A stretch of DNA of 64,000 bases. Origin: Bifidobacterium sp. WK012_4_13 (GTDB taxonomy: Bacteria > Actinomycetota > Actinomycetes > Actinomycetales > Bifidobacteriaceae). The first letter of the stretch is position 1. Every line of letters starts with the position of its first letter. Where the stretch lies: the NCBI RefSeq assembly GCF_041080835.1, contig NZ_CP129683.1:992001-1056000 (forward strand), in the 5' to 3' direction. Below, in pieces: positions 1-64,000 of the stretch. A model generated the notes under the pieces. It did not search any database. It saw only the letters and a program-made list of their open reading frames with translations, and was not told the DNA's origin. Made by a program: the position numbers and the translations under genes.

Positions 1-123
1 CCTGGTATTGAGTTTTGTCTTCCCACCACATACAATTTAGGTACAGGCAAATTTGCGCTGTATATCAGAGGGTCCGAATTAACGTTTAAGCGTCATGTGA
101 TGGCGTCGGCCTCTGAGGAATGA
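1..123 (+). CDS. C-terminal fragment of an unrecognised protein (open at window start)
   Basis: Frame 1 is open from the first base and stops with TGA at 121-123, giving about 40 residues that begin PGIEFCLPTT and end MASASEE. I do not recognise the family and see no start codon in a good context. A hairpin with GC-rich arms sits directly on the stop codon, which fits the end of a real gene. It is co-directional with the DUF3800 gene that follows. Whether it belongs to the phage or the chromosome cannot be told here. Confidence 0.45.
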   Translation, partial: PGIEFCLPTTYNLGTGKFALYIRGSELTFKRHVMASASEE

Positions 124-148
124 GCCGCCACGATAGGCGGCTCATTTG
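122..148 (+). terminator. Hairpin, possible intrinsic terminator
   Basis: GAGCCGCC (122-129) pairs with GGCGGCTC (136-143) around a 6-nt loop and is followed by ATTTGCGTT. The T-run is weak. It lies between the truncated upstream gene and the DUF3800 gene. Confidence 0.5.
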
Positions 149-165
149 CGTTACAAGGAGACCGG

Positions 166-852
166 TTGAATATTTTTGCTTACGCTGACGAAAGCGGAGT
201 GTTTGATCACGTGCACAACGACTATTTCGTGTTTGGTGGTCTCCTATTTATCAGCAAAGAACAAAAGGACGTGGCCGGGCGTAGATACATATCCGCCGAA
301 CGAGACCTCAGAAAGGCCGGTGCCGCTGCAGGCCATCAAGAGATGAAGGCCATCTACCTGTCCAACGGCCACAAAGCCTCGTTGTTCAGAGCAATGAACC
401 CCTACGTCCGATTTGGGGTTGTGGTGAGGCAAGCTTATGTGCTCGAAGCAATCTTTGACAACAAGAAGAGCAAACAACGCTATCTTGATTATGTCTTCAA
501 GATAGGCATGAAACGAACCATGCAACACATGATGGCCGATGGCCTGTTCCAAGCCGAGGATGTTGATTCTATTTACGTGTCAATGGATGAGCACTCCACT
601 GCGACCGATGGTCTATACGAAATGAGACAAGGCCTAGAGGCAGAATTCAAATACGGTACTTTCAATTCCACTTATCAGAAACACTTTCCCCCGCTTTTCC
701 CGCAAATGAAAAACGTCGAGTTCGTTCTTCGTGATTCATGCCAGGACCCCCTGATAAGGGCAGCCGATATAACAGCAAATCGCCTGTATTATTCCGTAGT
801 GCATAAACGACCGGAGATGGCAAAACATATATTTATCGTCAACCAGCCATAG
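166..852 (+). CDS. DUF3800 domain protein
   Basis: The 228-residue protein opens with the YADESG motif typical of DUF3800, a family with a predicted RNase H-like fold and no settled function. A second acidic cluster (SMDEHS) lies in the middle and the late motif IRAADITANRLYY follows, also as in the family. The start is a TTG at 166 with an AAGGAG ribosome site five bases upstream; no better ATG exists. It converges on the P63C gene. DUF3800 genes are frequent in prophages and defence-rich regions, so this may be phage cargo. Function is unknown. Confidence 0.8.
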   Translation: MNIFAYADESGVFDHVHNDYFVFGGLLFISKEQKDVAGRRYISAERDLRKAGAAAGHQEMKAIYLSNGHKASLFRAMNPYVRFGVVVRQAYVLEAIFDNKKSKQRYLDYVFKIGMKRTMQHMMADGLFQAEDVDSIYVSMDEHSTATDGLYEMRQGLEAEFKYGTFNSTYQKHFPPLFPQMKNVEFVLRDSCQDPLIRAADITANRLYYSVVHKRPEMAKHIFIVNQP

Positions 853-870
853 ACACTTCATTTGAACGCA

Positions 871-910
871 AAAATAGCCCCGCCCCCGGCGTGATGCCGG
901 GAGCGGGGCT
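871..910 (-). terminator. Intrinsic terminator of the P63C gene (copy 1 of a duplicated terminator)
   Basis: A 35-nt hairpin (876-910) has outer arms AGCCCCGC/GCGGGGCT and inner arms CCGGC/GCCGG. Read leftwards it is followed by ATTTTTG, so it terminates the P63C gene. A copy with a single mismatch lies at 2138-2172 in the same orientation. Confidence 0.85.
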
Positions 911-965
911 GAGTGGCACCGGCCGAAGCCGGGGTGTGGTTCATTTGGATGTATCCAAGAAGCGA

Positions 966-1883
966 CTAGTCGTCCATCGTTAACTCTCCCTGTACTGCCC
1001 CATGTTTCGGGTATGCACGGTCGAGGAGTCGGGTAAATTCAGACCATGAGCCCGAAGCTCTCATAAGAGTGATAACGGAACCGATCATCTTTTCAAGATG
1101 CTTGTTACCAATATCTTCGGTGAGGAACTGATGGTGATGATGTTTTCTGTGCCCATCAGCACCGGAAGGGTTCTTTTTCTTAAGACTTTCAAGTACTCCA
1201 CTCGGGAGCCTGTCGTAGACGATATCATTCGCGATTTTCCCGACAACCCTGGGTTTCTTCCCTCCTGCGCCCAGATTTATGTAATCCCAGCCCTTGAGCT
1301 TAAACATCTGGGAATAGAACTCGTCGGGGAATCGCTTCGCCCATGGCTGGAGCTCTTCGGAGATATATTTACTCAGCAAAAGCTCAAGCTCGTTGTGCTG
1401 TCTTACCGACTGATACCCGGTAGCCTCATCCACCAGAGCCACCACGCCAATCTTAGCCAAGGCAGCCATCAGTATCTCAGCCTGTAGAGCGATATGCTCC
1501 TGTGAAGGCAGGAGCGCGTGGTCCCTTCGCGCTTTCAGAAACACATCGCATATTTCAGGAAGGGATGTCGCGTCGATACCGTAGGCTCCGAATCCCCCCT
1601 GGCCCTTTGCTCTCCATATGCGGCGGTCAACAAGCTTGCGTTCTAATGCCGCGGAAATGTATGGCTTCAGATTCCCCGCCGAAACATAGACGGGTAGCTT
1701 GTTGCCCTCTTTCTGCCGAATCCAGTGCGATCCGCCTCTTTTGTTTCCCAGCGCTGCACTGACCTGCCGCTCGGACAACAGCCGTGTGCCGTCCTTCATG
1801 ACGCCGCACGGTATATCAATCCCCTCCGCAAGGTGCAACTCGCCACCGTATTCGGCCGTTTCGCCTTTTTCTCTCTCTGCCAT
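966..1883 (-). CDS. P63C domain protein
   Basis: The 305-residue protein matches the P63C domain family: GYQSVR near residue 155, ELQPWAKRFPDEFY, KLKGWDY, then RVVGK, NDIVYDRLPSGVLE, RKHHHHQ and, near the C-terminus, LMRASGSW and LDRAYP. P63C proteins occur in phages and mobile islands and their biochemical role is unknown. An AGGA ribosome site precedes the ATG. The gene has its own terminator and an AT-rich upstream region, so it is an independent transcription unit beyond the end of the late operon. It is probably phage cargo (a moron). Confidence 0.85.
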   Translation of the reverse strand: MAEREKGETAEYGGELHLAEGIDIPCGVMKDGTRLLSERQVSAALGNKRGGSHWIRQKEGNKLPVYVSAGNLKPYISAALERKLVDRRIWRAKGQGGFGAYGIDATSLPEICDVFLKARRDHALLPSQEHIALQAEILMAALAKIGVVALVDEATGYQSVRQHNELELLLSKYISEELQPWAKRFPDEFYSQMFKLKGWDYINLGAGGKKPRVVGKIANDIVYDRLPSGVLESLKKKNPSGADGHRKHHHHQFLTEDIGNKHLEKMIGSVITLMRASGSWSEFTRLLDRAYPKHGAVQGELTMDD

Positions 1884-2137
1884 ATATCCTCATTTCTTTA
1901 TCAAAATTGATTCATTTATATCATGAAAGAGGAGATTAAGCTAGGCACCATATAGAAACGTTGAAACAGCAATGAATAATCAACACCAACCCTTGCAAAA
2001 TCGATATATCGGCACCTTATGATTTGTTGATATTACAGTGTTTTGGAAATCATATGTGAAGAAAATGAGTAGCAACTGCTTTATCAAAGATACATACGTA
2101 TTGGCCAATTTATCCACAAGCAGCCTAACACAAAACA
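1884..2137. other. AT-rich gap upstream of the P63C gene
   Basis: This 254-base stretch is much more AT-rich than its surroundings and holds no convincing gene on either strand. It must contain the leftward promoter of the P63C gene, but I cannot place a clean -35/-10 pair. Confidence 0.5.
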
Positions 2138-2172
2138 AGCCCCGCCCTCGGCGTGATGCCGGGAGCGGGGCT
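2130..2172 (-). terminator. Terminator of the late operon (copy 2 of a duplicated terminator)
   Basis: A 35-nt hairpin (2138-2172) is identical to 876-910 except for one base and is followed leftwards by TTGTTTTG. It lies 37 bases beyond the stop of the holin gene and so closes the leftward late operon. Confidence 0.85.
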
Positions 2173-2208
2173 ATGAGTAAATGTGTACGAATTCGTACAT
2201 ATTTAATG

Positions 2209-2592
2209 TCAGGCTGTAGTGGCTGCCTGGGTTGCGTCGATTGACTTTTCGTCAGCAGTCACAGGTGTTTCCTTTGTGACTGTCACTGCCGGTTGTTGTG
2301 TGGCAGTGACGGTAACTGGCATGGTGTCGAGATCCACGTAGGCCTTGGCGATGAGCGCGTAGATGGTCTGGGCCACGCCCATGACCGCAGCCGTGACCAC
2401 CGTCGCGTTGAGCGGGGACTGGAAGCTGCCGGTCAGCCAGAGCGCGAGCAGCGCGATCACACCGCTCAGCAGGAGCGAAAACGGGAGCCGCCAGTCCGAG
2501 GGAACGTACCTCTTCACCAGTTGCACGATGACGCTGGAGGTGACGCCGCCCGCGAGCACGGTCGCCAGTTGCATTGCCGTAGTTGTATCCAT
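2209..2592 (-). CDS. Putative holin
   Basis: This small membrane protein (127 residues, start ATG at 2592 with AAGGAG nine bases upstream) has three hydrophobic stretches: about residues 8-28, 38-57 and 63-86. The Thr/Val-rich C-terminal tail ends DATQAATTA. It is the last gene of the late operon, directly after the endolysin, and these three points together suggest a holin that would release the lysin. No sequence signature fixes the family. The same frame stays open far upstream inside the endolysin gene, but the ribosome site places the start here. Confidence 0.7.
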   Translation of the reverse strand: MDTTTAMQLATVLAGGVTSSVIVQLVKRYVPSDWRLPFSLLLSGVIALLALWLTGSFQSPLNATVVTAAVMGVAQTIYALIAKAYVDLDTMPVTVTATQQPAVTVTKETPVTADEKSIDATQAATTA

Positions 2593-2606
2593 GATTATTC
2601 TTCTCC

Positions 2607-3947
2607 TTAGAATTTTCCTGTGTTGAGTCTGGTCTGCAAGGCGCGCACGGTGGCGGGCCCGAAGCTGCCATCGGCAGTGACACCGAGGTGACGTTGGATG
2701 GCGCGAATCGTGTTGGGACCGAGGAAACCGTCCTGTGCGAGCCCGAGTCTTGCCTGGACCTTGCGGATGAGGTTCGAACCGGTCGAACCGTAGGCGACGG
2801 AGTACAGGCCGGTGCGCGAATAGCCGCGTGGGATGACCTGGCCGGAGACCACGCCGTCCACGCTCGTGCCCATGGTCTTCTGCCACAGCGCTATCGTCGC
2901 CGAGCCCGCCGAACCGTCCACACCTGTCTTCGAGGTTGAGTGCGTCCCTGCCAATGCCGCCTGGGTTGCTGGGCCTGCATACCCGTCCACGGTGAGACCG
3001 TGGGTCTTCTGGAAGTTGGCGACGGCGGCACGTGTGGCTGGACCATAGGAGCCGTCGACGGTCAGCCTGTAGCCGTACACGTTGAGCAGACGCTGCGTCT
3101 GGGATATGGAGTAGCCCAGATACGTGCCGGTCGGCACCGAGGATGCGGACGCGACCGTGGCCGTTGTGGCGGTGCTGGTGGTCTGTCCATTGCTCCACGC
3201 TCCGGACTTGGCGAGGTTCATGTCAAGGCTGCCCGAATAGCCGGAGACCCGTCCCACGCTCGTGTACTGGTGGATGTAGTACGTGCTCCAATACGAGACC
3301 GACGGCGCGCCATGATAGGCTCCGTTGTTGCTGCCGTAGTTGGCCACCCACAGCTTCACGCCGCTTGCGGCCACGCTCGACCAGTTGTAGGCGCGGGTCA
3401 CCGACGAGCTCATATACACATACACGTTCGCATCCGCGCCAAGACGGGCACGCACCTGGGCAACCCAGGCGGCCACCGCAGCCGGGGACACGAAGCTGCT
3501 GCCCTCCGCGTCGTAGACGAGCGGATCGCCCTTCTGATACTCGACGAGATTGCTCACGAAATAGTTGGCCGCACTAGTGGGGTTCGCGTACCCGTTGAAG
3601 TAGTAGTGGCCGAGCCCCTTGCCGGCCGCACGGACCGCCTTCGCGTTGCGGGCGTACATGGAATCCTTGTAAAGGTAGCCGATATCAGAACCGGATTGCT
3701 TCACGATGACGAACGAGCCGAGCGCACCGATGCTGATGGATCCCTGCCATCTGCTGATGTCCTGACCGACCGTGTCGGCGGATGCAACCTGCGTGATGCC
3801 TGCCGATGCCGCCAATGGAATGGCAACCCCAGCGGTCGCCGCAGCCGGAACGATGCCAGCCGAGAGGGCAAGGGTGAGCGCTCCGGCGAGGAAACGCCTG
3901 CCGACGACACCCAGCATCCGTGACTTCTTGTGTCTTGCGTGACTCAT
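2607..3947 (-). CDS. Secreted endolysin: GH25 lysozyme with peptidoglycan-binding repeats
   Basis: The 446-residue protein has an N-terminal signal-like segment (basic RRF, then an Ala/Leu/Gly-rich core to about residue 58). A glycoside hydrolase family 25 domain follows (about 60-255), with the opening GQDISRWQG and the catalytic-type YDAEG motif. Three or four peptidoglycan_binding_1 repeats follow (VDGSYGPATRAAV, VDGYAGPATQAAL, QDGFLGPNTIRAI, ADGSFGPATVRAL). GH25 enzymes cleave the glycan between MurNAc and GlcNAc. Its ATG abuts the stop of the lipoprotein gene and a GGAGGTG ribosome site lies inside that gene, so the two are coupled. The signal implies Sec export rather than strict dependence on a holin. 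Confidence 0.9.
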   Translation of the reverse strand: MSHARHKKSRMLGVVGRRFLAGALTLALSAGIVPAAATAGVAIPLAASAGITQVASADTVGQDISRWQGSISIGALGSFVIVKQSGSDIGYLYKDSMYARNAKAVRAAGKGLGHYYFNGYANPTSAANYFVSNLVEYQKGDPLVYDAEGSSFVSPAAVAAWVAQVRARLGADANVYVYMSSSVTRAYNWSSVAASGVKLWVANYGSNNGAYHGAPSVSYWSTYYIHQYTSVGRVSGYSGSLDMNLAKSGAWSNGQTTSTATTATVASASSVPTGTYLGYSISQTQRLLNVYGYRLTVDGSYGPATRAAVANFQKTHGLTVDGYAGPATQAALAGTHSTSKTGVDGSAGSATIALWQKTMGTSVDGVVSGQVIPRGYSRTGLYSVAYGSTGSNLIRKVQARLGLAQDGFLGPNTIRAIQRHLGVTADGSFGPATVRALQTRLNTGKF

Positions 3948-4448
3948 CTACTTCACCTCCGGTGACGTGATCGAGGCGGCCGCGTTCACACCCGTGGCCG
4001 AGTTGGAAACGGTCTTGCCATCAAGTGTCACGGTCGACCTGATGGAGCTGGCTGAGGTGCCGTTCTGCGCGCTGACGGTCACCTTCTGACCGGTCGTGAC
4101 CTGCAGGGTGGTCGAATATGGCAGCGCCACGTTCTCAGCGGACTTGGTGGCGGCCTTCGAGTCGCCCACCCTGCCGGTCGAATCGGTGGGACTGGCCGAC
4201 TGCGCGTCCAGGCCAGAGGCCGCATCCGACGGCTTCAATCCTGTGTCAGGGTCGATGACCGTGATGGTCACGTCCGTGGCCACGCCCTCGCCTTGCACCG
4301 TAATGGTGGCAATGCTTGTCGTGGAATGTTTGGATTGCTGCGATGTGCTCGTTGACGTTGACACTGGTTCAGGCTGCGCGTTGCCGCACGCTCCCACGCT
4401 CATTAGGAACAGGACTGCTCCCAATGCTGCGCATAATCGTCTCCGCAT
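3948..4448 (-). CDS. Phage-encoded lipoprotein
   Basis: The 166-residue protein begins with four arginine-rich residues, a hydrophobic core and the lipobox LMSVGAC with the lipidated Cys at about position 21. The rest is a Ser/Thr/Ala-rich chain with two short beta-like segments (TITVQGEG, KVTVSAQNG). It has no recognised domain. The frame is open further upstream, but AGGAGG six bases before the ATG at 4448 decides the start. It is translationally coupled to the endolysin. Surface lipoproteins of prophages often block superinfection or act in lysis; either role is inference. Confidence 0.75.
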   Translation of the reverse strand: MRRRLCAALGAVLFLMSVGACGNAQPEPVSTSTSTSQQSKHSTTSIATITVQGEGVATDVTITVIDPDTGLKPSDAASGLDAQSASPTDSTGRVGDSKAATKSAENVALPYSTTLQVTTGQKVTVSAQNGTSASSIRSTVTLDGKTVSNSATGVNAAASITSPEVK

Positions 4449-4464
4449 GGATTTCCTCCTCATT

Positions 4465-4497
4465 TGGGGTATAAAAAAGCCTCCGGATGTTCGGAGG
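4465..4497 (-). terminator. Intrinsic terminator inside the late operon
   Basis: Read leftwards, GCCTCCG pairs with CGGAGGC around a 5-nt loop and is followed by TTTTTTAT. It separates the 134-residue membrane protein gene from the lipoprotein-endolysin-holin lysis block. Confidence 0.85.
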
Positions 4498-4516
4498 CTA
4501 CAAATTTCAAATCTCA

Positions 4517-4921
4517 TTATTCTGGCATGACTTCATGCTTAGGGTTCCAATCATCAAGTCGATCGCGGATCTCATACTCGCGTTTCAACTGGTCGAGCCG
4601 GATATGCCCGACACCATTGCCACCCATGCGCAAGTATTCTTCACCGGACTCTAGAGCGCTGGTGAAGGCATTCTGATCACGCGGGCGAGCGAACAGACAC
4701 TGTCTGAGCACAATGAGCTTAATGTCGCGCATCTGCTCGTCAAGCGCGTGGAAATGCTCAAAGTCACGGTCAAGCTTCCCCTCGATGGGTTTCAAGTCTT
4801 CACGGGTAATCGCTGTCCTGCGTCGAGCGAGATGCTGACTGAACCAGCCAGTCAAACCACCCAGCCCACCAGAACCGATAACGGCGGTCACAATGGCCAC
4901 GATTGAATCATCAGACAACAT
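4517..4921 (-). CDS. Small phage membrane protein, possible second holin
   Basis: The protein has 134 residues from the ATG at 4921, which has GGAG six bases upstream; an ATG at 4927 is the alternative. One N-terminal hydrophobic segment (SIVAIVTAVIGSGGLGGLTGWF) is followed by a basic RRR and a charged, probably helical body of about 110 residues. This layout occurs in siphophage proteins encoded between tail fibres and lysis genes, some of them annotated as holins. No specific family was recognised. Confidence 0.65.
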   Translation of the reverse strand: MLSDDSIVAIVTAVIGSGGLGGLTGWFSQHLARRRTAITREDLKPIEGKLDRDFEHFHALDEQMRDIKLIVLRQCLFARPRDQNAFTSALESGEEYLRMGGNGVGHIRLDQLKREYEIRDRLDDWNPKHEVMPE

Positions 4922-5088
4922 AAGCATCTCCAAAAACTGCCAGCTCGCCCACGCTCTGATGCAGGGCGAGCCAGTCAACGCGTGAATCAGGCATGATCGT
5001 CAAACCTCGCTTACAAGGGCCACTACGAGCGATGCGGTTGCAGACGAATGCGTCATTGATGATATTGTCAGCATACTTTCCTTAAAGT
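4922..5088. other. Short gap downstream of the tail fibre gene
   Basis: This gap contains only very short leftward reading frames. One of 27 codons (4911-4994) has GAGG ten bases before its ATG and overlaps the start of the next gene. I see no domain and no terminator here. Confidence 0.35.
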
Positions 5089-7131
5089 TCATATGTTTTC
5101 AACAACGATGGTGCGGTCACGAATGCTCCCCGCCATGTTGCCAGTGCCAATGCAGTATGCGCGCAAGGCCCAGCATGGGTAGATGAGCGTGCCAATTGGG
5201 AGACCACTGACAAGCTGAATCGAACACCCCGGAATCAAACCGGAATTACTGGGGCCAGTTCGCACATAGATGGGGACTGCGCCTACCTGATTGCTCAATG
5301 AGGTCACTATGTCATGCGTCGAGGTGGTAAAGAATATTGCAACATCCAAATAATTGATAGTGCCATTATCGGTTGTCGTATTGTTGGAGTAGCTGAAGCT
5401 TACCTTTATCTTCCCCGTCGTCGAATAGAAGCCTGACTCATTCGCGTCATACTGCCATCCCGTAACGCCCGTGGACGTTCTGATCGGCGACATTATCCGG
5501 TCACTGGACTGATACTGCGTCGAACCGAATATCGTCGAGCTCAAGTCAACCATTGAACTGTTCACGGGATTCCATGCCTGTATGCCATATGTCGCGTCCG
5601 AACCCATGTGAGCGTAGGCTGTCCCACCCTTATAGACGGTCATTCCAGTGTTGTTCATTTCTGTTCTTGAACTGGAGGAACCGGTGCGCACGGTAGCCCC
5701 GGTTATCGTTCCCTTGTTCGCAGTGAAGGAACCGTCACTTGCCGATATGGACAGCGTGACATTGCCGTTCGCATCGTAGGCGGTGATGCCAGCACTGTTG
5801 ATGGCGACCCGAGCGCCGCTGGACGCGGTCTGGAACAGGCCGGACGTGATTATCCCCGCCGAGAGCATGCCGATGACCGCACTGTCGGCCTGGATGTCGC
5901 GCACGGCAAGCTGGTCGAGATACATGGCTATCGGTATCGCCTGCCATACTGTCCCATCCCACCACCATTCGGCACTGAGAGCCGACTGGAAGGTGCTGTC
6001 GCCGGAGAACCAGTCAAGGCCAAGGGACTGCAATGCGTTGTAATCGTCTTGCGAGAGCAATGACTGCTGCTTCAGGAACAATGTCCCACCAACAGTCACA
6101 GGAAGATGCCATGCGACTAATACGTCGGTCTGACTGGTCAGGGAAAACGGTATGGATACTATTCTCCCTTGAGTCATGTCAAGGTTTGAATCATAGGCAA
6201 TGTTCACGCCACTGGTGCTTGTCTCGTATTGAACTGCGGCAGACATTGGAGTTCGAACCACGTCAGAACTCTTTGCATAGCATGAATATACATAGTCACC
6301 GGCGGGCAAAGTGATTGTCTCGCAGGTTCTTGCATAGGCATTCGTCGTGAAGCCTGAAAGAACGGTTGCGGTCACTCCAACGCCATTGGACGACGCAGAC
6401 GCACCATATAGAGTGGTGAAACTGGTTACCTTGGGGTCGGTTGCAAGGTTCGTCGCCACCAGTGCACCGTCCTTCGTCAGCGTGCTTGAGGAAGCGTCAG
6501 TCGTTCCTGACCATGCGGCGGTCATGGAATCCCCGTACTTGAGCCACAGGTCGCCCTTGTGCACGCCATCGCCGACAGGGTCGGTGGTCGACTTGGTGAC
6601 CGTGATGCCCAATATGTCAGGGTCGATGTCCGACGATTCGACGGTGACGCTGACATCATCGCTCGCGGCGGAGGCGTTGGGCGCGCTCGTACCATCCTGC
6701 AGATGCGCGTCGTCGTAGGCGATCGCGGAGACCGTGTGCACCGAACCGGTCTCGTACGCGCCAAACGCCCTGCTGCCCGCAGCGTACATGCTTTCGACGG
6801 CCACGCCATCGATCTGGATCGCGACATGGTCGAAGTCGGGGGGCACGCCGCCGTCGAGCGTGCCATCCCATGAGACGATGATCATGCCATTGCCTGATGT
6901 GACGGTGATGCCCGTCGGCGTTCCCGGAGCCGTCGTGTCCCCCACCCACTGGGCGACGCCGGTGTCCCCGGCACCGACACCCATGATGCTGCTGGTGCCG
7001 TCCGCGTTAGGGATTTCCACCGTTCCCGCGTTCCCTGTCATCTGTTTCGCGGCGATGCGGACTGCACTGTTCGCCGTATCGAGCGCCAGCGTGATGGTGT
7101 CCTTGCGTGTGATGTCTGGATGATAGACCAT
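5089..7131 (-). CDS. Tail fibre / receptor-binding-type protein with a fibronectin III-like domain
   Basis: The 680-residue protein starts after an AGGAGGT ribosome site. Residues about 70-165 look like a fibronectin type III module (PGTPTGITV, GMIIVSWDG, VHTVSAIAYDD). A WLKYGDS segment, a beta-rich carbohydrate-binding-like middle region, and a repetitive Ala/Ser/Thr-rich shaft with ITSGLFQTASSG and ITAYDANGNV follow; the latter is typical of trimeric phage fibres. It is last in the tail gene series, the usual place for host-recognition proteins. Which surface structure it binds cannot be deduced. Confidence 0.75.
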   Translation of the reverse strand: MVYHPDITRKDTITLALDTANSAVRIAAKQMTGNAGTVEIPNADGTSSIMGVGAGDTGVAQWVGDTTAPGTPTGITVTSGNGMIIVSWDGTLDGGVPPDFDHVAIQIDGVAVESMYAAGSRAFGAYETGSVHTVSAIAYDDAHLQDGTSAPNASAASDDVSVTVESSDIDPDILGITVTKSTTDPVGDGVHKGDLWLKYGDSMTAAWSGTTDASSSTLTKDGALVATNLATDPKVTSFTTLYGASASSNGVGVTATVLSGFTTNAYARTCETITLPAGDYVYSCYAKSSDVVRTPMSAAVQYETSTSGVNIAYDSNLDMTQGRIVSIPFSLTSQTDVLVAWHLPVTVGGTLFLKQQSLLSQDDYNALQSLGLDWFSGDSTFQSALSAEWWWDGTVWQAIPIAMYLDQLAVRDIQADSAVIGMLSAGIITSGLFQTASSGARVAINSAGITAYDANGNVTLSISASDGSFTANKGTITGATVRTGSSSSRTEMNNTGMTVYKGGTAYAHMGSDATYGIQAWNPVNSSMVDLSSTIFGSTQYQSSDRIMSPIRTSTGVTGWQYDANESGFYSTTGKIKVSFSYSNNTTTDNGTINYLDVAIFFTTSTHDIVTSLSNQVGAVPIYVRTGPSNSGLIPGCSIQLVSGLPIGTLIYPCWALRAYCIGTGNMAGSIRDRTIVVENI

Positions 7132-7141
7132 CCGTAACCTC

Positions 7142-8971
7142 CTAGAAAAGAGCGTCCATGACGTCGAACTGAAGCTTGATCTTGCTGGAATGGTCGCCGC
7201 TCATTCCCATGAGACGTGTCCTATATTGGCCGTCAGGCAATGTTGGGAAACCGGTGACATTGAGGATGAACGTCTCGCCCGGCCAGAACGAGCCAAGCGG
7301 GTGGAGCAGCGTGCCATTGGAATCGGTGTCGTCCACGTCGATGCTGCCGGTCAGCTGCATGAGAGGCAGCCTGTTGGCCTTCAGGTACGCCTGCGCCTGC
7401 TGCTTGAGCAGGCTGACGGTCAGCGTGTCCGAATTGGAATACACGCTCTCCTGCAGCATGGGAGGATCCATGGAACCCGTCAGCTGCGACAGGTCCTCGG
7501 CGATCGCCGTCACCACGCTCGCATCGGTGCCCGCGCCGGTGGCGAAGATGCGCTGCACGGGCGTCTTGTAGTCGACGGTCAGATCCTCCAGCGTGCCGCC
7601 GCCACGGAAGCAGTTCAATACGACCGGCGCATGGTCCATGTCGAGATAGATGTCCGCGTCGGAGCCGGCGAGCAGGTTCACGCGCACATGCCTGTCGTCA
7701 GACCAGTAGGGACGGAACGTGATGTCCGGGCCGCCGTCGGCGTTCGCCAGATCGGTGAGCAGCGTCTTCACGTTCAGATTCTGCACGTTCCACGCCGGAT
7801 ACGAGCCGGACGAGTGACCGGACTCTCCCAGGTATGGCAGGTCGAACGGCAGCGTGCCGCCATTCTTCATGTTCACCGCGACGTTCACCAGCGCCGAGGC
7901 GAGACCGCGCTGCGACAGGTTCGAGAACGTCAGCGCACTCCGTGAGTTCGTGTTCGCGCCCACCGGCCCCGGACCGCCATTCGCACCCGAAAGGCCAGCC
8001 GAGGCCTCGCTCTTGAACCACTGGTACGACTTGTAGCTGTCGGAGTTGGCCTGCGTGTAGTCCGTGTACGTGCCGTAATAGGCCTTCCCCTTGGAGACGA
8101 TCGTGCTGAAGCCCTGAGCGCCGGTGACGCTGTCCGCGTACGCGGTATGCAGGTACGGCTGCTGGCCGTTCAACTTGGTTTTACTGGGATACCCGTCCGC
8201 CGCGTTCCCATCGCTCCAGGCCGCCCACCCGTATTTGGACGCGCTGGACGAGTCGGCCAATGTGGCATCCGTGTACGAGCCGACATATTTCTTCCCCGCC
8301 GAAACCGTGGTGCTGAAGTTCGTCTTGCCATCAGCGCTGTCGGCCCAGGCCCTGTGCAGGTACAGCTGATGCCCGGACGAGTCCGTGCCATTAGGCTCGC
8401 CGTCCGAACTGTCCACGCCCTTCAGATGCGACCACCGGTAGTCGGACGCCTTCGCGCTCGACGCCTTCAGCGCGTCCACATACACGCCGATGTACAGGCT
8501 TCCCGATCTTGCGGTGGCGAACCCGGAGCCCGCGGCATCGTCCGCATACGCCACATGCGTGTAATAGGTGACCCCATCCTGGAAGTCGCCGTCACGGATC
8601 GCATAGCGTCCATCCATGAGCGTCATCGGGGAATAGACGGGGAACGTGGTATCCAGCCACGTGTCCTCGCGCTCCCCCAACGCTCCCCACATGATGGGAG
8701 TGCCACGCCGATCGGCAACACCCTCGTATACCCATGCGGAGCAGAGTGCGCGCCGGCCCATGGAGAGCAGGTGGCTGCGTTCGGCGGGCGTGTCCGCGTT
8801 CAGCGCGCTCCACGGGATGGTGAGGTTCGACTCGTCGGCGTCCCCCAGGTTCTTTTCGGTCGTGGTGAAGCCGAAGTCGCTGACCGTCATCTGCCAGGAG
8901 AACGAGGGAATGTCGATCGGCGCGACGATCTGGCCCGTGCGCGCGTCGGTCAGCCAATGCTTCCAGCTCAC
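7142..8971 (-). CDS. Tail tip (Tal-like) protein with three internal repeats
   Basis: The 609-residue protein begins at a GTG at 8971 that overlaps the stop of the preceding gene (GTGA); GGGGTG provides the ribosome site. The N-terminal ~130 residues and C-terminal ~250 residues resemble the tail-associated baseplate hub region of siphophages (SWKHWLTDARTGQIV, then VQRIFATGAG and LGSFWPGETF). Between them lie three repeats of about 60 residues built on YLHxAxADS, FST and YxGxYTDxTxADS. Such repeats are known from tail proteins of Gram-positive phages. No lytic motif was identified. Confidence 0.7.
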   Translation of the reverse strand: MSWKHWLTDARTGQIVAPIDIPSFSWQMTVSDFGFTTTEKNLGDADESNLTIPWSALNADTPAERSHLLSMGRRALCSAWVYEGVADRRGTPIMWGALGEREDTWLDTTFPVYSPMTLMDGRYAIRDGDFQDGVTYYTHVAYADDAAGSGFATARSGSLYIGVYVDALKASSAKASDYRWSHLKGVDSSDGEPNGTDSSGHQLYLHRAWADSADGKTNFSTTVSAGKKYVGSYTDATLADSSSASKYGWAAWSDGNAADGYPSKTKLNGQQPYLHTAYADSVTGAQGFSTIVSKGKAYYGTYTDYTQANSDSYKSYQWFKSEASAGLSGANGGPGPVGANTNSRSALTFSNLSQRGLASALVNVAVNMKNGGTLPFDLPYLGESGHSSGSYPAWNVQNLNVKTLLTDLANADGGPDITFRPYWSDDRHVRVNLLAGSDADIYLDMDHAPVVLNCFRGGGTLEDLTVDYKTPVQRIFATGAGTDASVVTAIAEDLSQLTGSMDPPMLQESVYSNSDTLTVSLLKQQAQAYLKANRLPLMQLTGSIDVDDTDSNGTLLHPLGSFWPGETFILNVTGFPTLPDGQYRTRLMGMSGDHSSKIKLQFDVMDALF

Positions 8972-9840
8972 TGGGACACCCCGCGGTCCCACACCTGAAC
9001 CGCACGGCCGATATATGATGCGCTCGACCCGACATACTTGACCTGCTCGCCGGTCTTCTTCGCCGCCATGATCCTGCACGTATGAGATCCCGCAGCAACC
9101 ACCCCGTCGTAGAACAGGTACTTCATGTCAGCGATGTTGTTGCACCATATCTCCGCCTGCTTCACCGTCTGCTCGTCGATCATGATGCGTGAGATGACCG
9201 AGCCGCCATCACCAAGGGCATACGGCGAACACTGGTAATCGACATGAATCATGCGGTCGGTCGGAACGGAGAACGTGCACAGCAGCATGTTATGGAACGC
9301 CGTGTCGGTCCAGACTGAAGAATAGTCGGAATTATCCACACTCCTGCCGACCTGCCCCAGCGAGCCGCCATACGGGATGGCATAGTTCTGACTGCCGTTC
9401 ACGCTGGCCGATGAGGTCTTCGACGCTCCGGCAGGCACGAGCATCTGCTGCAGCGGCAGCGCGCCCGCAGGCAGCGTGGGAGCCGCGGGAGAAGCCGATG
9501 GCGTCCCCTGCACTACCATGCAGTGCACCACGTTATCCGGGGTGCCCGTGTTCGCCAGCAGATAGATCGAGTCGATGCGCGAATAGGTCCCATCCCCAGC
9601 GCTCACCGCATTCTCCGTGGTGCCGCCCGCGAAGTACGCTTCCGTATAGCCATCCGCAGAGCCCATCGAGCAGACCGCCACGCCCGCCGACACCGCATAG
9701 TACAGGTCGGAACGGCCGGAAACGGTGAGGCCGCCCATGATGCCCGTATTGTTCCAATGCCGCATGATGATGTTGCGATGCGTCAGCGGGTCCACCCCAT
9801 TGCCGTCGGTGTCAACATCCACACCCAAAGCCGTAGTCAT
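8968..9840 (-). CDS. Phage tail/baseplate protein
   Basis: The 290-residue protein starts at the ATG at 9840 with GGAGGCTCT upstream, and its stop overlaps the next start. The N-terminus (MTTALGVDVDTDGNGVDPL, HRNIIMRHWNNTGIM) and the following YYAVSAGVAVCSMG resemble proteins encoded next to the distal tail protein in actinophages. The C-terminal half is beta-rich (RMIHVDYQCSPY, SHTCRIMAAKKTG) and could be a trimerising or carbohydrate-contacting head. The exact role is unknown. Confidence 0.6.
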   Translation of the reverse strand: MTTALGVDVDTDGNGVDPLTHRNIIMRHWNNTGIMGGLTVSGRSDLYYAVSAGVAVCSMGSADGYTEAYFAGGTTENAVSAGDGTYSRIDSIYLLANTGTPDNVVHCMVVQGTPSASPAAPTLPAGALPLQQMLVPAGASKTSSASVNGSQNYAIPYGGSLGQVGRSVDNSDYSSVWTDTAFHNMLLCTFSVPTDRMIHVDYQCSPYALGDGGSVISRIMIDEQTVKQAEIWCNNIADMKYLFYDGVVAAGSHTCRIMAAKKTGEQVKYVGSSASYIGRAVQVWDRGVSQ

Positions 9841-9852
9841 AGAGCCTCCAAA

Positions 9853-9877
9853 GAAAAAGCCCCGCACAAGGCGAGAC
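9853..9877 (-). terminator. Intrinsic terminator inside the tail gene block
   Basis: Read leftwards, seven pairs (GTCTCGC with GCGGGGC, two of them G-U) close a short loop and TTTTTC follows. It sits between the distal tail protein gene and the next tail gene and may reduce expression of the distal genes. Confidence 0.75.
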
Positions 9878-9900
9878 ATGAATTGTTAAAAAATTGAAAG

Positions 9901-10764
9901 TCAGATGTAGGTGTCACGGCATACTGCCGTCACCCATCCAGTGCCCGCACTCATGAGACGCAGCGACACCGAACCGGCGGCAGGAACCACAGGGAAATCA
10001 CGACGCGACAGGCTGCGGCTCACGTCCACGCCACCCATGGAGGCCGTCTGCGAGCGCGAGTCCAAGGTGAGTGGGACAGCGCCGATAGCGCCGTCGTACT
10101 GCAGGGCGTTGCCGCCCCATTGGATCTGCACGCCGTTTGGGAAGCTTCCGGTCACCGTGAGCACCGGATAGGCCTTCGAGCTGCCCTGATTCAGGAGCAG
10201 CGCCACGTTCGACGCGGAGCCAGCGGTGCCATACGTGAGCGGATACTTCAAGCCCTTGCCGCCGTTATACTGCAGGCCGCCCTGCATGACCGACACAGGG
10301 AAGATCTGCGTCTGCAACGGACTCCAGGCAAGCCGCTCGGGACGCGGACAGACGATCGTCAGCGTACCGGTCTGATAGCGCTCGTTCCATGTCGCACCAA
10401 ACTCGGGACGGATATAACCTGACACGAACGTATCCGAAATGTCATCCACCACACGGAACCTGACCGGCAAACCGTTCGCCTGCGACACTCTAGTGACAGC
10501 ATTAAGAACCTCGCTGCGAACATTGCCGATCGCATCGAAGTTCACCGTCACCGTACGCGTCGCATAGAGTATAGAATCCGCCGCCACGTCATGCGCACCA
10601 TTGCCAGATGCACGCTCAGTCACGTCAGTCTTCAGATCGGGAGCGCTCCACCAGCCTTCGATGCCTTGACTGGTTAGGACAAGTCCATCGGGAAAGCTGG
10701 CGTGCGCTCCCTCGAAACGGATTTGATTGTCTCCGTAGTAAAGGACTGCATACAGAGGATCCAT
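9901..10764 (-). CDS. Distal tail protein (Dit-like)
   Basis: The 287-residue protein has the features of the siphovirus tail component family: an N-terminal YGDNQIRFEG segment, then WWSAPDLKTDVTERASGNG with the basic-acidic hub loop, VTVNFDAIG, and a C-terminal galectin-like half (YPVLTVTGSFPNGVQIQWGG). It lies immediately after the tape measure gene, where Dit proteins are normally encoded. Dit forms the hexameric ring joining tail tube and baseplate. Confidence 0.8.
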   Translation of the reverse strand: MDPLYAVLYYGDNQIRFEGAHASFPDGLVLTSQGIEGWWSAPDLKTDVTERASGNGAHDVAADSILYATRTVTVNFDAIGNVRSEVLNAVTRVSQANGLPVRFRVVDDISDTFVSGYIRPEFGATWNERYQTGTLTIVCPRPERLAWSPLQTQIFPVSVMQGGLQYNGGKGLKYPLTYGTAGSASNVALLLNQGSSKAYPVLTVTGSFPNGVQIQWGGNALQYDGAIGAVPLTLDSRSQTASMGGVDVSRSLSRRDFPVVPAAGSVSLRLMSAGTGWVTAVCRDTYI

Positions 10765-10766
10765 GA

Positions 10767-13643
10767 TCAGGCTCCCATCAATGAAGATCGCGCAGATGAG
10801 GCAGCAGTTCTGCCAAGAATGTTGCCATTCACGTATGGGTTGACAACGCCCTTATTGGTGATGCTGAAGTTCTGCACAACATTCGCCGCACCCACGCCTG
10901 CGACGAGTCCGGCTGCCGGACCCGTTGAATAGCTTTTGGCATTTGCGCTCATCTGTGCATTAACGCCGGTGCTTCCGACCATGGCTGCCAATTGACCATT
11001 CACACCGGATACGAATGGTGCGACATTGGCCCTGAAGCTTTTCTCCAGAGAACTGCCAAAACCCTGCATGATGACGTTTCCTGCCGGTATCAGCAGCTTC
11101 GCATCATAGGACAGCGGACCCTTATGCTCCTTGATCCAGTCACCGATGCCGCCAATGAAACTGGTGACATCCTTCCACGCATTCTTTAACCCTCCAAGAA
11201 GGCCTGAAAGGATTGCTTTGCCCGCGCCAGTGAGCCAACTTCCGGCACCTGAGAAGAATCCGGTTATTCTCCCTTTTATCCCAGAAATGGTGCCTATGAC
11301 ATTGCTGATTCCAGTGACGGCCGCATTCTTGATCCCATTCCAAATTGAGGAGAAGAATGTCTTGATCCCGTTCCATGCGCTGCTCCAAATCGTGCGGATC
11401 ACGTTCAATCCACCACCGATGGCAGCGGTGAGCGCGTTCCAGACACCCGTGAACAGGCTGGATATCGCCTTCCATACACCCGAGAATATCTGCTGAATGC
11501 CCTGCCATGCCTGTGACCAGTTGCCAGTAAATGCGCCAACAATGTAGTTAATCACACCCTGAAGCACCGTGAGAACGCCTTGAATAATCCCAACTATCGC
11601 CGTGATGATTGGAGTCAATACAGCGAAGATCGCAGTAATCACCGAGGTTACTATCGGCAGCAAAGCCGTAACCACATTCACTATCGCCGTGATCACAGGT
11701 ATCAGCATGCCAATGAGCATGGTTATAAACGGTGCGATTGCCGCTATCAATCCAACTACGACACCTATGATCTGCCCCACTATCGGCAGAAGGTCAGATA
11801 TGAGCACTGCAATCAACGGTGCAACCACTCCAATGATTGCGGCTATCGCCGTAACAACCGTCGCTATCACCGGAGCCAAGGCCGTCACGATCTCACCTAT
11901 AGCAGTGCCCACCGTTGATGCCAGTTGCGCAAACACTGGCATCAATTGAGTGAACAGGCTTGACATAGTGGAAACGAACTGGGAGAACACAGGCAGCAAC
12001 GCTTGGACCACCTGCATGAACGCCTTGCCAAGCTGGCCAAAAGCGCTTTCCAATGCCGGAAGATTCGCCGTAATCGGAGCCATCAACTGCGAAAACATTG
12101 GCCCCAAGGCACCCAACGCCGCCGAAACCACGGGCATGACCGCAGTAGCGATACTCTGCAACGTGCTACCAAACGACGACACAAGCCCCTCAAGTGACGG
12201 AAGAATCGAATTCCACACACCCTGCACCTGCGTCCACAAGCCCGAAAGCACCTTAGCAAACGACTGCCAAGCCTTCTGACCGGTCTTCGTCTGCGTGAAA
12301 AAGTAAGTCAGGCCAGCCACGAGAGCAGCGATAAGACCTATGACCAAACCGACAGGGCCACCAAATGCCCCCAATACATTTCCAAAAGCCTTTGTTAGAG
12401 CTGGAGCAATTTTAAATGCAGCATTATATATCGTTTGCGCGGTTGTCCATAACTTCACCGCTCCAGTTGCCGCTGTTATTCCTGCTATAAGTGGTTGTAT
12501 CCATTGTGAATTATCTTTAACAAATGTTGACACTTGTTGGAGAGCAGAACTTGCTCTATCGAGCACACCCGAGAATGCTGCCGCCGCACCCTGAGAGGTA
12601 ACCATCTGGCTATTAAACCCAAGTAAATTAGCGAGTGCCTGCCCAATGGGTTGTATCACACCAATTGCAGCCTTGCCAACCGACGCGAGAGCATTGGCGA
12701 ACGTCTGCACAGCACCTGTCGCCATGGTCTGCTTGACGAAATCAGACACCCAATTGCTTGCTGCGGTAATGCGAGCGCCGAATCCATTGATAGCGCCTGC
12801 TATGGTGCTGGCACCGAAAGCGTTAATGACGTTGGCAACGCCTCTGGTGATGGCGGTGTTCACGTTGGTCATGGCGGTGCCTATGCCTTGCGTGGCATCC
12901 TTCGCCTGCTGCGAGAACGATGCGAAACCAGCATATCCGCTCTTGTCTAGCTTGAGCACTGCGGCGTTGAACTGATCAAAGGTGACCGTTCCATCCTTCA
13001 TCGCCTCATACAGATCAAGGCTCTTCGCCTTGGTGCCCAGTATGGATTTCGCCAACTGGTCCATCTGTCCGGGCATCGCGTTGGACACGGAACGCCACGC
13101 GGTCAGATCCACCTTGTTCAGGCTGAGCATCTGCGAGTACTGCTCCATCGCGTCAGACTGCATCTGCGTGCTCTTGCCGCCCGCAAGCAAAGCGTCGTTG
13201 AACGCAAGAGAAATGTCCGTTGCGGATTTCAAATTCTTCGTCAGCGGTGCGAGTTTCTGAACCATGCCAACCATGGAATCCAATGATGTCGGCAAGCCAA
13301 TCAGCTTATCGCTCATGCGTTGAATCTGCTTGGCTGAATCCGATGCGGAATATCCGAGATTCTTCATGACCTTCGGGAAATTATTGATCGTGTCCACACG
13401 GCTGATAGCACCACTCAGGCTGCTAGACACCACACTCGCCGCTTTGGAAACGGCAGAAGACACCAGCCCGCTGATAGCACCCATTTTCGTGGCAAAGCCG
13501 GTTGAAAAGCCTTTGCCGGACACTGCGCCACCATTTGCGCCAGCCTTGGCGGAAGCATCGCCGAAAGCCTTAGATATGGCCTTGCCAACACCGGCCATTG
13601 ACGGAACTATCGCCACATAGGCTTGAGCCAACTCATAAGCCAT
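10767..13643 (-). CDS. Tape measure protein
   Basis: The 958-residue protein has the tape-measure N-terminal domain (MAYELAQAYVAIVPSM; FPKVMKNLGYSASDSAKQI; IGLPTSLDSMVGMVQKLAPL). Two long helical and hydrophobic Ala/Ile/Val-rich stretches follow (about residues 350-460 and 590-720), with WQGIQQIFSGVWKAI-type tryptophan repeats near 730-800. Such proteins fix tail length and exit first during DNA injection; by the usual helix rule a protein this long suggests a tail somewhat over 100 nm. Its gene is the longest in the phage. The stop is two bases from the Dit start. Confidence 0.92.
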   Translation of the reverse strand: MAYELAQAYVAIVPSMAGVGKAISKAFGDASAKAGANGGAVSGKGFSTGFATKMGAISGLVSSAVSKAASVVSSSLSGAISRVDTINNFPKVMKNLGYSASDSAKQIQRMSDKLIGLPTSLDSMVGMVQKLAPLTKNLKSATDISLAFNDALLAGGKSTQMQSDAMEQYSQMLSLNKVDLTAWRSVSNAMPGQMDQLAKSILGTKAKSLDLYEAMKDGTVTFDQFNAAVLKLDKSGYAGFASFSQQAKDATQGIGTAMTNVNTAITRGVANVINAFGASTIAGAINGFGARITAASNWVSDFVKQTMATGAVQTFANALASVGKAAIGVIQPIGQALANLLGFNSQMVTSQGAAAAFSGVLDRASSALQQVSTFVKDNSQWIQPLIAGITAATGAVKLWTTAQTIYNAAFKIAPALTKAFGNVLGAFGGPVGLVIGLIAALVAGLTYFFTQTKTGQKAWQSFAKVLSGLWTQVQGVWNSILPSLEGLVSSFGSTLQSIATAVMPVVSAALGALGPMFSQLMAPITANLPALESAFGQLGKAFMQVVQALLPVFSQFVSTMSSLFTQLMPVFAQLASTVGTAIGEIVTALAPVIATVVTAIAAIIGVVAPLIAVLISDLLPIVGQIIGVVVGLIAAIAPFITMLIGMLIPVITAIVNVVTALLPIVTSVITAIFAVLTPIITAIVGIIQGVLTVLQGVINYIVGAFTGNWSQAWQGIQQIFSGVWKAISSLFTGVWNALTAAIGGGLNVIRTIWSSAWNGIKTFFSSIWNGIKNAAVTGISNVIGTISGIKGRITGFFSGAGSWLTGAGKAILSGLLGGLKNAWKDVTSFIGGIGDWIKEHKGPLSYDAKLLIPAGNVIMQGFGSSLEKSFRANVAPFVSGVNGQLAAMVGSTGVNAQMSANAKSYSTGPAAGLVAGVGAANVVQNFSITNKGVVNPYVNGNILGRTAASSARSSLMGA

Positions 13644-13675
13644 GAGACCCCCTTTAGAGGCGTAAAATCAAAAAT

Positions 13676-14185
13676 ATGAAAAGAAGTGTTCGAGAAGATG
13701 TTGTTGATGCTCTAAAACCACATAAGGTGAATTGGTCAAATAAGCAGACTTTATTGAATCTGTCCGAAAGCCTCTCGAGCAACGAAACGGTTACTGCTCT
13801 CGAATATGTCCGTTGCCACAAAGATGGCGGCTATCTGTCACTAAGCAACCAAAGAATTCTTTTCACGGGTATGGCGATATCTATTTCACTGTCTGCAATG
13901 CGTATAAGCATCCCTATATCAACAATTACGAGTGTCGATATAAGAGGAAGGCTTCTACGCTCGTTATACATATCAACGGCCGGGCAGTCCTATGAATTCA
14001 CTTCTTTAAGCGAATCTTTCGCACAATGTATTGTGAACGCTGTTAGTGAACATGTTCCACAGACTTCAAGTGGCCCAATCGACTCAGCTGATCGTCTTTT
14101 GAAGCTTAAGCAGTTGCTTGATGCTGGGGTGCTCACGCAGGGCGAGTATGAGGCGAAGGCTTCGGTGTTGAAGTCAGCGCTGTGA
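13676..14185 (+). CDS. PH-like plus SHOCT domain protein, cargo gene against the tail operon
   Basis: The 169-residue protein reads opposite to every flanking tail gene. Residues about 35-115 look like a bacterial pleckstrin-homology-like fold (VTALEYVRC, GGYLSLSNQRILFTG, ISTITSVDIRGR). The last 30 residues form a SHOCT element (LLKLKQLLDAGVLTQGEYEAKASVLK), a short helical motif found at the ends of many membrane or regulatory proteins. A TAAAAT -10-like hexamer at 13663-13668 places a transcript start almost at the ATG, and no ribosome site is in range, so the mRNA may be leaderless. Its 3' end overlaps the tail chaperone gene by 12 bases. Confidence 0.75.
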   Translation: MKRSVREDVVDALKPHKVNWSNKQTLLNLSESLSSNETVTALEYVRCHKDGGYLSLSNQRILFTGMAISISLSAMRISIPISTITSVDIRGRLLRSLYISTAGQSYEFTSLSESFAQCIVNAVSEHVPQTSSGPIDSADRLLKLKQLLDAGVLTQGEYEAKASVLKSAL

Positions 14186-14571
14186 CACTACCCTGCGAGG
14201 CATGCTGAGGAATCGATCCAACAGTTCCGGTGACATTGATGTCGTATCGGTGCCTTGATGCTTCTTCTTGTCTCCCGGGCGGGGAATCGGCTTGGGTCTG
14301 GGCCCGCGACGTTTTCTGTCTGCCATGCCCCATTGGAACATGTTGAACGAATCCCACAGTCCAGCCGTGAGATATGCATCGATATCCCACGCGGCGGGAC
14401 TGTCGAGAGCGATCCAAACCGCACTGCCGGAAGGCAGCCATGCTGCAAGGTCGGCAGCCCGCATGATGTCGAGCGTGCCGCCGAGATTGTCGAGATTGAG
14501 TTGATACACCCGCTGGAAGTCCGCCCTGAGCGCGTCCGGGCATTCATCCAGCAGCCATACCAACGTCAGGA
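14174..14571 (-). CDS. Tail assembly chaperone, T extension made by -1 frameshift
   Basis: This frame has no credible start of its own and continues the upstream chaperone gene after a -1 shift at CCCAAAC (14572-14578). The fused product would read ...ELAPN then LLTLVWLLDECPD and end at 14174, adding about 132 residues. The extension contains a helical region (ALRADFQRVYQLN) and a basic, proline-rich tail (RKRRGPRPKPIPRPG). In lambda-like siphophages the G and G-T proteins bind the tape measure and recruit tube subunits. The position between major tail protein and tape measure genes fits. Confidence 0.8.
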
Positions 14572-14868
14572 GTTTGGGGCCAGCTCCGTCATCACCTTCG
14601 TGAGGAAATCAAAGAACCGTTCAACGTCTGCCCGGCCAGTCTCCTTGTCGGTGAGAGCGTCAAAAACGGTATCGGCTTCATTCCCGTACACCTTCTCTGC
14701 CACGTCAACCATGAGCAGCGGATCGCCTTTCTGGGCGTGGCGCATGTCACGCAGCAGGTTCGCATCATTGAACACGTCAGGGTCAACATGCACGGTAATG
14801 CCGTCAACGGTGGCAGTCCGCACACCCTTTTTAGGCTTATGACCCTGTGGCTGTTTTGTTGCTGCCAT
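14566..14868 (-). CDS. Tail assembly chaperone (gpG-like)
   Basis: The 100-residue acidic protein (TATVDGITVHVDPDVFND; LLMVDVAEKVYGNEADTVFDAL; VERFFDFLTKVM) lies between the major tail protein and tape measure genes, the fixed place of the G-type tail chaperone. It ends ELAPNS and stop. The codons GCC CCA AAC just before the stop form the slippery heptamer C CCA AAC in the zero frame, so a minority of ribosomes should shift to the -1 frame and make the longer product. Confidence 0.85.
   Translation of the reverse strand: MAATKQPQGHKPKKGVRTATVDGITVHVDPDVFNDANLLRDMRHAQKGDPLLMVDVAEKVYGNEADTVFDALTDKETGRADVERFFDFLTKVMTELAPNS
14572..14578 (-). promoter_or_regulatory. Programmed -1 ribosomal frameshift site CCCAAAC
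   Basis: On the minus strand the codons read GCC CCA AAC TCC TGA. The heptamer has the X XXY YYZ form in the correct phase, and the -1 frame is open from there to 14174. Position, frame and gene order match the conserved tail chaperone frameshift of siphophages. Confidence 0.85.
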
Positions 14869-14872
14869 CTAC

Positions 14873-15451
14873 TCACTCCCCTCCTGTAGTGGTTGCAACC
14901 TTCGCAATGTATTCGCGGCTGGTGCCACCGTCGTAGGCGTCATAGGCGTTGGCTGCGAGAGTCACGTCATACCCCATCGCATCAGTACCCACGAACGTAC
15001 GATCGCCGAACTCGCTGCGTGTGATGTTTGGAATGACGATTCGGTCAACCTTTCCGCCATTGATTGCCAGTTCGATCACCCCGCTGAAATTCCCGTCTGG
15101 AAGATTATGGGTGATGCTCAGCCCGCCGTTCGCATCGGTCGTTACGTTGTCGTCGCCATATCGGGTCTTCGCTGCATCGGCGTTGAGAATCTCGATGAGC
15201 GTCATCTGGTACGACTCGGCGTAGCTGGTGATTTCGGTGAGTACAGTCTTGCCGCCCATCTCCACGATGGTGGAATTGTCGGTATCGGTCGAGTTGGTGA
15301 TGCCGTCGTCGCTCACATATCCGTTGTTCTTCCATGCTTCTGGAAGAGTCGTGGTTGCGTCTGTGGGCAGTGCCGTGCCATATGGTGCCGTGTAGAACAC
15401 TCCAGCGACGTTCGGTTTGCCAAAACTTACATTCTCGGCATTATTCGCCAT
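14873..15451 (-). CDS. Major tail (tube) protein
   Basis: The 192-residue, beta-rich acidic protein begins MANNAENVSFGKPNVAGVFYTAP, a start style common to siphophage tube proteins. It continues with WKNNGYVSDDGITNSTDTD and YQMTLIEILNADAAKTRYG. GGAG precedes the ATG. It lies just upstream of the frameshifted chaperone pair, the canonical tube protein position. Confidence 0.85.
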   Translation of the reverse strand: MANNAENVSFGKPNVAGVFYTAPYGTALPTDATTTLPEAWKNNGYVSDDGITNSTDTDNSTIVEMGGKTVLTEITSYAESYQMTLIEILNADAAKTRYGDDNVTTDANGGLSITHNLPDGNFSGVIELAINGGKVDRIVIPNITRSEFGDRTFVGTDAMGYDVTLAANAYDAYDGGTSREYIAKVATTTGGE

Positions 15452-15474
15452 GTTTCACTCCTTAAAAAATTGAA

Positions 15475-15834
15475 TCAGGCTCTTACGGAAACCTGAATGC
15501 TTAACTGATATCTCGATTGTTTTGATTCGGGATCGGGATTATTGATGATGGACAGCAAATCAACCGCTCCAATTTCGTCATGCTCAACAAGATTGAGCAG
15601 CGAAGGCTTAACCAAGCGTGTGGCCGCGTCCGATGCGTTCCAACGTGACGAGTCCCAAACTTGAACGGACAGCAGTGGCGTGGCAAACAGGAGTCCATCA
15701 CTACCGCCCACTCGTTCCACGGTGATGAACTGTTGAGGCCGTTCGTCGGGTATAGAGAAGGACGCTGGATAATCCCCCAGCGTCCCGTCATTGTTGAGAT
15801 GGTCAATGACCAGTTTCTCGATGTTCACCGCCAT
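15475..15834 (-). CDS. Tail terminator-like protein
   Basis: The 119-residue protein (VIDHLNNDGTLGDYPASFSIPDERPQQFITVER; PLLSVQVWDSS; SRYQLSIQVSVRA) has the size, strand pattern and gene position of the tail terminator that caps the tube and meets the head connector. Its start overlaps the stop of the preceding gene, so it is translationally coupled. Confidence 0.7.
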   Translation of the reverse strand: MAVNIEKLVIDHLNNDGTLGDYPASFSIPDERPQQFITVERVGGSDGLLFATPLLSVQVWDSSRWNASDAATRLVKPSLLNLVEHDEIGAVDLLSIINNPDPESKQSRYQLSIQVSVRA

Positions 15835-16097
15835 CAGCCACCACCCAAAGCCTTGAGCAGCGTGTTATGCGCAGCCTGATCAACGCGAGCCTTCGTATTG
15901 CCGGTAGATACAAGAGACGTAGAACCCTTCGTGCTCGCACGAGCGGGCGTGGCATCATATTCGGCACCTGCCGTCACATGCATTGCGTTCGCACGGCCCG
16001 CAAGCTTCTCAGCTTCACTGACTATTGCAGCCTGAGTTTTGCCATCCTGTCGAAATGCCGTGAATGCTGCAAAATTCAGCTTAACCACATTCGTCAT
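15834..16097 (-). CDS. Small head-tail connector protein (HK97 gp10-like)
   Basis: The 87-residue protein with the central segment EAEKLAGRANAMHVTAGAEYDATPARAST matches the usual shape of HK97 gp10-type proteins, though it is shorter than most. It sits between head closure and tail terminator genes. The assignment rests mainly on position. Confidence 0.65.
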   Translation of the reverse strand: MTNVVKLNFAAFTAFRQDGKTQAAIVSEAEKLAGRANAMHVTAGAEYDATPARASTKGSTSLVSTGNTKARVDQAAHNTLLKALGGG

Positions 16098-16100
16098 AGG

Positions 16101-16436
16101 CTATCCCCTCGTATCCTCAACTTGAACCTTGAGATTCCACTGTGTGGGTTTCATGCCGCCATCGTACGGTCTAGGATCACCGATCACCTTGTAATCCACC
16201 GTGTCGATCCTGATGGATGCACCACGAATCGAGTGGTAAGCCCATGCGCGGGGGAAATACAGGGTCTTGGCAACTGTGATCCCGTCAGGGCGAATCGATC
16301 CAGTGAGATTATCCTGGTCACCATCGGCAACCAAGACGTTACTCACCGGTGTTTCCGTTGTCGCCCAGACAGCATCACCACCCGGGTCAACACCGGACTT
16401 GACTCGCTCCACCAGCGTGACCGTCTCACCCCTCAT
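16101..16436 (-). CDS. Head closure (stopper) protein
   Basis: The 111-residue beta-barrel-like protein (TVTLVERVKSGVDPGGDAVW; GITVAKTLYFPRAW; IRGASIRIDTVDYKVIGDP) resembles siphophage head closure proteins in length and pattern. It overlaps the upstream adaptor gene by four bases. Confidence 0.7.
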   Translation of the reverse strand: MRGETVTLVERVKSGVDPGGDAVWATTETPVSNVLVADGDQDNLTGSIRPDGITVAKTLYFPRAWAYHSIRGASIRIDTVDYKVIGDPRPYDGGMKPTQWNLKVQVEDTRG

Positions 16437-16819
16437 GCGGCCACGCTCCCATCGGACATGTCAATCGAGAACGCATGCTGCACACCCCTACCCAACCGTT
16501 GCTTCTCGGCCTTGGTCAGATACAGGTCGCCGAGCGGGTTCGCATAGTTGTACGACTCGTTGAACGGACCCGCCGTCTGCTGGGTGGAACTCACACCAAC
16601 ATTGTCGGCACCGATCATGGCACGCTTGACCATCGCACACACAACGCCCGTCAATGTCAACGTGGAAGCGTCAGCATAGTACGGGCAGGTGTCCACGATG
16701 ATCTGGCTGGCATCGGCTATCAGCGTCTCGGCCTGTGTTTTCTCGGCATCGGTCAGAGCATGCCAGCGTGCCTCAAGGTCGGCTGTGGCGGCAAACGGTT
16801 GTGTTGGAATGTCAGCCAT
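16433..16819 (-). CDS. Head-tail adaptor protein (Gp19/Gp15 type)
   Basis: The 128-residue protein (FAATADLEARWHALTDAEKTQAETLIADAS; CAMVKRAMI; NYANPLGDLYLTKAEKQRLG) fits the helical adaptor family bound under the portal in HK97-like phages. The motif with YANP and LYLTKAE near the C-terminus is characteristic. It follows directly after the capsid gene. Confidence 0.8.
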   Translation of the reverse strand: MADIPTQPFAATADLEARWHALTDAEKTQAETLIADASQIIVDTCPYYADASTLTLTGVVCAMVKRAMIGADNVGVSSTQQTAGPFNESYNYANPLGDLYLTKAEKQRLGRGVQHAFSIDMSDGSVAA

Positions 16820-16835
16820 GCTCGCCGCCTCTCAA

Positions 16836-17786
16836 TCAGCCTTGGGTAGCGGGTGCGAGGACGGAAGCGGGATAGCGCTTCGTCTTGTCGGGCTGCACGT
16901 CGTTTATCGGGTTGGCGATCTGGAAGCCGACACGGAAGGTGACGCGCATGGCGACCGAATCCTGCTGCGCGAGATTGAGGATCACCTTGCCGTCGTCATC
17001 TGTGATGACCGCCTGGTCGAGCAGCTTGTAGGTGATGTCCTGGCGGATGCCAACCACGAAGTTCGTCCAGTCGGCGGCAAGCAGGGAGGCGACGGATGAA
17101 TCCCATGCTCCGTTGGTGACCTCGTTCAGGCCGTAGCCGTAGAGAGTCGCTGGATTGCCTTCGGCGAGGGATGGCGCGTAGATGGGCGATCCGTTCGCGT
17201 TGCGGAGTCCGACAAGACGCCAGTTGAAACCTGGGGAGGATGCGAAGCCGTTGGCCGCATAGCCTTCCTCGGCGAGCTGCTGTCCCATCTCAGCGACATT
17301 CTTCGCGAGATCCTTCGCGGTGGATTCGGTGACCACGTTGCCTGCTGCGATGGCTCCGGGGATGATGGCGGTCGGGAAGCTCGCTGGCTTGTCCACGCCG
17401 AACAGTCCCGCCTGGTCGACCTTGTAGCCGATGGCAGCAGCCAGACGCGGCATGACCTCAGGCCAGAGCGGAATCGCCGAATCGTCGATAACCGCCTCTG
17501 GGATGGGGACGATTGCCGCCAGTTCCTCGGCGGTGATGGTCAGCCCGCTCCAAGCCTGCTTGGTGGTCTGCTTGAGACCGGTGTCACCGCCGACCCAGTA
17601 GGCCATGGGCTTGGAATCCAGCACCGGCTGGGTTCTTGTGCGCGTGGACATGGGGATCTGGCGTGCGCGTGTGAGCAGCACGGAAGACTTGGGTGCGTCC
17701 TGGATGATCTGCGTGGCGTACTCGGTTGGGATGAGTCCCCCGCCTAGGTCGCCGCTGGAAATGATGTCGTTTACTTCAGATGCCAT
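16836..17786 (-). CDS. Major capsid protein, HK97 fold
   Basis: The 316-residue protein (SGDLGGGLIPTEYATQIIQD; STRTRTQPVLDSKPMAYWVG; ITAEELAAIVPIPEAVIDD; KVDQAGLFGVDKP) has the HK97-type capsid pattern of N-arm, E-loop and P-domain spine helix. It is short for the fold and has no N-terminal delta domain, consistent with the separate scaffold gene just upstream. It forms the icosahedral shell. Confidence 0.9.
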   Translation of the reverse strand: MASEVNDIISSGDLGGGLIPTEYATQIIQDAPKSSVLLTRARQIPMSTRTRTQPVLDSKPMAYWVGGDTGLKQTTKQAWSGLTITAEELAAIVPIPEAVIDDSAIPLWPEVMPRLAAAIGYKVDQAGLFGVDKPASFPTAIIPGAIAAGNVVTESTAKDLAKNVAEMGQQLAEEGYAANGFASSPGFNWRLVGLRNANGSPIYAPSLAEGNPATLYGYGLNEVTNGAWDSSVASLLAADWTNFVVGIRQDITYKLLDQAVITDDDGKVILNLAQQDSVAMRVTFRVGFQIANPINDVQPDKTKRYPASVLAPATQG

Positions 17787-17795
17787 GAGGGTATC

Positions 17796-18272
17796 TCACT
17801 TTCTTTTGAAAGATTCACGCAGCCAGTCGCCTTGACCGGCCGCAGGGTTTTGGGGTTGCCTATCGACTCCGAAGGCTATGGGAGCCTGAGGTTTCTTGGA
17901 GAGGAATGTCTTGAGGGATTCGGCGTGCGCCTGGATCTCCTCGAGCGTTGAGCCTCGCAGCACGTCGGTCGGAACGCCGGTGTCCTTTGAGACCTGCGCC
18001 TTCCATTGGGACTGCCGTTCCTTCGCCTTGTAGGAGCCGAGTTCGCGTTCCAGCTTCTCGGAACGGGCCTGCAGCTTCTCCTGCTCGCTCATGCGGGACT
18101 GCTTCAACGATTCAAGCTCGTCGGCCGCAGCCTTGTTCTCCTTGGCACGCTGCTCCCATTTGCGAGATTCGGCCTTCCAGTCTGGCTCTGCCTTGCCTTC
18201 GTCGCCGTGCGGCGGTGCAGGCTTGGGAGTCTCAACTCCGGTCTTGTCTTCCACAGATGCGTCATCTGCCAT
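17796..18272 (-). CDS. Capsid scaffold protein
   Basis: The 158-residue protein begins at the ATG at 18272 with GGAG in position. It is highly charged: an acidic, proline-containing N-terminus, then a long predicted coiled coil (about residues 40-105, rich in E, K, Q). The C-terminal region contains VPTDVLRGSTLEEIQAHAESLKTFL, a segment common to scaffolding proteins of this class, and ends with a basic FKRK. Its position just before the capsid gene agrees. Confidence 0.88.
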   Translation of the reverse strand: MADDASVEDKTGVETPKPAPPHGDEGKAEPDWKAESRKWEQRAKENKAAADELESLKQSRMSEQEKLQARSEKLERELGSYKAKERQSQWKAQVSKDTGVPTDVLRGSTLEEIQAHAESLKTFLSKKPQAPIAFGVDRQPQNPAAGQGDWLRESFKRK

Positions 18273-18304
18273 TTGCTCTCCATTCTGTTGAACGCCGTGC
18301 GGCA

Positions 18305-18336
18305 TTAAAAAACCGCCCCGTGCGGAGCGGCCAAAA
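18305..18336 (-). terminator. Intrinsic terminator between MuF and scaffold genes
   Basis: Read leftwards, CCGCTCC pairs with GGGGCGG around a GCAC loop and TTTTTT follows. It may lower read-through from the terminase/portal genes, implying another promoter for capsid and tail genes. Confidence 0.85.
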
Positions 18337-18348
18337 AATTGATAAGGA

Positions 18349-19092
18349 TCATGCAGTATGAACGGTGTCACCGTCAGTGAAACTGTGCGGGAACAGGATG
18401 CGCATGTTCGAAAGGATCTGTTCCTGCTGGGGATGCTCGCCCAGACCTTCTCGGGCCTGAAGATACTGTGAATACATGCCTTCGGGGTCATAGCCCTCGA
18501 TGTGGGCGGTTTCCCGATCCCATTCGGGCACTATCTGGCAGTGGCAGTCGTTATGCCATTCACTGAACTCGCCTGCGGACTTCTCGGAATGGTAGACGAA
18601 TCCTCGCGATGCGAGCATCGAGCAGAACGCGCACGTCCGCATTCCGCTTGGCACGCGCGCATATCGCGGCTTCGCCGAATCAAGTCTGACGTTCTGTGCG
18701 ATGGTCTCGCGTCCGGAATACTGGATCCAACGGTTCAGCGCACCATCCATAAACTGCGCCATGTCGCTGGCATTGCCGTCGAAAAGCTTTCCTGCCTGCC
18801 AGCGAACGGTTTTACCCACCGCGTCCGCACTGTAAGGGTCGCTGGAAATCGGATCGAAGCTGCCATCGACCTGCTGCGAGCGAACCTGCTCGTACCATTC
18901 GGCTGCCGCCGCTGCCGCAACATTCCCATACTTGCTCACCAATGCTGGAATAGCGTCAAGCAGCAGGTCGCGCTGCCACTCCGGACTCATTCCCTGCAGA
19001 GACTGGAATAGCGTCTGCATCTCCCGCTGCGCCAGTCTGACCGCCTGGAGCTGCGCCTGGTTGAGTCGATTCACGTCCGCTCTCGTCGTCAT
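18349..19092 (-). CDS. MuF-like minor head protein
   Basis: About 247 residues from the ATG at 19092. The C-terminal half carries the MuF-type zinc-binding motif: CAFCSMLASRGFVY, then EWHNDCHCQIVPEW. The N-terminal half is helical (QAQLQAVRLAQREMQTLFQ). MuF proteins are minor head components injected with or packaged beside DNA. The chosen start overlaps the portal gene by 137 bases, which is long; a start further in is possible. Confidence 0.85.
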   Translation of the reverse strand: MTTRADVNRLNQAQLQAVRLAQREMQTLFQSLQGMSPEWQRDLLLDAIPALVSKYGNVAAAAAAEWYEQVRSQQVDGSFDPISSDPYSADAVGKTVRWQAGKLFDGNASDMAQFMDGALNRWIQYSGRETIAQNVRLDSAKPRYARVPSGMRTCAFCSMLASRGFVYHSEKSAGEFSEWHNDCHCQIVPEWDRETAHIEGYDPEGMYSQYLQAREGLGEHPQQEQILSNMRILFPHSFTDGDTVHTA

Positions 19093-20494
19093 GTGCCGCC
19101 CCCAGCAGCTTGTCCAAGGTCGAGGACGCCTGATTCCTGCGAACCGTGGAAAGAATGGAATCGATGTCCTTCTGGTCAAAACCTGCGTAGCGCCATCCAA
19201 CCTCGGACTGTGCGAACTCAGGAGAGACGCCAGCTATTTTGCTGAACGCGTCCGCACGGGCGGCGTCCGATATCTCTCGCGTCGGCGACCAGATGGGACG
19301 TATTGCCTTCAGGTCGTCCGGCACCTGTTGCAGTCCTTCGCGAAGGCACACTGCCATGGTGACGGCATCCTTGACGGAGCGGCCGAACCTGATGTTCTGC
19401 CGGTCAGCCTCGCGCGTGAGCTTTCGCTCGGCGACCGACATGGCTTCGGCGGATGTCGGATTCTGCGTGATGATGCCCAGATCACTCACGGGAATGTTCG
19501 TCTCCGAGGAAACCATGAGCGCTATCGTCTTCAGCATGTCGCTGTGTGGCTGCATGGAGGCCTGCTGGATCTGCTGCAGATCCGGCTTGTCGCCATCCTC
19601 GTCCTTGCTTATCGAATTGATGGCGCTGATCAGCGAAGACCAGGTGTCCTTGCTGAACGCATCCTTGGAAGCACCAAGGAACCAGAGCTTGGGAACCGCA
19701 TAGAATTCTGCGGACGCCTCCATGCGCACGATCGTCCGGAATCCGATATCGGTGAGTGACATGAGTGGTCGGCTCACGCGCGAGCGCCCGAACGGGCGAT
19801 TCAGCTGAGCGTCATAGCACAAAGGCACGATGGTAGGCCTGCCGAAGTTCGACTGCGACTTCACCGCAGACCATCCAGAACCATTCCTGACGCATGTGTA
19901 GAGGCAGTCAGGCAGCCACACGTTGAATCCCGTGATCGACCCATACTCGTCGTCACTCGTGATCGTCAGCGCAGAGGAAATCCGATTATGCCTGCGATCC
20001 CAGATAGCCGCCGACCAGTCCGCAGAACGCGGGATGATGACCATGCGGCTTGGATCGTCCTCGTCGGCGGAAACGGTCAGGAACGCACAGGAATGCGTGT
20101 ATGCACTCGAAATGGCTTCAGGAATGACCGCATCAAGCGCATTGTCGTCACACAGATCGCCAACGCCATGACCGTCCGAACCATCGCCAAACGAGAAACC
20201 CTCGAATACACTCAGGTCAGCCAGCGAGCGCACGGCCTTGGCAGGCCATCCAATCATCGCGTCAACATTGCTCTTAATTCTGTCGGGTATGGAAATGCCA
20301 AAATCCTTGAACCGATAGTGCGCGTCTACATACTGAGAACGAATCAGATTGTGCGGATACTTGTCCGCCCAGACCTTCAGCAAGGCCTGAATGACCGGCA
20401 GGTCCTCGGAATCCACGCCACTGATGGAATTCAATGACACGGATTCGATGGCAAGGAACGACTTACCGGTGGACGTTGTCATATTCGCTGCCAT
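18956..20494 (-). CDS. Portal protein (SPP1 gp6 type)
   Basis: The 512-residue protein starts at an ATG that overlaps the terminase stop (TGATG). It has the typical portal signatures: WADKYPHNLIRSQYVDAHYRFKD near residue 45, PDRIKSNVDAMIGWPAKAVRSLADL, PFGRSRVSRPLMSLTD, and late TSAEAMSVAERKLTREADR. Portals form the dodecameric DNA channel at one vertex. The C-terminal 60 residues are Gly/Ala-rich and poorly ordered. Confidence 0.9.
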   Translation of the reverse strand: MAANMTTSTGKSFLAIESVSLNSISGVDSEDLPVIQALLKVWADKYPHNLIRSQYVDAHYRFKDFGISIPDRIKSNVDAMIGWPAKAVRSLADLSVFEGFSFGDGSDGHGVGDLCDDNALDAVIPEAISSAYTHSCAFLTVSADEDDPSRMVIIPRSADWSAAIWDRRHNRISSALTITSDDEYGSITGFNVWLPDCLYTCVRNGSGWSAVKSQSNFGRPTIVPLCYDAQLNRPFGRSRVSRPLMSLTDIGFRTIVRMEASAEFYAVPKLWFLGASKDAFSKDTWSSLISAINSISKDEDGDKPDLQQIQQASMQPHSDMLKTIALMVSSETNIPVSDLGIITQNPTSAEAMSVAERKLTREADRQNIRFGRSVKDAVTMAVCLREGLQQVPDDLKAIRPIWSPTREISDAARADAFSKIAGVSPEFAQSEVGWRYAGFDQKDIDSILSTVRRNQASSTLDKLLGAAHDDESGRESTQPGAAPGGQTGAAGDADAIPVSAGNESGVAARPAA

Positions 20495-21933
20495 CAGACC
20501 ATCACCTGCTGCTTTCTTCCCGGATGCCGTCTGCTCGTGAACGCTCCATGCAGGGCAAGCGTGCATGCCACCAGTGGGGAAATGTCCACGTCACTGCCTT
20601 TCTTGTTCCAGCCGAACGCGCCGCTGTTGCCGATGTTTCGAATCGTTGCACCCTGCACCGCAAGTGCCAGGGGTTTCTGCTCGTCGTCAGAGAAATGGTG
20701 GAGACTGCCTTGGGCGAGCATGTCCTGGAATCGACCGCACGCCTGTCCCATGTCCGACGCGCTCGCAATCGTGACGCGCACATGACGCGATTTGAGTTCG
20801 GGAAGCAGCACCATCGCCGGAGACTGCCCGTCGATGACCACTGCCGCGGCTTTCATCCATCGGCTTGCCACCCATTCGGCAGCCCAGGCCGTGCCCGCAT
20901 GAGCGGGATCCTTGAATTCGGCAAGTTCGATGTGTGCCGACCCATCCGAATACTTGACGCATGCTCCAATAGCTAGGGACGAACGGTCGGGCGACATGTC
21001 CAGCGCGAACGAGGGAATCCCGCCATTCGCACGATCCTTCACCGCTCCATGCGCCCAGGCTTCGGCGTCGATGGCCGACGAAGAGACGTTCTCATCCCAG
21101 ATGCCGAGTCCCTCGCGACGGAACGAATCATCACCAAGCTGCTTCTTCATGCGAAGCATGGACGATTCGCTCGTGCGGGAAGGATAGGAAGGATTGGCCT
21201 TGCGCCACTGGCTGCGATCCTCGGAATCAGCATCCCTATCAGCGCCAAACTCCACATAGAGCATGTCGTCGGCACCCTTGAGAGCCTCCTGGCGACGCGA
21301 CTGGAACACCTCGCTCGGATCGCTCGGCTTCGGTGGCGTCCCCATCATGATTATCAGTGAATTCGCAGCCGTGTTCGTCGCAGGGATCATGTCATCCAAC
21401 GCCTTCTCGGTAAGGATCTGGCCTTCGTCGAAGACCTCGATGTCCACATCGTCAAAACCACGTCCAAAACCCGATTCGCGAGCGCCGAACAGGATGCGCG
21501 AGCCGTTCATGAACTCGATCTCCTGCTGGCCGTTAGCCTGCCGGACCACGCGAACATATTTGGCTATCGTCTTGCGGCGAGCCAATCCCTGCATGCTCTT
21601 GAACGTCTCATCCGATGTGCGAGTGCGATGGGCGGTCCACAGTGTCTTCAATCCGGGGAAAAGAATCGAAAGCATGAAGATCATCGTGCCGATGGTGAAC
21701 GTTTTGCCCACCTGACGGCAGATGGAGATGATCACGCCCCCGATGCCAGCCGCATACAGGCCGTTCGAACGCTTGCCCAGAAGACATGCACCGAGCCCGT
21801 TCTGCCAGTCATCGTATTCGATGCCGCAGGAGGCGGCAAGCTTTCGCACGGCAGGCCAACCAGTGGAGACGATGCCCTTGGGAAGGATCAGATGCTTGGC
21901 AAGCTCAGATATTCTCCGCGTCGAACTCGCCAT
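20494..21933 (-). CDS. Terminase large subunit
   Basis: The protein has 479 residues from the ATG at 21933, with GGGAG as ribosome site. The ATPase half shows a Walker A-like CRQVGKT, Walker B EVFDEGQ, and the coupling motif IIMMGTPPK. The nuclease half has acidic residues in FALDMSPDRSS, VVIDGQSPA and KGSDVDISPL, as expected for an RNase H-like fold. It packages the genome into the prohead. It overlaps the stop of the preceding small gene by 29 bases. Confidence 0.93.
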   Translation of the reverse strand: MASSTRRISELAKHLILPKGIVSTGWPAVRKLAASCGIEYDDWQNGLGACLLGKRSNGLYAAGIGGVIISICRQVGKTFTIGTMIFMLSILFPGLKTLWTAHRTRTSDETFKSMQGLARRKTIAKYVRVVRQANGQQEIEFMNGSRILFGARESGFGRGFDDVDIEVFDEGQILTEKALDDMIPATNTAANSLIIMMGTPPKPSDPSEVFQSRRQEALKGADDMLYVEFGADRDADSEDRSQWRKANPSYPSRTSESSMLRMKKQLGDDSFRREGLGIWDENVSSSAIDAEAWAHGAVKDRANGGIPSFALDMSPDRSSLAIGACVKYSDGSAHIELAEFKDPAHAGTAWAAEWVASRWMKAAAVVIDGQSPAMVLLPELKSRHVRVTIASASDMGQACGRFQDMLAQGSLHHFSDDEQKPLALAVQGATIRNIGNSGAFGWNKKGSDVDISPLVACTLALHGAFTSRRHPGRKQQVMV

Positions 21934-22138
21934 CGGCACTCCCGTCCAAATCGTCCAGAGGCTCCTTCTCCGCATCCTCAAGCTGGTTGATTTCCTTCGC
22001 CACGTCAGAAAGACGCTTCGTCAGAGCAGCCAGGTCACGCGGGGAAGTCTTCTCGTCGAACACGGCAAGCTCCAGACGATGCTTCATGCGCTTCAGAAGT
22101 TCAACATAGGAGCCTTCAGCGGCTTCGGAATCTGCCAC
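21905..22138 (-). CDS. Putative terminase small subunit
   Basis: This 77-residue helical and acidic protein contains LLKRMKHRLELAVFDEK and SPRDLAALTKRLSDVAKEINQLE. Proteins with this pattern are common directly upstream of large terminases in actinophages and are usually named small terminases. No DNA-binding motif is certain, so the function is inferred from position. Confidence 0.65.
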   Translation of the reverse strand: MADSEAAEGSYVELLKRMKHRLELAVFDEKTSPRDLAALTKRLSDVAKEINQLEDAEKEPLDDLDGSADGEFDAENI

Positions 22139-22255
22139 CGTGGAACTCCTAACTCATGAAAGCCTCCCTAGGGCCGTGTGGAAAAATGTGGGGAGATTTT
22201 GGCTCTATGCACTGTGGGGGGCCAGCCGCGTGGGGGCAGGTGGGCCTCCCCTGGG
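22139..22255. other. G-rich gap between HNH and terminase genes, candidate packaging (cos) region
   Basis: This 117-base noncoding stretch has runs of G on the plus strand. In phages with an HNH gene beside the terminase, the cohesive-end site often lies in such a position. No defined cos sequence can be recognised by eye. Confidence 0.35.
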
Positions 22256-22585
22256 TCACCATTCGCTCGTTCGGAACGGGATCGAGGTTGGCCTTATGCC
22301 ATTGCCTTTGATCGCGTTCTGTGCCCATTGCTGACTCTTGTTGCTCTTCATCTGATTGCAGCATCTGTGCGTCAGCTGCACGTTGTGCCAGTCCGTTGGC
22401 GATCCACCTCGTGATACTGGTATGATCTCGTCCACTTCTGCGCTCCATGGATTTGGAGTTCGCAACGTTTTATCTACTGGTTTGCCGCATATGGCGCACA
22501 CATCGTATGCTGCCATGACTCTTGCCCGTATTGCTCTGCGTCTCGCGCCGTTGGCGGTACGGGGGTTGCGCTTGGCAGGGGTCAC
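22256..22585 (-). CDS. HNH endonuclease
   Basis: The 109-residue protein starts at a GTG (22585) overlapping the stop of the preceding small gene. It contains a zinc-type HNH domain: CAICGKPVDK, the core VDEIIPVSRGGSPTDWHNVQLTHRCCNQMKS, with a second cysteine pair replaced by the HRCCN segment. HNH proteins beside the terminase support DNA packaging in many siphophages. The frame extends upstream, but the extension overlaps a better gene. Confidence 0.88.
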   Translation of the reverse strand: MTPAKRNPRTANGARRRAIRARVMAAYDVCAICGKPVDKTLRTPNPWSAEVDEIIPVSRGGSPTDWHNVQLTHRCCNQMKSNKSQQWAQNAIKGNGIRPTSIPFRTSEW

Positions 22586-22755
22586 TGCTCGGGGGCTTTT
22601 TCGCTGACGTATTCCCACGTGCCCTTGGGATAGGCTGCGATGGTCTGGAAGTGCCGACCCCATACTGTTAGGAGGCCGGTCTCCTTGTTGACCCGGTATC
22701 CTTTCGCGTCGTGGAGGATAGTTGGTTCTGAATCGGAGTGCATGACGATGAACAT
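22582..22755 (-). CDS. Small phage protein of 57 residues
   Basis: Start ATG at 22755 with GAGG six bases upstream; stop overlaps the HNH start. The sequence includes DAKGYRVNKETGLLTVWGRHFQTI and ends YVSEKAPEQ. No domain is recognised. The tight overlap (TGA/GTG) makes it likely to be real and first in the late operon. Confidence 0.7.
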   Translation of the reverse strand: MFIVMHSDSEPTILHDAKGYRVNKETGLLTVWGRHFQTIAAYPKGTWEYVSEKAPEQ

Positions 22756-22898
22756 GAGGGGCCTCTTTTATAATCGGTTGTAAAAGTAATGATGCTCTGC
22801 TCATGTCTGCCACTGTGTGGCGTGCTGGGATGTGGCATGGCAGAGCAAGTGTTATTGCGGATGTATCCTTGTTCCTTGAGAGATTGGAAGGCTGCATC

Positions 22899-23180
22899 AT
22901 GTGGGATCAGATACTGGGAACATATTTAATAGCGACGATTATCGGGATACTGTTGTTCGTACTTTGGTGGGTATTCCTGTATTTCTTCTTAAGTGCCGTG
23001 ATAAGACGCGGCATTGATAAATCGGTTCTACGGGATCAGACCGATGAGCTTGAGGAATATCATCGCAACATGCTCTCGCTTGAGTCGCAGAAGGTTGAGC
23101 TCCTGAAATATCAGCGCCAGCAAGATCGGTCTGCTCCACAAGAAACCATGTCATATCCACCAATCCAGCAGACGAACTAA
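22899..23180 (+). CDS. Small single-pass membrane protein, probable cargo
   Basis: The 93-residue protein (start ATG at 22899; GGAAGG upstream) begins MWDQILGTYLIATIIGILL and has one long hydrophobic region to about residue 34. A charged helix with coiled-coil character follows (DQTDELEEYHRNMLSLESQKVELL) and a Pro/Gln-rich end. It reads opposite to the late operon from a shared upstream region. The layout fits phage proteins that act at the membrane, such as exclusion factors, but nothing identifies it. Confidence 0.65.
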   Translation: MWDQILGTYLIATIIGILLFVLWWVFLYFFLSAVIRRGIDKSVLRDQTDELEEYHRNMLSLESQKVELLKYQRQQDRSAPQETMSYPPIQQTN

Positions 23181-23384
23181 GTATGTTGCCTGATGGTGAA
23201 AGGTTGTAAAGGCCACCAGGCAAGTATTGTGCAGGCAGAGGCTTGGATACTCTCAGGGAGTATCGCATTTCAGCTTGCCTGCCTATACCGTTCCGCACTG
23301 CTGTGTCAATGCTTCGCGGCGACATGCGTCCCAGCGCACCGGAACGTGTCTACGTTGGCAGCACATCACAGTCGTGTTGCCCAG
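23181..23384. other. Noncoding region with nested stems
   Basis: Three separate paired structures follow each other: TTGCCTG (23186) with CAGGCAA (23217); GCAGGCA (23231) with TGCCTGC (23276) enclosing GATACTC (23246) with GAGTATC (23258); and CGTTCCG (23289) with CGGAACG near 23340. No convincing gene is present. The structures suggest RNA, possibly decayed tRNA genes or an RNA of unknown type. Confidence 0.5.
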
Positions 23385-23455
23385 TTCCCAGACAAGGATT
23401 CGAACCTCGATTTGATGATTCAGAGTCACCCATGCTGCCATTGCATCATCTGGGA
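23385..23455 (-). tRNA. Phage-borne tRNA-Gln (CUG anticodon)
   Basis: The minus strand folds as a full cloverleaf: acceptor TCCCAGA/TCTGGGA (7 pairs), D stem ATGC/GCAT with GG in the loop, anticodon stem GGTGA/TCATC with loop CTCTGAA (anticodon CTG), a 4-nt variable loop, and T arm CGAGG TTCGAAT CCTTG. The discriminator is A. CCA is not encoded. It lies inside the prophage between cargo genes and would read CAG codons. Confidence 0.85.
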
Positions 23456-23539
23456 ATGTTTGCCGCCCGCTATGTGACGGCAAGAATAAGCCCCGCCGCG
23501 CTTTGCGTGATGAGGTGAGTATATGTAAATCGAAATGTG

Positions 23540-24193
23540 TTAATAGTTCTGCGGTTGTGTTTTCCGGCGCTGTTCTCTAAGCTCGCGTCGCTTCTGAATA
23601 GCGATGGGCTGCTGATACACATAATCAAGTAGAGTGTCCAGGAATCCGAGGATGTCGGATGCGTCGTTCTCATCCACGGGGGTTCCGAGATCGCCGTGAG
23701 CCATGTCATTGCCCAAGAATCGAATCTCATGCGCCTCGTCTTTGAGCTGGCTCGTAATGATGTTGTCATCAGCCATCTTCTCGATGTCGCCATAGAGATT
23801 GTTGGTATGAATGCCCTTGTCTTTGGCTATTGCTTGGACTGTTGTCCTGGCAAGAAGGACAGCAGCACGGTTGGCATTGATGGAGAAACATGCATACGCC
23901 TCGGAAGCAGCAGAAGCAATGTTGTTTGGCACGTCTTCGTACTCCTTCCATTTCGATTTCTCCGGAAGCCAAGACTCATTTTTAGAGTACTTGGAGTATC
24001 TGGTGAACGCTTCTTCATTGCTGGTGAGAGAACCTGTCTGATTGTTCACTCGGTCTGCGAGGATTACGTTAGGGTAACCACATGAATCACACTCGCAGAA
24101 TGCGTAGATCCGGTTGTCGTCCGCTTTTTTAGCCTCGCGAATTTGTGTCATGTGTGCGTCGTGTTGGCAGTGCCAGCAAATTCTATTAGCCAT
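23540..24193 (-). CDS. DUF4145 protein with N-terminal zinc ribbon
   Basis: The 217-residue protein starts with two Cys pairs (CWHCQH, then CECDSCGY) that look like a zinc ribbon. The C-terminal half matches DUF4145: AVLLARTTVQAIAKDKGI, DEAHEIRFLGNDMAHGD and ILGFLDTLLDYVYQQP. This helical domain is found alone or fused to nucleases and restriction-type enzymes. Its role here is unknown. A terminator precedes the gene, so it has its own promoter and is probably cargo outside the early and late operons. Confidence 0.82.
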   Translation of the reverse strand: MANRICWHCQHDAHMTQIREAKKADDNRIYAFCECDSCGYPNVILADRVNNQTGSLTSNEEAFTRYSKYSKNESWLPEKSKWKEYEDVPNNIASAASEAYACFSINANRAAVLLARTTVQAIAKDKGIHTNNLYGDIEKMADDNIITSQLKDEAHEIRFLGNDMAHGDLGTPVDENDASDILGFLDTLLDYVYQQPIAIQKRRELREQRRKTQPQNY

Positions 24194-24217
24194 AGAGCAA
24201 TATTACATCCGGATATG

Positions 24218-24243
24218 CGAAAGGCCCGGCGTTAACCGAGCCC
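24218..24243 (-). terminator. Terminator of the early operon
   Basis: Read leftwards, GGCTCGG pairs with CCGGGCC around TTAACG, followed by TTTCG. It lies after the last early gene (24313) and before the DUF4145 gene. Confidence 0.65.
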
Positions 24244-24312
24244 CTGCATACAAATTCATCAACCATATCAATAATGATGGCCACACTTGAGTTTGTCAAA
24301 TTTTGGCCACAG

Positions 24313-25065
24313 TCAGCGATTTAGCACTAGCCATATGTCCCACAGTCGATACACCGGCCTTTCGTTCTGCATCCCCACCGGTTTCAGTAGACCGCGTCTA
24401 TGCCACTCGTTGATTGTCTTACGCTTGACTTCCAGCCCGCAGTCCTTGAACGTCCGGCTCAATGCCGCTGCGGTGCCTTGTGCGTCGCTGAGTGCGAGTC
24501 TGAACATGCGCTGCTCCTGTATCTGCCTGATGTTGACGGTTGCGCCGCATGTGCATGGCTGCCATCCTGCGGCCAAATCTTCCTCGCTTGACCAGATGTC
24601 TGCGCCGCACCGGTCGCACTGGCCGATCAGGACTCGTTCGGCGGGTGGCTCGAGCTGCCGGTCGAGTCGGTGCACGGCTGTCTCGGCGAGTTTGTAGATC
24701 CGCACCGCGTCATTTCTGCTCATGAGCCTCTGAGAACGTCTTGCGGCAACCTCTAGCAGGCTTTCAGCGTTCACCCTGACAATGTGCAGTCCCAAAGCCT
24801 TTCCGAGCCGTACGGCGTATTCTATGATGCTCTGCTGCAACTGCCATGCGCCGACGTTGACCGGGACTGGCGCGACGGTGCGTGAGCCACGGCTGCTCTC
24901 GCGTACCATCACGCTTGCCTTCTTCGCTGCGATCTGACGAAGGTCAGGCAGCCGCACGGCCAGATGGTGCAGCATGTGCGACAGCTCCACCACGCACTTG
25001 CCGCACACGAGCGTTCCGGCGGTCTCAGCGCCACAGAGCGCGCACCCTACGATTGTCGCTACCAT
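24313..25065 (-). CDS. Phage protein with zinc fingers and C-terminal HTH
   Basis: The 250-residue protein has an N-terminal Cys-pair module (CALCGAE, then VCGKCVVEL) and a second one near residue 150 (CDRCGADIW, then PCTCGAT). The C-terminal region (LSRTFKDCGLEVKRKTINEWHRRGLL, then YRLWDIWLVLNR) looks like a winged or MerR-like helix-turn-helix. The ATG overlaps the stop of the upstream gene. Proteins of this form occur in actinophage early or late-switch regions; a role as transcription factor is inference. Confidence 0.7.
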   Translation of the reverse strand: MVATIVGCALCGAETAGTLVCGKCVVELSHMLHHLAVRLPDLRQIAAKKASVMVRESSRGSRTVAPVPVNVGAWQLQQSIIEYAVRLGKALGLHIVRVNAESLLEVAARRSQRLMSRNDAVRIYKLAETAVHRLDRQLEPPAERVLIGQCDRCGADIWSSEEDLAAGWQPCTCGATVNIRQIQEQRMFRLALSDAQGTAAALSRTFKDCGLEVKRKTINEWHRRGLLKPVGMQNERPVYRLWDIWLVLNR

Positions 25066-25205
25066 TCCGGTCCCTTCTCTCCCGCGATCTTCCTCAGCGA
25101 GTCGATAAGAAACTGGTTGTAACCGAACTCGCGTCGTATCTGCTCATCGGTCGCCCCATCCTTGAGCATCTGGATTGCACGACGCTGCTGCGATTCACGA
25201 GTCAT
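25059..25205 (-). CDS. Small HTH-like phage protein (48 residues)
   Basis: The ATG at 25205 overlaps the stop of the loader-like gene (ATGA), and AGGAG lies seven bases upstream. The product contains RRAIQMLKDGATDEQIRREFGYNQFLIDSL, a likely helix-turn-helix. Its stop overlaps the start of the next gene. This chain of overlaps supports a real gene. Confidence 0.75.
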   Translation of the reverse strand: MTRESQQRRAIQMLKDGATDEQIRREFGYNQFLIDSLRKIAGEKGPEW

Positions 25206-25705
25206 TGCTTTGCTCCTATCACGTTGTTTAATGGCAGATTGGTGAGTCGTCCTGCGAAATGGTATTGCTTCGGCTTGCGTGGTTTGGATGGGGCTTGCTC
25301 GATCTGGTATCCGCGTGATTGTTTCACTGCCTTTTGCACCGCCTTTTCTTCGGATAGTCCTTCACGAAGGTTGGCCAATAGTTTGCGTCGAGCAAGCCAT
25401 GATTCATCCGCATTGAGGTTGAAAGGTTCAAGAAGTTGCTGCATCTGACTTTCGTCGACGCTCCTGGTTTCACGGATGCGCTTTACCCGAGCATTGATGT
25501 CGGCCGGCATGATCCAGGGGCGGCGGTTGGATTCCGCCCATTTCGGGTCGCCGTAAAACTCCACAACAGCCTGTTTCGCATCCTCCACGGTCACATAGTC
25601 TCTCAGTGCCTCGCACCACGAGTCGACCATCGTCTGCGTCAGGTTGCGCCCATCGAAGTCAGATGCCTTCTGCAACAGCATTCCGGTCTGGGTCGGATTC
25701 ATCAT
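25202..25705 (-). CDS. Helicase loader-like replication protein
   Basis: The 167-residue protein has an N-terminal helical region with DGRNLTQTMVDSWCEALRDYVTVEDAKQAVVEFY, then WIMPADINARVKRIRE and a basic C-terminus. This arrangement is like the G39P-type loader or inhibitor of phage replicative helicases, commonly encoded after a replication initiator. The start overlaps the initiator gene stop. Function rests on pattern and position. Confidence 0.65.
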   Translation of the reverse strand: MMNPTQTGMLLQKASDFDGRNLTQTMVDSWCEALRDYVTVEDAKQAVVEFYGDPKWAESNRRPWIMPADINARVKRIRETRSVDESQMQQLLEPFNLNADESWLARRKLLANLREGLSEEKAVQKAVKQSRGYQIEQAPSKPRKPKQYHFAGRLTNLPLNNVIGAKQ

Positions 25706-26610
25706 CGCGCACCTCCCAGCTGCAACTGCCGAGAGTCCGGGTGGTCGCGCCGGTATATCTGTTTGACCACGTCCAGATTGCGGTCAAACTTCTTCTCCGC
25801 CGGATTCTGTCCACCTCGCTGCTCCGCCTTCAACCGCAACGTGTCGTACTTCTCGCGGAACTTGGGCATGCTTTGGATGTTGGGGCTCCAGAACGAATCT
25901 TGTTGGCACCAGTCGATGAGCGCATGAGCCTGCTGCAATGGACGACGATCCGTCTCGATGAGAAGCCGAGCCTCGGTCAGCCACCGCTTGGTTACTTTCG
26001 GCGGCTTCGAACCGTTATCGATGATGCGCTGGCGTAGATGATCGCACAGAGCGACAGCATCTGGATTCTCCTCATCGGATTTCGCGTCAGCGATTTCCGA
26101 CGAAGAAGTAATACCTTCCTTATTCCCTTCCTTATTCCTTATTCCAGACGGTAATTTTCCGGAGTCTTCCGGTAATTTTCCGGAGTCATTCGGAAACAAT
26201 CCCCCATCCCTTGGAATTTCAACGTTTTCCTGCACTTCTTCAGGCCGAAGAAACTCACTCTTCGCAGGGTGGCTGATCTTCTGGTGTTTATCCCAGTTGA
26301 CTAGGTAAAAAACATGATGTTTTCCATCCCAATAACGCTCCAGGAACACCTTCCGTAATTTTCCGGAGTCTTCCGGTAATTTTCCGGAGAGTTGCAGAAG
26401 CGCATTGTGAACCTGCTGACGCACCTCATTCGGATGCTCATAGAAATCATGAGGGAACAACTGTGTACAGATCAGCGCCTCATCATCCAAACCCACACCA
26501 TTGTCATCGCAATAACAGAACAGGCCAACGAAAAGATATCGAGTAAACAGTCCCATCGAGGACAGATCGGCGTCCGTAAACAGCTGCGGCTTAATCGTTC
26601 GAATCCGCAT
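25702..26610 (-). CDS. Phage replication initiator protein
   Basis: The 302-residue protein (start ATG at 26610, strong GGAGGAGGTGAGG site) begins MRIRTIKPQLFTDADLSSM, a typical opening of actinophage replication initiators with a winged-helix domain (about 1-110; includes GLFCYCDDNGVG). A Pro/Ser/Lys-rich linker contains two sets of the heptapeptide SGKLPED. The C-terminal part (about 215-300) is helical, like DnaD-type domains (WCQQDSFWSPNIQSMPKFREKYDTL). DNA encoding the heptapeptide repeats forms 21-bp direct repeats, a possible origin. Confidence 0.8.
   Translation of the reverse strand: MRIRTIKPQLFTDADLSSMGLFTRYLFVGLFCYCDDNGVGLDDEALICTQLFPHDFYEHPNEVRQQVHNALLQLSGKLPEDSGKLRKVFLERYWDGKHHVFYLVNWDKHQKISHPAKSEFLRPEEVQENVEIPRDGGLFPNDSGKLPEDSGKLPSGIRNKEGNKEGITSSSEIADAKSDEENPDAVALCDHLRQRIIDNGSKPPKVTKRWLTEARLLIETDRRPLQQAHALIDWCQQDSFWSPNIQSMPKFREKYDTLRLKAEQRGGQNPAEKKFDRNLDVVKQIYRRDHPDSRQLQLGGAR
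26151..26192. repeat. Iteron-like 21-bp direct repeats, cluster 1
   Basis: Two copies of GTAATTTTCCGGAGTC start at 26151 and 26172, exactly 21 bases (two helical turns) apart, inside the replication initiator gene. Cluster 2 has the same unit and spacing. Confidence 0.75.
26355..26390. repeat. Iteron-like 21-bp direct repeats, cluster 2
   Basis: Two copies of GTAATTTTCCGGAG start at 26355 and 26376, again 21 bases apart, 183 bases from cluster 1. Initiator genes that contain their own origin repeats are known from lambda O and many temperate phages. Confidence 0.75.
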
Positions 26611-26815
26611 CCTCACCTCCTCCTTTCCAATGCTTGTATTGCGCCCTGTACTGCGCATGAAGCCGGAGCCAGCCGATATGATGCCAACTGCTGTAACAGC
26701 AGTCAAAACACGATGATCCATGCCACCGCTCACGCCACCACTGGCCACAATCAGGGCACCTGGCCACATGGCCACCCCAGCGTGAATTCTTGGGTAAAAA
26801 ACAAGCCCTATTCAT
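26591..26815 (-). CDS. Small zinc-ribbon phage protein (74 residues)
   Basis: The start overlaps the previous stop (ATGA) and the end overlaps the initiator gene by 20 bases. The sequence has CPDCGQWWRERW and SWHHIGWLRLHAQYR, a pattern seen in short early proteins of actinophages. One Cys pair is clear (CPDC); a second is CFDCC. No function is known. Confidence 0.65.
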   Translation of the reverse strand: MNRACFLPKNSRWGGHVARCPDCGQWWRERWHGSSCFDCCYSSWHHIGWLRLHAQYRAQYKHWKGGGEDADSND

Positions 26816-27069
26816 TCCGACACCGCCCTGCGAGCAGCTTCCAAGGCATCTTTAGCGAGTTCTTCACTCAAACCAAGCTCGCCAACTTCAACTGCAATAA
26901 CACTGGCAGCCGCTTCTATCTCCGCTTCGGTAGGCTCGGCAGTACGACCAGCAACATACGCTTCTCTCGATTCCGTTGCACTGAGTGCGCCCGGTTGTGG
27001 AATTCTATAAAAATCAGTATCAGTAAGGTACGGGTATTTATCCTCCGCCTCGTCTGTTGCGATGGTCAT
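26812..27069 (-). CDS. Acidic phage protein (85 residues)
   Basis: The protein is acidic and helical (EPTEAEIEAAASVIAVEVGELGLSEELAKDALEAARRAVSE). The stop overlaps the next start and the start overlaps the previous gene's end by four bases. No family was recognised. Confidence 0.65.
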   Translation of the reverse strand: MTIATDEAEDKYPYLTDTDFYRIPQPGALSATESREAYVAGRTAEPTEAEIEAAASVIAVEVGELGLSEELAKDALEAARRAVSE

Positions 27070-27692
27070 GATTCCTCGCAGTCCACGAACTTCACACGAG
27101 TGTAAGGAGCAAACACATTAGGAAGTATCGGATAGAAATTCGGCCTGATTGGGTTTACAAAAGTAAGTAAGAAGAATTCTCCACCTTGAGTGGTCCCCCA
27201 CAAATCGCCGTCCTTGTCCTTGTAGAACCCCGGCTCAGTCGGAATATTCGTCGGCACATCGTTAGGTGAATCGTAATAATGGGTGTTAAAAACATAATGC
27301 GAGGTCAATGACCATAAATCATCACCATCAGTGTCGGAATGCCATTCACATGCATCCTTATATCGCAGACACTTGTTGCCATTGATTACACTAACCCAAC
27401 CAGAATAATTCCCGTCAACACTTTCTTGCCAAGTGTTGGCCACATCAAACTCAACCCACTGACGTTTTGGCTTCGGCTTGTATGAGTCATCAACCACACG
27501 ACTGACCACAGCTTTGCGGAATTTTGCAAAGTCACCTTTATAGAAAAATCCTGAAGTCTCAATTTCCATTTCGTTAGCATGAAGATGTGTGACCTCAGTA
27601 ACCTGCTCATGGTGGTGCACCTCTGGAGTGTCCCAGTCAATCCAGTCCCCAACTTGAATATCGTCAAAACTGATAGGATAGATAATCTTCAT
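27066..27692 (-). CDS. Phage protein of unknown function (208 residues)
   Basis: This protein is rich in Asp, Trp and Tyr, with FDDIQVGDWIDWDTPEVHHHEQVTEV near the start, and looks like a beta-rich, possibly SH3-like fold. No family was recognised. It is in the overlapping early chain, sharing one base with the previous gene, and its base composition is more AT-rich than its neighbours, which hints at a recent acquisition. Confidence 0.65.
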   Translation of the reverse strand: MKIIYPISFDDIQVGDWIDWDTPEVHHHEQVTEVTHLHANEMEIETSGFFYKGDFAKFRKAVVSRVVDDSYKPKPKRQWVEFDVANTWQESVDGNYSGWVSVINGNKCLRYKDACEWHSDTDGDDLWSLTSHYVFNTHYYDSPNDVPTNIPTEPGFYKDKDGDLWGTTQGGEFFLLTFVNPIRPNFYPILPNVFAPYTRVKFVDCEES

Positions 27693-27913
27693 TACTTCTG
27701 CTCCTTACGATATGGGTTGGAATGATTATTCAAGACTGCACCTGTTGACTGTCTGCCTTCGTCCCATGCGTCTGCTCGTATCTGAGCATCATGAGCAACA
27801 AGCCAGCGGTCAAATACAGCACCTCGGCGTTCATCGACCACGCCTTCGCTATCGGGGTCGTTGGCATATTGAGCGCGAATCTCACTATCTGTCGGCGTGT
27901 ATTCCTGTGTCAT
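27692..27913 (-). CDS. Phage protein of unknown function (73 residues)
   Basis: The sequence (TPTDSEIRAQYAND; FDRWLVAHDAQIRADAWDEG) ends with the IRADAWDEG type motif common in short early proteins of actinophages. It overlaps its upstream neighbour by four bases. No function is known. Confidence 0.65.
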   Translation of the reverse strand: MTQEYTPTDSEIRAQYANDPDSEGVVDERRGAVFDRWLVAHDAQIRADAWDEGRQSTGAVLNNHSNPYRKEQK

Positions 27914-28278
27914 GATTCCTCCTCGATGATGCCGTGACCGGCGATGCGTGCCAGGGTATGTAGGTCGGTGAGCACGAAATAGTCGGCAGGGTTAGTGACT
28001 CGAACCGGTTTGAACGCGACCACATAGTAGGGAGCGTCGGCATTGCCCGCTTCTACGCGTGCCTCTGCCAACCATTCCTTGAGCGCATACTGTTTACGGT
28101 TCTTCACTTCGATAACCACGAATTCGCCATGAATTTTCAAACCGGATATGTCGCCAATATCGCGTGTACCGTGCAATGTTTCCCGATGGATCGTATGCTC
28201 GGTATCATCGAGTGCTTGCCGTAGATAGTTCACCACTGCTGTCTCAGCAGCAGTTCCTTTTTGCTTGGCCTTGCTCAT
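27910..28278 (-). CDS. PD-(D/E)XK nuclease-like protein, possible Holliday junction resolvase
   Basis: The 122-residue protein starts at the ATG at 28278 with GGAG. It begins MSKAKQKGTAAETAVVNYL and shows DIGDISGL, then FVVIEVKNRKQYAL, the D...ExK layout of the restriction-nuclease fold. Proteins like this in the recombination block of phages resolve or trim branched DNA. Neighbouring SSB and RecT-like genes support a recombination role. Confidence 0.75.
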   Translation of the reverse strand: MSKAKQKGTAAETAVVNYLRQALDDTEHTIHRETLHGTRDIGDISGLKIHGEFVVIEVKNRKQYALKEWLAEARVEAGNADAPYYVVAFKPVRVTNPADYFVLTDLHTLARIAGHGIIEEES

Positions 28279-28418
28279 ATCAGCTCCGGTTTCTCGTAGA
28301 CGTCGGCCATCCAGCCGCCGCAATGGTTCATGCACTCATGCCACGCGTTCAACACACCACCGCAGTACGGGCAGGAATCATGCTCGGGAGGCGTCTCATC
28401 GAAATAAAGATGATTCAT
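28275..28418 (-). CDS. Small zinc-finger phage protein (47 residues)
   Basis: The ATG at 28418 overlaps the preceding stop and its own TGA overlaps the nuclease start. The product has SCPYCGGVLNAWHECMNHCGG, with paired Cys residues that would bind zinc. It was found by following the overlap chain. Confidence 0.7.
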   Translation of the reverse strand: MNHLYFDETPPEHDSCPYCGGVLNAWHECMNHCGGWMADVYEKPELI

Positions 28419-28591
28419 TCGTAGACCCTTATCCGCTGGATTATGTACTTCTGGTTAGAGTCGGCTTTCTTGTTGTATTCAGCCTTGTTGAGTTCAGCCT
28501 TTGCCTCGTCCTCGAAACCGATGATTGGAGTAATGATGCTGCCGTGGGCGCGATATGAGCAGATGGCGAAAAGTTCAGAAGGCTGGCTCAT
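28415..28591 (-). CDS. Small phage protein (58 residues)
   Basis: Start ATG at 28591, inside the 3' end of ssb. The product begins MSQPSELFAICSYRAHGSI and ends YIIQRIRVYE. It may be a small beta-strand and helix protein. No family was recognised, but the overlaps on both sides support it. Confidence 0.6.
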   Translation of the reverse strand: MSQPSELFAICSYRAHGSIITPIIGFEDEAKAELNKAEYNKKADSNQKYIIQRIRVYE

Positions 28592-29030
28592 CTTCACCAC
28601 CCCCGAAGTCGCTTGCAGGGGAATTGCCGTTCGACCACGGGTCGGATATTCCCAAGAAACCGTCATTGTGCGATGGTGCGGTCTGCTTCTGTACGAGGTC
28701 GACGTGAGACTTCTTCTCAATACGCGCACCAGAGTTCAGATTCACGTCACGATATTCCTTCTGACGATCCTTATCCCACTTCACACTCAGATCACCGGTT
28801 ACTTGCAGCACATCACCGGGTTGGAAATTGGCAGAAAGATTCACCAAGGTCTCGTCCCAGATGGTCGTATGCCAGAATGTTCCGAACCAGTTCGAACCAT
28901 CCTTTTTCTTCCCAATCTCACGCAGATCGATGCGAGCGTAGGATTTGCCTTGATTGGTTTGCCGAACGTCCACCGCTGGACTGCCATTCCTGCCCGCTTG
29001 CAGCTGACCATAAAATTGTATTTTTGCCAT
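28575..29030 (-). CDS. ssb: Single-stranded DNA-binding protein
   Basis: The 151-residue protein has the OB-fold pattern (MAKIQFYGQLQ; SYARIDLREIG; WFGTFWHTTIWDE; GDVLQVTGDLSVKW) and a disordered Gly/Ser/Asn-rich tail that ends in the acidic tip EDEPAF, like the partner-binding tip of bacterial SSBs. It lies in the replication and recombination block. It probably works with the RecT-like protein. Confidence 0.88.
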   Translation of the reverse strand: MAKIQFYGQLQAGRNGSPAVDVRQTNQGKSYARIDLREIGKKKDGSNWFGTFWHTTIWDETLVNLSANFQPGDVLQVTGDLSVKWDKDRQKEYRDVNLNSGARIEKKSHVDLVQKQTAPSHNDGFLGISDPWSNGNSPASDFGGGEDEPAF

Positions 29031-29215
29031 TATCTGTTCCTTTGAGAGTGTGAATGATTCGTATACGGATTGTTGCCCTTGACTCTTACCGGCTTCGCCT
29101 CGGGGCAGGGATAGCGCGGGTCTATTGCATGAGGGCAGCGGAGCGGTCCGATGTCGGGACGGCCACAGACTTCACATGTGCGGACGCTGCCGTTGAGAAA
29201 CTCGGTGCGACTCAT
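29030..29215 (-). CDS. Small zinc-finger phage protein (61 residues)
   Basis: Start ATG at 29215 with GAGG upstream, overlapping the end of the small membrane protein gene. The product has CEVCGRPDIGPLRCPHAIDPRYPCPE, a cluster of four cysteines. It shares one base with ssb. Function is unknown. Confidence 0.65.
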   Translation of the reverse strand: MSRTEFLNGSVRTCEVCGRPDIGPLRCPHAIDPRYPCPEAKPVRVKGNNPYTNHSHSQRNR

Positions 29216-29400
29216 AGCCTCAGCCTCCAAGCCGCCCAGAAAGTGATTCCAAGCGATATGGGGAGGATTGCCAGCCATGGCATGAGACCGATTCCGCGCA
29301 GTGCGCCGGCAACAAGCCAGACGAAGCTCAGGAAAGCGGCAGCACCAGAGATGGCGAAGAGCAGAATGTAGGAGAGAAGCCAGATGAAAGCCCTACGCAT
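29212..29400 (-). CDS. Small membrane protein with two hydrophobic segments (62 residues)
   Basis: Start ATG at 29400. Two hydrophobic segments (FIWLLSYILLFAISGAAAFL and WLAILPISLGITFWAAW) suggest a small membrane hairpin. It overlaps both neighbours. A membrane protein inside a recombination block is unusual, and no family was recognised. Confidence 0.6.
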   Translation of the reverse strand: MRRAFIWLLSYILLFAISGAAAFLSFVWLVAGALRGIGLMPWLAILPISLGITFWAAWRLRL

Positions 29401-30274
29401 TGCTACCATCCTTGCCAGTATCCTGCATCTCATGAGGTGGCTCGATGTCTGGATGCGCGGCATTCCAGAGCGCATCCTTCACACGACCTGCAACGATGTC
29501 GGGCGAGAACAGCAATTGTTCCGCCTCGACGACAGTCAGCTGCTCCGTGCTATGGATGTCACGGCCGGTCAGAGACTTCAGTGCGATGGCTGCCTTCTCC
29601 TTGCTGTCCACGCCGCCATCCGCAAGAAGCTTGGAGATTCTTCGGCAATCCTCCCTGGACGGCGACGGCTCTACCGGCTTGGATTCCGGCCGCTCCTTCA
29701 CGGTTTCCGGCTTCTCTTCCGGCTGCACTTCGGCATGAACCTCGTCGGAGATGTCCTGAATCTCGTCAGGCGTGTATCCTGCGCCATACAGCGCTTCGGG
29801 GCAAGCTTCACGAGCAACCGCGGTGATGCTTCTCCATGTCAACATCGTGATAGGCATCTTGATGTAGTTGCTTGGATTGCCTTTCCTGTCCGGCTTGTCC
29901 AGTCCCATGCGATGTGCCCATGCCTGGTCTCGCGTCACGGAAAATTCAAACTCTGGATCGTCTGCCCTTACAATCGTCGCCCTGACGCTGACGGCCTTCT
30001 CGTCCTTGTAGATTCTCAGCCTATGGCCTGCCTTGCGCACCTGCGATGCGACCAGTTCGGCGCTCATGGTGGGTTTGCCCTTGATGACCGAGATGCGGTA
30101 GAGACTTTCCGCCGGACTCAGCCCCATCGAGGCACCGAAGCCGACCGCGACCAGAATGTTCGCCGGCTTGCCTCTGTACGAGTCGGGCACTATGTCGGCG
30201 CTCTTGGCGAGCTGCGACCACTTTATCTGCGACTGAAGGCTGTTGCCTCCGACTGTTTCTAGATCCTGTCCCAT
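29393..30274 (-). CDS. RecT-like single-strand annealing protein
   Basis: The 293-residue protein starts at the ATG at 30274. The first 170 residues fit the RecT family: KPANILVAVGFGASMGLSPAESLYRISVIKGKPTMSAELVASQVRKAGH, then MLTWRSITAVAREACPEAL. The C-terminal 100 residues are an acidic linker and a small helical domain (REDCRRISKLLADGGVDSKEKAAIAL). RecT proteins anneal complementary strands in phage recombination. The expected exonuclease partner is not obvious; the gene before it may fill that place. Confidence 0.82.
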   Translation of the reverse strand: MGQDLETVGGNSLQSQIKWSQLAKSADIVPDSYRGKPANILVAVGFGASMGLSPAESLYRISVIKGKPTMSAELVASQVRKAGHRLRIYKDEKAVSVRATIVRADDPEFEFSVTRDQAWAHRMGLDKPDRKGNPSNYIKMPITMLTWRSITAVAREACPEALYGAGYTPDEIQDISDEVHAEVQPEEKPETVKERPESKPVEPSPSREDCRRISKLLADGGVDSKEKAAIALKSLTGRDIHSTEQLTVVEAEQLLFSPDIVAGRVKDALWNAAHPDIEPPHEMQDTGKDGSNA

Positions 30275-30798
30275 GAGTATTCCTCCACCTCTTCTTCGCT
30301 TTCCTTCTCTTCGCCGCTCTCGATGCCGAGCAGCTCCTTCGCCTGTCCGAGCACATTCTCGTCCTTGAGCGTCTCCTGCCAATCCTTCGTGACCTTGATG
30401 GCAACGGAAGGCTTCGCGCCGCCCTTGAAGTCGATGCCTGGAATCGCCTCGCCGCCATGCGACTCGATGAGAGCAGCCAGCGCGTCCGGCTTGAACATGT
30501 ATTCCTTCGGCACGAGCACCTGCTCCACGCTGTCCTCCTCGCCGTTGTCGTAGAGCCATGAGGCCAATTCCTTCTCGTCCTTGACATACGGCTTGTCCTC
30601 ATGTCCGTCGCGGTATGAGACTTCGCCGATAATCCCGGTGAGCTTGTCCTTCGAGACCATCCTGCTTGCTAGAAAACTTCTGCAAACCTGGCTGTCCTGC
30701 TTCAGGAACTTGATAAACGCCTCTGCTACCGTGAGACGGTTTGCAATCTCGTACGAGTTGATGTCGCCGTCGGCGATCTGTTCCGCTATGTCCTTCAT
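30259..30798 (-). CDS. Phage protein preceding the RecT-like gene (179 residues)
   Basis: The acidic protein begins MKDIAEQIADGDINSYEIANRLTVAEAFI and ends with an EEK-rich tail and EEVEEYSWDRI. The middle has FKGGAKPSVAIKVTKDWQETLKDENVLG. It overlaps the RecT gene by 16 bases. Its position suggests a role in recombination, but no catalytic motif is visible and no family was recognised. Confidence 0.65.
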   Translation of the reverse strand: MKDIAEQIADGDINSYEIANRLTVAEAFIKFLKQDSQVCRSFLASRMVSKDKLTGIIGEVSYRDGHEDKPYVKDEKELASWLYDNGEEDSVEQVLVPKEYMFKPDALAALIESHGGEAIPGIDFKGGAKPSVAIKVTKDWQETLKDENVLGQAKELLGIESGEEKESEEEVEEYSWDRI

Positions 30799-30914
30799 TT
30801 CAACTTCTCCAAATTCCTATCAAATGTCCGAATTAATCTTTTGTGTCTGCGCCATTCGCGGCGGCTCATGACCGAGCCGCGCATGTGCCAGATGAGATGT
30901 CTAAGCCCGCTCAT
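30795..30914 (-). CDS. Small basic phage protein (39 residues)
   Basis: A strong GGAGG lies seven bases before the ATG at 30914, and the stop overlaps the next start (ATGA). The product is very basic (MSRREWRRHKRLIRTF). Size and charge suggest a nucleic-acid-binding peptide, but this is inference. Confidence 0.6.
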   Translation of the reverse strand: MSGLRHLIWHMRGSVMSRREWRRHKRLIRTFDRNLEKLK

Positions 30915-30999
30915 GCTCTAACCTCCACTCCTGAATCAGCCGCCTGCACACGTCAGGGCTGAACCGTTCGAAATCAACCGGATAAGCAGACTTATTCAC
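30901..30999 (-). CDS. Possible very small gene (32 residues)
   Basis: A GTG at 30999 overlaps the stop of the upstream gene, and the frame ends at 30901 inside the start region of the 39-residue gene. The product has AYPVDFERFSPDVCRRLIQEW. Overlaps at both ends favour it. A longer version from an ATG at 31029 is possible. Confidence 0.4.
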   Translation of the reverse strand: MNKSAYPVDFERFSPDVCRRLIQEWRLEHERA

Positions 31000-31216
31000 G
31001 CCACTCACCACCAGGCTTGAGCGGAGCATTCCTGGCCCAACTGCGCAACTCTTCAGCACTTGCTTTAGCTCGAGATGATCCCGGATATATAACAACTACT
31101 GAGTTGTTGTTGAACGCATCGCGAACACATTTGTAATCGATGTTGAGAACACGGCTTGCATCCATAGCTGTCCAATACTCAACGCTCTTCAGCTCTTCAA
31201 TAGATTTCATACTCAC
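30992..31216 (-). CDS. Small HTH DNA-binding phage protein (74 residues)
   Basis: The start is a GTG at 31216 overlapping the previous stop, or ATG at 31210. The core VEYWTAMDASRVLNIDYKCVRDAFNNNSVVVIYPG has the pattern of an excisionase-like or MerR-type winged helix that uses a short recognition helix. It could be an Xis-type or regulatory protein. Confidence 0.6.
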   Translation of the reverse strand: MSMKSIEELKSVEYWTAMDASRVLNIDYKCVRDAFNNNSVVVIYPGSSRAKASAEELRSWARNAPLKPGGEWRE

Positions 31217-31554
31217 GCTGCTTTCTCATATTCTGCGAGCGCGTATCTGGCGCATCGGTGTCCCGTGCTGCTTTGACCGTCACGGTCGGCAACGACTGCG
31301 AGTCCCTTGTCGACGAGCTCGTTGAGACGCGTGCGTATGGTGCTGCCGGAGATGGGATGCTGCAGGTGGGCTTCGACCTCGCGCTGTATCGCCCATGCCT
31401 CGGCGGGTTCGGGGTGATATTCGAGCATGCGGTGCATCGCCACGAGCACCAGTTGCTGCATGCGGCTCACATTCACCGAATCGGCGGCCTCATATGAGGT
31501 TTCAGGCGAACCATTCCTCGTGGGAGGCTGGGGAGGATCAAGCAATGTTGACAT
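31213..31554 (-). CDS. Winged-helix phage protein (113 residues)
   Basis: Starts MSTLLDPPQPPTRN after CGGAGG. The middle (QQLVLVAMHRMLEYHPE, AIQREVEAHLQHPISGSTIRTRLNELVDKGLAVV) is a clear winged helix-turn-helix. It is the first sizeable gene of the leftward early operon and probably regulates it or replication. DNA target is unknown. Confidence 0.7.
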   Translation of the reverse strand: MSTLLDPPQPPTRNGSPETSYEAADSVNVSRMQQLVLVAMHRMLEYHPEPAEAWAIQREVEAHLQHPISGSTIRTRLNELVDKGLAVVADRDGQSSTGHRCARYALAEYEKAA

Positions 31555-31594
31555 GGAGCACCTCCGAAAATGTTGGTAGGATGAATGAAGACAT
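31538..31594 (-). CDS. Possible 18-residue leader peptide
   Basis: An ATG at 31594 has AAAGG seven bases upstream and opens an 18-codon frame that runs over the ribosome site and start of the winged-helix gene. This is the geometry of a coupling leader. Weak evidence, listed for completeness. Confidence 0.3.
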   Translation of the reverse strand: MSSFILPTFSEVLHVNIA

Positions 31595-31614
31595 GTGATT
31601 ACCTTTCTATGTCG

Positions 31615-31645
31615 TAGCCCCGTAGCCGCGGGGCTTTATTTATTT
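31615..31645 (+). terminator. Rightward intrinsic terminator in the early leader
   Basis: AGCCCCG pairs with CGGGGCT around a short loop and is followed on the plus strand by TTATTTATTT. No rightward gene precedes it, so its transcript is unknown. Confidence 0.6.
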
Positions 31646-31858
31646 GTGGAAGTAGTTACCGTGCGAGTTAGGAGTTCCGCACGGCCGCTCATACTGTTAT
31701 TGAGACAACTAGCCAGATCAGGAGCATGTCAATCAGTACGGCGCAATTTGCGTCTATTAAGACCGGTTGACGTGATCTATCAAGCGGGAATCCATAGAAC
31801 GATCGAAGACAGGAGTTGCGATAGGCAGCAGCAAATTCTCTGCCAACAACCTCACCAC
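31646..31858. other. Untranslated leader between the Cro-like gene and the early operon
   Basis: This stretch has no credible gene. A 7-pair hairpin (CCGTGCG with CGCACGG near 31659-31685) is present. It should carry the leftward early transcript and may hold an antitermination or regulatory site; I cannot define one. Confidence 0.4.
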
Positions 31859-32140
31859 TCACATATTTGCAGGAAACGTGATGCTCAGTAACCTTCTTGC
31901 TGTCAGCTCCTGAGATGCATGGAATTGTACAGGCAAAAGATCCATTGGCGAATGGTGAGTAGCTTCCGCAATTCGGAGCAAATCATCCAGTGAGAATGGT
32001 GAGCGTCCGTGGATTTTTGAATTGAGAGTCGAATATGGGATCCCGGTCTTTTCTGATACAGACGCCTTCGTCATTCCAGCATCGGCTATAACAGAATCAA
32101 CCTTGGGACCGACCCATGTATTGATGTTTTGTGTAATCAT
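31859..32140 (-). CDS. Cro-like HTH (XRE) regulator
   Basis: The protein has 93 residues from the ATG at 32140. The region VDSVIADAGMTKASVSEKTGIPYSTLNSKIHGRSPFSLDDLLRIAEAT is a typical XRE helix-turn-helix. It is divergent from the repressor gene and first in the leftward early transcript, the position of Cro. Its promoter (TTGACA at 32171-32176 and TATTGT at 32148-32153, 17 bases apart) puts the transcript start at or one base before the ATG, so the mRNA seems leaderless. Confidence 0.82.
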   Translation of the reverse strand: MITQNINTWVGPKVDSVIADAGMTKASVSEKTGIPYSTLNSKIHGRSPFSLDDLLRIAEATHHSPMDLLPVQFHASQELTARRLLSITFPANM

Positions 32141-32235
32141 GGGATTAACAATAGTAATAAATTCATTACTTGTCAATCTTGATTCTTATTGATTTCATTA
32201 CTTGACGTAACATTTATTAGTGATATAGTCATAAT
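32141..32235. promoter_or_regulatory. Divergent promoters and operators of the lysogeny switch
   Basis: Leftward promoter: TTGACA (32171-32176) and TATTGT (32148-32153), 17-bp spacer. Rightward promoter: TTGACG (32202-32207) and TATAGT (32224-32229), 16-bp spacer. The direct repeat TTCATTACTTG occurs at 32162-32172 and 32194-32204 and touches both -35 elements. AGTAAT/ATTACT (32153-32170) forms an inverted repeat over the leftward spacer. These are likely binding sites of the repressor and the Cro-like protein. Confidence 0.75.
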
Positions 32236-32664
32236 ATGATTACAGAACAACAGGAATTGGCTAAACGTGCCGCCACTTTTGTCAAATATGTAAGTAGCGA
32301 GTTAAAGGGTGCGATCAGTTCTCGCGGCTATAACATGTCAGACATCGCCGATGCGCTTGACCGCCCACGTCCAACAATGACTAACTGGCTGAACGGTAAG
32401 GCACAGATACGGCTTGATGTAGCACAAGAAATCTGCGAGTACATCGGCATGGAAATCCAGGAAATCACAGCACGCGCATATACAAGAGTTATAAATGAGC
32501 TAGGCCCATGGCCTCCTATCGAGGTCAATCCCGATCAGTTGTCCGAGGATGAGAAGAAGCGTCTGATAATGGAGAAGGTTCGCAGAGGGGACATGAGCTT
32601 AGCCGCGAATTATGATCCTGACAAGGAAGCGGAAAGAGACTACTACCCTGATGCAGGAGCGTGA
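32236..32664 (+). CDS. Phage repressor (XRE-type HTH)
   Basis: The 142-residue protein has an N-terminal helix-turn-helix (ELKGAISSRGYNMSDIADALDRPRPTMTNWLNGKAQIRLDVAQEICEYIG). The acidic C-terminal part includes NPDQLSEDEKKRLIMEKVRRG. It is paired with an ImmA-type protease gene, which overlaps its 3' end, as in ICEBs1-like immunity systems. No RecA-type cleavage motif is visible, so induction would depend on the protease. The rightward promoter puts the transcript start at about the ATG (leaderless). Confidence 0.82.
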   Translation: MITEQQELAKRAATFVKYVSSELKGAISSRGYNMSDIADALDRPRPTMTNWLNGKAQIRLDVAQEICEYIGMEIQEITARAYTRVINELGPWPPIEVNPDQLSEDEKKRLIMEKVRRGDMSLAANYDPDKEAERDYYPDAGA

Positions 32665-33079
32665 TTTTCATATCGACAGCTCTATGACATATGGTGACAT
32701 GCGACGCTACGCAGACAGGTTGAATGTCACCATAAGCAGCGAACTGCTTCCCGCTGGAGTCAATGGCATATACGACGAGAACCTCAGAATGATTATCATC
32801 GACCGCTCACTCGACTACACTCAAAAACGCTGCACACTGGTACACGAACTATTCCACTGGACATACTTCGACAATTCCTGCGATCCAATACTGCATGCCA
32901 AAGCAGAGAAGAGGACAAGACGTCTTACCGCTGAGCTCCTGGTTCCCGCTAAGAGATTCGACTGCGTGGATCCAGAATACGAGGGTTATGCAGCACTGAT
33001 CGCTAACGATATGAACGTAACCATGCAAGTACTACGCGATTACAAGGAACTCGTTCTTGATCGCAGGCAATACGCCTGA
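32651..33079 (+). CDS. ImmA/IrrE-type metallopeptidase
   Basis: 142 residues from the ATG at 32651, overlapping the repressor gene by 14 bases in another frame. The zinc-protease motif HELFHWTYFD (HExxH) is preceded by IIIDRSLDYTQKRCTLV, and ELLVPAKRFD follows, matching the ImmA/IrrE family. Such enzymes cleave the partner repressor and trigger prophage induction. The last residues ELVLDRRQYA are encoded a second time at 33898-33930, beyond the next gene. Confidence 0.85.
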   Translation: MQERDFHIDSSMTYGDMRRYADRLNVTISSELLPAGVNGIYDENLRMIIIDRSLDYTQKRCTLVHELFHWTYFDNSCDPILHAKAEKRTRRLTAELLVPAKRFDCVDPEYEGYAALIANDMNVTMQVLRDYKELVLDRRQYA

Positions 33080-33162
33080 TCTATCGTCACATTTTTTACA
33101 TAGTTAGCGTTACCATATTTTCAGGCGAAGCAGCCTAGGGAAAAGAAGAAAGAACAAGAGAA

Positions 33163-33855
33163 ATGTCAGATCCTAATCAACCACTAAATCAAATACCACA
33201 GCCTACACAGAGGCCTCAGTCACCTCTCAATAATGGCATATCACCAGTAAATAAAGGAACAAGTGGTATGGCAGTGACCTCTCTTGTACTCGGAATCATT
33301 GGTCTAATTCTTTCCTGGATACCTATAGTAAATAATTTTGCAGCAATCCTCGCTGTCATCTCATTGATATTTGGCATTATTGCAATAATCAAAACCGGAA
33401 CGAAGGGAAAGAAGAAGGGACGCGGTCTTGCAATAGCTGGATCGGCGTTGAGTATCGTCGCTTTAATTATCACTTTTTCCATACAACAGAGTGCGTCAAA
33501 AGCATTAGACTCAATCGGCTCAGGATCGACCACTTCGCAAAGTTCAAAATCCGACAGCAACGCTGCCGCCTCTGCAAAGGTTGAATTAGAGGCAACCGCA
33601 ACCGGGACTGGCACTGCAACCTGGGGCGAGGCAGGATCCACCAGCCAAAACAACTTTGATAAAAACTGGAATAAAACAATAACAGGATCAGACGCGCAAA
33701 AAGGTTATATACTCACCGTCATGGGGGACCTCACCGGTACTGATAGCCAGAAGGTTTCTTGCACTGTACTAGTCAATGGTCAGCAAAAAAGCCATAAGGA
33801 GGCAACTGGTACAGCAGGCACAGTGACATGCGATACATCCGGATTATTTAACTAG
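33163..33855 (+). CDS. DUF4190 membrane protein with MmpS-like C-terminal domain
   Basis: 230 residues. The Pro/Gln/Asn-rich N-terminus is followed by two hydrophobic segments of DUF4190 type (MAVTSLVLGIIGLILSW and AAILAVISLIFGIIAII), GRGLAIAGSALSIVALII, a Ser-rich linker and an extracellular beta domain (ATWGEAGSTSQNNF, GYILTVMGDLTGTDSQKVSCTVLVNGQ, TVTCD) like actinobacterial MmpS-type domains. It would sit in the membrane with the domain outside. A prophage gene of this type expressed in lysogens may change the host surface or exclude other phages (inference). It has its own terminator. Confidence 0.8.
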   Translation: MSDPNQPLNQIPQPTQRPQSPLNNGISPVNKGTSGMAVTSLVLGIIGLILSWIPIVNNFAAILAVISLIFGIIAIIKTGTKGKKKGRGLAIAGSALSIVALIITFSIQQSASKALDSIGSGSTTSQSSKSDSNAAASAKVELEATATGTGTATWGEAGSTSQNNFDKNWNKTITGSDAQKGYILTVMGDLTGTDSQKVSCTVLVNGQQKSHKEATGTAGTVTCDTSGLFN

Positions 33856-33867
33856 GCATCGCCTATT

Positions 33868-33893
33868 TAGCCCCGCTTCGGCGGGGCTTTTTC
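33868..33893 (+). terminator. Intrinsic terminator after the DUF4190/MmpS-like gene
   Basis: AGCCCCGC pairs with GCGGGGCT around TTCG, followed by TTTTTC. Confidence 0.9.
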
Positions 33894-33897
33894 ATCT

Positions 33898-33930
33898 GAA
33901 CTCGTCCTCGATCGCAGACAATACGCCTGA
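33898..33930 (+). pseudogene. Remnant of an immA 3' end
   Basis: 33 bases match the end of the ImmA-like gene (33047-33079) at 30 positions. All three differences are synonymous, so both encode ELVLDRRQYA and stop. This is the tail of a second, diverged immA copy, left on the far side of the DUF4190 cargo gene. Confidence 0.8.
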
Positions 33931-33987
33931 GCATTGTAGGGGATATCATTCAGATAGCATCGATTCCGAAGGAGACAGGATTTCAAT

Positions 33988-34425
33988 ATGGTCAGCAAGC
34001 TAAACGATAGTGATGCTTCCACGCTTATATCTCTCCTGAAGGACTGCGTAGAGAAGAAGTTCGTCATGCCGCAAGGTGGCGAGCATAACAAGGGATTCTC
34101 TGTAAAATCACGAACAACAGATGATGAATTTCGGATAGAGATGTACCGGGGAAAAATAGATTTTGATAAACATTCCATCATTGCGATGACCGTTCCTGGG
34201 AAGGTTACACTCTTCAGACTCTGTGTTCACTATCATCCTCACAGGAATCCAGATGGAACGGTAATAAAAGGTGCACATCTTCACTTATATTCAGAGGAAT
34301 TTGGTTCACACCTCGCGATACCAGTGGACATTTCCTCCCCGAATTTCATTGATGACACTATCATGGTATTAGATAAATTCAACGTGATAGACAAGCCTAA
34401 ACTAATAGACGGGATGATGCCATGA
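33988..34425 (+). CDS. DUF6978 protein, first gene of a two-gene module
   Basis: The 145-residue protein begins VSKLNDSDASTLISLLKDCVEKKF and continues IEMYRGKIDFDKHSI, LCVHYHPHRNPDGTVIKGAHLHLYSEEFG and NFIDDTIMVLDKFNVIDKP, the pattern of DUF6978. The family is usually paired with a DUF1828 protein, as here; the stop overlaps the next start. Biochemical function is unknown. It lies between immunity genes and integrase, where prophages keep cargo expressed in lysogens. AT-rich compared with the late genes. Confidence 0.8.
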   Translation: MVSKLNDSDASTLISLLKDCVEKKFVMPQGGEHNKGFSVKSRTTDDEFRIEMYRGKIDFDKHSIIAMTVPGKVTLFRLCVHYHPHRNPDGTVIKGAHLHLYSEEFGSHLAIPVDISSPNFIDDTIMVLDKFNVIDKPKLIDGMMP

Positions 34426-35195
34426 CCAACGGTTTTGACACCAAAACTCTCGTTGACGGCTATGCCGATTGGCTGAAAAGCAGCGCCACTACACGAGTTG
34501 TTGACCGGTGGACCGAGATCACAGTGCCCTTCTTGGACCACGCGAACGATCACTTCCAGTTTTACGTGAGATTGTACGATGACAGAATGTCTTTCAACGA
34601 TGACGGTTATACGCTTAATGGACTCATCACATCAGGGTTCAACATGAAGAGTTCAAGAGCCGACAGACTTGGGGAGATCGTCAAACAATTTGGGGCGACA
34701 CTGGAAAATGGTTCAATAGCCATGTCAGCGCCATCCGATAAATCAGCCGATGCCATGAACAGATATGTTCAAGCTCTCATTCACGTTGATTCGATGATTG
34801 AAACAATAACCCATAGAATTATCGGATACTTCGCAGAAGATGTTGCCCAAGCCTTACTGCAACAAGACCTTTTCTTTACTCAAAATGTGAGCATAACGGG
34901 AAAGTCCAAATTCCAGCATATTTTTGATTTTCTTTTCCAACAGACCAAATCTACACCTACAAGATTCGGTCAGGCTCCTGCCACGCTAGACAAGAACAGT
35001 ATGGCCACAATCCTATTTAACTGGGATGATGCAAGAGGATCTGAGAAAAGAAAAAACGCAGAGCTTATCGTATTCGGCAACGACAAGGATAAGCCGATAA
35101 ATTCTGATGTCTTGGCTGGTTTCGACGAATACAATGTACCAGTATTAAAGTATTCTGAAATCCCTGATAAGGCACAAATGATGCTATCTGCTTAG
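34422..35195 (+). CDS. DUF1828/DUF1829 protein, second gene of the module
   Basis: 257 residues. The N-terminal domain has the DUF1828 signature (ITVPFLDHANDHFQFYV, then MSFNDDGYTLNGLITSG). The C-terminal domain (VSITGKSKFQHIFDFLFQ, NSMATILFNWDDARGSEKRKNAELIVFGND, DEYNVPVLKYSE) fits DUF1829. The pairing with DUF6978 and a 4-base overlap suggest a functional pair. Cargo with a defence or toxin-antitoxin role is a reasonable hypothesis, not shown by sequence. Confidence 0.8.
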   Translation: MTNGFDTKTLVDGYADWLKSSATTRVVDRWTEITVPFLDHANDHFQFYVRLYDDRMSFNDDGYTLNGLITSGFNMKSSRADRLGEIVKQFGATLENGSIAMSAPSDKSADAMNRYVQALIHVDSMIETITHRIIGYFAEDVAQALLQQDLFFTQNVSITGKSKFQHIFDFLFQQTKSTPTRFGQAPATLDKNSMATILFNWDDARGSEKRKNAELIVFGNDKDKPINSDVLAGFDEYNVPVLKYSEIPDKAQMMLSA

Positions 35196-35213
35196 CCGGC
35201 ATAAACAACAAAA

Positions 35214-36452
35214 TCATTTTTCTACTGGTTCTACTGTCATTGCCGTTTTCCCGGTAATGTCTGCGAGCGCTTTTACGTTCCAGTGGGTGTATCCGGCTGT
35301 GGTGTTGATGTCTACGTGTCCCATGATGCTTTTGCGGGCGTCTTCGGATGCTCCGGCTATGGCGAGTTGGGTGGCGAAGTAGTGGCGTGCGCTGCGTATG
35401 GTTACGCTGGGTAATCCTGCTGATTCTAATGCTCGTTGCCAGCGTCGTCGTTCGACCGTATTGGTCAATGGCTGTCCCTTGCGAGTGAAGATGAGATCGC
35501 CTGACTTCAGGTCATGGTCGGATGCCCAAGCGGAGAGGTCATTCCAGAGGGTTTTGCTGACGGGCACGATGCGCTCACCCTTCTTCGATTTCGGAGGCAC
35601 CATCCATATACCCCCGGCAACCGGTTCCGCCTTGAGCCATGAGGGTATGACCGCACCCTTGGCATAGCGTTGCAGTTCGTGGCATACGTGGATTGCTGGA
35701 GTATCGTCCACTTTCACAAGATCCGCTGGGGTGAGCGCGAACCGCTCCCCCTGGCGCATGCCGGTCTCGAACGCGAGCCGCCACATGAGACCCCACATCG
35801 CGTCATCCTCTGGACTGTCCGGCCACTTGTTCTGACCCCTCTTGCGCTTCACCTCGCCAGAAGCGCTGGAAGCGGCCTCAATGAGCTTTATGGGCTGGCC
35901 AACATCAAGTATCACTGTCGGGTTCGCCTCGACCCTGGGCGGGTCACAGCGAGCGCACACGTTGTTTTCTATCAACCCCTCGCCCACGGCATCGTCGAGC
36001 GCGTTGGAGAGTCGACGGTAGGCGTTGAGCGCGGTTTTGCTGCTGCGAGTTGAGGTGATGTCCCGTTCGAGTTTTCGGATGTGGGCGGTGGTGATGTCTG
36101 CAAGTCTGACGGCTCCGATGCTGTTCGTGATGTTCCTGCAATCTGAGCGGTAGGATTCCCATACTCTGGGTTTGACGTTGGGGCGTTTGAATTCCTCGAG
36201 CCAACGGGTGAGCCAGTCCTTCAACGCGGGGGTGTGGGAGGATTCGATGACTCCGGTGGCGATGTACTTTCTCTTGGCTTCGAGGTACTTGGTCCTTGCC
36301 TTGATCGGATCCTTGGCGGTGAAGGTCTTATGCCGTCGCTTGCCGGTCACTGGGTCGGGTGGGAGTTCTAGCCGATATACGGTGTATCCGCGCGTGTCGG
36401 TGCTGACGCTCCCTGAGCCTTTAGTCCTGCGATGGTCCTTTTTCTTCGCCAT
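35214..36452 (-). CDS. int: Tyrosine recombinase (phage integrase)
   Basis: 412 residues. The N-terminus has an AP2-like arm-binding domain (GSGSVSTDTRGYTVYRLELPPDPVTGKRR), then a core-binding SAM-like domain (LKDWLTRWLEEF to about residue 160). The catalytic domain carries R in ETGMRQGERFAL, SARHYFATQLA, the LxxHxxxxTTxxYTHW-type MGHVDINTTAGYTHW with the nucleophilic Tyr. It is transcribed away from the tRNA-Gly gene, as in many tRNA-integrating phages. Confidence 0.95.
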   Translation of the reverse strand: MAKKKDHRRTKGSGSVSTDTRGYTVYRLELPPDPVTGKRRHKTFTAKDPIKARTKYLEAKRKYIATGVIESSHTPALKDWLTRWLEEFKRPNVKPRVWESYRSDCRNITNSIGAVRLADITTAHIRKLERDITSTRSSKTALNAYRRLSNALDDAVGEGLIENNVCARCDPPRVEANPTVILDVGQPIKLIEAASSASGEVKRKRGQNKWPDSPEDDAMWGLMWRLAFETGMRQGERFALTPADLVKVDDTPAIHVCHELQRYAKGAVIPSWLKAEPVAGGIWMVPPKSKKGERIVPVSKTLWNDLSAWASDHDLKSGDLIFTRKGQPLTNTVERRRWQRALESAGLPSVTIRSARHYFATQLAIAGASEDARKSIMGHVDINTTAGYTHWNVKALADITGKTAMTVEPVEK

Positions 36453-36477
36453 GTTCGTTCCTCTCCTGCCACTAGTT

Positions 36478-36533
36478 TAGTAGGGACTATGGTAGGGACT
36501 ATAACCACCGTAAACCACCGTAATTCACCGTAA
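36478..36533. repeat. Arm-type repeats near the attachment site
   Basis: Two TAGGGACTA repeats (36481-36489, 36493-36501; 12-bp spacing) are followed by three CACCGTAA repeats (36506, 36516, 36526; exactly 10-bp spacing). They lie between integrase and tRNA-Gly and probably bind the integrase N-terminal domain, and may also control its expression. Confidence 0.75.
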
Positions 36534-36624
36534 TCGGGTTTCAGTCGGGAAAAAGCGAGCGCATGGAATCGTTGAGGTGATTGGTAATAATCGTTGGAAT
36601 GCCGCCACTGTGCGGCTCCGTGTG

Positions 36625-36698
36625 TGGAGCGGGCGACGGGAATCGAACCCGCGTAATCAGTTTGGAAGACTGAGGCTCTACCATTGAGCTACGCCCGC
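36625..36698 (-). tRNA. tRNA-Gly (UCC), likely prophage attachment site
   Basis: Acceptor GCGGGCG/CGCCCGC, D arm with AATGGTA, anticodon stem TCAGT/ACTGA with loop CTTCCAA (anticodon TCC), T arm CGGGTTCGATTCCCG, discriminator T and encoded CCA. The integrase lies just 3' of it, so the 3' half is the presumed attB/attR core. A -10-like TATAAT lies at 36744-36749 on the same strand. Confidence 0.95.
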
Positions 36699-36798
36699 AT
36701 TGGTGCGAAAGCGGCTTCGCCACTCTCACAGACAACCTGAGTAATTATACATGCACCCCGAACATTGCGCGACACGCAGCGCAATCAACCCAGCGCAA

Positions 36799-37623
36799 TC
36801 ACCGCAGCGCCAGGTGCGCAGCGATGAAGATCATCATGATGCCGATGATGATGTCGAGCACCAGCCATGCGTATTCGTTCTTGAAGAGCTTCGACATCTT
36901 CGATGACAGGAAGCCAAGAGAGATGAACCAGACCACGCTGCAGAGCATCGCTCCGGCTGCGAACGACCATTTCAGACCGGCACCGTACGAGGCGGCGATG
37001 CCGCCGAGCAACACGAGCGAATCGAGGTAGACGCCGGGGTTCAGGAATGTGAAGCCGAGGCAGGCGAGCAGGCTTTTCCTGAGGGTCGTCTGAGCGCCTT
37101 GCTGAAACTCGTTGCCGGAAGATTCGACGCTGCCAGCAATTGAGGCTGAGGCAGAGCCTCTGAGCGATGATGCCGATTGCACAGTCATGGAATCGGCGAC
37201 GTTACGCTGACTGCCATCCCCTCCGTCATCGTTCGAGCCGCGCAGTTCGCGGTCATCGAGACTTCCACCGCCAGCGAGTGCCATCGCGCGAGCCTTCCGC
37301 ATCCTCAGACGGTTTTTAAGTCTCATCAAAGTTTCAAACACACGCTTGAACGCCGAGAAGCCATATATGAGCAGCACGAAGGCACCAACCAAGGTAAGCG
37401 CCTTGAGAACCTCTGGATGTGCTGAGACCATGCTTCCCATACCGGCAGTGCCAAGACTGATCAATACGATATCCGCGCCAATGCAGATGGTAAGTATCTG
37501 CGGCACGTATGCTCGCGCAATGCCTTGACGAATGATGAAGGCATTCTGCGCACCAACGGCGACGATGATTCCAGCCTGGCTGGTGAAACCTGCGATAAGA
37601 ATCGATAACACTATTGAACTCAC
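36799..37623 (-). CDS. LysE/ArgO-family amino acid exporter
   Basis: The 274-residue membrane protein opens with FTSQAGIIVAVGAQNAFIIRQGI, the LysE family signature, and has about six hydrophobic segments (GLKWSFAAGAMLCSVVWFISLGF near the end). LysE-type proteins export basic amino acids. The central loop (about residues 115-170) is extended, Ser/Gly/Asp-rich and probably disordered, making the protein longer than most members. It is divergent from a LysG-like regulator, the classic arrangement. Confidence 0.88.
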   Translation of the reverse strand: MSSIVLSILIAGFTSQAGIIVAVGAQNAFIIRQGIARAYVPQILTICIGADIVLISLGTAGMGSMVSAHPEVLKALTLVGAFVLLIYGFSAFKRVFETLMRLKNRLRMRKARAMALAGGGSLDDRELRGSNDDGGDGSQRNVADSMTVQSASSLRGSASASIAGSVESSGNEFQQGAQTTLRKSLLACLGFTFLNPGVYLDSLVLLGGIAASYGAGLKWSFAAGAMLCSVVWFISLGFLSSKMSKLFKNEYAWLVLDIIIGIMMIFIAAHLALR

Positions 37624-37816
37624 AATTGAGCATCGTATGTGACAGAGAATAATAAGTCCAAGTGTTTTTATTTATATATTATTAGTATTACTTATGTTAG
37701 TATTAATGGAGAATACTTGACGCCACAGCAGACGTTGCTTCGACAACGACCGCTGCATGGAAGTCGGTCAACAAGGCCGAAGATACAAGGGTTTATCAAG
37801 AGTTAAGAGCCACTAG
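37624..37816. promoter_or_regulatory. Divergent promoter region between exporter and LysR genes
   Basis: The 193-base gap is AT-rich next to the exporter and includes ATTATTAGTATTACT and TTAGTATTAATGG segments with partial symmetry. It should contain the binding sites of the LysG-like protein. No site can be defined by eye. Confidence 0.45.
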
Positions 37817-38875
37817 ATGATACGGAAATCGCAGGCACGCCACCCGGCGAACGCCACACAGAACAGGCAAGCCAGCACACGGCACGCACCGTCTGATACG
37901 AAGCTCACAGCGAATGAATTCAACGCAATCAAGAAACTCCAGGACACCAGCCAGACCCTCGGCGACACCTCAGCAACGAGAATCGCCGAGCAGATTCGCA
38001 CGCTCCCCCTTGAGCAGTTCAACGCCTTGCAGACCATACTCGAAACCGGCAGCTTCGACGCCGCTGCAGACGAGCTTCACATCTCGCAGTCTGCCATCAG
38101 CCAGCGCATCAAGAATCTTGAATCGCAGCTTGGCCATATCGTGCTGCAACGCAGCAAGCCGGTCAAGCCCACGCAGGTCGGGCAGCTTCTGGTACGTCTC
38201 GCGCGTCAGATCGAACTCGCGCAGGATGAAGCCATTTCCATGCTCAAATCCGAGCGGACCGCGAGCGCGGTCAACATCCGCATCGTGGTCAACGCCGACG
38301 CACTCGAAAGTTGGGTGCTGCCCGCGTTGGCTCCTGTCGTGCACCAGTCGATATCCATCGACATTCGTCGGCAGGACGAGCATGTTTCAGCCGGGCTGCT
38401 ACGCTCCGGCGAGGTCATGGCCGCCATCACCGCCGAAGGCCGTGCAGTGCAGGGCTGCTCGATCACCAAACTTGGCTCAATGCCCTATTACGCGGTTTCG
38501 ACCGCCGAATTCGCCGAGCGCTGGTTTCCGAGCGGCATGACCCTGGACGCGGTCGAGCATGCACCGCTGATTCAATACGACCGTGAGGATCGAATGCAAT
38601 ACCTGTTCATCCGCCGCATCACGCGCATCAAGGTTCATCCGCCGACACATTACATTCCGACTTCGGTCGGATACAACAACGCGATTTCGCTGGGCTATGG
38701 CTGGGGGCTTATTCCCAAAGCGTTCCTAGATACCTACCCCAAGGATGGTCTGGCGTTGCTCTCGCCTGAACCGCTGCTTCTGCCCTTGTTCTGGCAGCAA
38801 TGGAAACTCTCCTCGCCCGCGCTCGATGCGGTCGCCGAAGCCATCATCTCAGCAGGTCGCACAGTTCTAGTCTGA
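37817..38875 (+). CDS. LysR-family regulator, LysG/ArgP type
   Basis: 352 residues. The HTH (QFNALQTILETGSFDAAADELHISQSAISQRIKNLESQLG) starts near residue 68; the effector domain follows with VNADALESWVLPAL, characteristic of LysG/ArgP. Usual members begin just before the HTH, so the 60-residue N-terminal extension (basic, then helical) is odd; no other good start is visible. Divergent from the exporter gene it should activate in response to basic amino acids. Confidence 0.85.
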   Translation: MIRKSQARHPANATQNRQASTRHAPSDTKLTANEFNAIKKLQDTSQTLGDTSATRIAEQIRTLPLEQFNALQTILETGSFDAAADELHISQSAISQRIKNLESQLGHIVLQRSKPVKPTQVGQLLVRLARQIELAQDEAISMLKSERTASAVNIRIVVNADALESWVLPALAPVVHQSISIDIRRQDEHVSAGLLRSGEVMAAITAEGRAVQGCSITKLGSMPYYAVSTAEFAERWFPSGMTLDAVEHAPLIQYDREDRMQYLFIRRITRIKVHPPTHYIPTSVGYNNAISLGYGWGLIPKAFLDTYPKDGLALLSPEPLLLPLFWQQWKLSSPALDAVAEAIISAGRTVLV

Positions 38876-38888
38876 TTCAAGCCCTCGG

Positions 38889-38949
38889 ATTGCCCACAAA
38901 TTAGCCACAGATTACCCACAAGCTACCCACAGACTACCTACAGACTACG
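38889..38949. repeat. Tandem 11-bp repeats resembling DnaA boxes
   Basis: Five adjacent units of exactly 11 bp: ATTGCCCACAA, ATTAGCCACAG, ATTACCCACAA, GCTACCCACAG, ACTACCTACAG, plus a partial ACTACG. The core TTxCCCACA is close to the DnaA box TTATCCACA. They lie downstream of the LysG-like gene and upstream of the acpS 3' end. Confidence 0.8.
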
Positions 38950-39064
38950 TTTTAGAAGAATACTGTGTTTACAGAATTACTATGCAGGCAGGATGTGCTT
39001 TGAGAGTCGTTTTCGCCGTTGCTTCGATGCAAGCGACTTACAAGGCACAACCTGTGTCTGCGCC

Positions 39065-39508
39065 TTAGTGGTCAGATGAATGCACCAATATCGCGACGGC
39101 GGATGCGATGGAGCCATCATGCGAAAGGGAGATATGCCAGGTCGCAGGACTCCGAGCCGCAATTGAGCGCGTGAGGGACTGAGCAAGCGATTCGCCGAGA
39201 ATCACCTGTGGGCGGCCGCGTGAATCGTCAAGGATTTCGATTTCGTTCCACGGGACTGAGTCAATGGTGAATGGGACTGTGCCATCGGCGATGGCCTCTG
39301 ACCAAGCCTTGATAACCGATTCCTTGCCAGCCCATCGAGCCGCGGCATGCAAAGCCTCTTCATCGTGCTTGAGCGCCGCACGCATGGTGCACTGCCGCAA
39401 CTCTCGTACAGAGAAAAGCTTGCGCATGGTCGAGGATGGCTCATGCCACTGCTGCGAAAATGCATCAACATCTACCACATCATGCCCCAGACCAAGAATT
39501 TCACTCAT
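39065..39508 (-). CDS. acpS: Holo-[acyl-carrier-protein] synthase
   Basis: 147 residues with the AcpS motifs: LGHDVVDVDAF near the start, RWAGKESVIKAW, and WHISLSHDGSIASAVAIL. It transfers phosphopantetheine from CoA to a serine of the ACP domain. In actinobacteria with type I FAS the gene lies beside fas, as here. It may be the last gene of an accA-accD-fas-acpS group, though hairpins separate it from fas. Confidence 0.93.
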   Translation of the reverse strand: MSEILGLGHDVVDVDAFSQQWHEPSSTMRKLFSVRELRQCTMRAALKHDEEALHAAARWAGKESVIKAWSEAIADGTVPFTIDSVPWNEIEILDDSRGRPQVILGESLAQSLTRSIAARSPATWHISLSHDGSIASAVAILVHSSDH

Positions 39509-39778
39509 GTATTCACTCTAGCCTTTAAGATTCATTCAACTTTTCTCTCGTTCTGCGATGGATTTACTCCCATTACCGACGAGATTGCGAGTTTTGCGGC
39601 AATTGCGAAGTATAAACACGAAAAATCGTTGAAACATCGGTTGATCTAAGCCAAAAATCACCACTTATACTTCGCAATTGCCGCAAAACTCACAATCTCG
39701 ATTCAAAAGCACTGTCAGACACATATCAGACACGCGAAAAGGTCAGAAAATGATCACATACTGTGCCCAGCTCATCAC
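39509..39778. other. Gap holding a long inverted repeat
   Basis: No gene is present between acpS and the fas terminator. It is dominated by the 121-bp inverted repeat listed separately. The sequence on either side shows nothing notable. Confidence 0.6.
39580..39700. repeat. 36-bp inverted repeat element A
   Basis: Arm 39580-39615 and the reverse complement of 39665-39700 match at 35 of 36 positions; the spacer is 49 bases. The arms contain GAGTTTTGCGGCAATTGCGA. A related element lies at 61760-61875. There is no transposase inside. Confidence 0.85.
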
Positions 39779-39829
39779 AAAAGGGTGATGGTGGCATGTT
39801 CTCGCACGATTGATGAGAACATGCCACCA
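39779..39829 (-). terminator. Terminator of fas
   Basis: A perfect 15-bp stem (39789-39803 with 39815-39829, core GGTGGCATGTTCTC) is followed leftwards by CCCTTTTG. Confidence 0.75.
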
Positions 39830-39862
39830 CCAGAAACCCATGCACAGAGACATTGCAGCAAA

Positions 39863-39910
39863 CCATGCTGCCCAGCCAAGCCTTGAATCAGGTCGGACTG
39901 GGCAGCATGG
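39863..39910 (-). other. Second hairpin downstream of fas
   Basis: CCATGCTGCCCAG pairs perfectly with CTGGGCAGCATGG across a 22-base loop. It has no T-run; it may protect the fas mRNA end or assist termination. Confidence 0.6.
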
Positions 39911-39937
39911 AGGCTTACATCCCCAGTACTGGCAATG

Positions 39938-42900
39938 TCAGCGCTCGTAGTAGCCGGAGGCGCCGAGACGGGCTTCGGGATCGAGCAGCATGGCCTTTTC
40001 GATCTCATGGCCGTCATAACCATGGCCGTCCTCATGGAAGCGACGGTTGTCCATCGGCTCGTAGAGGGCCGCGCGGCCCATCATGCCTTCGATGCGGTGA
40101 CGCTGTCCGGCTGCAAGACGCGCGTTGGCCTTTTCACGCCATTCCTCAAGCGCCTTCTTGCCTGCATTCTTGGCAACGGCAGCTTCGAATGCACCAGGGC
40201 TGATGATGGCACCGATACCGGAAACGTGTCCAAAGCCAAGCGACGTGACCAAACCAGCCTTCACCGTTCCAATGTGCAGATGCCTGGTAAGCCACACCAT
40301 GTGGTCATCGCGGCGCAGCTTCGGATCGACGCAGTCGAGCGAGGCATTCGCCGGAATCACGCCGGAATCGAAGAGCTGGGTCAGGCCATTGATCTGGAAG
40401 ATGCAGGCACCGCCCTTCGCGTGGCCGGTCAGCGACTTCTGCGAGATGACGAACAACGGATTCCCGTCTGCACGACCGATTGCGTGAGCGAGCGTGTTGT
40501 GCAGCTCGGACTCGTTCGGATCGTTGGCATTCGTGGAGGTATCATGCTTCGATACCACGGCGATGTCGTCAGGGGCGACGCCCAGCTTGGCCAATTCATG
40601 CACAAACTGGGAGTCCTTGCCACCCAGACCGGCGGCAAGCGCACCCAGACCTGGCGCTGGAATCGAGGTGTTGCCACCATCGGCGAAGGAGTGGATATAT
40701 CCGACCACAGCTGCGACTGGCAATCCGATCTTCAAAGCAATATCACCGCGAGTCACGAGAATGGTGCCGCCACCCTGGGACTCGAGGAATCCTCCACGAC
40801 GACGGTCATTCGCACGAGAGAAGAAGCGCGGTGCAATGCCCTTGTCGAGCATTTCCTGTGCATTCGCGGTCGCGTTCATGTTGCCAAAGCCGATAACCGA
40901 TTCAACGCCGATATCATCGATCGCACCCGTCACCACGAAGTCCGCCTTGCCAAGAGCGATCTTGTCGACGCCCTCCTCAAGCGACACCGCAGCCGTCGCG
41001 CATGCAGAGACTGGCTGAATCATGTTGCCATAGCCACCGATGTATGCCTGCATGACGTGTGCCGCAACCACGTTCGGCAACGCTTCCTGCAGAATGTCGG
41101 TCGGGACTTCCTTGTTGAGGAAGCGGTCAAGATAGAGCTTTCTCATCGAGGACATGCCACCGAAACCGGTGCCCTGCGTGCTGGCGACCTTGGATGGATG
41201 AATCGACTGCAGAATCTCGACGGGCGAGAAGCCTGCAGAGATGTAAGCATCCACGGCGGTGACGATGTTCCACAGCGCAATCTGATCGACCGAGCCGACC
41301 ATCGAGGCGGGAATGCCCCACTTGAGCGGATCGAAGCCCTTCGGGAACTGGCCTCCGACCGTGCGGCTCATCGTCGCGCGGCGAGGAACGCGAACGATCG
41401 AACCCTTGTGACGGGTGACGATCCATTCACCGGTCTCGTCGTCGGGACGAATCGAAGTGCGCGTCGCATCCAGCTTCATGTATTCGTCGGCGATTGCCTT
41501 GGTAGGAACGGAGAACTCGACGTCGTGATCGATGAAGACATCCTGCTCTTCTTCGTCAGTGCCATCAGAATAGTCATTGCCCATGCCCTCGTCGAAGGGA
41601 CGAATGCCGGAGCGAGCCACGACCTCGTCGTGATAGCGCTCGGCGATGTCCTCCTCGGGAACGAGGTTGCCATCGGCGTCGTACCAACCCGGTTTCGGAC
41701 TGTCCTGCCATGTCAGCAAGCCCATGTTCCATGCGAGTTCGAGCACACCGGCAGCGGTCAGATCCACCTGACCGTCGGAGTGAATGCCCAGCTCGGCCTC
41801 GAATCGCGTGCGGCCAGAGCCCCACGGGCCAAGTTCACCTACGGAGACGATGACGATCTCGTCTTCAGGCTTGGCGCTGACCTGCTTCCAGTCAGCCAGA
41901 TCGACCTTCGGCTGGTGAGGAACATGCGGCGTTGGCAGCGCCTTGTTCACCGCGGAAGCCTTCTGTTCGTCAGCATTCTTGGCATCGGATTCGCCCGCGA
42001 CATGAGCCGAAATCTCCTTTGCCTTGGCCTCAGCCCACAATTCGTTGATATCAAGCGGTTCGTTGCCGAGTCCGCCGGTAAGGTCAACGTTCAGAGGAGC
42101 TTCCACAGCATGTTCGCGTGATTCAGGAGAGCACAGCTCGATGAGCTTGCTTGCGATCTCAGTGGTCGAGTAGGTCTTTAAACCGTGGCTTTCGACAACA
42201 TCGACCAGAGGATCGTTACCGCCCATAAGACCGGTTCCACGAACCCAGCCGATGCGGGGATGGGCGAAGGTGACGCGGTCAGACCAGTCAGACTCTGCAT
42301 GAGAACGATTTACGATCGCATCGAATGCCGACTTCACCTCGCCATACGCTCCATCGCCGCCGAACATGCCACGGTTGGGAGAGCCTGGAAGCACCACATG
42401 CAGCCTGTGCTGCACATCGGTGTCGGCACCGATGGCCGAAAGACCAGTGATCGCACGCTCGACGCCCCATAGCATGAGTCTCGCCTGCGATTCGAAGAGC
42501 TGGCCGGAATCCGCCATGCTGCCATGAACCGGAGGGGCAGCGAAGGGGAAGAAGAGCGTCGGTTCATATTCGGATTTAAGAATCGTGGTGGTCGCGCCGC
42601 TCGTCTTCTTCTGCTCATTGCCGATCCACTTGACGAGTTCGTCAACGTCTCGGTAGCTCGAAAGATTGGCAGGAACCACCCACAGGCGAGCATTGCCAAC
42701 AGCATGCGTGTGATAAGTGCGCTTTGCCCATTCGACGATGCTGTGCTTGAAGCTGTGCGAAGTGGCGACGACCGTCGCTCCCCCAGCAAGCAAGTCGGCA
42801 ACGACCTGGGCGGCGATCGAGTTGGGAGCCACACCGGTGACGACTGCGATATCCTTGGCAAATTCGCCGGAACCGTTTTCGACAGGAGTCTGCAATGCTT

Positions 42901-45900
42901 CATCGGCAATCTGAGCGAAGCGGGCGCTCAGCTTCTCGTTGCCGGACTTCCTGGCCTTGTCTGCAAACCAGAGTGCCTGTTCGTGCACTTCCTGACCTGC
43001 TCCGACAAAGCTGAGAACGGTCGTTGCACCGTCTTCGAAAGTACTATTTTCGAAAGCACCGTCATAGTAGATATGAGCGAGATCCTCTCGCGCCGAAGCC
43101 CAGCGATCATCCAATAGGATCGCCTTGCGCGAATCGAAGCGAGGCTCAACCTGCTTTGGCCAATCCGCACCAAGTTCGGCCTCTACGGCGGCAACCACGG
43201 CCGCGTTGTCATCCTCGCCGGCCTGTGGCACGGCAGGGGTCGCACCAATCTGGTTGAGCACGAAACGAGCGGTCTGAGCAAGCACGCCATCTGAGCCGGT
43301 GACCTTCTGCGCGAATGCATCGAGCGCTGCGGAATCGACGACCGCACCACCCGCTGCGCCACCCGCGCTCGGCAGACTCACCGAGACACCGTGCTGCTGG
43401 GCGACCTTCTGCACTGCAGAATCGACGATCGCATTGGCGGCCGAAACGTTGGCAACGGCGTCGCTTGGCAGCGAAGCCAGGTCACCGCCACGAGCGGAAG
43501 CACCCTCGCGGGTTTCCAGCACGAGTGCCACGACCGTGGCATACGCCCAGCCTGCACCCAACTGCCATACATCGGTAACGCGCTTCTCGATCTGGGGAAC
43601 CTTCACACCGGCAGCACCGAACATGGCACGCAGACGCTCGCGAACGATCTCGCCAAGTACCGGTCCGAATGGCTTGTAGTTTGGCGCAACCTTGTTTACC
43701 AAGGCGTTGAGTGCACCGATATTGGCATCGGCAGCGCCATCGACGCTGGCAACGCCAAGTTCGGAGCTGATGTCCATCAACAGCTGGTTACGTCGTGAAG
43801 ACACACCATTCGTCAGGGTATCGGTCGTGTCGCTATCACCGATCTGATCTGGACGAAGCTTGCCTGAGTATGCAAGCAAGGCTGCAATCGCATCGGATGC
43901 CTTGAATTCGATGTCGGCCGGGCGCTCGCCCGAAGCCGCTGCAGGGACTGGAGCTGCAGGGACTGGAGCTGCGGCTGGCGCTGCCGGAACTGCTGCGGCT
44001 GGCGCAGCTGCCTGTGCAGGAGTCTGTACAGCCGCCTGTGCGCTTTCTACGGAATCCATCGGCTCATCGTCTGGTACGAGCGAGTCCGAATCGGTCATGT
44101 AGACACGACCCTCATCGCGGCCGACATTGTAGACGGTGACGTGACGGCCTGAGAATTCTGGAAGACGCAGCGTCTTGGTACCGAGATTCGCCAAGGTCGG
44201 AGCATTGCCCAAACCGACTTCGACGTATTCCTCGACACCGAGTCCGCCCTGAGCGCGCGATGCGAAGAGCAACGCCTGGGTTTCGATCCAACGCACAGGC
44301 GAAGCGAACTGCCACGACAGCAGTTCAGTCAGCAGCAGACGGCCGAGCTTCTGCTCGTCCTCGGCATAGGAATTCCATACGGCATCGTCATCAAGGGCTG
44401 CCTTGATGCGCTCCGAAGGCACGACTTCGAGGATCCTTGCGGCGAATTCCTTCGTCATCTCGAACGGTGCGGCCACGAGGTTAGGTATGTAGCGGTCGAC
44501 CAGACGCTCGTAGTCAATATGCTGTGGCAGCAGTGCGTCAAGCTTGTCCCTGAATTCAGGCACACCCTTGCGCAGCAGTGTGGAGTGGAATGGCACATCG
44601 ATGCCGGGAACCAGCATGAATGGCGGCTTGCCACCATATTCCTTGGCTCTGCGTGACGAGTCTGCCTGCAGATACTTCAGCCCTGCGATGGTTCCTGCTA
44701 TCGCATACTGCTGACCGGCAAGGTTGTAATTCACGATCTCAAGGAATTCGCCGCACTGCTTGCTGACCTCTTCGATGTAAGACTTGACCTGAGAGTCACC
44801 GACACCGAACTGGTTCGGGCGAAGCGCGCCCATGCGATAGTTCGAACGCCCCTGAGCGTCGCGGTCGATCAGATGATGCATGGTCGAACCACGGTGGAAC
44901 ACCAGCTCCAGCACGGTCTCCAAAGGAATGATTCCTGCGAAGGAGCTCAGCGCATTGTATTCACCGAGCGAGTGACCGGCGAAGTACGCTGGCCAGATGT
45001 CGGATCCTGCCTCACGCAGGCGGGCCGTCTGAGCGAATGCGACCGTTGCGAGCGCAACCTGGGTGAACTGCGTCAGGTTGAGCAGACCTTCTGGGTGACG
45101 GTATGTCACGCCATTCGCAGTGAGCTGCTTCGGGTTATCGCGAACGACCGAGAGAATCGAGAAGCCGAGCTTACTGCGAGTCAGAGCGTCTGCACGCTCC
45201 CATGTGTCGCGGGCTGCGACCGACTTGGCGCGCTCGTCAAGCACCATGCCCTGCTTCTGAATGCCCTGACCCGGGTAGACGAAAGCGGAGCGAACGGCCC
45301 TGGTGATTGCGGTTCCACGTGATACCAGCTGACCATCGATGCGGCTGGTGACTTCGAGCACCATGCCACCATGGCTGACCTTGCCAACGCGTTCGACCGA
45401 AATCTCAACGGTGTCATTCAGCTGGACCATGCCATACATGTTGTAAGTCCAACCGACGATCTCGCAGTGCAGGCCGTTGTCGTCAAAGGCCTGGGCGACG
45501 TGCTGGGCCGTGGCCGAAAGCCACATGCCGTGCACGAGCGGTGCCTTCAGACCGGACACTGCGGCACCTCGCGCCGAAGTGTGGATCGGGTTGAAGTCGC
45601 CCGAAGTGCGTGCGAATGCCGTCATGTTCGACGGTGCGACGACCTTGACTCTGCGCAGCAGACGGCGAGGCGTGTCGAGCACCTCATCGCAGATGCCGCC
45701 GAAGTCAGGTGCCTCGACAGGAAGCTCTGCGCTGTATGCACGTCCTCGGATGGCGAAGCGCTCGGTTTCGTGCGCCAGAACCGTGCCATCCTGCGCCGTG
45801 TGGACGACATGGATGGTCACCACACGTCCGGACACCGATTCCCTGTATTGTTCGGCCCAGCTCGTGAGCGAAACCGTCTCTCCGGTGTGTGCGAGCAGTT

Positions 45901-48900
45901 CCTGCTCGTTGACGTCCATGCGAATGAGATGATCGAGGTGAACCGCGTTCAGCAGGCCTTCGATGATGGGGAATCCGTCAATGTACACGGAACCCAGGGC
46001 CGCATATATTGCAGGCCATGCTGGGCCGACCAAGGCATCAGGTGTGATCTTCGACGCGACAAGGCCGTTTGGCAAGGTGCCTGCCGTGGCGGATTCGTGG
46101 TCGAAGCCGAGGTTTTCGGCGAAGGTATAGCTCGTGTGAGCGATGCCGAATGGATATGCCGACTTATCGCTCTGCTGCTCGATTTCGGGCATGGCGGTGA
46201 GCCTGTCACCGGTGATGCTGGTGTTGCCGATGCCAGCGGTCGCCGCAAGCATCTGATAGACGTGCTTCGGCAGACGGTCACGATCGACCACTGGGAATAG
46301 CCCTGACTGGGCGCCATCGACGACCAATGGAATCACGATGTGGCGAACCGCGTGCTTGCTGACTCCGCGGTCAGGATCGTTGTCCCAGAAGGTATCGAGA
46401 TGAATGTCAAGGTCGAAGAGCTGACGGGTCGAATCAGCGGTCGCCTTGGTGTCTTCGACCGGCACGATCTCGTAATATGGATCGCCGATCTCTGTGCCGA
46501 ATGCAGGGTTGTCCATCAGATGACCGACCCAGGAGATATGCGGGCTGCGACGGATGAACTCTTCGGGAGTTGCGGAACCTGCAAGTTCGGAGAAGGCCTT
46601 GACGGTCTTTTCGCCAGAGATCTGCTTCACTCGTTCAATCGAAGCGTCTTCGAAACGCTCAAGAATGTGCGCGACCGGCTCATCCTTGGTGGTGATGCCA
46701 CCGACGGAGATCGGCCCAGGAATGATGCGGACCGAATCAGCGCTATAGCGCGAATCTTCGGATTGCCAGAGCTGATCCTGACCCCACCAGCGCAGCAGAT
46801 CATTGTCTATGACCGGCACGAAGGGCATGGGCTTGGGATATTCACGGACGAGAATCGGGAACCATGCCACATCGGTCGGCGTTACGCGAATGTCGGCAAC
46901 CTGCGGATATTCCTTCTTCAACCGCTCGATTGCCGCATGAGGGTCGGCAATGCTTGCGCGATCCGGGAAGAGCGAGACGAATTCGCCGCTCTCCTGCTCG
47001 CAGACGCGAGCCTCGATGCGCCTGAGCAAATGGAGGAAGCGATCGGCATAGGTGCCGTCCGCCCAAGGATAGGCGAGTTCGACAAAGCGCTGCGCCCACT
47101 GTTCATAGGTCATCGAATCGAGGTCACCGAAGTATGGCTTGGCTGTTTCATCCAAGGCCTCGATGATTTCTTCGCGCCGTGATTCCAGCTCTTCTGGATG
47201 CTTCATCACGCGAACGAGCAGACGGCCGCATCGTGCCGAGGAATTCTCAAGCTCATAGATGTCCGCATGCAGATGGCTCAGGCCTGAAGTGACGCCGCCC
47301 ACAGCCTTGCCGCTGGGAACCCACTTCTCGCCGATTGGTGCGAATGGGTCTGCATCAGGCGTATTGTCAGTGATTCCTGGCGTATCCACCAGCATCTGCT
47401 TGACCTGTGGGCTGGTGTGTGCCTCTTTGGCAGTCATGGCAGCGGTGCCGACGAGTACGCCATCGACTGGCATGTCGCGCAGACCATAGGCACGTGCCCA
47501 TTCACCGGAAATGTAATCGGCGGCGCGCTCAGGCGTGCCGATGCCGCCACCGGTGACGATGACGAGGTTGTCGCATGAACGAACCTCGGCATAGGTGTTG
47601 ATGAGCAGATCATCGAGCGATTCCCATGAATGATGGCCTCCTGCGGCGCCCCCCTCGACCTGAATCAGAATCTTGGTGGGAGCCACGGCCTGGGCTATGC
47701 GAACGACCTGATGAATCTGGTCTACGGTGCCTGGCTTGAAACATACGAATGGGAAGCCGTCTGTCTGCAGCGACGCGATCAGATCCTTGGCTTCGTCAAG
47801 CTCAGGGATACCTGCGGAAATGACGACACCATCGAATGGCGTACCCGATGCACGCTTCTTGGGAACGATTTTCTGGGTGCCGAAGTGAAGATTCCACAGG
47901 TAGCGATCCATGAACATGGCGTTGAACTGAACCGTGCGGCCCTCCTGCAGCTCCTTCTCAAGCTTGGCAACGTGGCCATCGAATACTTCCGATGTGACCT
48001 GACCGCCACCGGCGAGCTCCGTCCAGTAGCCTGCATTCGCCGCGGCAGCGACGATTTCCGGCTCGACGGTCGTTGGCGTCATGCCTGCGAGCAACACCGG
48101 CGGCTTGCCGGTGAGCTCGCTGAACTTGGTGCGAATCTTGTCGCCCGCAGGAGTGCTGATGATGCTTGGCGCAAAGCGCTTCCAGTCCTGCGTTCGATCC
48201 GGCGACGTTTCCAAGGTCGAGAGCTTGGCGCGTCCTGCCGCCGTTGCGGCCTCGACGATTCCAGCTCCGCTGCCCTGCAGCAATGGCGTGGTGAGCTTGC
48301 CGAGCGTGGTTCCTGGGCCAAAGTCTACAATCCACAGCTTGCTTGGGTCGGTGTCCTTCAGCAAGGTCTCGATCTTCTCGACCCAGTCGACAGGATTGAC
48401 GAGGACTTCCCGTGCGAGCGTGCGCGTGCGCGATGCGTCCAGACCGCATTCCTTCGCCCAATCGGCCGTCATGGCAACGGCGTCCTCCATCAATGGGGAA
48501 TGGAATGGAAGCGTGACTTCAAGATATTCAAGTATGGGGTTGAAGACGGCACCGCCGCGAATCTTGTCTTCGCGAAGCTTCGCCTGATGACGATGCTCCT
48601 TGCCGACTTCGACCGCAAAGGCTTCGAGATCGCCAGGGTAGCCCGACAGCACCTGGTGTGTCGGAGCGTTCGACACTGCAATGACGATAGGGCCCCGTGG
48701 CTCGGCTACGCGGCCAATCAAGGTCTCAACCTGCTTGCGGGTCGCTCCCTTGATTGAGAGCATCGGCGTCGATTCACCGTGAGAAATCAGCGAGATCTGA
48801 CGGGTCCTGCGCGTTCCCGCAGCGCCTATGAGCATGGCGATGGCCAGAATCTCGTCGATTCCCGCAGTCGCTGCCTTGATGGATCCCGCAGCGACGATTT

Positions 48901-49306
48901 GCTGCACCATATGGGCGGCAATCACACCCTGCGAATGGCCGAGAACCGCGGTTGCCTTGGCGGTGGCAATGTCATAGCCAAGGTTCGCCGAATCGAGCAT
49001 GGTTCCCAGCTGAGTCAATGCGATGCCAGGAACGCTTGCTGAAGCTGCTGCCGCATCTCCAAGCTTCGCCATATTCGGCTTGAAATCGAAGATGTCGAGT
49101 GGACGACCGTTGGTTGCCATGAGTTCCGAATAGACGGGGAACAGCAGACGCTCTGCCGCCTTCACATGGTCTTTCAGAACAGCCTCGAGCGTCGGGTCGG
49201 TGGTCAATTCCGCCAACGCAGTCGTCCATGGCGTGGATTGGCCGCCGAATATCACAGCGTGCGGTTCGCTGCTCAGACGATTGAGGAAGAATGTACTGCT
49301 TGTCAT
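39938..49306 (-). CDS. fas: Type I fatty acid synthase
   Basis: 3122 residues, start ATG at 49306 with AAGGA. Domain order follows bacterial FAS-I: acetyltransferase (GHSQGVIAAH, Ser near 124), enoyl reductase (LLAGMTPTTVEPEI near 410), MaoC-like dehydratase (SGDFNPIHTSARG near 1240, with LVHGMW), malonyl/palmitoyl transferase (GHSLGEYNA, Ser near 1445), acyl carrier (GVSSRRNQ near 1835, after an Ala/Pro linker), ketoreductase (VVTGVAPNSIA near 2155) and ketosynthase (VSACATA, Cys near 2767; later KHDTSTNANDP and KSLTGHAKGGA). It makes acyl-CoA from malonyl-CoA in the cytosol. AcpS and acyl-CoA carboxylase are encoded beside it. Confidence 0.98.
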   Translation of the reverse strand: MTSSTFFLNRLSSEPHAVIFGGQSTPWTTALAELTTDPTLEAVLKDHVKAAERLLFPVYSELMATNGRPLDIFDFKPNMAKLGDAAAASASVPGIALTQLGTMLDSANLGYDIATAKATAVLGHSQGVIAAHMVQQIVAAGSIKAATAGIDEILAIAMLIGAAGTRRTRQISLISHGESTPMLSIKGATRKQVETLIGRVAEPRGPIVIAVSNAPTHQVLSGYPGDLEAFAVEVGKEHRHQAKLREDKIRGGAVFNPILEYLEVTLPFHSPLMEDAVAMTADWAKECGLDASRTRTLAREVLVNPVDWVEKIETLLKDTDPSKLWIVDFGPGTTLGKLTTPLLQGSGAGIVEAATAAGRAKLSTLETSPDRTQDWKRFAPSIISTPAGDKIRTKFSELTGKPPVLLAGMTPTTVEPEIVAAAANAGYWTELAGGGQVTSEVFDGHVAKLEKELQEGRTVQFNAMFMDRYLWNLHFGTQKIVPKKRASGTPFDGVVISAGIPELDEAKDLIASLQTDGFPFVCFKPGTVDQIHQVVRIAQAVAPTKILIQVEGGAAGGHHSWESLDDLLINTYAEVRSCDNLVIVTGGGIGTPERAADYISGEWARAYGLRDMPVDGVLVGTAAMTAKEAHTSPQVKQMLVDTPGITDNTPDADPFAPIGEKWVPSGKAVGGVTSGLSHLHADIYELENSSARCGRLLVRVMKHPEELESRREEIIEALDETAKPYFGDLDSMTYEQWAQRFVELAYPWADGTYADRFLHLLRRIEARVCEQESGEFVSLFPDRASIADPHAAIERLKKEYPQVADIRVTPTDVAWFPILVREYPKPMPFVPVIDNDLLRWWGQDQLWQSEDSRYSADSVRIIPGPISVGGITTKDEPVAHILERFEDASIERVKQISGEKTVKAFSELAGSATPEEFIRRSPHISWVGHLMDNPAFGTEIGDPYYEIVPVEDTKATADSTRQLFDLDIHLDTFWDNDPDRGVSKHAVRHIVIPLVVDGAQSGLFPVVDRDRLPKHVYQMLAATAGIGNTSITGDRLTAMPEIEQQSDKSAYPFGIAHTSYTFAENLGFDHESATAGTLPNGLVASKITPDALVGPAWPAIYAALGSVYIDGFPIIEGLLNAVHLDHLIRMDVNEQELLAHTGETVSLTSWAEQYRESVSGRVVTIHVVHTAQDGTVLAHETERFAIRGRAYSAELPVEAPDFGGICDEVLDTPRRLLRRVKVVAPSNMTAFARTSGDFNPIHTSARGAAVSGLKAPLVHGMWLSATAQHVAQAFDDNGLHCEIVGWTYNMYGMVQLNDTVEISVERVGKVSHGGMVLEVTSRIDGQLVSRGTAITRAVRSAFVYPGQGIQKQGMVLDERAKSVAARDTWERADALTRSKLGFSILSVVRDNPKQLTANGVTYRHPEGLLNLTQFTQVALATVAFAQTARLREAGSDIWPAYFAGHSLGEYNALSSFAGIIPLETVLELVFHRGSTMHHLIDRDAQGRSNYRMGALRPNQFGVGDSQVKSYIEEVSKQCGEFLEIVNYNLAGQQYAIAGTIAGLKYLQADSSRRAKEYGGKPPFMLVPGIDVPFHSTLLRKGVPEFRDKLDALLPQHIDYERLVDRYIPNLVAAPFEMTKEFAARILEVVPSERIKAALDDDAVWNSYAEDEQKLGRLLLTELLSWQFASPVRWIETQALLFASRAQGGLGVEEYVEVGLGNAPTLANLGTKTLRLPEFSGRHVTVYNVGRDEGRVYMTDSDSLVPDDEPMDSVESAQAAVQTPAQAAAPAAAVPAAPAAAPVPAAPVPAAASGERPADIEFKASDAIAALLAYSGKLRPDQIGDSDTTDTLTNGVSSRRNQLLMDISSELGVASVDGAADANIGALNALVNKVAPNYKPFGPVLGEIVRERLRAMFGAAGVKVPQIEKRVTDVWQLGAGWAYATVVALVLETREGASARGGDLASLPSDAVANVSAANAIVDSAVQKVAQQHGVSVSLPSAGGAAGGAVVDSAALDAFAQKVTGSDGVLAQTARFVLNQIGATPAVPQAGEDDNAAVVAAVEAELGADWPKQVEPRFDSRKAILLDDRWASAREDLAHIYYDGAFENSTFEDGATTVLSFVGAGQEVHEQALWFADKARKSGNEKLSARFAQIADEALQTPVENGSGEFAKDIAVVTGVAPNSIAAQVVADLLAGGATVVATSHSFKHSIVEWAKRTYHTHAVGNARLWVVPANLSSYRDVDELVKWIGNEQKKTSGATTTILKSEYEPTLFFPFAAPPVHGSMADSGQLFESQARLMLWGVERAITGLSAIGADTDVQHRLHVVLPGSPNRGMFGGDGAYGEVKSAFDAIVNRSHAESDWSDRVTFAHPRIGWVRGTGLMGGNDPLVDVVESHGLKTYSTTEIASKLIELCSPESREHAVEAPLNVDLTGGLGNEPLDINELWAEAKAKEISAHVAGESDAKNADEQKASAVNKALPTPHVPHQPKVDLADWKQVSAKPEDEIVIVSVGELGPWGSGRTRFEAELGIHSDGQVDLTAAGVLELAWNMGLLTWQDSPKPGWYDADGNLVPEEDIAERYHDEVVARSGIRPFDEGMGNDYSDGTDEEEQDVFIDHDVEFSVPTKAIADEYMKLDATRTSIRPDDETGEWIVTRHKGSIVRVPRRATMSRTVGGQFPKGFDPLKWGIPASMVGSVDQIALWNIVTAVDAYISAGFSPVEILQSIHPSKVASTQGTGFGGMSSMRKLYLDRFLNKEVPTDILQEALPNVVAAHVMQAYIGGYGNMIQPVSACATAAVSLEEGVDKIALGKADFVVTGAIDDIGVESVIGFGNMNATANAQEMLDKGIAPRFFSRANDRRRGGFLESQGGGTILVTRGDIALKIGLPVAAVVGYIHSFADGGNTSIPAPGLGALAAGLGGKDSQFVHELAKLGVAPDDIAVVSKHDTSTNANDPNESELHNTLAHAIGRADGNPLFVISQKSLTGHAKGGACIFQINGLTQLFDSGVIPANASLDCVDPKLRRDDHMVWLTRHLHIGTVKAGLVTSLGFGHVSGIGAIISPGAFEAAVAKNAGKKALEEWREKANARLAAGQRHRIEGMMGRAALYEPMDNRRFHEDGHGYDGHEIEKAMLLDPEARLGASGYYER

Positions 49307-49413
49307 AGTGTTCCTTTGCCTTCTTGCGCAGCGCACATATGCGAAACTAACCGTGTGCTGCCCATTGCGTTGTTCTTGTACGTTTGATTGTCTGGATTCG
49401 TTCAGTTCAAGGC

Positions 49414-51177
49414 CTACAACGGCTGATTCCCGTGATGCTTGTCGTTATGCGAAACGCGGCGCTTCGATGCCAGCATCGCCAGCGACTCCTCGATGACCTC
49501 TCTGGTCTGCTCGGGGTCGATCATCGCGTCTATCTCACCCATTTCGAGCGACAGGTTCGCGTTCACGGTGCTTGCCTCGTATTCGTCAGCCAACTTGCTT
49601 CGCAAGGCTTCCACATCCTGGCCAGCTTCCTTGGCCTTCTGCAGATCCTTGCGATGAATGATGTTCACGGCTCCGGTTGCTCCCAACACCGCAATCTGCG
49701 AGGTCGGCCATGCGAAGTTCATGTCGGCTCCGATGGATTTCGATCCCATGACGATGTACGCGCCGCCGAATGCCTTGCGAAGGATGACCGTGACCATCGG
49801 AACCTGAGCGTTCGCATAGGCATAGATGACCTTGGCACCTCTGCGGATGATGCCGGCATGCTCCTGATCGCTGCCGGGCTTATATCCAGGCACGTCAACG
49901 AGGGTGACTATCGGCAGATTGAAGGAATCGCACAGTCTCACGAAACGCGCAACCTTCTCCGATGCATCGACATCGAGAATGCCTGCCCGCACATTTGGCT
50001 GATTCGCCACGATGCCCACCGGCTTGCCAGAGATGCAGGCGAATCCGACGATTGCCGACTGCGCGAAAAGCTCCTGGACCTGAACGAACTCGCCATAGTC
50101 AACGATGGCGCGAACGACTTCGAGCACATCATATGGCTGACGGTCATTTGCAGGAACGATGGTCTTCAACCGTTTCGCCGCCTCGCGCTCGGTATGGCCG
50201 GATGCGTAGGCATAGGTCGGAGCCTTCTCGTCGCTGTTCGATGGCAGGTAGGCGAGCACGGTGCGCGTGTAATCGATGGCATCGGCCTCGTCTTCGCCCA
50301 GATAATGGGCAACGCCGGACTTGGCATTGTGCACATAGCCGCCGCCAAGCTCATCCATGCTGATTGTCTCGCCGGTCGCAGCCTTGACCACATCCGGCCC
50401 GGTGACGAACATGTTCGAGTTTTCCTTCGTCATGATGATCAGGTCGGTCAAGGCCGGGCAATACACAGCACCACCGGCGCATGGACCGAGAATGACGGAA
50501 ATCTGTGGAATGAAGCCACTCGCCTGGCAGGTCTTGCGGAAGATATGTCCATATTGCGTCAGTGCCGCAACGCCCTCCTGAATGCGTGCGCCACCGGAAT
50601 CGATGAGCGCGACGACCGGAACCTTCATCTGCATGGCCATGTCCATCAGGTGGCAGATCTTGAGTCCCTCAGCCTGCCCAAGAGTGCCTCCGCGGACCGA
50701 AAAGTCCTGCGCGTACACCCCTACCGTACGTCCATGCACCTTGCCAAAACCGGTCACTACGGCCGAGCCGGCCTTGCCCTTGTTGATGTCGCCTCCGGAG
50801 AAGCGGCCCATCTCTTCGAAGGTGTCGGCATCGAAGAGCAGATCGAGACGTTCGCGCGCCGTGTGCTTGCCCTTGCCATGCTGACGCTTGCGCGCGCTGG
50901 TTTCGGCTTCCCGTGCGAGCTGTGCCGCCTTGATGATGGCATCGCGAACGGGCTGCCTGATCTGGGACTGCGAGTCGCCGTTCGAAATCTGCTCGACGGC
51001 CGCCTGCGCGGTTTCGCGCTTGACGGCTTCGGCTTCGGCTGCAGCCGCTGCCTTGTCAGCCTTCTTCGCAGTCGTATCGCTCACTCTATCGCTCGAAACA
51101 TCGCTCATTTCAGCGATTTTGCTCTTCGGCGTCCTGCGTAGGATGCGCTCTTCGATTGCGCTCACGATATCGGTCAT
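49414..51177 (-). CDS. accD: Acyl-CoA carboxylase, carboxyltransferase (beta) subunit
   Basis: 587 residues. The first ~95 residues are a charged Ala/Lys-rich extension; the rest is a carboxyltransferase: ARERLDLLFD, GKAGSAVVTGFGKVHGR, VALIDSGGARIQEGV, ILGPCAGGAVYCPALTD, VDVPGYKPGSDQEHAGIIRRGAK and KAFGGAYIVMGSKSIGAD. It transfers carboxyl groups from biotin to acetyl-CoA (and perhaps longer acyl-CoAs). It overlaps the alpha-subunit gene by four bases and is followed by fas, so malonyl-CoA supply and use are co-encoded. Confidence 0.95.
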   Translation of the reverse strand: MTDIVSAIEERILRRTPKSKIAEMSDVSSDRVSDTTAKKADKAAAAAEAEAVKRETAQAAVEQISNGDSQSQIRQPVRDAIIKAAQLAREAETSARKRQHGKGKHTARERLDLLFDADTFEEMGRFSGGDINKGKAGSAVVTGFGKVHGRTVGVYAQDFSVRGGTLGQAEGLKICHLMDMAMQMKVPVVALIDSGGARIQEGVAALTQYGHIFRKTCQASGFIPQISVILGPCAGGAVYCPALTDLIIMTKENSNMFVTGPDVVKAATGETISMDELGGGYVHNAKSGVAHYLGEDEADAIDYTRTVLAYLPSNSDEKAPTYAYASGHTEREAAKRLKTIVPANDRQPYDVLEVVRAIVDYGEFVQVQELFAQSAIVGFACISGKPVGIVANQPNVRAGILDVDASEKVARFVRLCDSFNLPIVTLVDVPGYKPGSDQEHAGIIRRGAKVIYAYANAQVPMVTVILRKAFGGAYIVMGSKSIGADMNFAWPTSQIAVLGATGAVNIIHRKDLQKAKEAGQDVEALRSKLADEYEASTVNANLSLEMGEIDAMIDPEQTREVIEESLAMLASKRRVSHNDKHHGNQPL

Positions 51178-53105
51178 GCCGCACCTCCCTGCTTGGCCAC
51201 ATCTTCATCGTCCGCCGCATGCAGCTTCGCTGCTGCAGCAGATCCGCCATGATCGCCATCCCCATCGCTGTCATTGCCGGACTTGCCCATATCAAGCTTG
51301 ACAAGAGTCTCGCCTGGATCAACTCCATCGGCGACGCTGACCATAATCTTGGATACCACACCCTTTGCAGGAGCGTAGACATAGTTCTCCATCTTCATGG
51401 ATTCGAGCACGACCATGAGATCGCCCTTGTCGACTTTCTGCCCCTCCGCCACGTTGATGCGGGTCACCACTGCCTGCATGGTGGCGACGATCACACCCGC
51501 CCCTTGCTGATTCTGGCGGGTGGCCTGCTTGGCCACATCGTGCAGACCCTGGCCACGCAATGGCTGAGTCGGTCTGCGAGCGCCCCGTGAGCTGGCCGCC
51601 CCGGCGCCCATGCCAGCAAACATATCCTCAGGAAGTGCGAGCTTGACACGCTTGTCGTCAATCTCGATGGTAAAGGTTTCGACGCTGGTCCGGTCTCTGC
51701 CTTCTGCCTCGTTCCCCTTCTGCGAGTCGCTCATCGATGCCGGCTGCCCGGTTGTCGTGGTCTTTGGCTCGACGTTGAGATAGTTGCGTTCAAGCCATTT
51801 GGTCGTCACATCGAAGCTGTGGTCCTCAGCCGTGAATTCAGGATTGGTGAATATCTTCTGGAACAGCGTGGCGGGCGTGGGAACGCCTTCGATGCTCATT
51901 TCACGCAATGCTCGTCGCACGCGTGCAACGGCGCTCAGACGATCCTGGGCCGAAATGATGACCTTGCCCATCATCGAATCGTCCTTCGGCGAAACCGTAT
52001 CGCCGACCTCGACGCCTGAGTCGATGCGAATTCCAGGACCCGTCGGCCATGTGATCGCTTCGAGCGTTCCAGCGCTTGGCGTCAGGTTGGTGGCGGGATC
52101 CTCGCTGGTGATGCGCAGCTCGAAACTGTGGCCTCGCGGCTCAGGTGCGGTGGTAAGGGCGCCGCCGTCGGCGATGTCGAGCTGCTCACGAACCAGATCG
52201 AGGCCGCACACCTGTTCGCTTACGGTGTGTTCGACCTGAAGTCGAGGATTCACCTCCATGAAATAGACCTTGCCCTTGCTCACGAGAAACTCGCACGTCC
52301 CCAGACCTACATAGCCTGCGGTTGCAAAGAGCCGATGCGAGAAGCCTTCGAGCTGGGCGATCACATCATCGCTGAGGAAGGGCGCGGGAGCCTCCTCTAC
52401 GAGCTTCTGATTTCGGCGTTGAACCGAGCAGTCACGGGTCGAATAGACAGTGAAGTTGCCATGGGAGTCACGGCCGGACTGAGTCTCGACATGACGGGCC
52501 TTGTCGACGAACTTCTCGATGAAGTAATCGCCAAGGTCGCCGCCTTGGAGGGCATCATGGTTCATATAGAATGCGCGGAGTTCATCATCGTTGTTGATGG
52601 GCGTTATGCCGCGGCCACCACCGCCATCGGCCTTCTTCATCATGACCGGATACCCATTATGGTTCGCAAAGTCCAGCAGCACCCTCATGTCGCTCACCGG
52701 CTCTGCGATGCCTGGGACGACCGGAACCTTGGCGCGCTCCGCAACCTTGCATGCCGTTATCTTGTCTCCGAGTTCCTCAAGCACGTGCGGTGAAGGACCG
52801 ACCCATGTGATTCCGGCATCGATGACCTTGCGTGCGAATGTCGGGAATTCCGAAAGGAACCCATACCCCGGATGCAAGGCATCGGCGCCTGCACGCCTGG
52901 CTACATCAACTATGAGATCCTCGTTCAGATAGGTCTGCAGATTGGTGTCGCCGGGCAGCAGATACGCCTCGTCCGCCATCTGCGTATACGGCGCATTCCT
53001 GTCCTGCTCCGCATAGACTGCAACCGTCTCTATCCCCATCTCCTGCGCGGTTCGCACAACCCGAAGGGCAATCTCACCGCGATTCGCGATCAACAGCTTC
53101 TTCAT
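51174..53105 (-). CDS. accA: Acyl-CoA carboxylase alpha subunit (biotin carboxylase and biotin carrier)
   Basis: 643 residues from the ATG at 53105 with AAGGA. Residues 1 to about 450 are biotin carboxylase (KKLLIANRGEIALRVVRTAQEMG, ATP-grasp loop KKADGGGGRGI, FMEVNPRLQVEHTVSE). The C-terminal carrier domain has ESMKMENYVYAP with the biotinylated Lys near residue 571; the usual motif is AMKM, here SMKM. A 70-residue Gly/Asp/His-rich tail follows. BirA, encoded just upstream, should biotinylate it. Confidence 0.95.
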   Translation of the reverse strand: MKKLLIANRGEIALRVVRTAQEMGIETVAVYAEQDRNAPYTQMADEAYLLPGDTNLQTYLNEDLIVDVARRAGADALHPGYGFLSEFPTFARKVIDAGITWVGPSPHVLEELGDKITACKVAERAKVPVVPGIAEPVSDMRVLLDFANHNGYPVMMKKADGGGGRGITPINNDDELRAFYMNHDALQGGDLGDYFIEKFVDKARHVETQSGRDSHGNFTVYSTRDCSVQRRNQKLVEEAPAPFLSDDVIAQLEGFSHRLFATAGYVGLGTCEFLVSKGKVYFMEVNPRLQVEHTVSEQVCGLDLVREQLDIADGGALTTAPEPRGHSFELRITSEDPATNLTPSAGTLEAITWPTGPGIRIDSGVEVGDTVSPKDDSMMGKVIISAQDRLSAVARVRRALREMSIEGVPTPATLFQKIFTNPEFTAEDHSFDVTTKWLERNYLNVEPKTTTTGQPASMSDSQKGNEAEGRDRTSVETFTIEIDDKRVKLALPEDMFAGMGAGAASSRGARRPTQPLRGQGLHDVAKQATRQNQQGAGVIVATMQAVVTRINVAEGQKVDKGDLMVVLESMKMENYVYAPAKGVVSKIMVSVADGVDPGETLVKLDMGKSGNDSDGDGDHGGSAAAAKLHAADDEDVAKQGGAA

Positions 53106-53225
53106 GGCATCCTTTCTTCGCTGCTCAAGCAACTTTCACAACTTCACACATCAATAACTCGTCATAATCAATGACTCGTAAGAACCAAATGACTCGCATC
53201 GCTCAACGCGCGACGGCGGATCGCA

Positions 53226-54260
53226 TCATTCCACCGCATCGCCGATCTCAGGAAGCACCCCGACATCGGCTACCGTCACCTTCTGCCTGCATCCGTCATG
53301 GCGAAGGATCGTAAGCGAGGCATCGTCATTGATCGAAAGCGCCCTGCCGATCAGACTCCGATCATCGGCGAGATGTGCACGAACCTGCTTGCCGAGTGTC
53401 CAGCTCAATCGCTCGACCCTGTCGCGCAAGTCAGGAATGACAACGTCGGGATGCTTCATGAATGCGCTCAATTCCCGGCGAAGATGCTGCGTCGTGACGC
53501 ATACCAGCTCGTCACGAAGCTCCGCATACGGAGGCAGCGGACCGAATTGCAGCTGCAATGACGTAGACATGTCGATTGGCAGATTCTCCTGTGGAACGAA
53601 GAGATTCATGCCGATGCCGATTATCAGCACGGCCGAGCTCTCGTCGGTTGGAACCATCTCGCAGAGAATCCCAGCCAGCTTGCGACCCTGGCAGAAGACA
53701 TCGTTCGGCCATTTGAGCTCTAGCTGCACGTCGGGATTCAAGGCCCGAACATCATGCCTTGTCATCACCTCGCCGATTGCATCTATCAGTGCGATTCCAC
53801 AGATCGTGGTGAACCATCCTGAATGGCGCGAATCCAGAACGTCGATTCGGACGGGCACGGCCCATGAACTCAGCAAGGACTCGCCGGGGCTGTTGAACCA
53901 GGTACGGCCCTGACGACCTCGACATTTCGTCTGCACATCGGATACGGCGATGCTGATCGGCAGTCTCTCCGATCTCTCCGACGAGCTCTCGCTCCCATGA
54001 TCCGAGGACGCTGGTGTCTGGATGCCCACGACACGGCGATCCGTGTCTGTACCTTCACCTTCACCTTCACCTTCGCCGATGTCTTCGGGTGACTCGAACA
54101 GGTGTGCAACGCAGTTCACGGCATCTGAGAATCCGCTTGCCGCAACCGCACGCGCGATCAGGGAATTGGTCGAATCAACGGTATCGAGCATCTTCACGGT
54201 TGATGCCACTTCTTCCGTCTCAGGGACCGATGACGACCAGATGCAGTCTTGATAGGGCAT
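53226..54260 (-). CDS. birA: Biotin-protein ligase, monofunctional
   Basis: 344 residues from the ATG at 54260 (TTG at 54269 is an alternative). Ligase motifs: STNSLIARA near 30, CRGRQGRTW near 115, KWPNDV near 184, IIGIGMNLF. There is no N-terminal HTH, so it is a class I ligase that does not itself repress biotin genes. An inserted acidic low-complexity loop (EGEGEGEG, residues about 65-75) is encoded by ACCTTC hexamer repeats. It lies 120 bases upstream of the biotin carrier gene. Confidence 0.92.
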   Translation of the reverse strand: MPYQDCIWSSSVPETEEVASTVKMLDTVDSTNSLIARAVAASGFSDAVNCVAHLFESPEDIGEGEGEGEGTDTDRRVVGIQTPASSDHGSESSSERSERLPISIAVSDVQTKCRGRQGRTWFNSPGESLLSSWAVPVRIDVLDSRHSGWFTTICGIALIDAIGEVMTRHDVRALNPDVQLELKWPNDVFCQGRKLAGILCEMVPTDESSAVLIIGIGMNLFVPQENLPIDMSTSLQLQFGPLPPYAELRDELVCVTTQHLRRELSAFMKHPDVVIPDLRDRVERLSWTLGKQVRAHLADDRSLIGRALSINDDASLTILRHDGCRQKVTVADVGVLPEIGDAVE

Positions 54261-54502
54261 GCTTTCCAACGTATCAATAGATTTCAGCTTCCAACAGCCT
54301 CGGGCCTACAAATCGAGAGATGGGATTTTGTATGATTCCACAAAAACATCGGACGAGCGGAAATCTAGGATGATGATCACTCAGGTACGGTTTTTGCATT
54401 CCAACATCTGACAGGCTGCGCCAGGCCAGAAATAACCGATGTCCGTTGGACCAGGGCTTCAACGGGCTTCCCGTAGCTTCGGGAGCGAGAGAACGAGGAA
54501 TT
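54261..54502. promoter_or_regulatory. Divergent birA/bioY region
   Basis: It contains a small inverted repeat TTTTGT (54326-54331) / ACAAAA (54340-54345). It must carry promoters for birA and bioY. No known biotin operator (BirA, BioR or BioQ type) is recognisable. Confidence 0.4.
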
Positions 54503-55081
54503 TTGAGTAGATCGACAACAGACCATATCCACGGCTTCGATAACCGCAGCCTCGCAAGAATGGCGGTGTTCGCCGCCTTGATCTCCGCGTTCAGCTTCAT
54601 CAGGGTCGCGGTGGGGCCAGTGCCCATCACGATGGAGAATCTTGCAGTGATGCTTGCCGGCGTGGTGCTTGGACCCTGGCTTGCAGCATGTTCGGTCCTT
54701 CTGCTGCTCGCATTGACTGCGCTGGGACTGCCCCTGCTCGGTGGCAATGGCGGTCTGGCAGTGTTCGTTGGACCGACGGCAGGGTATCTGCTTGGCTTCG
54801 TGGTCGGCGCATTCCTTATTGGTTTAATATCAAATAGTGGGAATCGTCTCAATATATGGAAAACTGCATGTGCCTGCCTCATCGGCGGCATGCTCGTCCC
54901 CTATGGTTTCGGCATTCCAGTGACGGCACTTGTCGTCGGACAGCCAGTCGCAACCGCAGCCTACAGCGCTCTCATATTCATTCCTGGCGATGCCATCAAG
55001 ATCGTGGTCGCGACCATCATCTCATCTGCCCTTTGGAAGGCATATCCTGCAGCCTTTTCCCGACACATGTGGCAACGATGA
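54503..55081 (+). CDS. bioY: Biotin transporter substrate-binding (S) component
   Basis: 192 residues from the TTG at 54503 with GAGGAAT just upstream; a TTG at 54446 would give 211. The BioY pattern is clear: SLARMAVFAALISAFSFIRVAVGPVPITMENLAVMLAG, then LGLPLLGGNGGLAVFVGPTAGYLLGF and FIPGDAIKIVVAT. It has six hydrophobic segments. It captures biotin and works with the EcfA ATPase and EcfT encoded next. Confidence 0.92.
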   Translation: MSRSTTDHIHGFDNRSLARMAVFAALISAFSFIRVAVGPVPITMENLAVMLAGVVLGPWLAACSVLLLLALTALGLPLLGGNGGLAVFVGPTAGYLLGFVVGAFLIGLISNSGNRLNIWKTACACLIGGMLVPYGFGIPVTALVVGQPVATAAYSALIFIPGDAIKIVVATIISSALWKAYPAAFSRHMWQR

Positions 55082-55992
55082 GGCAGCTTTCGGAAGCGCA
55101 TGGAAATCTCCAGGAGGCGAGCGAATCCATGATGCCCAAACCCGACATTGGACGGCAGGCGGCATACTTGCGAGCTCGCGGACTGAGTTATCGCATCGGT
55201 GGACGAACGATTCTCAATTCCGTCTCCTGCGAACTCCACTCAGCGAGCATTGCGGTTCTGGGCACGAACGGTTCAGGAAAGTCGACGTTTCTACGCCTGA
55301 TCGACGGCCTCGAGCGCAGGACATCAGGCGAACTGGCTGTGATGGGACTGGACCCGTCCCGAAATGCGAAGGAACTCCATCGAAGCATCGGCTTTGTGTT
55401 CACCAACCCGGACACACAGATAATAATGCCCACCGTGAGGGAAGACGTCGCGTTTTCCTTGCATGGCGCACCGCTTTCGAAAGAGGAGAAAGCCGAAAGA
55501 GTCACCGAGCAGCTCGCGCACTGCAACCTGCTGCATTGCGCGGACCAGCCGGCACATTCCCTTTCCGGCGGTCAGAAGCAAATGCTCGCACTGGCGGCGA
55601 TTCTGATACGGGAACCGCGTCTATTGCTCGCCGATGAGCCGACCACAATGCTTGACCTTCCCAACGCGGCACGCATCTCACAGGCCCTTCTCGCCGATCC
55701 CAATCGTCCGGCGATAATCGCCACGCACGACCTCGCGCTGGCCGCCCGTTGCGAGACTGCCATGCTTTTCCACGATGGGCAGGTTGTCGAGATTGGAGAG
55801 AGCGGCATGGTCATCGAACGCTATCGGGCACACTGTTCGACAATCTGTCAGGAGAGCCAGCAGCATCAGCATCAGCATCAGCATCAGCATCAATCCGATC
55901 CGGACCTTCCGCACGGCATCGCCAGTTCGCGCGGGGCAGAACGCAGTGCATCAGTCGATCAGTTGCCGGAAGGCATGGGTGACGCCCGATGA
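55078..55992 (+). CDS. ECF transporter ATPase (biotin, BioM/EcfA type)
   Basis: 304 residues from the ATG at 55078, which overlaps the bioY stop (ATGA). Walker A GTNGSGKST, Q-loop FVFTNPDTQIIM, signature LSGGQKQ, Walker B LLLADEPT, H-loop ATHDLAL. A His/Gln run near residue 260 is encoded by CAGCAT hexamers; the C-terminal ~40 residues are disordered. It powers biotin uptake. Confidence 0.92.
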   Translation: MRQLSEAHGNLQEASESMMPKPDIGRQAAYLRARGLSYRIGGRTILNSVSCELHSASIAVLGTNGSGKSTFLRLIDGLERRTSGELAVMGLDPSRNAKELHRSIGFVFTNPDTQIIMPTVREDVAFSLHGAPLSKEEKAERVTEQLAHCNLLHCADQPAHSLSGGQKQMLALAAILIREPRLLLADEPTTMLDLPNAARISQALLADPNRPAIIATHDLALAARCETAMLFHDGQVVEIGESGMVIERYRAHCSTICQESQQHQHQHQHQHQSDPDLPHGIASSRGAERSASVDQLPEGMGDAR

Positions 55993-56594
55993 TGGCCATG
56001 TATGTTCCCGGTCACAGCCTTGTCCATCGCTGCCCTGGAAGCTGGAAGCTGCTGGCGCTGTTCATCGTCGGCGCCCTGCTGGCCTGCCCGACGCTGCCAG
56101 TATGGGCATTGTGCATGCTCACCGGACTGTGCCTGATTCTGTACGGCATAAGCGGACTCGGCCTGGCCAGGTTCATCAGGCAGGTGTGGGATGCAAGATG
56201 GGTGATCGCATTCACCGTCCTGGCTCAGATATGGTTCAGGCCAATCACAACAACGGCTCTGACTACAATGCGGATAACGGTGATGGTGCTCCTTGCCTCG
56301 CTGGTGACGCTGACTACGCAGCTGTCGGAGATATTCGCCGTGGTCGCACGCCTATTGATGCCATTCGAAGGTTTTGGGCTCAATACATATCGCGTTGGAG
56401 TGGCCGTTTCCCTGGGAATCAGCGTTATTCCCATCATCAGCGCATCGATGAGAACCGTGCGTGAAGCCAGTCAGGCACGTGGGATACGAAGCGGGCCTTT
56501 GCTGAGAATTCGGACATGGGCCGTTCCACTGATGGTTGTGGTGCTCAAGCAGGCCGACGAGCTGGCTGACTCGTTGGATGCCAGAGGAATGTAG
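55989..56594 (+). CDS. ECF transporter transmembrane (T) component
   Basis: 201 residues with about five hydrophobic segments and the coupling motifs of EcfT/BioN: ASQARGIRSG in the cytosolic loop and DSLDARGM at the end. It overlaps the ATPase gene by four bases. Together with bioY and the ATPase it completes a biotin-specific ECF importer. Confidence 0.9.
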   Translation: MMAMYVPGHSLVHRCPGSWKLLALFIVGALLACPTLPVWALCMLTGLCLILYGISGLGLARFIRQVWDARWVIAFTVLAQIWFRPITTTALTTMRITVMVLLASLVTLTTQLSEIFAVVARLLMPFEGFGLNTYRVGVAVSLGISVIPIISASMRTVREASQARGIRSGPLLRIRTWAVPLMVVVLKQADELADSLDARGM

Positions 56595-56650
56595 CCAACG
56601 CAGCCGGAGGGCATCGATGCAGTTAGCCGCTGGGACTACAATCGTGCACG

Positions 56651-58669
56651 ATGAGTAGCTCACAGCATGATATGAATCCACGTTCTCAATCCATTCTTGC
56701 AGGTCTTCGCTGGGCTTGCGTGGCCTTGGCGTGCCTATGGATCGCCTTCTGCACCTCTGTGGGGCCGATTTATCGTGCAGACGCTTCAATTGCATCGTAT
56801 TCGTGGGGCAACGCCCTGATTCTGATCGTCACGTTCACCATTGACATGGTCATCGTCCTGGCAGTGGTTCGATGGGCAAAAGGTCGAAGGAATGGGCTCG
56901 TCCCGAATGACGGGGCTGCAACGACGAACCCCTCCGACGCCTTCCATGGATCTTCGAAGAAGCAGTCAAGACTCCGGTCTCGCCTGCACTCCGCCTTGCT
57001 CAGCCATCGTTCGACCCGCTCGATCGCACGATTCACGACACGGCGATGGTCCGCAATCTCACCATGGATAATGCGTCTCACCGCCACCCGCAGCAGTCTG
57101 TTCCTCGTATTCGCAATCGGCTGGCTATGGGCATTCGCAACACTTCTCGCGGCATACGGCGCAGACATCCATTCACAGATCAACGAGTTCAATCTGTGGT
57201 GGGCCAATCTGCAGGGCGTGAGGCTGCCATACCTGCATGGCTTCACACAGATGGACATCTACCCGACCGGTCACTATCTCTGGCCGCACAAGCCCACCTA
57301 TCTCACGGACCAGCACAACTACCTGCTGACTCTCTTCTATGGTGGGGTCGTTGCCGTGTTCCGCAAGCTGAGCGGCTCCGACGATGCCGGCATCGTCGTC
57401 CTGACAGGCCTGCAGATGCTGTTCGCGGCATTCTGCTGTGCCTCCACGGCTGACCGCTTCTTCAATGCAGGCAAGCCCCGAATCAACGGGAAACCTGCTT
57501 CGGCAGGCGCCCGCCTTGCGATCCTTGCACTCTTTCTCCTGACTCCGCTCAGCGCCTTCAGCACGATCTCACTGACGAAGTCCCCTGCATTCGCATACTC
57601 GTTCGTCTGGTGGATCGGCATCCTCTATGTGCTCTATCGCACGGCAGGGCGTGGCGAAGTCTCGACGTCAGCCACCAGGTGGCCACCCAAGCGCCTCTGC
57701 GCCGAGCTTGCCATCAGTTCATTGCTGATGATAGGCACCGCAAAGTATGGCATCTATGTCGTGGCGGTGCAGATCATCCTCTCGGTGCTTGCCGACCGGA
57801 GACGCTGGAAGACATATGCGCTGTGCCTGCTCGTGCCGACGGTCGCATTCGAGGCGCTGCTCATGAGCCTGATTTCAGCCGGAGCCGTGATACAGGGCGA
57901 TCCGATCGAGGCCAAGGGCATACAGCTGCAGCAGATCGCAAGGGTCGCCGAGCGCGATCCGGAAAACATACCGGCCTCTGCACGAAGGCAGCTCGAACCC
58001 ATTCTCGATCTGCAGGCCATGGCCTTGAAATATAACCCCAATGATGCGGATCCCGTAAAATCATCCGGCGGCGAAACCAAGGTCACCGTCTACAAGTGGC
58101 GAACCGTGACCGCCGATGACATGAAGCACTTCAACAGCGCCTGGCTTTCCATCGGCCTGAGAAATCCTGTATTGTACATCGACGCATTCATGGCGGAATG
58201 CTACGGGTATTTCGACGTCACCGACGTCCCCTACGTTTCGATGAACTATTATGTGAACAACGGCTATGTACAGGATTCCAGCGCATGGATCAAGAATTGG
58301 ATGCACGGCTGGCGTGACAGGGTCGCCGGCTTCGCCTTTGCATGGGGCAGGACTCCCGTTATCGGATGGCTCACCAATGCGAACTTCTGGCTGGTGCTGT
58401 CTTTGCTGCTGCTATGCATCGAATTCGCACTCGGCCGCTTCCGTGCACTCTCATATCAAACCACCTTGCTCGTTCTGATGGGTGTGATGATCTTCGCACC
58501 GGCAAATAACTATGACCGTCACATCCTGCCCTTGGTGTTCGTCTTTGGATTCCTTACCCTGGCGTTCGTCCGGGACACCGACGAACTGCCAACGACCCGG
58601 GCACCAGAACTCGGTGAAGGTGGAGTGGACGCGTCCGAGAAAAGTGCCGACATCACTCAGACTCGCTAA
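56651..58669 (+). CDS. Polytopic membrane protein, DUF6020-like (possible glycosyltransferase)
   Basis: 672 residues with roughly a dozen hydrophobic segments. The large loop after the fourth segment has GFTQMDIYPTGHYLWPHKPTYLTDQHNYLL, and the distal half has NPVLYIDAFMAECYGYFDVTDVPY. This plan resembles DUF6020-type membrane proteins common in Bifidobacterium, which may be GT-C-like glycosyltransferases acting on lipid-linked sugars. The acceptor is unknown. The next gene begins 11 bases later. Confidence 0.65.
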   Translation: MSSSQHDMNPRSQSILAGLRWACVALACLWIAFCTSVGPIYRADASIASYSWGNALILIVTFTIDMVIVLAVVRWAKGRRNGLVPNDGAATTNPSDAFHGSSKKQSRLRSRLHSALLSHRSTRSIARFTTRRWSAISPWIMRLTATRSSLFLVFAIGWLWAFATLLAAYGADIHSQINEFNLWWANLQGVRLPYLHGFTQMDIYPTGHYLWPHKPTYLTDQHNYLLTLFYGGVVAVFRKLSGSDDAGIVVLTGLQMLFAAFCCASTADRFFNAGKPRINGKPASAGARLAILALFLLTPLSAFSTISLTKSPAFAYSFVWWIGILYVLYRTAGRGEVSTSATRWPPKRLCAELAISSLLMIGTAKYGIYVVAVQIILSVLADRRRWKTYALCLLVPTVAFEALLMSLISAGAVIQGDPIEAKGIQLQQIARVAERDPENIPASARRQLEPILDLQAMALKYNPNDADPVKSSGGETKVTVYKWRTVTADDMKHFNSAWLSIGLRNPVLYIDAFMAECYGYFDVTDVPYVSMNYYVNNGYVQDSSAWIKNWMHGWRDRVAGFAFAWGRTPVIGWLTNANFWLVLSLLLLCIEFALGRFRALSYQTTLLVLMGVMIFAPANNYDRHILPLVFVFGFLTLAFVRDTDELPTTRAPELGEGGVDASEKSADITQTR

Positions 58670-58679
58670 GCTGGATGCC

Positions 58680-60173
58680 ATGAGTAGGTCGAAATCATCA
58701 CATTCAAGCGCCAACGCCCTTGCCAAGGTCGCTCGGGATGCCGCCGCTCTCTTCAACCCCGAACTACGCAAGGTCGGCCAGCGCAGCGATGAGGAGCATC
58801 CATCCAAGCCCGGTAAATTCGAGAAGTCCCCGCAGCCTCAGCCAAAGGGCAAGCATGGCGGCGACAAGACATCGGATGAGCATCTCCCCGACGTGGACCT
58901 GGCCACCATTGCAGAGGATGCCCAGAAGGCCGAGGATGCCGCAAGCGACCTTCGGCTCAAGACAAGGCATGATGCGAAGCCCCAGCTGCCCAAGGCAGTT
59001 GAGATTGCCTTGGGCAAGGCTCTCGGACATCTCGATCATGACCTGGACTGGTACAAGAATCTCAGTGCCACGGACAGGAACCTTCTCATCCTCATCATTC
59101 GCACCGCAGTTGCGGACTTCATTGCATGGATGAAGGAATATCGCAAATCGCCCGATTCGACGACGGGGCCAAGGCCCTCCACCGACCATATCTTCTTCGT
59201 GGCGCCGCTTGAATTCACCAAGGCAATCAGCCTGCATCAGGCGTTGGAGGTCACCCGCTTCATCGTTGACATTCTGGAACGCAACGTCGAAGGCTTTGCC
59301 GAGAATGGCGACGAGCAGGAGATTCGAAATGGCATGCTCTACTATGCCCGGGAGGTCGCCTTTTCGGCGGCATCAGTCTATGCCACATCTGCAGAGGCGC
59401 GTGGCGATTGGGATGCCCGCATCGAGACGCTGACCATTGAGGATCTCATCGATGGGGTGATTGACCACCAGGTCGTCGCACGAATGAGCATGCTGGGGTG
59501 GCCCGTTGACTATCACTGCTTCGCTGTGATCGGAAAGCTTGCGGATACCACTGAAATGGGTTCAGGAATCGCACAGCGGCGCATGCGCAGTCTGATACGA
59601 GGCCGTGGAGCGGAATGCATGATGTCGAGTCATGACGACATGCTCATCACACTCATCGACCCCCGAGGCCACGGCACCCCTGAGGAACTATGCGAAGCCA
59701 TTCTGCGTTACTTCAACGACGAGCCGGTCTGTCTGGGCCCGCTCCGCACGCATATCGAAGGTGCCTCACAGACCATACGCGCTGCAATGCGCACCGTCGC
59801 AGCCACCCCGGCACTCGTCGGGATGAATATGACCCACGGATTCCCACGACCTCTGCGCGCCGACGACGCCCTTCCGGAACGCGCGCTCTTCGGAGATGAC
59901 GAGGCGCGCAGTGAACTCTACGAGTCGATCTACATGACATTGCGTGGCGAGGATGGTGACAATCCTCTTCTCACCACACTGCAGACTTTCCTGCTGTCGG
60001 GCAGCTCACTCGAAACAACCGCGCGTGAGCTCAACGTACATCCAAACACCGTTCGATACCGTCTCAAGCGCTCGATCGAGGTCACTGGCTGGGATCCCAT
60101 GAATCCGCGCGAAGCATACGTGCTTCTCACAGCGGTGAAAATCGGTCTGATCATGGATGCACGCAAGTCATAA
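58680..60173 (+). CDS. PucR-family transcriptional regulator
   Basis: 497 residues from the ATG at 58680; the frame is open further upstream inside the previous gene. The N-terminal 90 residues are charged and disordered; a central helical and GGDEF-like region follows (SMLGWPVDYHCFAVIGKLAD to about 400). The C-terminal HTH is PucR type (LLTTLQTFLLSGSSLETTARELNVHPNTVRYRLKRSIEVTGWDP). Streptomyces FasR, an activator of fatty acid genes, is of this family; location near fas and acc makes the same role likely here, by inference. Confidence 0.85.
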   Translation: MSRSKSSHSSANALAKVARDAAALFNPELRKVGQRSDEEHPSKPGKFEKSPQPQPKGKHGGDKTSDEHLPDVDLATIAEDAQKAEDAASDLRLKTRHDAKPQLPKAVEIALGKALGHLDHDLDWYKNLSATDRNLLILIIRTAVADFIAWMKEYRKSPDSTTGPRPSTDHIFFVAPLEFTKAISLHQALEVTRFIVDILERNVEGFAENGDEQEIRNGMLYYAREVAFSAASVYATSAEARGDWDARIETLTIEDLIDGVIDHQVVARMSMLGWPVDYHCFAVIGKLADTTEMGSGIAQRRMRSLIRGRGAECMMSSHDDMLITLIDPRGHGTPEELCEAILRYFNDEPVCLGPLRTHIEGASQTIRAAMRTVAATPALVGMNMTHGFPRPLRADDALPERALFGDDEARSELYESIYMTLRGEDGDNPLLTTLQTFLLSGSSLETTARELNVHPNTVRYRLKRSIEVTGWDPMNPREAYVLLTAVKIGLIMDARKS

Positions 60174-60351
60174 GCCTGGGTTGGGGTGATTCTCGCCATT
60201 TGCAGCATTGCAGTATTGCAGTATTTGCAACATGGAAAGACCGGTCTTGGAACGGCCGTCGAGAATCGGCTACTGCAACCACACCATGACTGCAACTGCA
60301 CCAATGGTCATACTCATTTCACCTGGTGGAGGCGAATGCGTCTCGGTGCTG
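60174..60351. other. Convergent gap
   Basis: The gap between the PucR gene and the rplA terminator holds short GCAGTATT repeats near 60205-60225 and no gene. Confidence 0.5.
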
Positions 60352-60395
60352 GAAAAACGGCCATGCCCAGCGAATTGACGCTGGGCATGGCCGTT
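60352..60395 (-). terminator. Terminator of the rplK-rplA operon
   Basis: AACGGCCATGCCCAGCG pairs with its complement around a short loop, followed leftwards by TTTTTCC. It lies just after rplA. Confidence 0.9.
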
Positions 60396-60414
60396 GAAAA
60401 TGAACGCTGACGCG

Positions 60415-61107
60415 TTACGACAGAATCGCTGGATCCAGAGGAATCCCTGGGCCCATCGTCGAGGTAATCGTGGCCTTGGTGATGTAGCGACCCTTGACGG
60501 TGCTCGGCTTCAAACGCTTGACTTCATCGGCGACTGCCTTGAAGTTCTCGTCCAGATCGCCTTCCGCGAAGGAAAGCTTGCCAATCAGGAAGCTCAGGTT
60601 ACCGTGCTTGTCGACGCGGAACTCAATCTTTCCACCCTTGATGTCGGAAACTGCCTTGGCGACATCCATGGTGACGGTACCGGTCTTGGGGTTTGGCATC
60701 AGACCACGAGGTCCGAGCACACGGCCGAGACGACCGACCTTGCCCATCATGTCTGGGGTCGCAACGACGGCATCGAAGTCAAGGTATCCATCAGAAACCT
60801 TGGCGATCAGCTCGTCATCGCCAACCTCGTCAGCTCCGGCCTCAGTCGCGGCCGTGGCCTGCGGGCCACGAGCGAAGACGATGACCTTGGCGGTCTTGCC
60901 GGTTCCATGAGGAAGGTTGACGGTGCCACGGACCAACTGGTCAGCCTTGCGGGGATCGACGCTGAGACGATACACGGCCTCGACGGTCTCATCGAAGCCA
61001 CGCTTCGGCAGGCTCTTGAGCAGAGCGATTGCCTCGTTCGCGGTATAGAGATTGTTGCGATCGACCTTTTCGGCCGCCTCGCGATATTTTTTGGAACGCT
61101 TTGCCAT
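60415..61107 (-). CDS. rplA: 50S ribosomal protein L1
   Basis: 230 residues with [20 protein letters not shown] at the start, [19 protein letters not shown] and [16 protein letters not shown], diagnostic of L1. It binds 23S rRNA at the L1 stalk and usually represses its own operon. It follows rplK with a 63-base gap. Confidence 0.98.
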
Positions 61108-61170
61108 CTGCTTCTCCTATTCAGCAGTCGCGGTGCGGGCTAGCGCGGCCCTACCGCTTAAACGAATGTT

Positions 61171-61602
61171 TCAGTCGGTGACCGTGATGCCCATTGAGCG
61201 TGCGGAACCTTCGATGATCTTCATTCCGGCTTCTACGTCACGAGCCGAAAGGTCAGCCATCTTGGTCTCCGCGATCTCGCGAACCTGTGCCTTGGTCACT
61301 GAGCCGACCTTGGTCGTCAGAGGATTTGCAGCACCCTTGGCGATGCCCGCAGCCTTGCGGAGCAAGTCAGCGGCCGGTGGGGTCTTGAGCACGAAGGTGA
61401 AGGTACGATCCTCAAAGACAGTGATCTCGACAGGAACGACCTGACCCATCTTGTCCTTGGTGGCATCGTTGTATGCCTTGCAGAAGTCCATGATGTTCAC
61501 GCCGTGTGAACCCAAAGCTGGGCCCAGCGGTGGAGCAGGATTGGCCTTGCCGGCTTGAATCTCGAGCTTGATAAGCGCAGAGACTTTCTTCTTAGGAGCC
61601 AT
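61171..61602 (-). CDS. rplK: 50S ribosomal protein L11
   Basis: 143 residues with [28 protein letters not shown] and [13 protein letters not shown], diagnostic of L11. It forms the GTPase-associated centre with 23S rRNA. First gene of the rplK-rplA unit. Confidence 0.98.
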
Positions 61603-61962
61603 ATTCCGGTTCTTCTTTCTGTAAAGCGGTTCTGACGGAACGGTTGGGTTCCTCCCGCAACTTACCTTTATTTCTTGCTGAGCCGATAGGGCTCAGAGCA
61701 ACTTTCTTATTATGCATGCAGTCGCGGACAACGCTCGCCCATCCGCACGGATTGGTCGAAAGTGCAAGTTTTTGGCACTTGTCTGAGTATATGAGCCGCA
61801 ATTCCTTGAAATGGCGAACGCAATGGAGCCCAAAATGGGCATTCATACTCAGACAAGTGCCAAAAACTTGGCATCTGGGACTCTTTCGCGAAAAAATGGG
61901 CCCGAGCATGGCGTCGGAGTGTCTCTGAAACCCTCATGCCTTGCCGGTTTGGGTCTTGAATC
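61603..61962. other. Long leader/gap upstream of rplK
   Basis: No gene here. It carries the rplK promoter and leader and the inverted repeat element B. Confidence 0.6.
61760..61875. repeat. 26-bp inverted repeat element B
   Basis: Arm 61765-61790 is the exact reverse complement of 61845-61870 (core CAAGTTTTTGGCACTTGTCT), with a 54-base spacer. It resembles element A: both share AGTTTT..GGCA.TTG and AGTATA at corresponding places, and TTGAAA and CCAAAA-type words in the spacer. Confidence 0.85.
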
Positions 61963-62002
61963 CGATTGGGGCGCAGACCTGATGGTCTGCGCCCCAATCG
62001 GC
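61963..62002 (-). terminator. Hairpin terminator after nusG
   Basis: An 18-bp perfect stem (CCGATTGGGGCGCAGACC with its complement, loop of four) lies 33 bases after the nusG stop. It lacks a T-run but is very stable and probably separates secE-nusG from rplK-rplA. Confidence 0.65.
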
Positions 62003-62034
62003 AGCGTGCAAGCTGAAAGCGTGGATGCTCCGAC

Positions 62035-63054
62035 TCAGGAAATCTTCTCGACCTGTTCGAAGCTGAGCTCGACCGGCGTATCCCTGCCGAAGATGGAAAC
62101 CAGCACGGTGAGTTTCTGCGTTGCCGGTTCGACCTCGGAAACGACCGCAGGCATCGTTGCGAAAGGACCCTCGGTAACGGTGACCTGATCGCCGGCCTTG
62201 AAGGAAACCTCCACCTTGCGCTTCTTGGCAGCGGCAGGCTTGTCGCCAGATTCCTTCAACGCCTCGGACGCGATCATCGGAGCCATCATGTTGACGACTT
62301 CCTTCCGAGATAGCGGCGCAGGTTCACGGGACGGACCGACGAAGCCTGTGACGGCTTCGGTCTCACGCACGATGCGACGCGCATCCTCGTCCGGCCACAT
62401 GCGAATGAGGACATAGCCAGGAATCCGGACTCGGGTGATGATCTTCTTGCCCTTGTCCGTGTGCTTCTCGACCTCTTCCATGGGAATCTCGACCTGGAAG
62501 ATCCTGTCTTCGAGACCGAATGAGGTCACACGGGACTCTATGTTGGCCTTCACACGCTTCTCGTAGCCCGAATAGGTATGCAGGACGTACCATTTGCCTT
62601 CAAGCGTGCGCAGTTGCTTGGAGAATGCCTTTACCGCCCGTTCGCCAGCATCATCTGAACTCTCAGCATCCGCCGAATCTTCAGCAGTTTCGGAAGCATC
62701 AGCATTGTCGGAAGCAACGTCATCGTCTGAAACATCGGTGTCGCCAGAAACATCAGCATCTCCGGAAACATCGTCGATCGCAGCATCCGACGATGCATCT
62801 GCAACAGCCTCGGCATGTGGGTCCGAAGAAAGCTCTGCAGTCGTTCCCGTCGCGGTCTCGTCAGCCGGTTCTTCACCATCCGCTGCCTTGTCCAGCTCAT
62901 GTACCTGCTCTTGAGGCTGATCGGTGGAAACCGCCGGATCCCCTTCCAACGGTTCTGTGTCGGCAGCCAGACCATTCTCGAATTGCTGAGCATCGTTCAA
63001 TGCTTCATCGGCAACCGGAGCCTCGTTATCGATGTTTTCTTGTTCATCAGTCAT
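62035..63054 (-). CDS. nusG: Transcription termination/antitermination factor NusG with long acidic extension
   Basis: 339 residues. The first ~150 are acidic and repetitive (runs of D, S, A, E such as [14 protein letters not shown]). The NGN domain begins [24 protein letters not shown] and includes [18 protein letters not shown] follows. The KOW domain is at the end ([21 protein letters not shown]). NusG links RNA polymerase with ribosomes and Rho. The extension is far longer than in most bacteria. Confidence 0.97.
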
Positions 63055-63081
63055 TCAAATATCACCTTTATGAGATTTATC

Positions 63082-63312
63082 TCAGCCGAACACCAGAAGG
63101 ACGAGCTTACCAAGCCCTATATCCATCACTGTCACGAATACCATAAGAATCAGGACGAACACGAACACCGCTACGGACCACAGCAACAAACCCTTGCGCG
63201 TCGGCGTGACCACCTTGCGCAACTCATCAATAATCTGCTTGATGAACAAACCTATGCGCATGAAGAAGTTGGGCTTTGGGTCCTTGTCTCCAGACCGCTT
63301 TGACTTCGCCAT
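63082..63312 (-). CDS. secE: Preprotein translocase subunit SecE
   Basis: 76 residues from the ATG at 63312: basic N-terminus, RIGLFIKQIIDELRKVVTPTRKGLL, then one transmembrane segment (LWSVAVFVFVLILMVFVTVMD). This is the short single-spanning SecE typical of Gram-positives. Adjacent to nusG and after tRNA-Trp, the conserved order. Confidence 0.95.
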   Translation of the reverse strand: MAKSKRSGDKDPKPNFFMRIGLFIKQIIDELRKVVTPTRKGLLLWSVAVFVFVLILMVFVTVMDIGLGKLVLLVFG

Positions 63313-63348
63313 ATCCGTCCTTTTGTTCGCGATTATCGATTCTCTTTG

Positions 63349-63421
63349 CAGGGAAGGCGGGACTCGAACCCACAACCTACGGTTTTGGAGACCGTTGCGC
63401 TACCAATTGCGCCACTTCCCT
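63349..63421 (-). tRNA. tRNA-Trp (CCA anticodon)
   Basis: Acceptor AGGGAAG/CTTCCCT, D stem GCGC/GCGC, anticodon stem ACGGT/ACCGT with loop CTCCAAA (CCA), T arm GTGGGTTCGAGTCCCGC, discriminator G. CCA end not encoded. Confidence 0.96.
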
Positions 63422-63590
63422 AAGTGAACTTTGCCCATACTACTCACCTCGTTGGAGATTTTCGTCTCACCGGGCAAAACCGCCAAATCGACAGTTTAGC
63501 GTTCAAAATGCAATTCGTCCACCTGACAGCGCGCTCAATGCCGAAGAATCTTCTCCTCATCGTCATCGAATCGTTGGAAGAAGCAGAAAT

Positions 63591-64000
63591 TCAGGCTTCT
63601 GCCCACTTCCTGAAACGCTGCATTCCCTCTATCAGATCATTGTCTTCAAGTGCATACGAGAAGCGAAGATATCCTTCTGCTCCGAACGCCTCACCGGGCA
63701 CAGCAGCGATATGGGCCTCCTCCAGCAACGCAGCAGCCAACTCAGCAGACGAATGCGAAACCGTTCCATGAGGACCATGCGGCTGACCGAGCAAGGCGCT
63801 GACATCGCAGAACGCATAGAAGGCGCCGGTCGGTTTTGGGCAGAAGACTCCTGGAATCTCGTTCAGCATCCTTTCGATGCGCTGACGACGAATGTCGAAG
63901 GCCTCTCGCATCTGCGACACGGCACTCAGGTCTCCTGAAACGGCAGCCAAGGCTGCACGCTGGCTGACGTCAGACACATTCGAGCTCAGATGCCCCTGCA
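63591..64000 (-). CDS. Aspartate-type aminotransferase, C-terminal part (open at window end)
   Basis: The frame is open to the right edge, so the N-terminus lies outside. The visible ~135 residues include [62 protein letters not shown] with the substrate-binding Arg, typical of class I pyridoxal-phosphate aminotransferases of the aspartate group. The lysine region is upstream of the visible part. Confidence 0.9.

Follow-up and report, generated by a model that had tools for sequence, protein, structure and literature searches.

Why should the last bases of an immA-like gene occur twice at the right end of a prophage of Bifidobacterium sp. WK012_4_13, once in the gene itself and once, without the gene, behind the membrane gene that follows it? 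The window, the whole stretch of 64,000 nucleotides that was analysed (NZ_CP129683.1, positions 992,001 to 1,056,000), comes from a genome (G000) that belongs to the Bifidobacteriaceae, and the prophage sits in tRNA-Gly. One copy of its att repeat lies in the window and the other to the left of it, so that the prophage spans about 38 kb. The relatives compared include B. psychraerophilum (G023), B. mongoliense (G089), B. minimum (G088), a Bifidobacterium MAG (G120), the viral contigs L005, L123 and L128, and L054, a second locus in the genome of the window. The features of the region were as follows.

29393..30559, minus strand: RecT-like annealase gene of the same prophage (PHROG RecT-like, 2.2e-34; Pfam RecT, 2.9e-4, below the cut-off)
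32236..32664, plus strand: phage repressor gene, Cro/C1-type HTH (HTH_26, 3.5e-6; PHROG transcriptional repressor, 1.1e-7)
32612..33079, plus strand: immA-like gene, M78/IrrE peptidase (PF06114, 4.1e-9; PHROG metallo-protease, 1.5e-15)
33047..33079, plus strand: immA tail, copy 1, in the immA frame
33080..33162, plus strand: leader of the first cargo, with L005 homology as far as 33126
33163..33855, plus strand: first cargo, a membrane protein with a weak DUF4190 match (31.7 bits; Pfam cut-off 35)
33869..33888, plus strand: terminator-like hairpin with an 8-bp stem
33898..33930, plus strand: orphan immA tail, copy 2 (31/33 to the L005 immA tail, 30/33 to copy 1)
33931..33987, plus strand: leader of the second cargo
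33988..34425, plus strand: second cargo gene A, DUF6978 (2.9e-30) and PADLOC PDC-M24A (2.5e-39), candidate defence
34422..35195, plus strand: second cargo gene B, DUF1828/DUF1829 and PADLOC PDC-M24B (2.7e-67), candidate defence
35214..36452, minus strand: tyrosine integrase (PF00589, 4.1e-17)
36623..36673, strand not given: 51-bp att repeat in tRNA-Gly, with its partner at G000:C1:990690-990740, outside the window

The Peptidase_M78 match bore out the ImmA-like identity that an earlier note on this DNA had proposed, and the residues H78, E79, L80 and H82 of the M78 HExxH zinc motif were invariant across 16 aligned ImmA proteins (16 sequences of 17, the L123 ImmA being left out). The repressor gene overlaps immA, which thus adjoins a phage repressor as ImmA/IrrE genes do. 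The membrane gene had been called DUF4190/MmpS-like; the DUF4190 part held only below the Pfam cut-off, and an MmpS-like character found no support in Pfam, PHROGs or NCBIfam. The terminator claimed behind it is present as a pattern, and a cargo gene with its own terminator shows a moron trait. A terminator-like repeat was also seen at 31616-31649, the sequence of which is found again at 33868-33890 as well as in L005, L123 and G024. Relatives of the first cargo stand behind immA in L005 and, by search coordinates, in G118 and G091. The PDC-M24A and PDC-M24B genes are adjacent and overlapping, as a candidate pair in PADLOC is arranged. A DNA search of GenBank phages gave no match, a protein search of them gave four records with distant ImmA relatives, and the immA query found no relative among the genome contigs.

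The repeated end of immA

The final 33 nt of immA (33047-33079, GAACTCGTTCTTGATCGCAGGCAATACGCCTGA) recurred at 33898-33930 (GAACTCGTCCTCGATCGCAGACAATACGCCTGA), at a distance of 851 nt, and the two copies matched without gaps at 30 of 33 positions, which confirmed the coordinates of the repeat reported behind the membrane gene and its terminator. In the immA frame both copies translated to ELVLDRRQYA and a stop, so that the earlier claim of identical residues also held. All three mismatches (GTT/GTC, CTT/CTC and AGG/AGA) were synonymous; with 22 of the 99 possible single changes in the tail being synonymous, three out of three would occur by chance with P of about 0.011, and this suggests that the second copy was once translated. 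Under the base composition of the window, about 4e-10 ungapped matches of 30/33 were expected. An empirical control took 329 open frames (at least 80 codons from stop to stop) and sought the final 33 nt of each in the 4 kb downstream on that strand; the immA end scored 30/33 and the runner-up 23/33.

Matches on the two sides of the tail

On the left, the window was 85% identical to L005 over 32527-33126 and 68% identical over 33574-33895, stretches that take in the 3' part of the repressor gene, immA and its leader, and the cargo end together with its terminator. Homology to G024 (32495-33079) and to L054 (32632-33079) ended at the immA stop (33079), and that to L005 continued 47 nt beyond it. 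On the right, L128 was 89.6% identical over 33907-35261, a stretch that starts within the orphan tail and reaches 48 nt into the 3' end of the integrase gene, and the sole further match of L128 to 28001-37000 of the window was one of 76 nt at 31582-31657 (80%). In two of the three relatives the left-hand homology goes no further than the immA stop codon, and the L128 homology starts inside the tail, so that the tail looks like a module joint. Because L005 carries immA and the homologous cargo together, exchange of a left-hand module (immA with the first cargo) is likelier than simple insertion.

The earlier note had advised looking for genomes in which immA is followed directly by the sequence after 33930. 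L128 is such a case; there the tail continues, in frame, a different type of immA body (VIPNL, then LILDSRQYA), and the right edge of the shared block resembles the end of a window-type integrase gene, whereas L128's own integrase is only 39% identical. L128 is thus a composite too, made by joining, and not a clean ancestor. Behind its PDC-M24 pair, at about 12020-12230, lies a short piece like the end of a window-type integrase gene and then, by eye, the end of a small MKFGMRTP-type frame, so that gene-end remnants occur at the right edge of the cassette.

In G024, an intact tail-bearing immA is followed by a relative (51% of amino acids) of the gene behind the L123 orphan and then by the same small frame as in L123; after one further gene, L123 has an integrase closely related to that of G024. 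The exact presumed parent of the window, with an intact tail-bearing immA, PDC-M24A/B and a window-type integrase, was found in no genome searched.

Orphan tails in related prophages

A 33-nt tail profile was made from 14 tails, among them six orphans that a pattern search had already detected, and was run over 60 sequences, some of them overlapping. Every match at E of 2.4e-5 or below was the end of an immA-related gene or an orphan, and the next match stood at 2.7e-3. Seven orphan tails without an immA body were recognised, six of which were already inside the search profile; they represent six distinct junctions (G089 and G023 contig 10 counted as one) and lie at six places in five Bifidobacteriaceae genomes, two of them in the window's genome, and on one viral contig. 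They are listed with the length of their leftward match to an immA, counted from the stop.

Window, 33898-33930: between the terminator and the second-cargo leader; 33 nt
L054, C1 about 988,310-988,333: behind a degenerate immA and an oppositely oriented channel-like gene (TTVGYGD in its frame); 25 nt
G088: small zinc-ribbon-like frame with an early stop, terminator, tail, UzuA/GIY-YIG gene; 29 nt
G089: HIRAN gene, tail, small gene without a family; 30 nt
G023 contig 10: the same order of HIRAN gene, tail and small gene as in G089, the DNA being 74% identical to G089; 24 nt
Viral contig L123: lipoprotein-like gene (by eye), tail, unnamed gene of about 155 codons; 50 nt
G006: a gene with the tail joined in frame to its end, followed by a small conserved frame; 29 nt

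Other cargo between immA and a tail copy, the second arrangement that the earlier note had advised looking for, was thus found in G088, G089, L123 and the second locus of the same genome. The G006 gene that carries the fused tail is 68% identical to the gene behind immA in G024. Coding has decayed in some orphans, with an internal TAA in G089, TCC for TAC in L054 and CAC for CGC in G023 contig 10.

An orphan was carried by 5 of the 44 loci with an ImmA relative (the survey after removal of seven duplicate loci and the short L066, with L126 counted with L060 and L006 with L055 as their compared stretches were identical), so the joint is not general to ImmA phages. The earlier suggestion of a preferred cargo site behind immA therefore stands as a recurrent joint in related phages, with its six junctions, and falls as a general rule. 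The same note had named as adverse the occurrence of the segment in an unrelated conserved gene away from immA. No immA was detectable near the orphans of G006 (13 kb) and G023 contig 10 (9 kb), yet both lie between phage cargo genes of a similar sort and not in an unrelated gene.

Simpler searches were less discriminating. The tail pattern with two mismatches gave mostly noise, as 78 of 189 genomes matched and a reversed control also matched in many, and only places beside immA or phage cargo were used. Exact tail matches fell in 29 stretches of genome contigs, four of them bifidobacterial and at immA tails or an orphan, the remaining 25 elsewhere and without an immA relative; in viral contigs, five of six exact matches were beside immA. 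When the 45 immA loci left after removal of the seven duplicates were surveyed for repeats of their own immA end, L088 was the one locus other than the window and L054 to exceed its shuffle maximum (21 vs 20); this survey was insensitive, as the known L060 orphan scored 19/33, below its shuffle maximum of 20. The 17-mer TATCATTCAGATAGCAT (33944-33960) of the second-cargo leader adjoins a tail in three of the seven exact places found (window, G023 contig 10 and L128), the other four being in viral contigs with unrelated surroundings.

Three of the loci showed further signs of decay or loss. Directly left of the window, at about 986-990.7 kb of G000:C1 (L054, L162), lies a degenerate prophage remnant beside the main prophage, with an immA that has in-frame stops, its own orphan tail, the inverted channel-like gene, a DUF4236 membrane gene and an integrase fragment 72% like the window integrase; the remnant abuts the 51-bp tRNA-Gly att repeat. 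The zinc-ribbon-like first cargo of G088 (L057), with its early in-frame stop, looks decayed, and the UzuA gene behind the orphan is open. Near 4093 of G023 contig 9 (L058), a tail-bearing immA lies about 80 nt from tRNA-Gly (3937-4010) with no cargo or integrase between, and seems to be a prophage end that has lost both.

Edges, source and conservation of the tail

The left edges of the orphans lay 24-33 nt from the stop in six of seven cases and at 50 nt in the seventh, and the fused L128 tail matched leftward for 30 nt; remnants longer than those observed would have been found, and those shorter than about 24 nt would have been missed. With breakpoints spread evenly along a 465-nt gene, the probability that six independent junctions should all fall within 50 nt is about 1.5e-6 by simple arithmetic, a figure that selection for compact genomes would weaken.

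The resident immA genes of G088 and L123 lack the tail and end differently (VIPRLTHV and NLVLSK), so the orphans there are not copies of the local immA end. The window orphan is closer to the L005 tail than to the neighbouring copy, by one base. Only 7 of the 16 aligned ImmA proteins end in a full or nearly full copy, and the tail is therefore not a fixed part of ImmA. In the seven tail-bearing immA genes the last 24 nt were the most conserved 24-nt stretch (0.815, against a mean of 0.59 over 136 such stretches), and tail identity did not track body identity (rho 0.16, 21 pairs of seven genes). Body and tail identity were 94% vs 79% for L005/G024, 54% vs 92% for L005/G023 and 57% vs 96% for G023/L128, with 64-73% tail identity expected from common residues alone. 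Nine of the 21 pairs exceeded synonymous saturation at P <0.05 and 12 did not, in a comparison that rests on 24-33 nt and in which part of the conservation is expected from shared residues. The C-terminus RRQYA (33065-33079) is faintly like actinobacterial ssrA-type tags; if it were a degron, gain or loss of the tail would alter ImmA stability.

Origin of the orphan tail

These findings suggested that the prophage is probably a composite of two phage segments, that copy 2 is the remnant of a second immA, and that modules are repeatedly joined at the 3' end of immA. What was observed directly is that the tail is duplicated and recurs at six junctions, that composite matches lie on either side of it, and that there is a mismatch between tail and immA body. 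Segment one (the repressor end, immA, the membrane cargo and the terminator) would derive from one source and segment two (the last ~30 nt of another immA, the leader, the PDC-M24A/B defence-like pair and the integrase) from another, meeting between the terminator and the orphan tail. The earlier note had read the repeat as a scar of recombination between two related immunity regions, and the six junctions and the matches to different relatives on either side support that reading.

Left-hand (immunity) modules would tend to end at the immA stop and right-hand (cargo) modules to begin inside the last ~30 nt, so that a block of ~30 nt would be present in both. Short-homology recombination at this block could exchange immunity against cargo modules. 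Annealases of the Red-beta/RecT class act on short matches, and the RecT-like annealase of the phage may perhaps take part in the exchange, to which it is linked circumstantially. Recombination at the tail alone cannot make the junction of cargo end and tail, as there is no visible homology there; the first such joining may have been one illegitimate event, retained because it broke no gene.

The tail might instead be a functional part of the cargo cassette, for example part of a promoter upstream of it, which would be compatible with a composite prophage and which we consider rather unlikely. The near-constant length of ~30 nt would then be that of a promoter. Tail and leader stay together in the orphans, and the block was kept even though some orphans (G089, L054 and G023 contig 10) no longer code properly. 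Of 15 heads compared by eye, five have a TATNAT box 12-13 nt past the tail stop and a sixth has TATTCT at 13 nt, and weak -10-like boxes were seen by eye in the cargo leaders. Set against this, a scan for sigma-70-like sites, which is weak evidence, found none overlapping 33898-33990 and none in either cargo leader, with 7 sites in 32100-35300 vs 6.0 expected. At least three different leader types stand behind the tails, and no Rfam family scored meaningfully (three matches at E of 1 or less, all far below gathering scores and to families of other organisms).

Site-specific integration, with the immA 3' end as attachment site and the cargo as an element between attL and attR, is very unlikely here. 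It would have the geometry described, in the accessible part of PMC6109161, for the 3' end of dnaJ2, where a bifidoprophage tyrosine integrase uses 35-bp att sites and the gene is rebuilt on integration; there too, duplicated gene 3' ends of about 35 bp flank inserted DNA. In those cases attL and attR enclose a whole prophage, whereas here they would enclose small cargo: between the window tails there is a single membrane gene and no recombinase gene, and none was apparent between immA and orphan in L054, L060, L057 or L123, where part of the frames were scanned by family. The left tail copy is present in the window, L054 and L060 and absent in G088 and L123, and the left edges vary from 24 to 50 nt. 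The prophage's own att repeat is in tRNA-Gly, and the profile found no third significant tail copy in the window. Integration at immA was set aside because of the two loci without a left copy and the lack of a visible recombinase gene between the copies.

A tandem duplication that arose locally from the resident immA end, with later insertion or divergence, would account for the same residues being encoded by both window copies, yet the orphan is nearer the L005 tail than its neighbour, if by one base. Such duplication is refuted at two of the five loci with both immA and an orphan (G088 and L123, where the resident immA has no such end) and unlikely at the rest, which leaves it extremely improbable overall. 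Chance similarity was rejected as having next to no probability, given the expectation and gene-end control above and the recurrence in other genomes.

Candidate defence functions of the cargo

Behind the orphans, PADLOC recognised PDC-M24A/B in the window and UzuA in G088, both in its library of known and candidate defence genes, so that two of the six junctions lead into such models; the genes that follow the orphans of G089 and L054 matched none of its models. Behind immA, 16 PADLOC models with eight names were found at 1e-5 among 118 ORFs, compared with one model among 35 control ORFs of the window, a weak contrast in that several models fell on one ORF and some are generic (DEDDh). The 118 ORFs, scanned with PADLOC and Pfam, remained from 129 after removal of 11 (integrases, repeats and small overlapping frames). 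The Ltp domain of host-surface lipoproteins, a family associated with superinfection exclusion, was present in four ORFs behind immA. Going by the PADLOC names, the lysogen probably expresses the cargo and is thereby protected from other phages.

The term PDC-M24 was not found in the literature searched, mostly without subscription papers. Uzume is placed among actinobacterial systems of unknown mechanism in the accessible part of PMC10482375. In G113, G173, G099 and G065 a DUF6978 gene was also seen upstream of an immA-like gene, on its strand and no more than about 1 kb away, and in G027 just downstream of one, which suggests that PDC-M24A and M78 peptidases travel together more widely.

Comparison with known systems

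The closest precedent for the immA-tail joint is that of genes 67 and 68 of mycobacteriophage Island3, which share a 60-bp 3' end and of which Brujita has a single recombinant copy; the accessible part of PMC3029335 explains this by recombination between ~50-bp sequences and likens them to short conserved boundary sequences. As far as that account goes, Island3 concerns one event in one phage pair, with a repeat that ends both genes, whereas here the tail lacks a gene body on one side, the gene is immA and there are six junctions. The same source describes morons and short conserved module boundary sequences. Our cargo resembles these in being extra genes with their own leader, a terminator ahead of the tail at two of six junctions (window and G088) and a short common edge sequence, and differs in that the 3' end of an immunity gene forms the joint and that orphan copies lie inside cargo strings. 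The same short sequence stands at the edges of different modules, with seven orphans at six junctions, and homology edges fall at the tail in L128, G024 and L054 and not in L005.

The hotspots of P2 and P4 prophages combine a fixed locus with changing antiviral systems, beside cos in the case described; in its accessible part, PMC9122126 leaves the mechanism of exchange open, speculates on cohesive ends and calls for experiments. The locus studied here may likewise be a prophage locus with changing defence genes, here by PADLOC model only, but it runs from immA to the integrase and its joint sequence is visible. Mosaicism and integration sites of bifidophages are treated in PMC8705816 and PMC6109161, whose accessible parts mention no immA joint, and in the literature on bifidobacterial prophage cargo, ImmA, boundaries and hotspots, as far as it was accessible (mostly without subscription papers), no such joint was reported.

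The in-frame joining in L128 suggests that the C-terminus of ImmA can be replaced when a cargo cassette is joined. More tentatively, and with considerable doubt, the ~30-nt immA tail might be a dedicated joint at which lysogenic cargo of bifidophages (candidate defence, membrane and surface genes) is docked and strung together by phage-encoded short-homology annealing, with in-frame joining remaking the ImmA C-terminus as in L128; if so, it would amount to a homology-driven, integron-like building of prophage defence arrays. As the joint is visible and recurrent, the mechanism by which defence genes are swapped can be tested with one short sequence. The orphan tail also offers a search handle, since the genes behind it are cargo candidates. 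In these bifidobacterial prophages the immA tail looks like a repeated assembly point for accessory genes, possibly those of phage defence.
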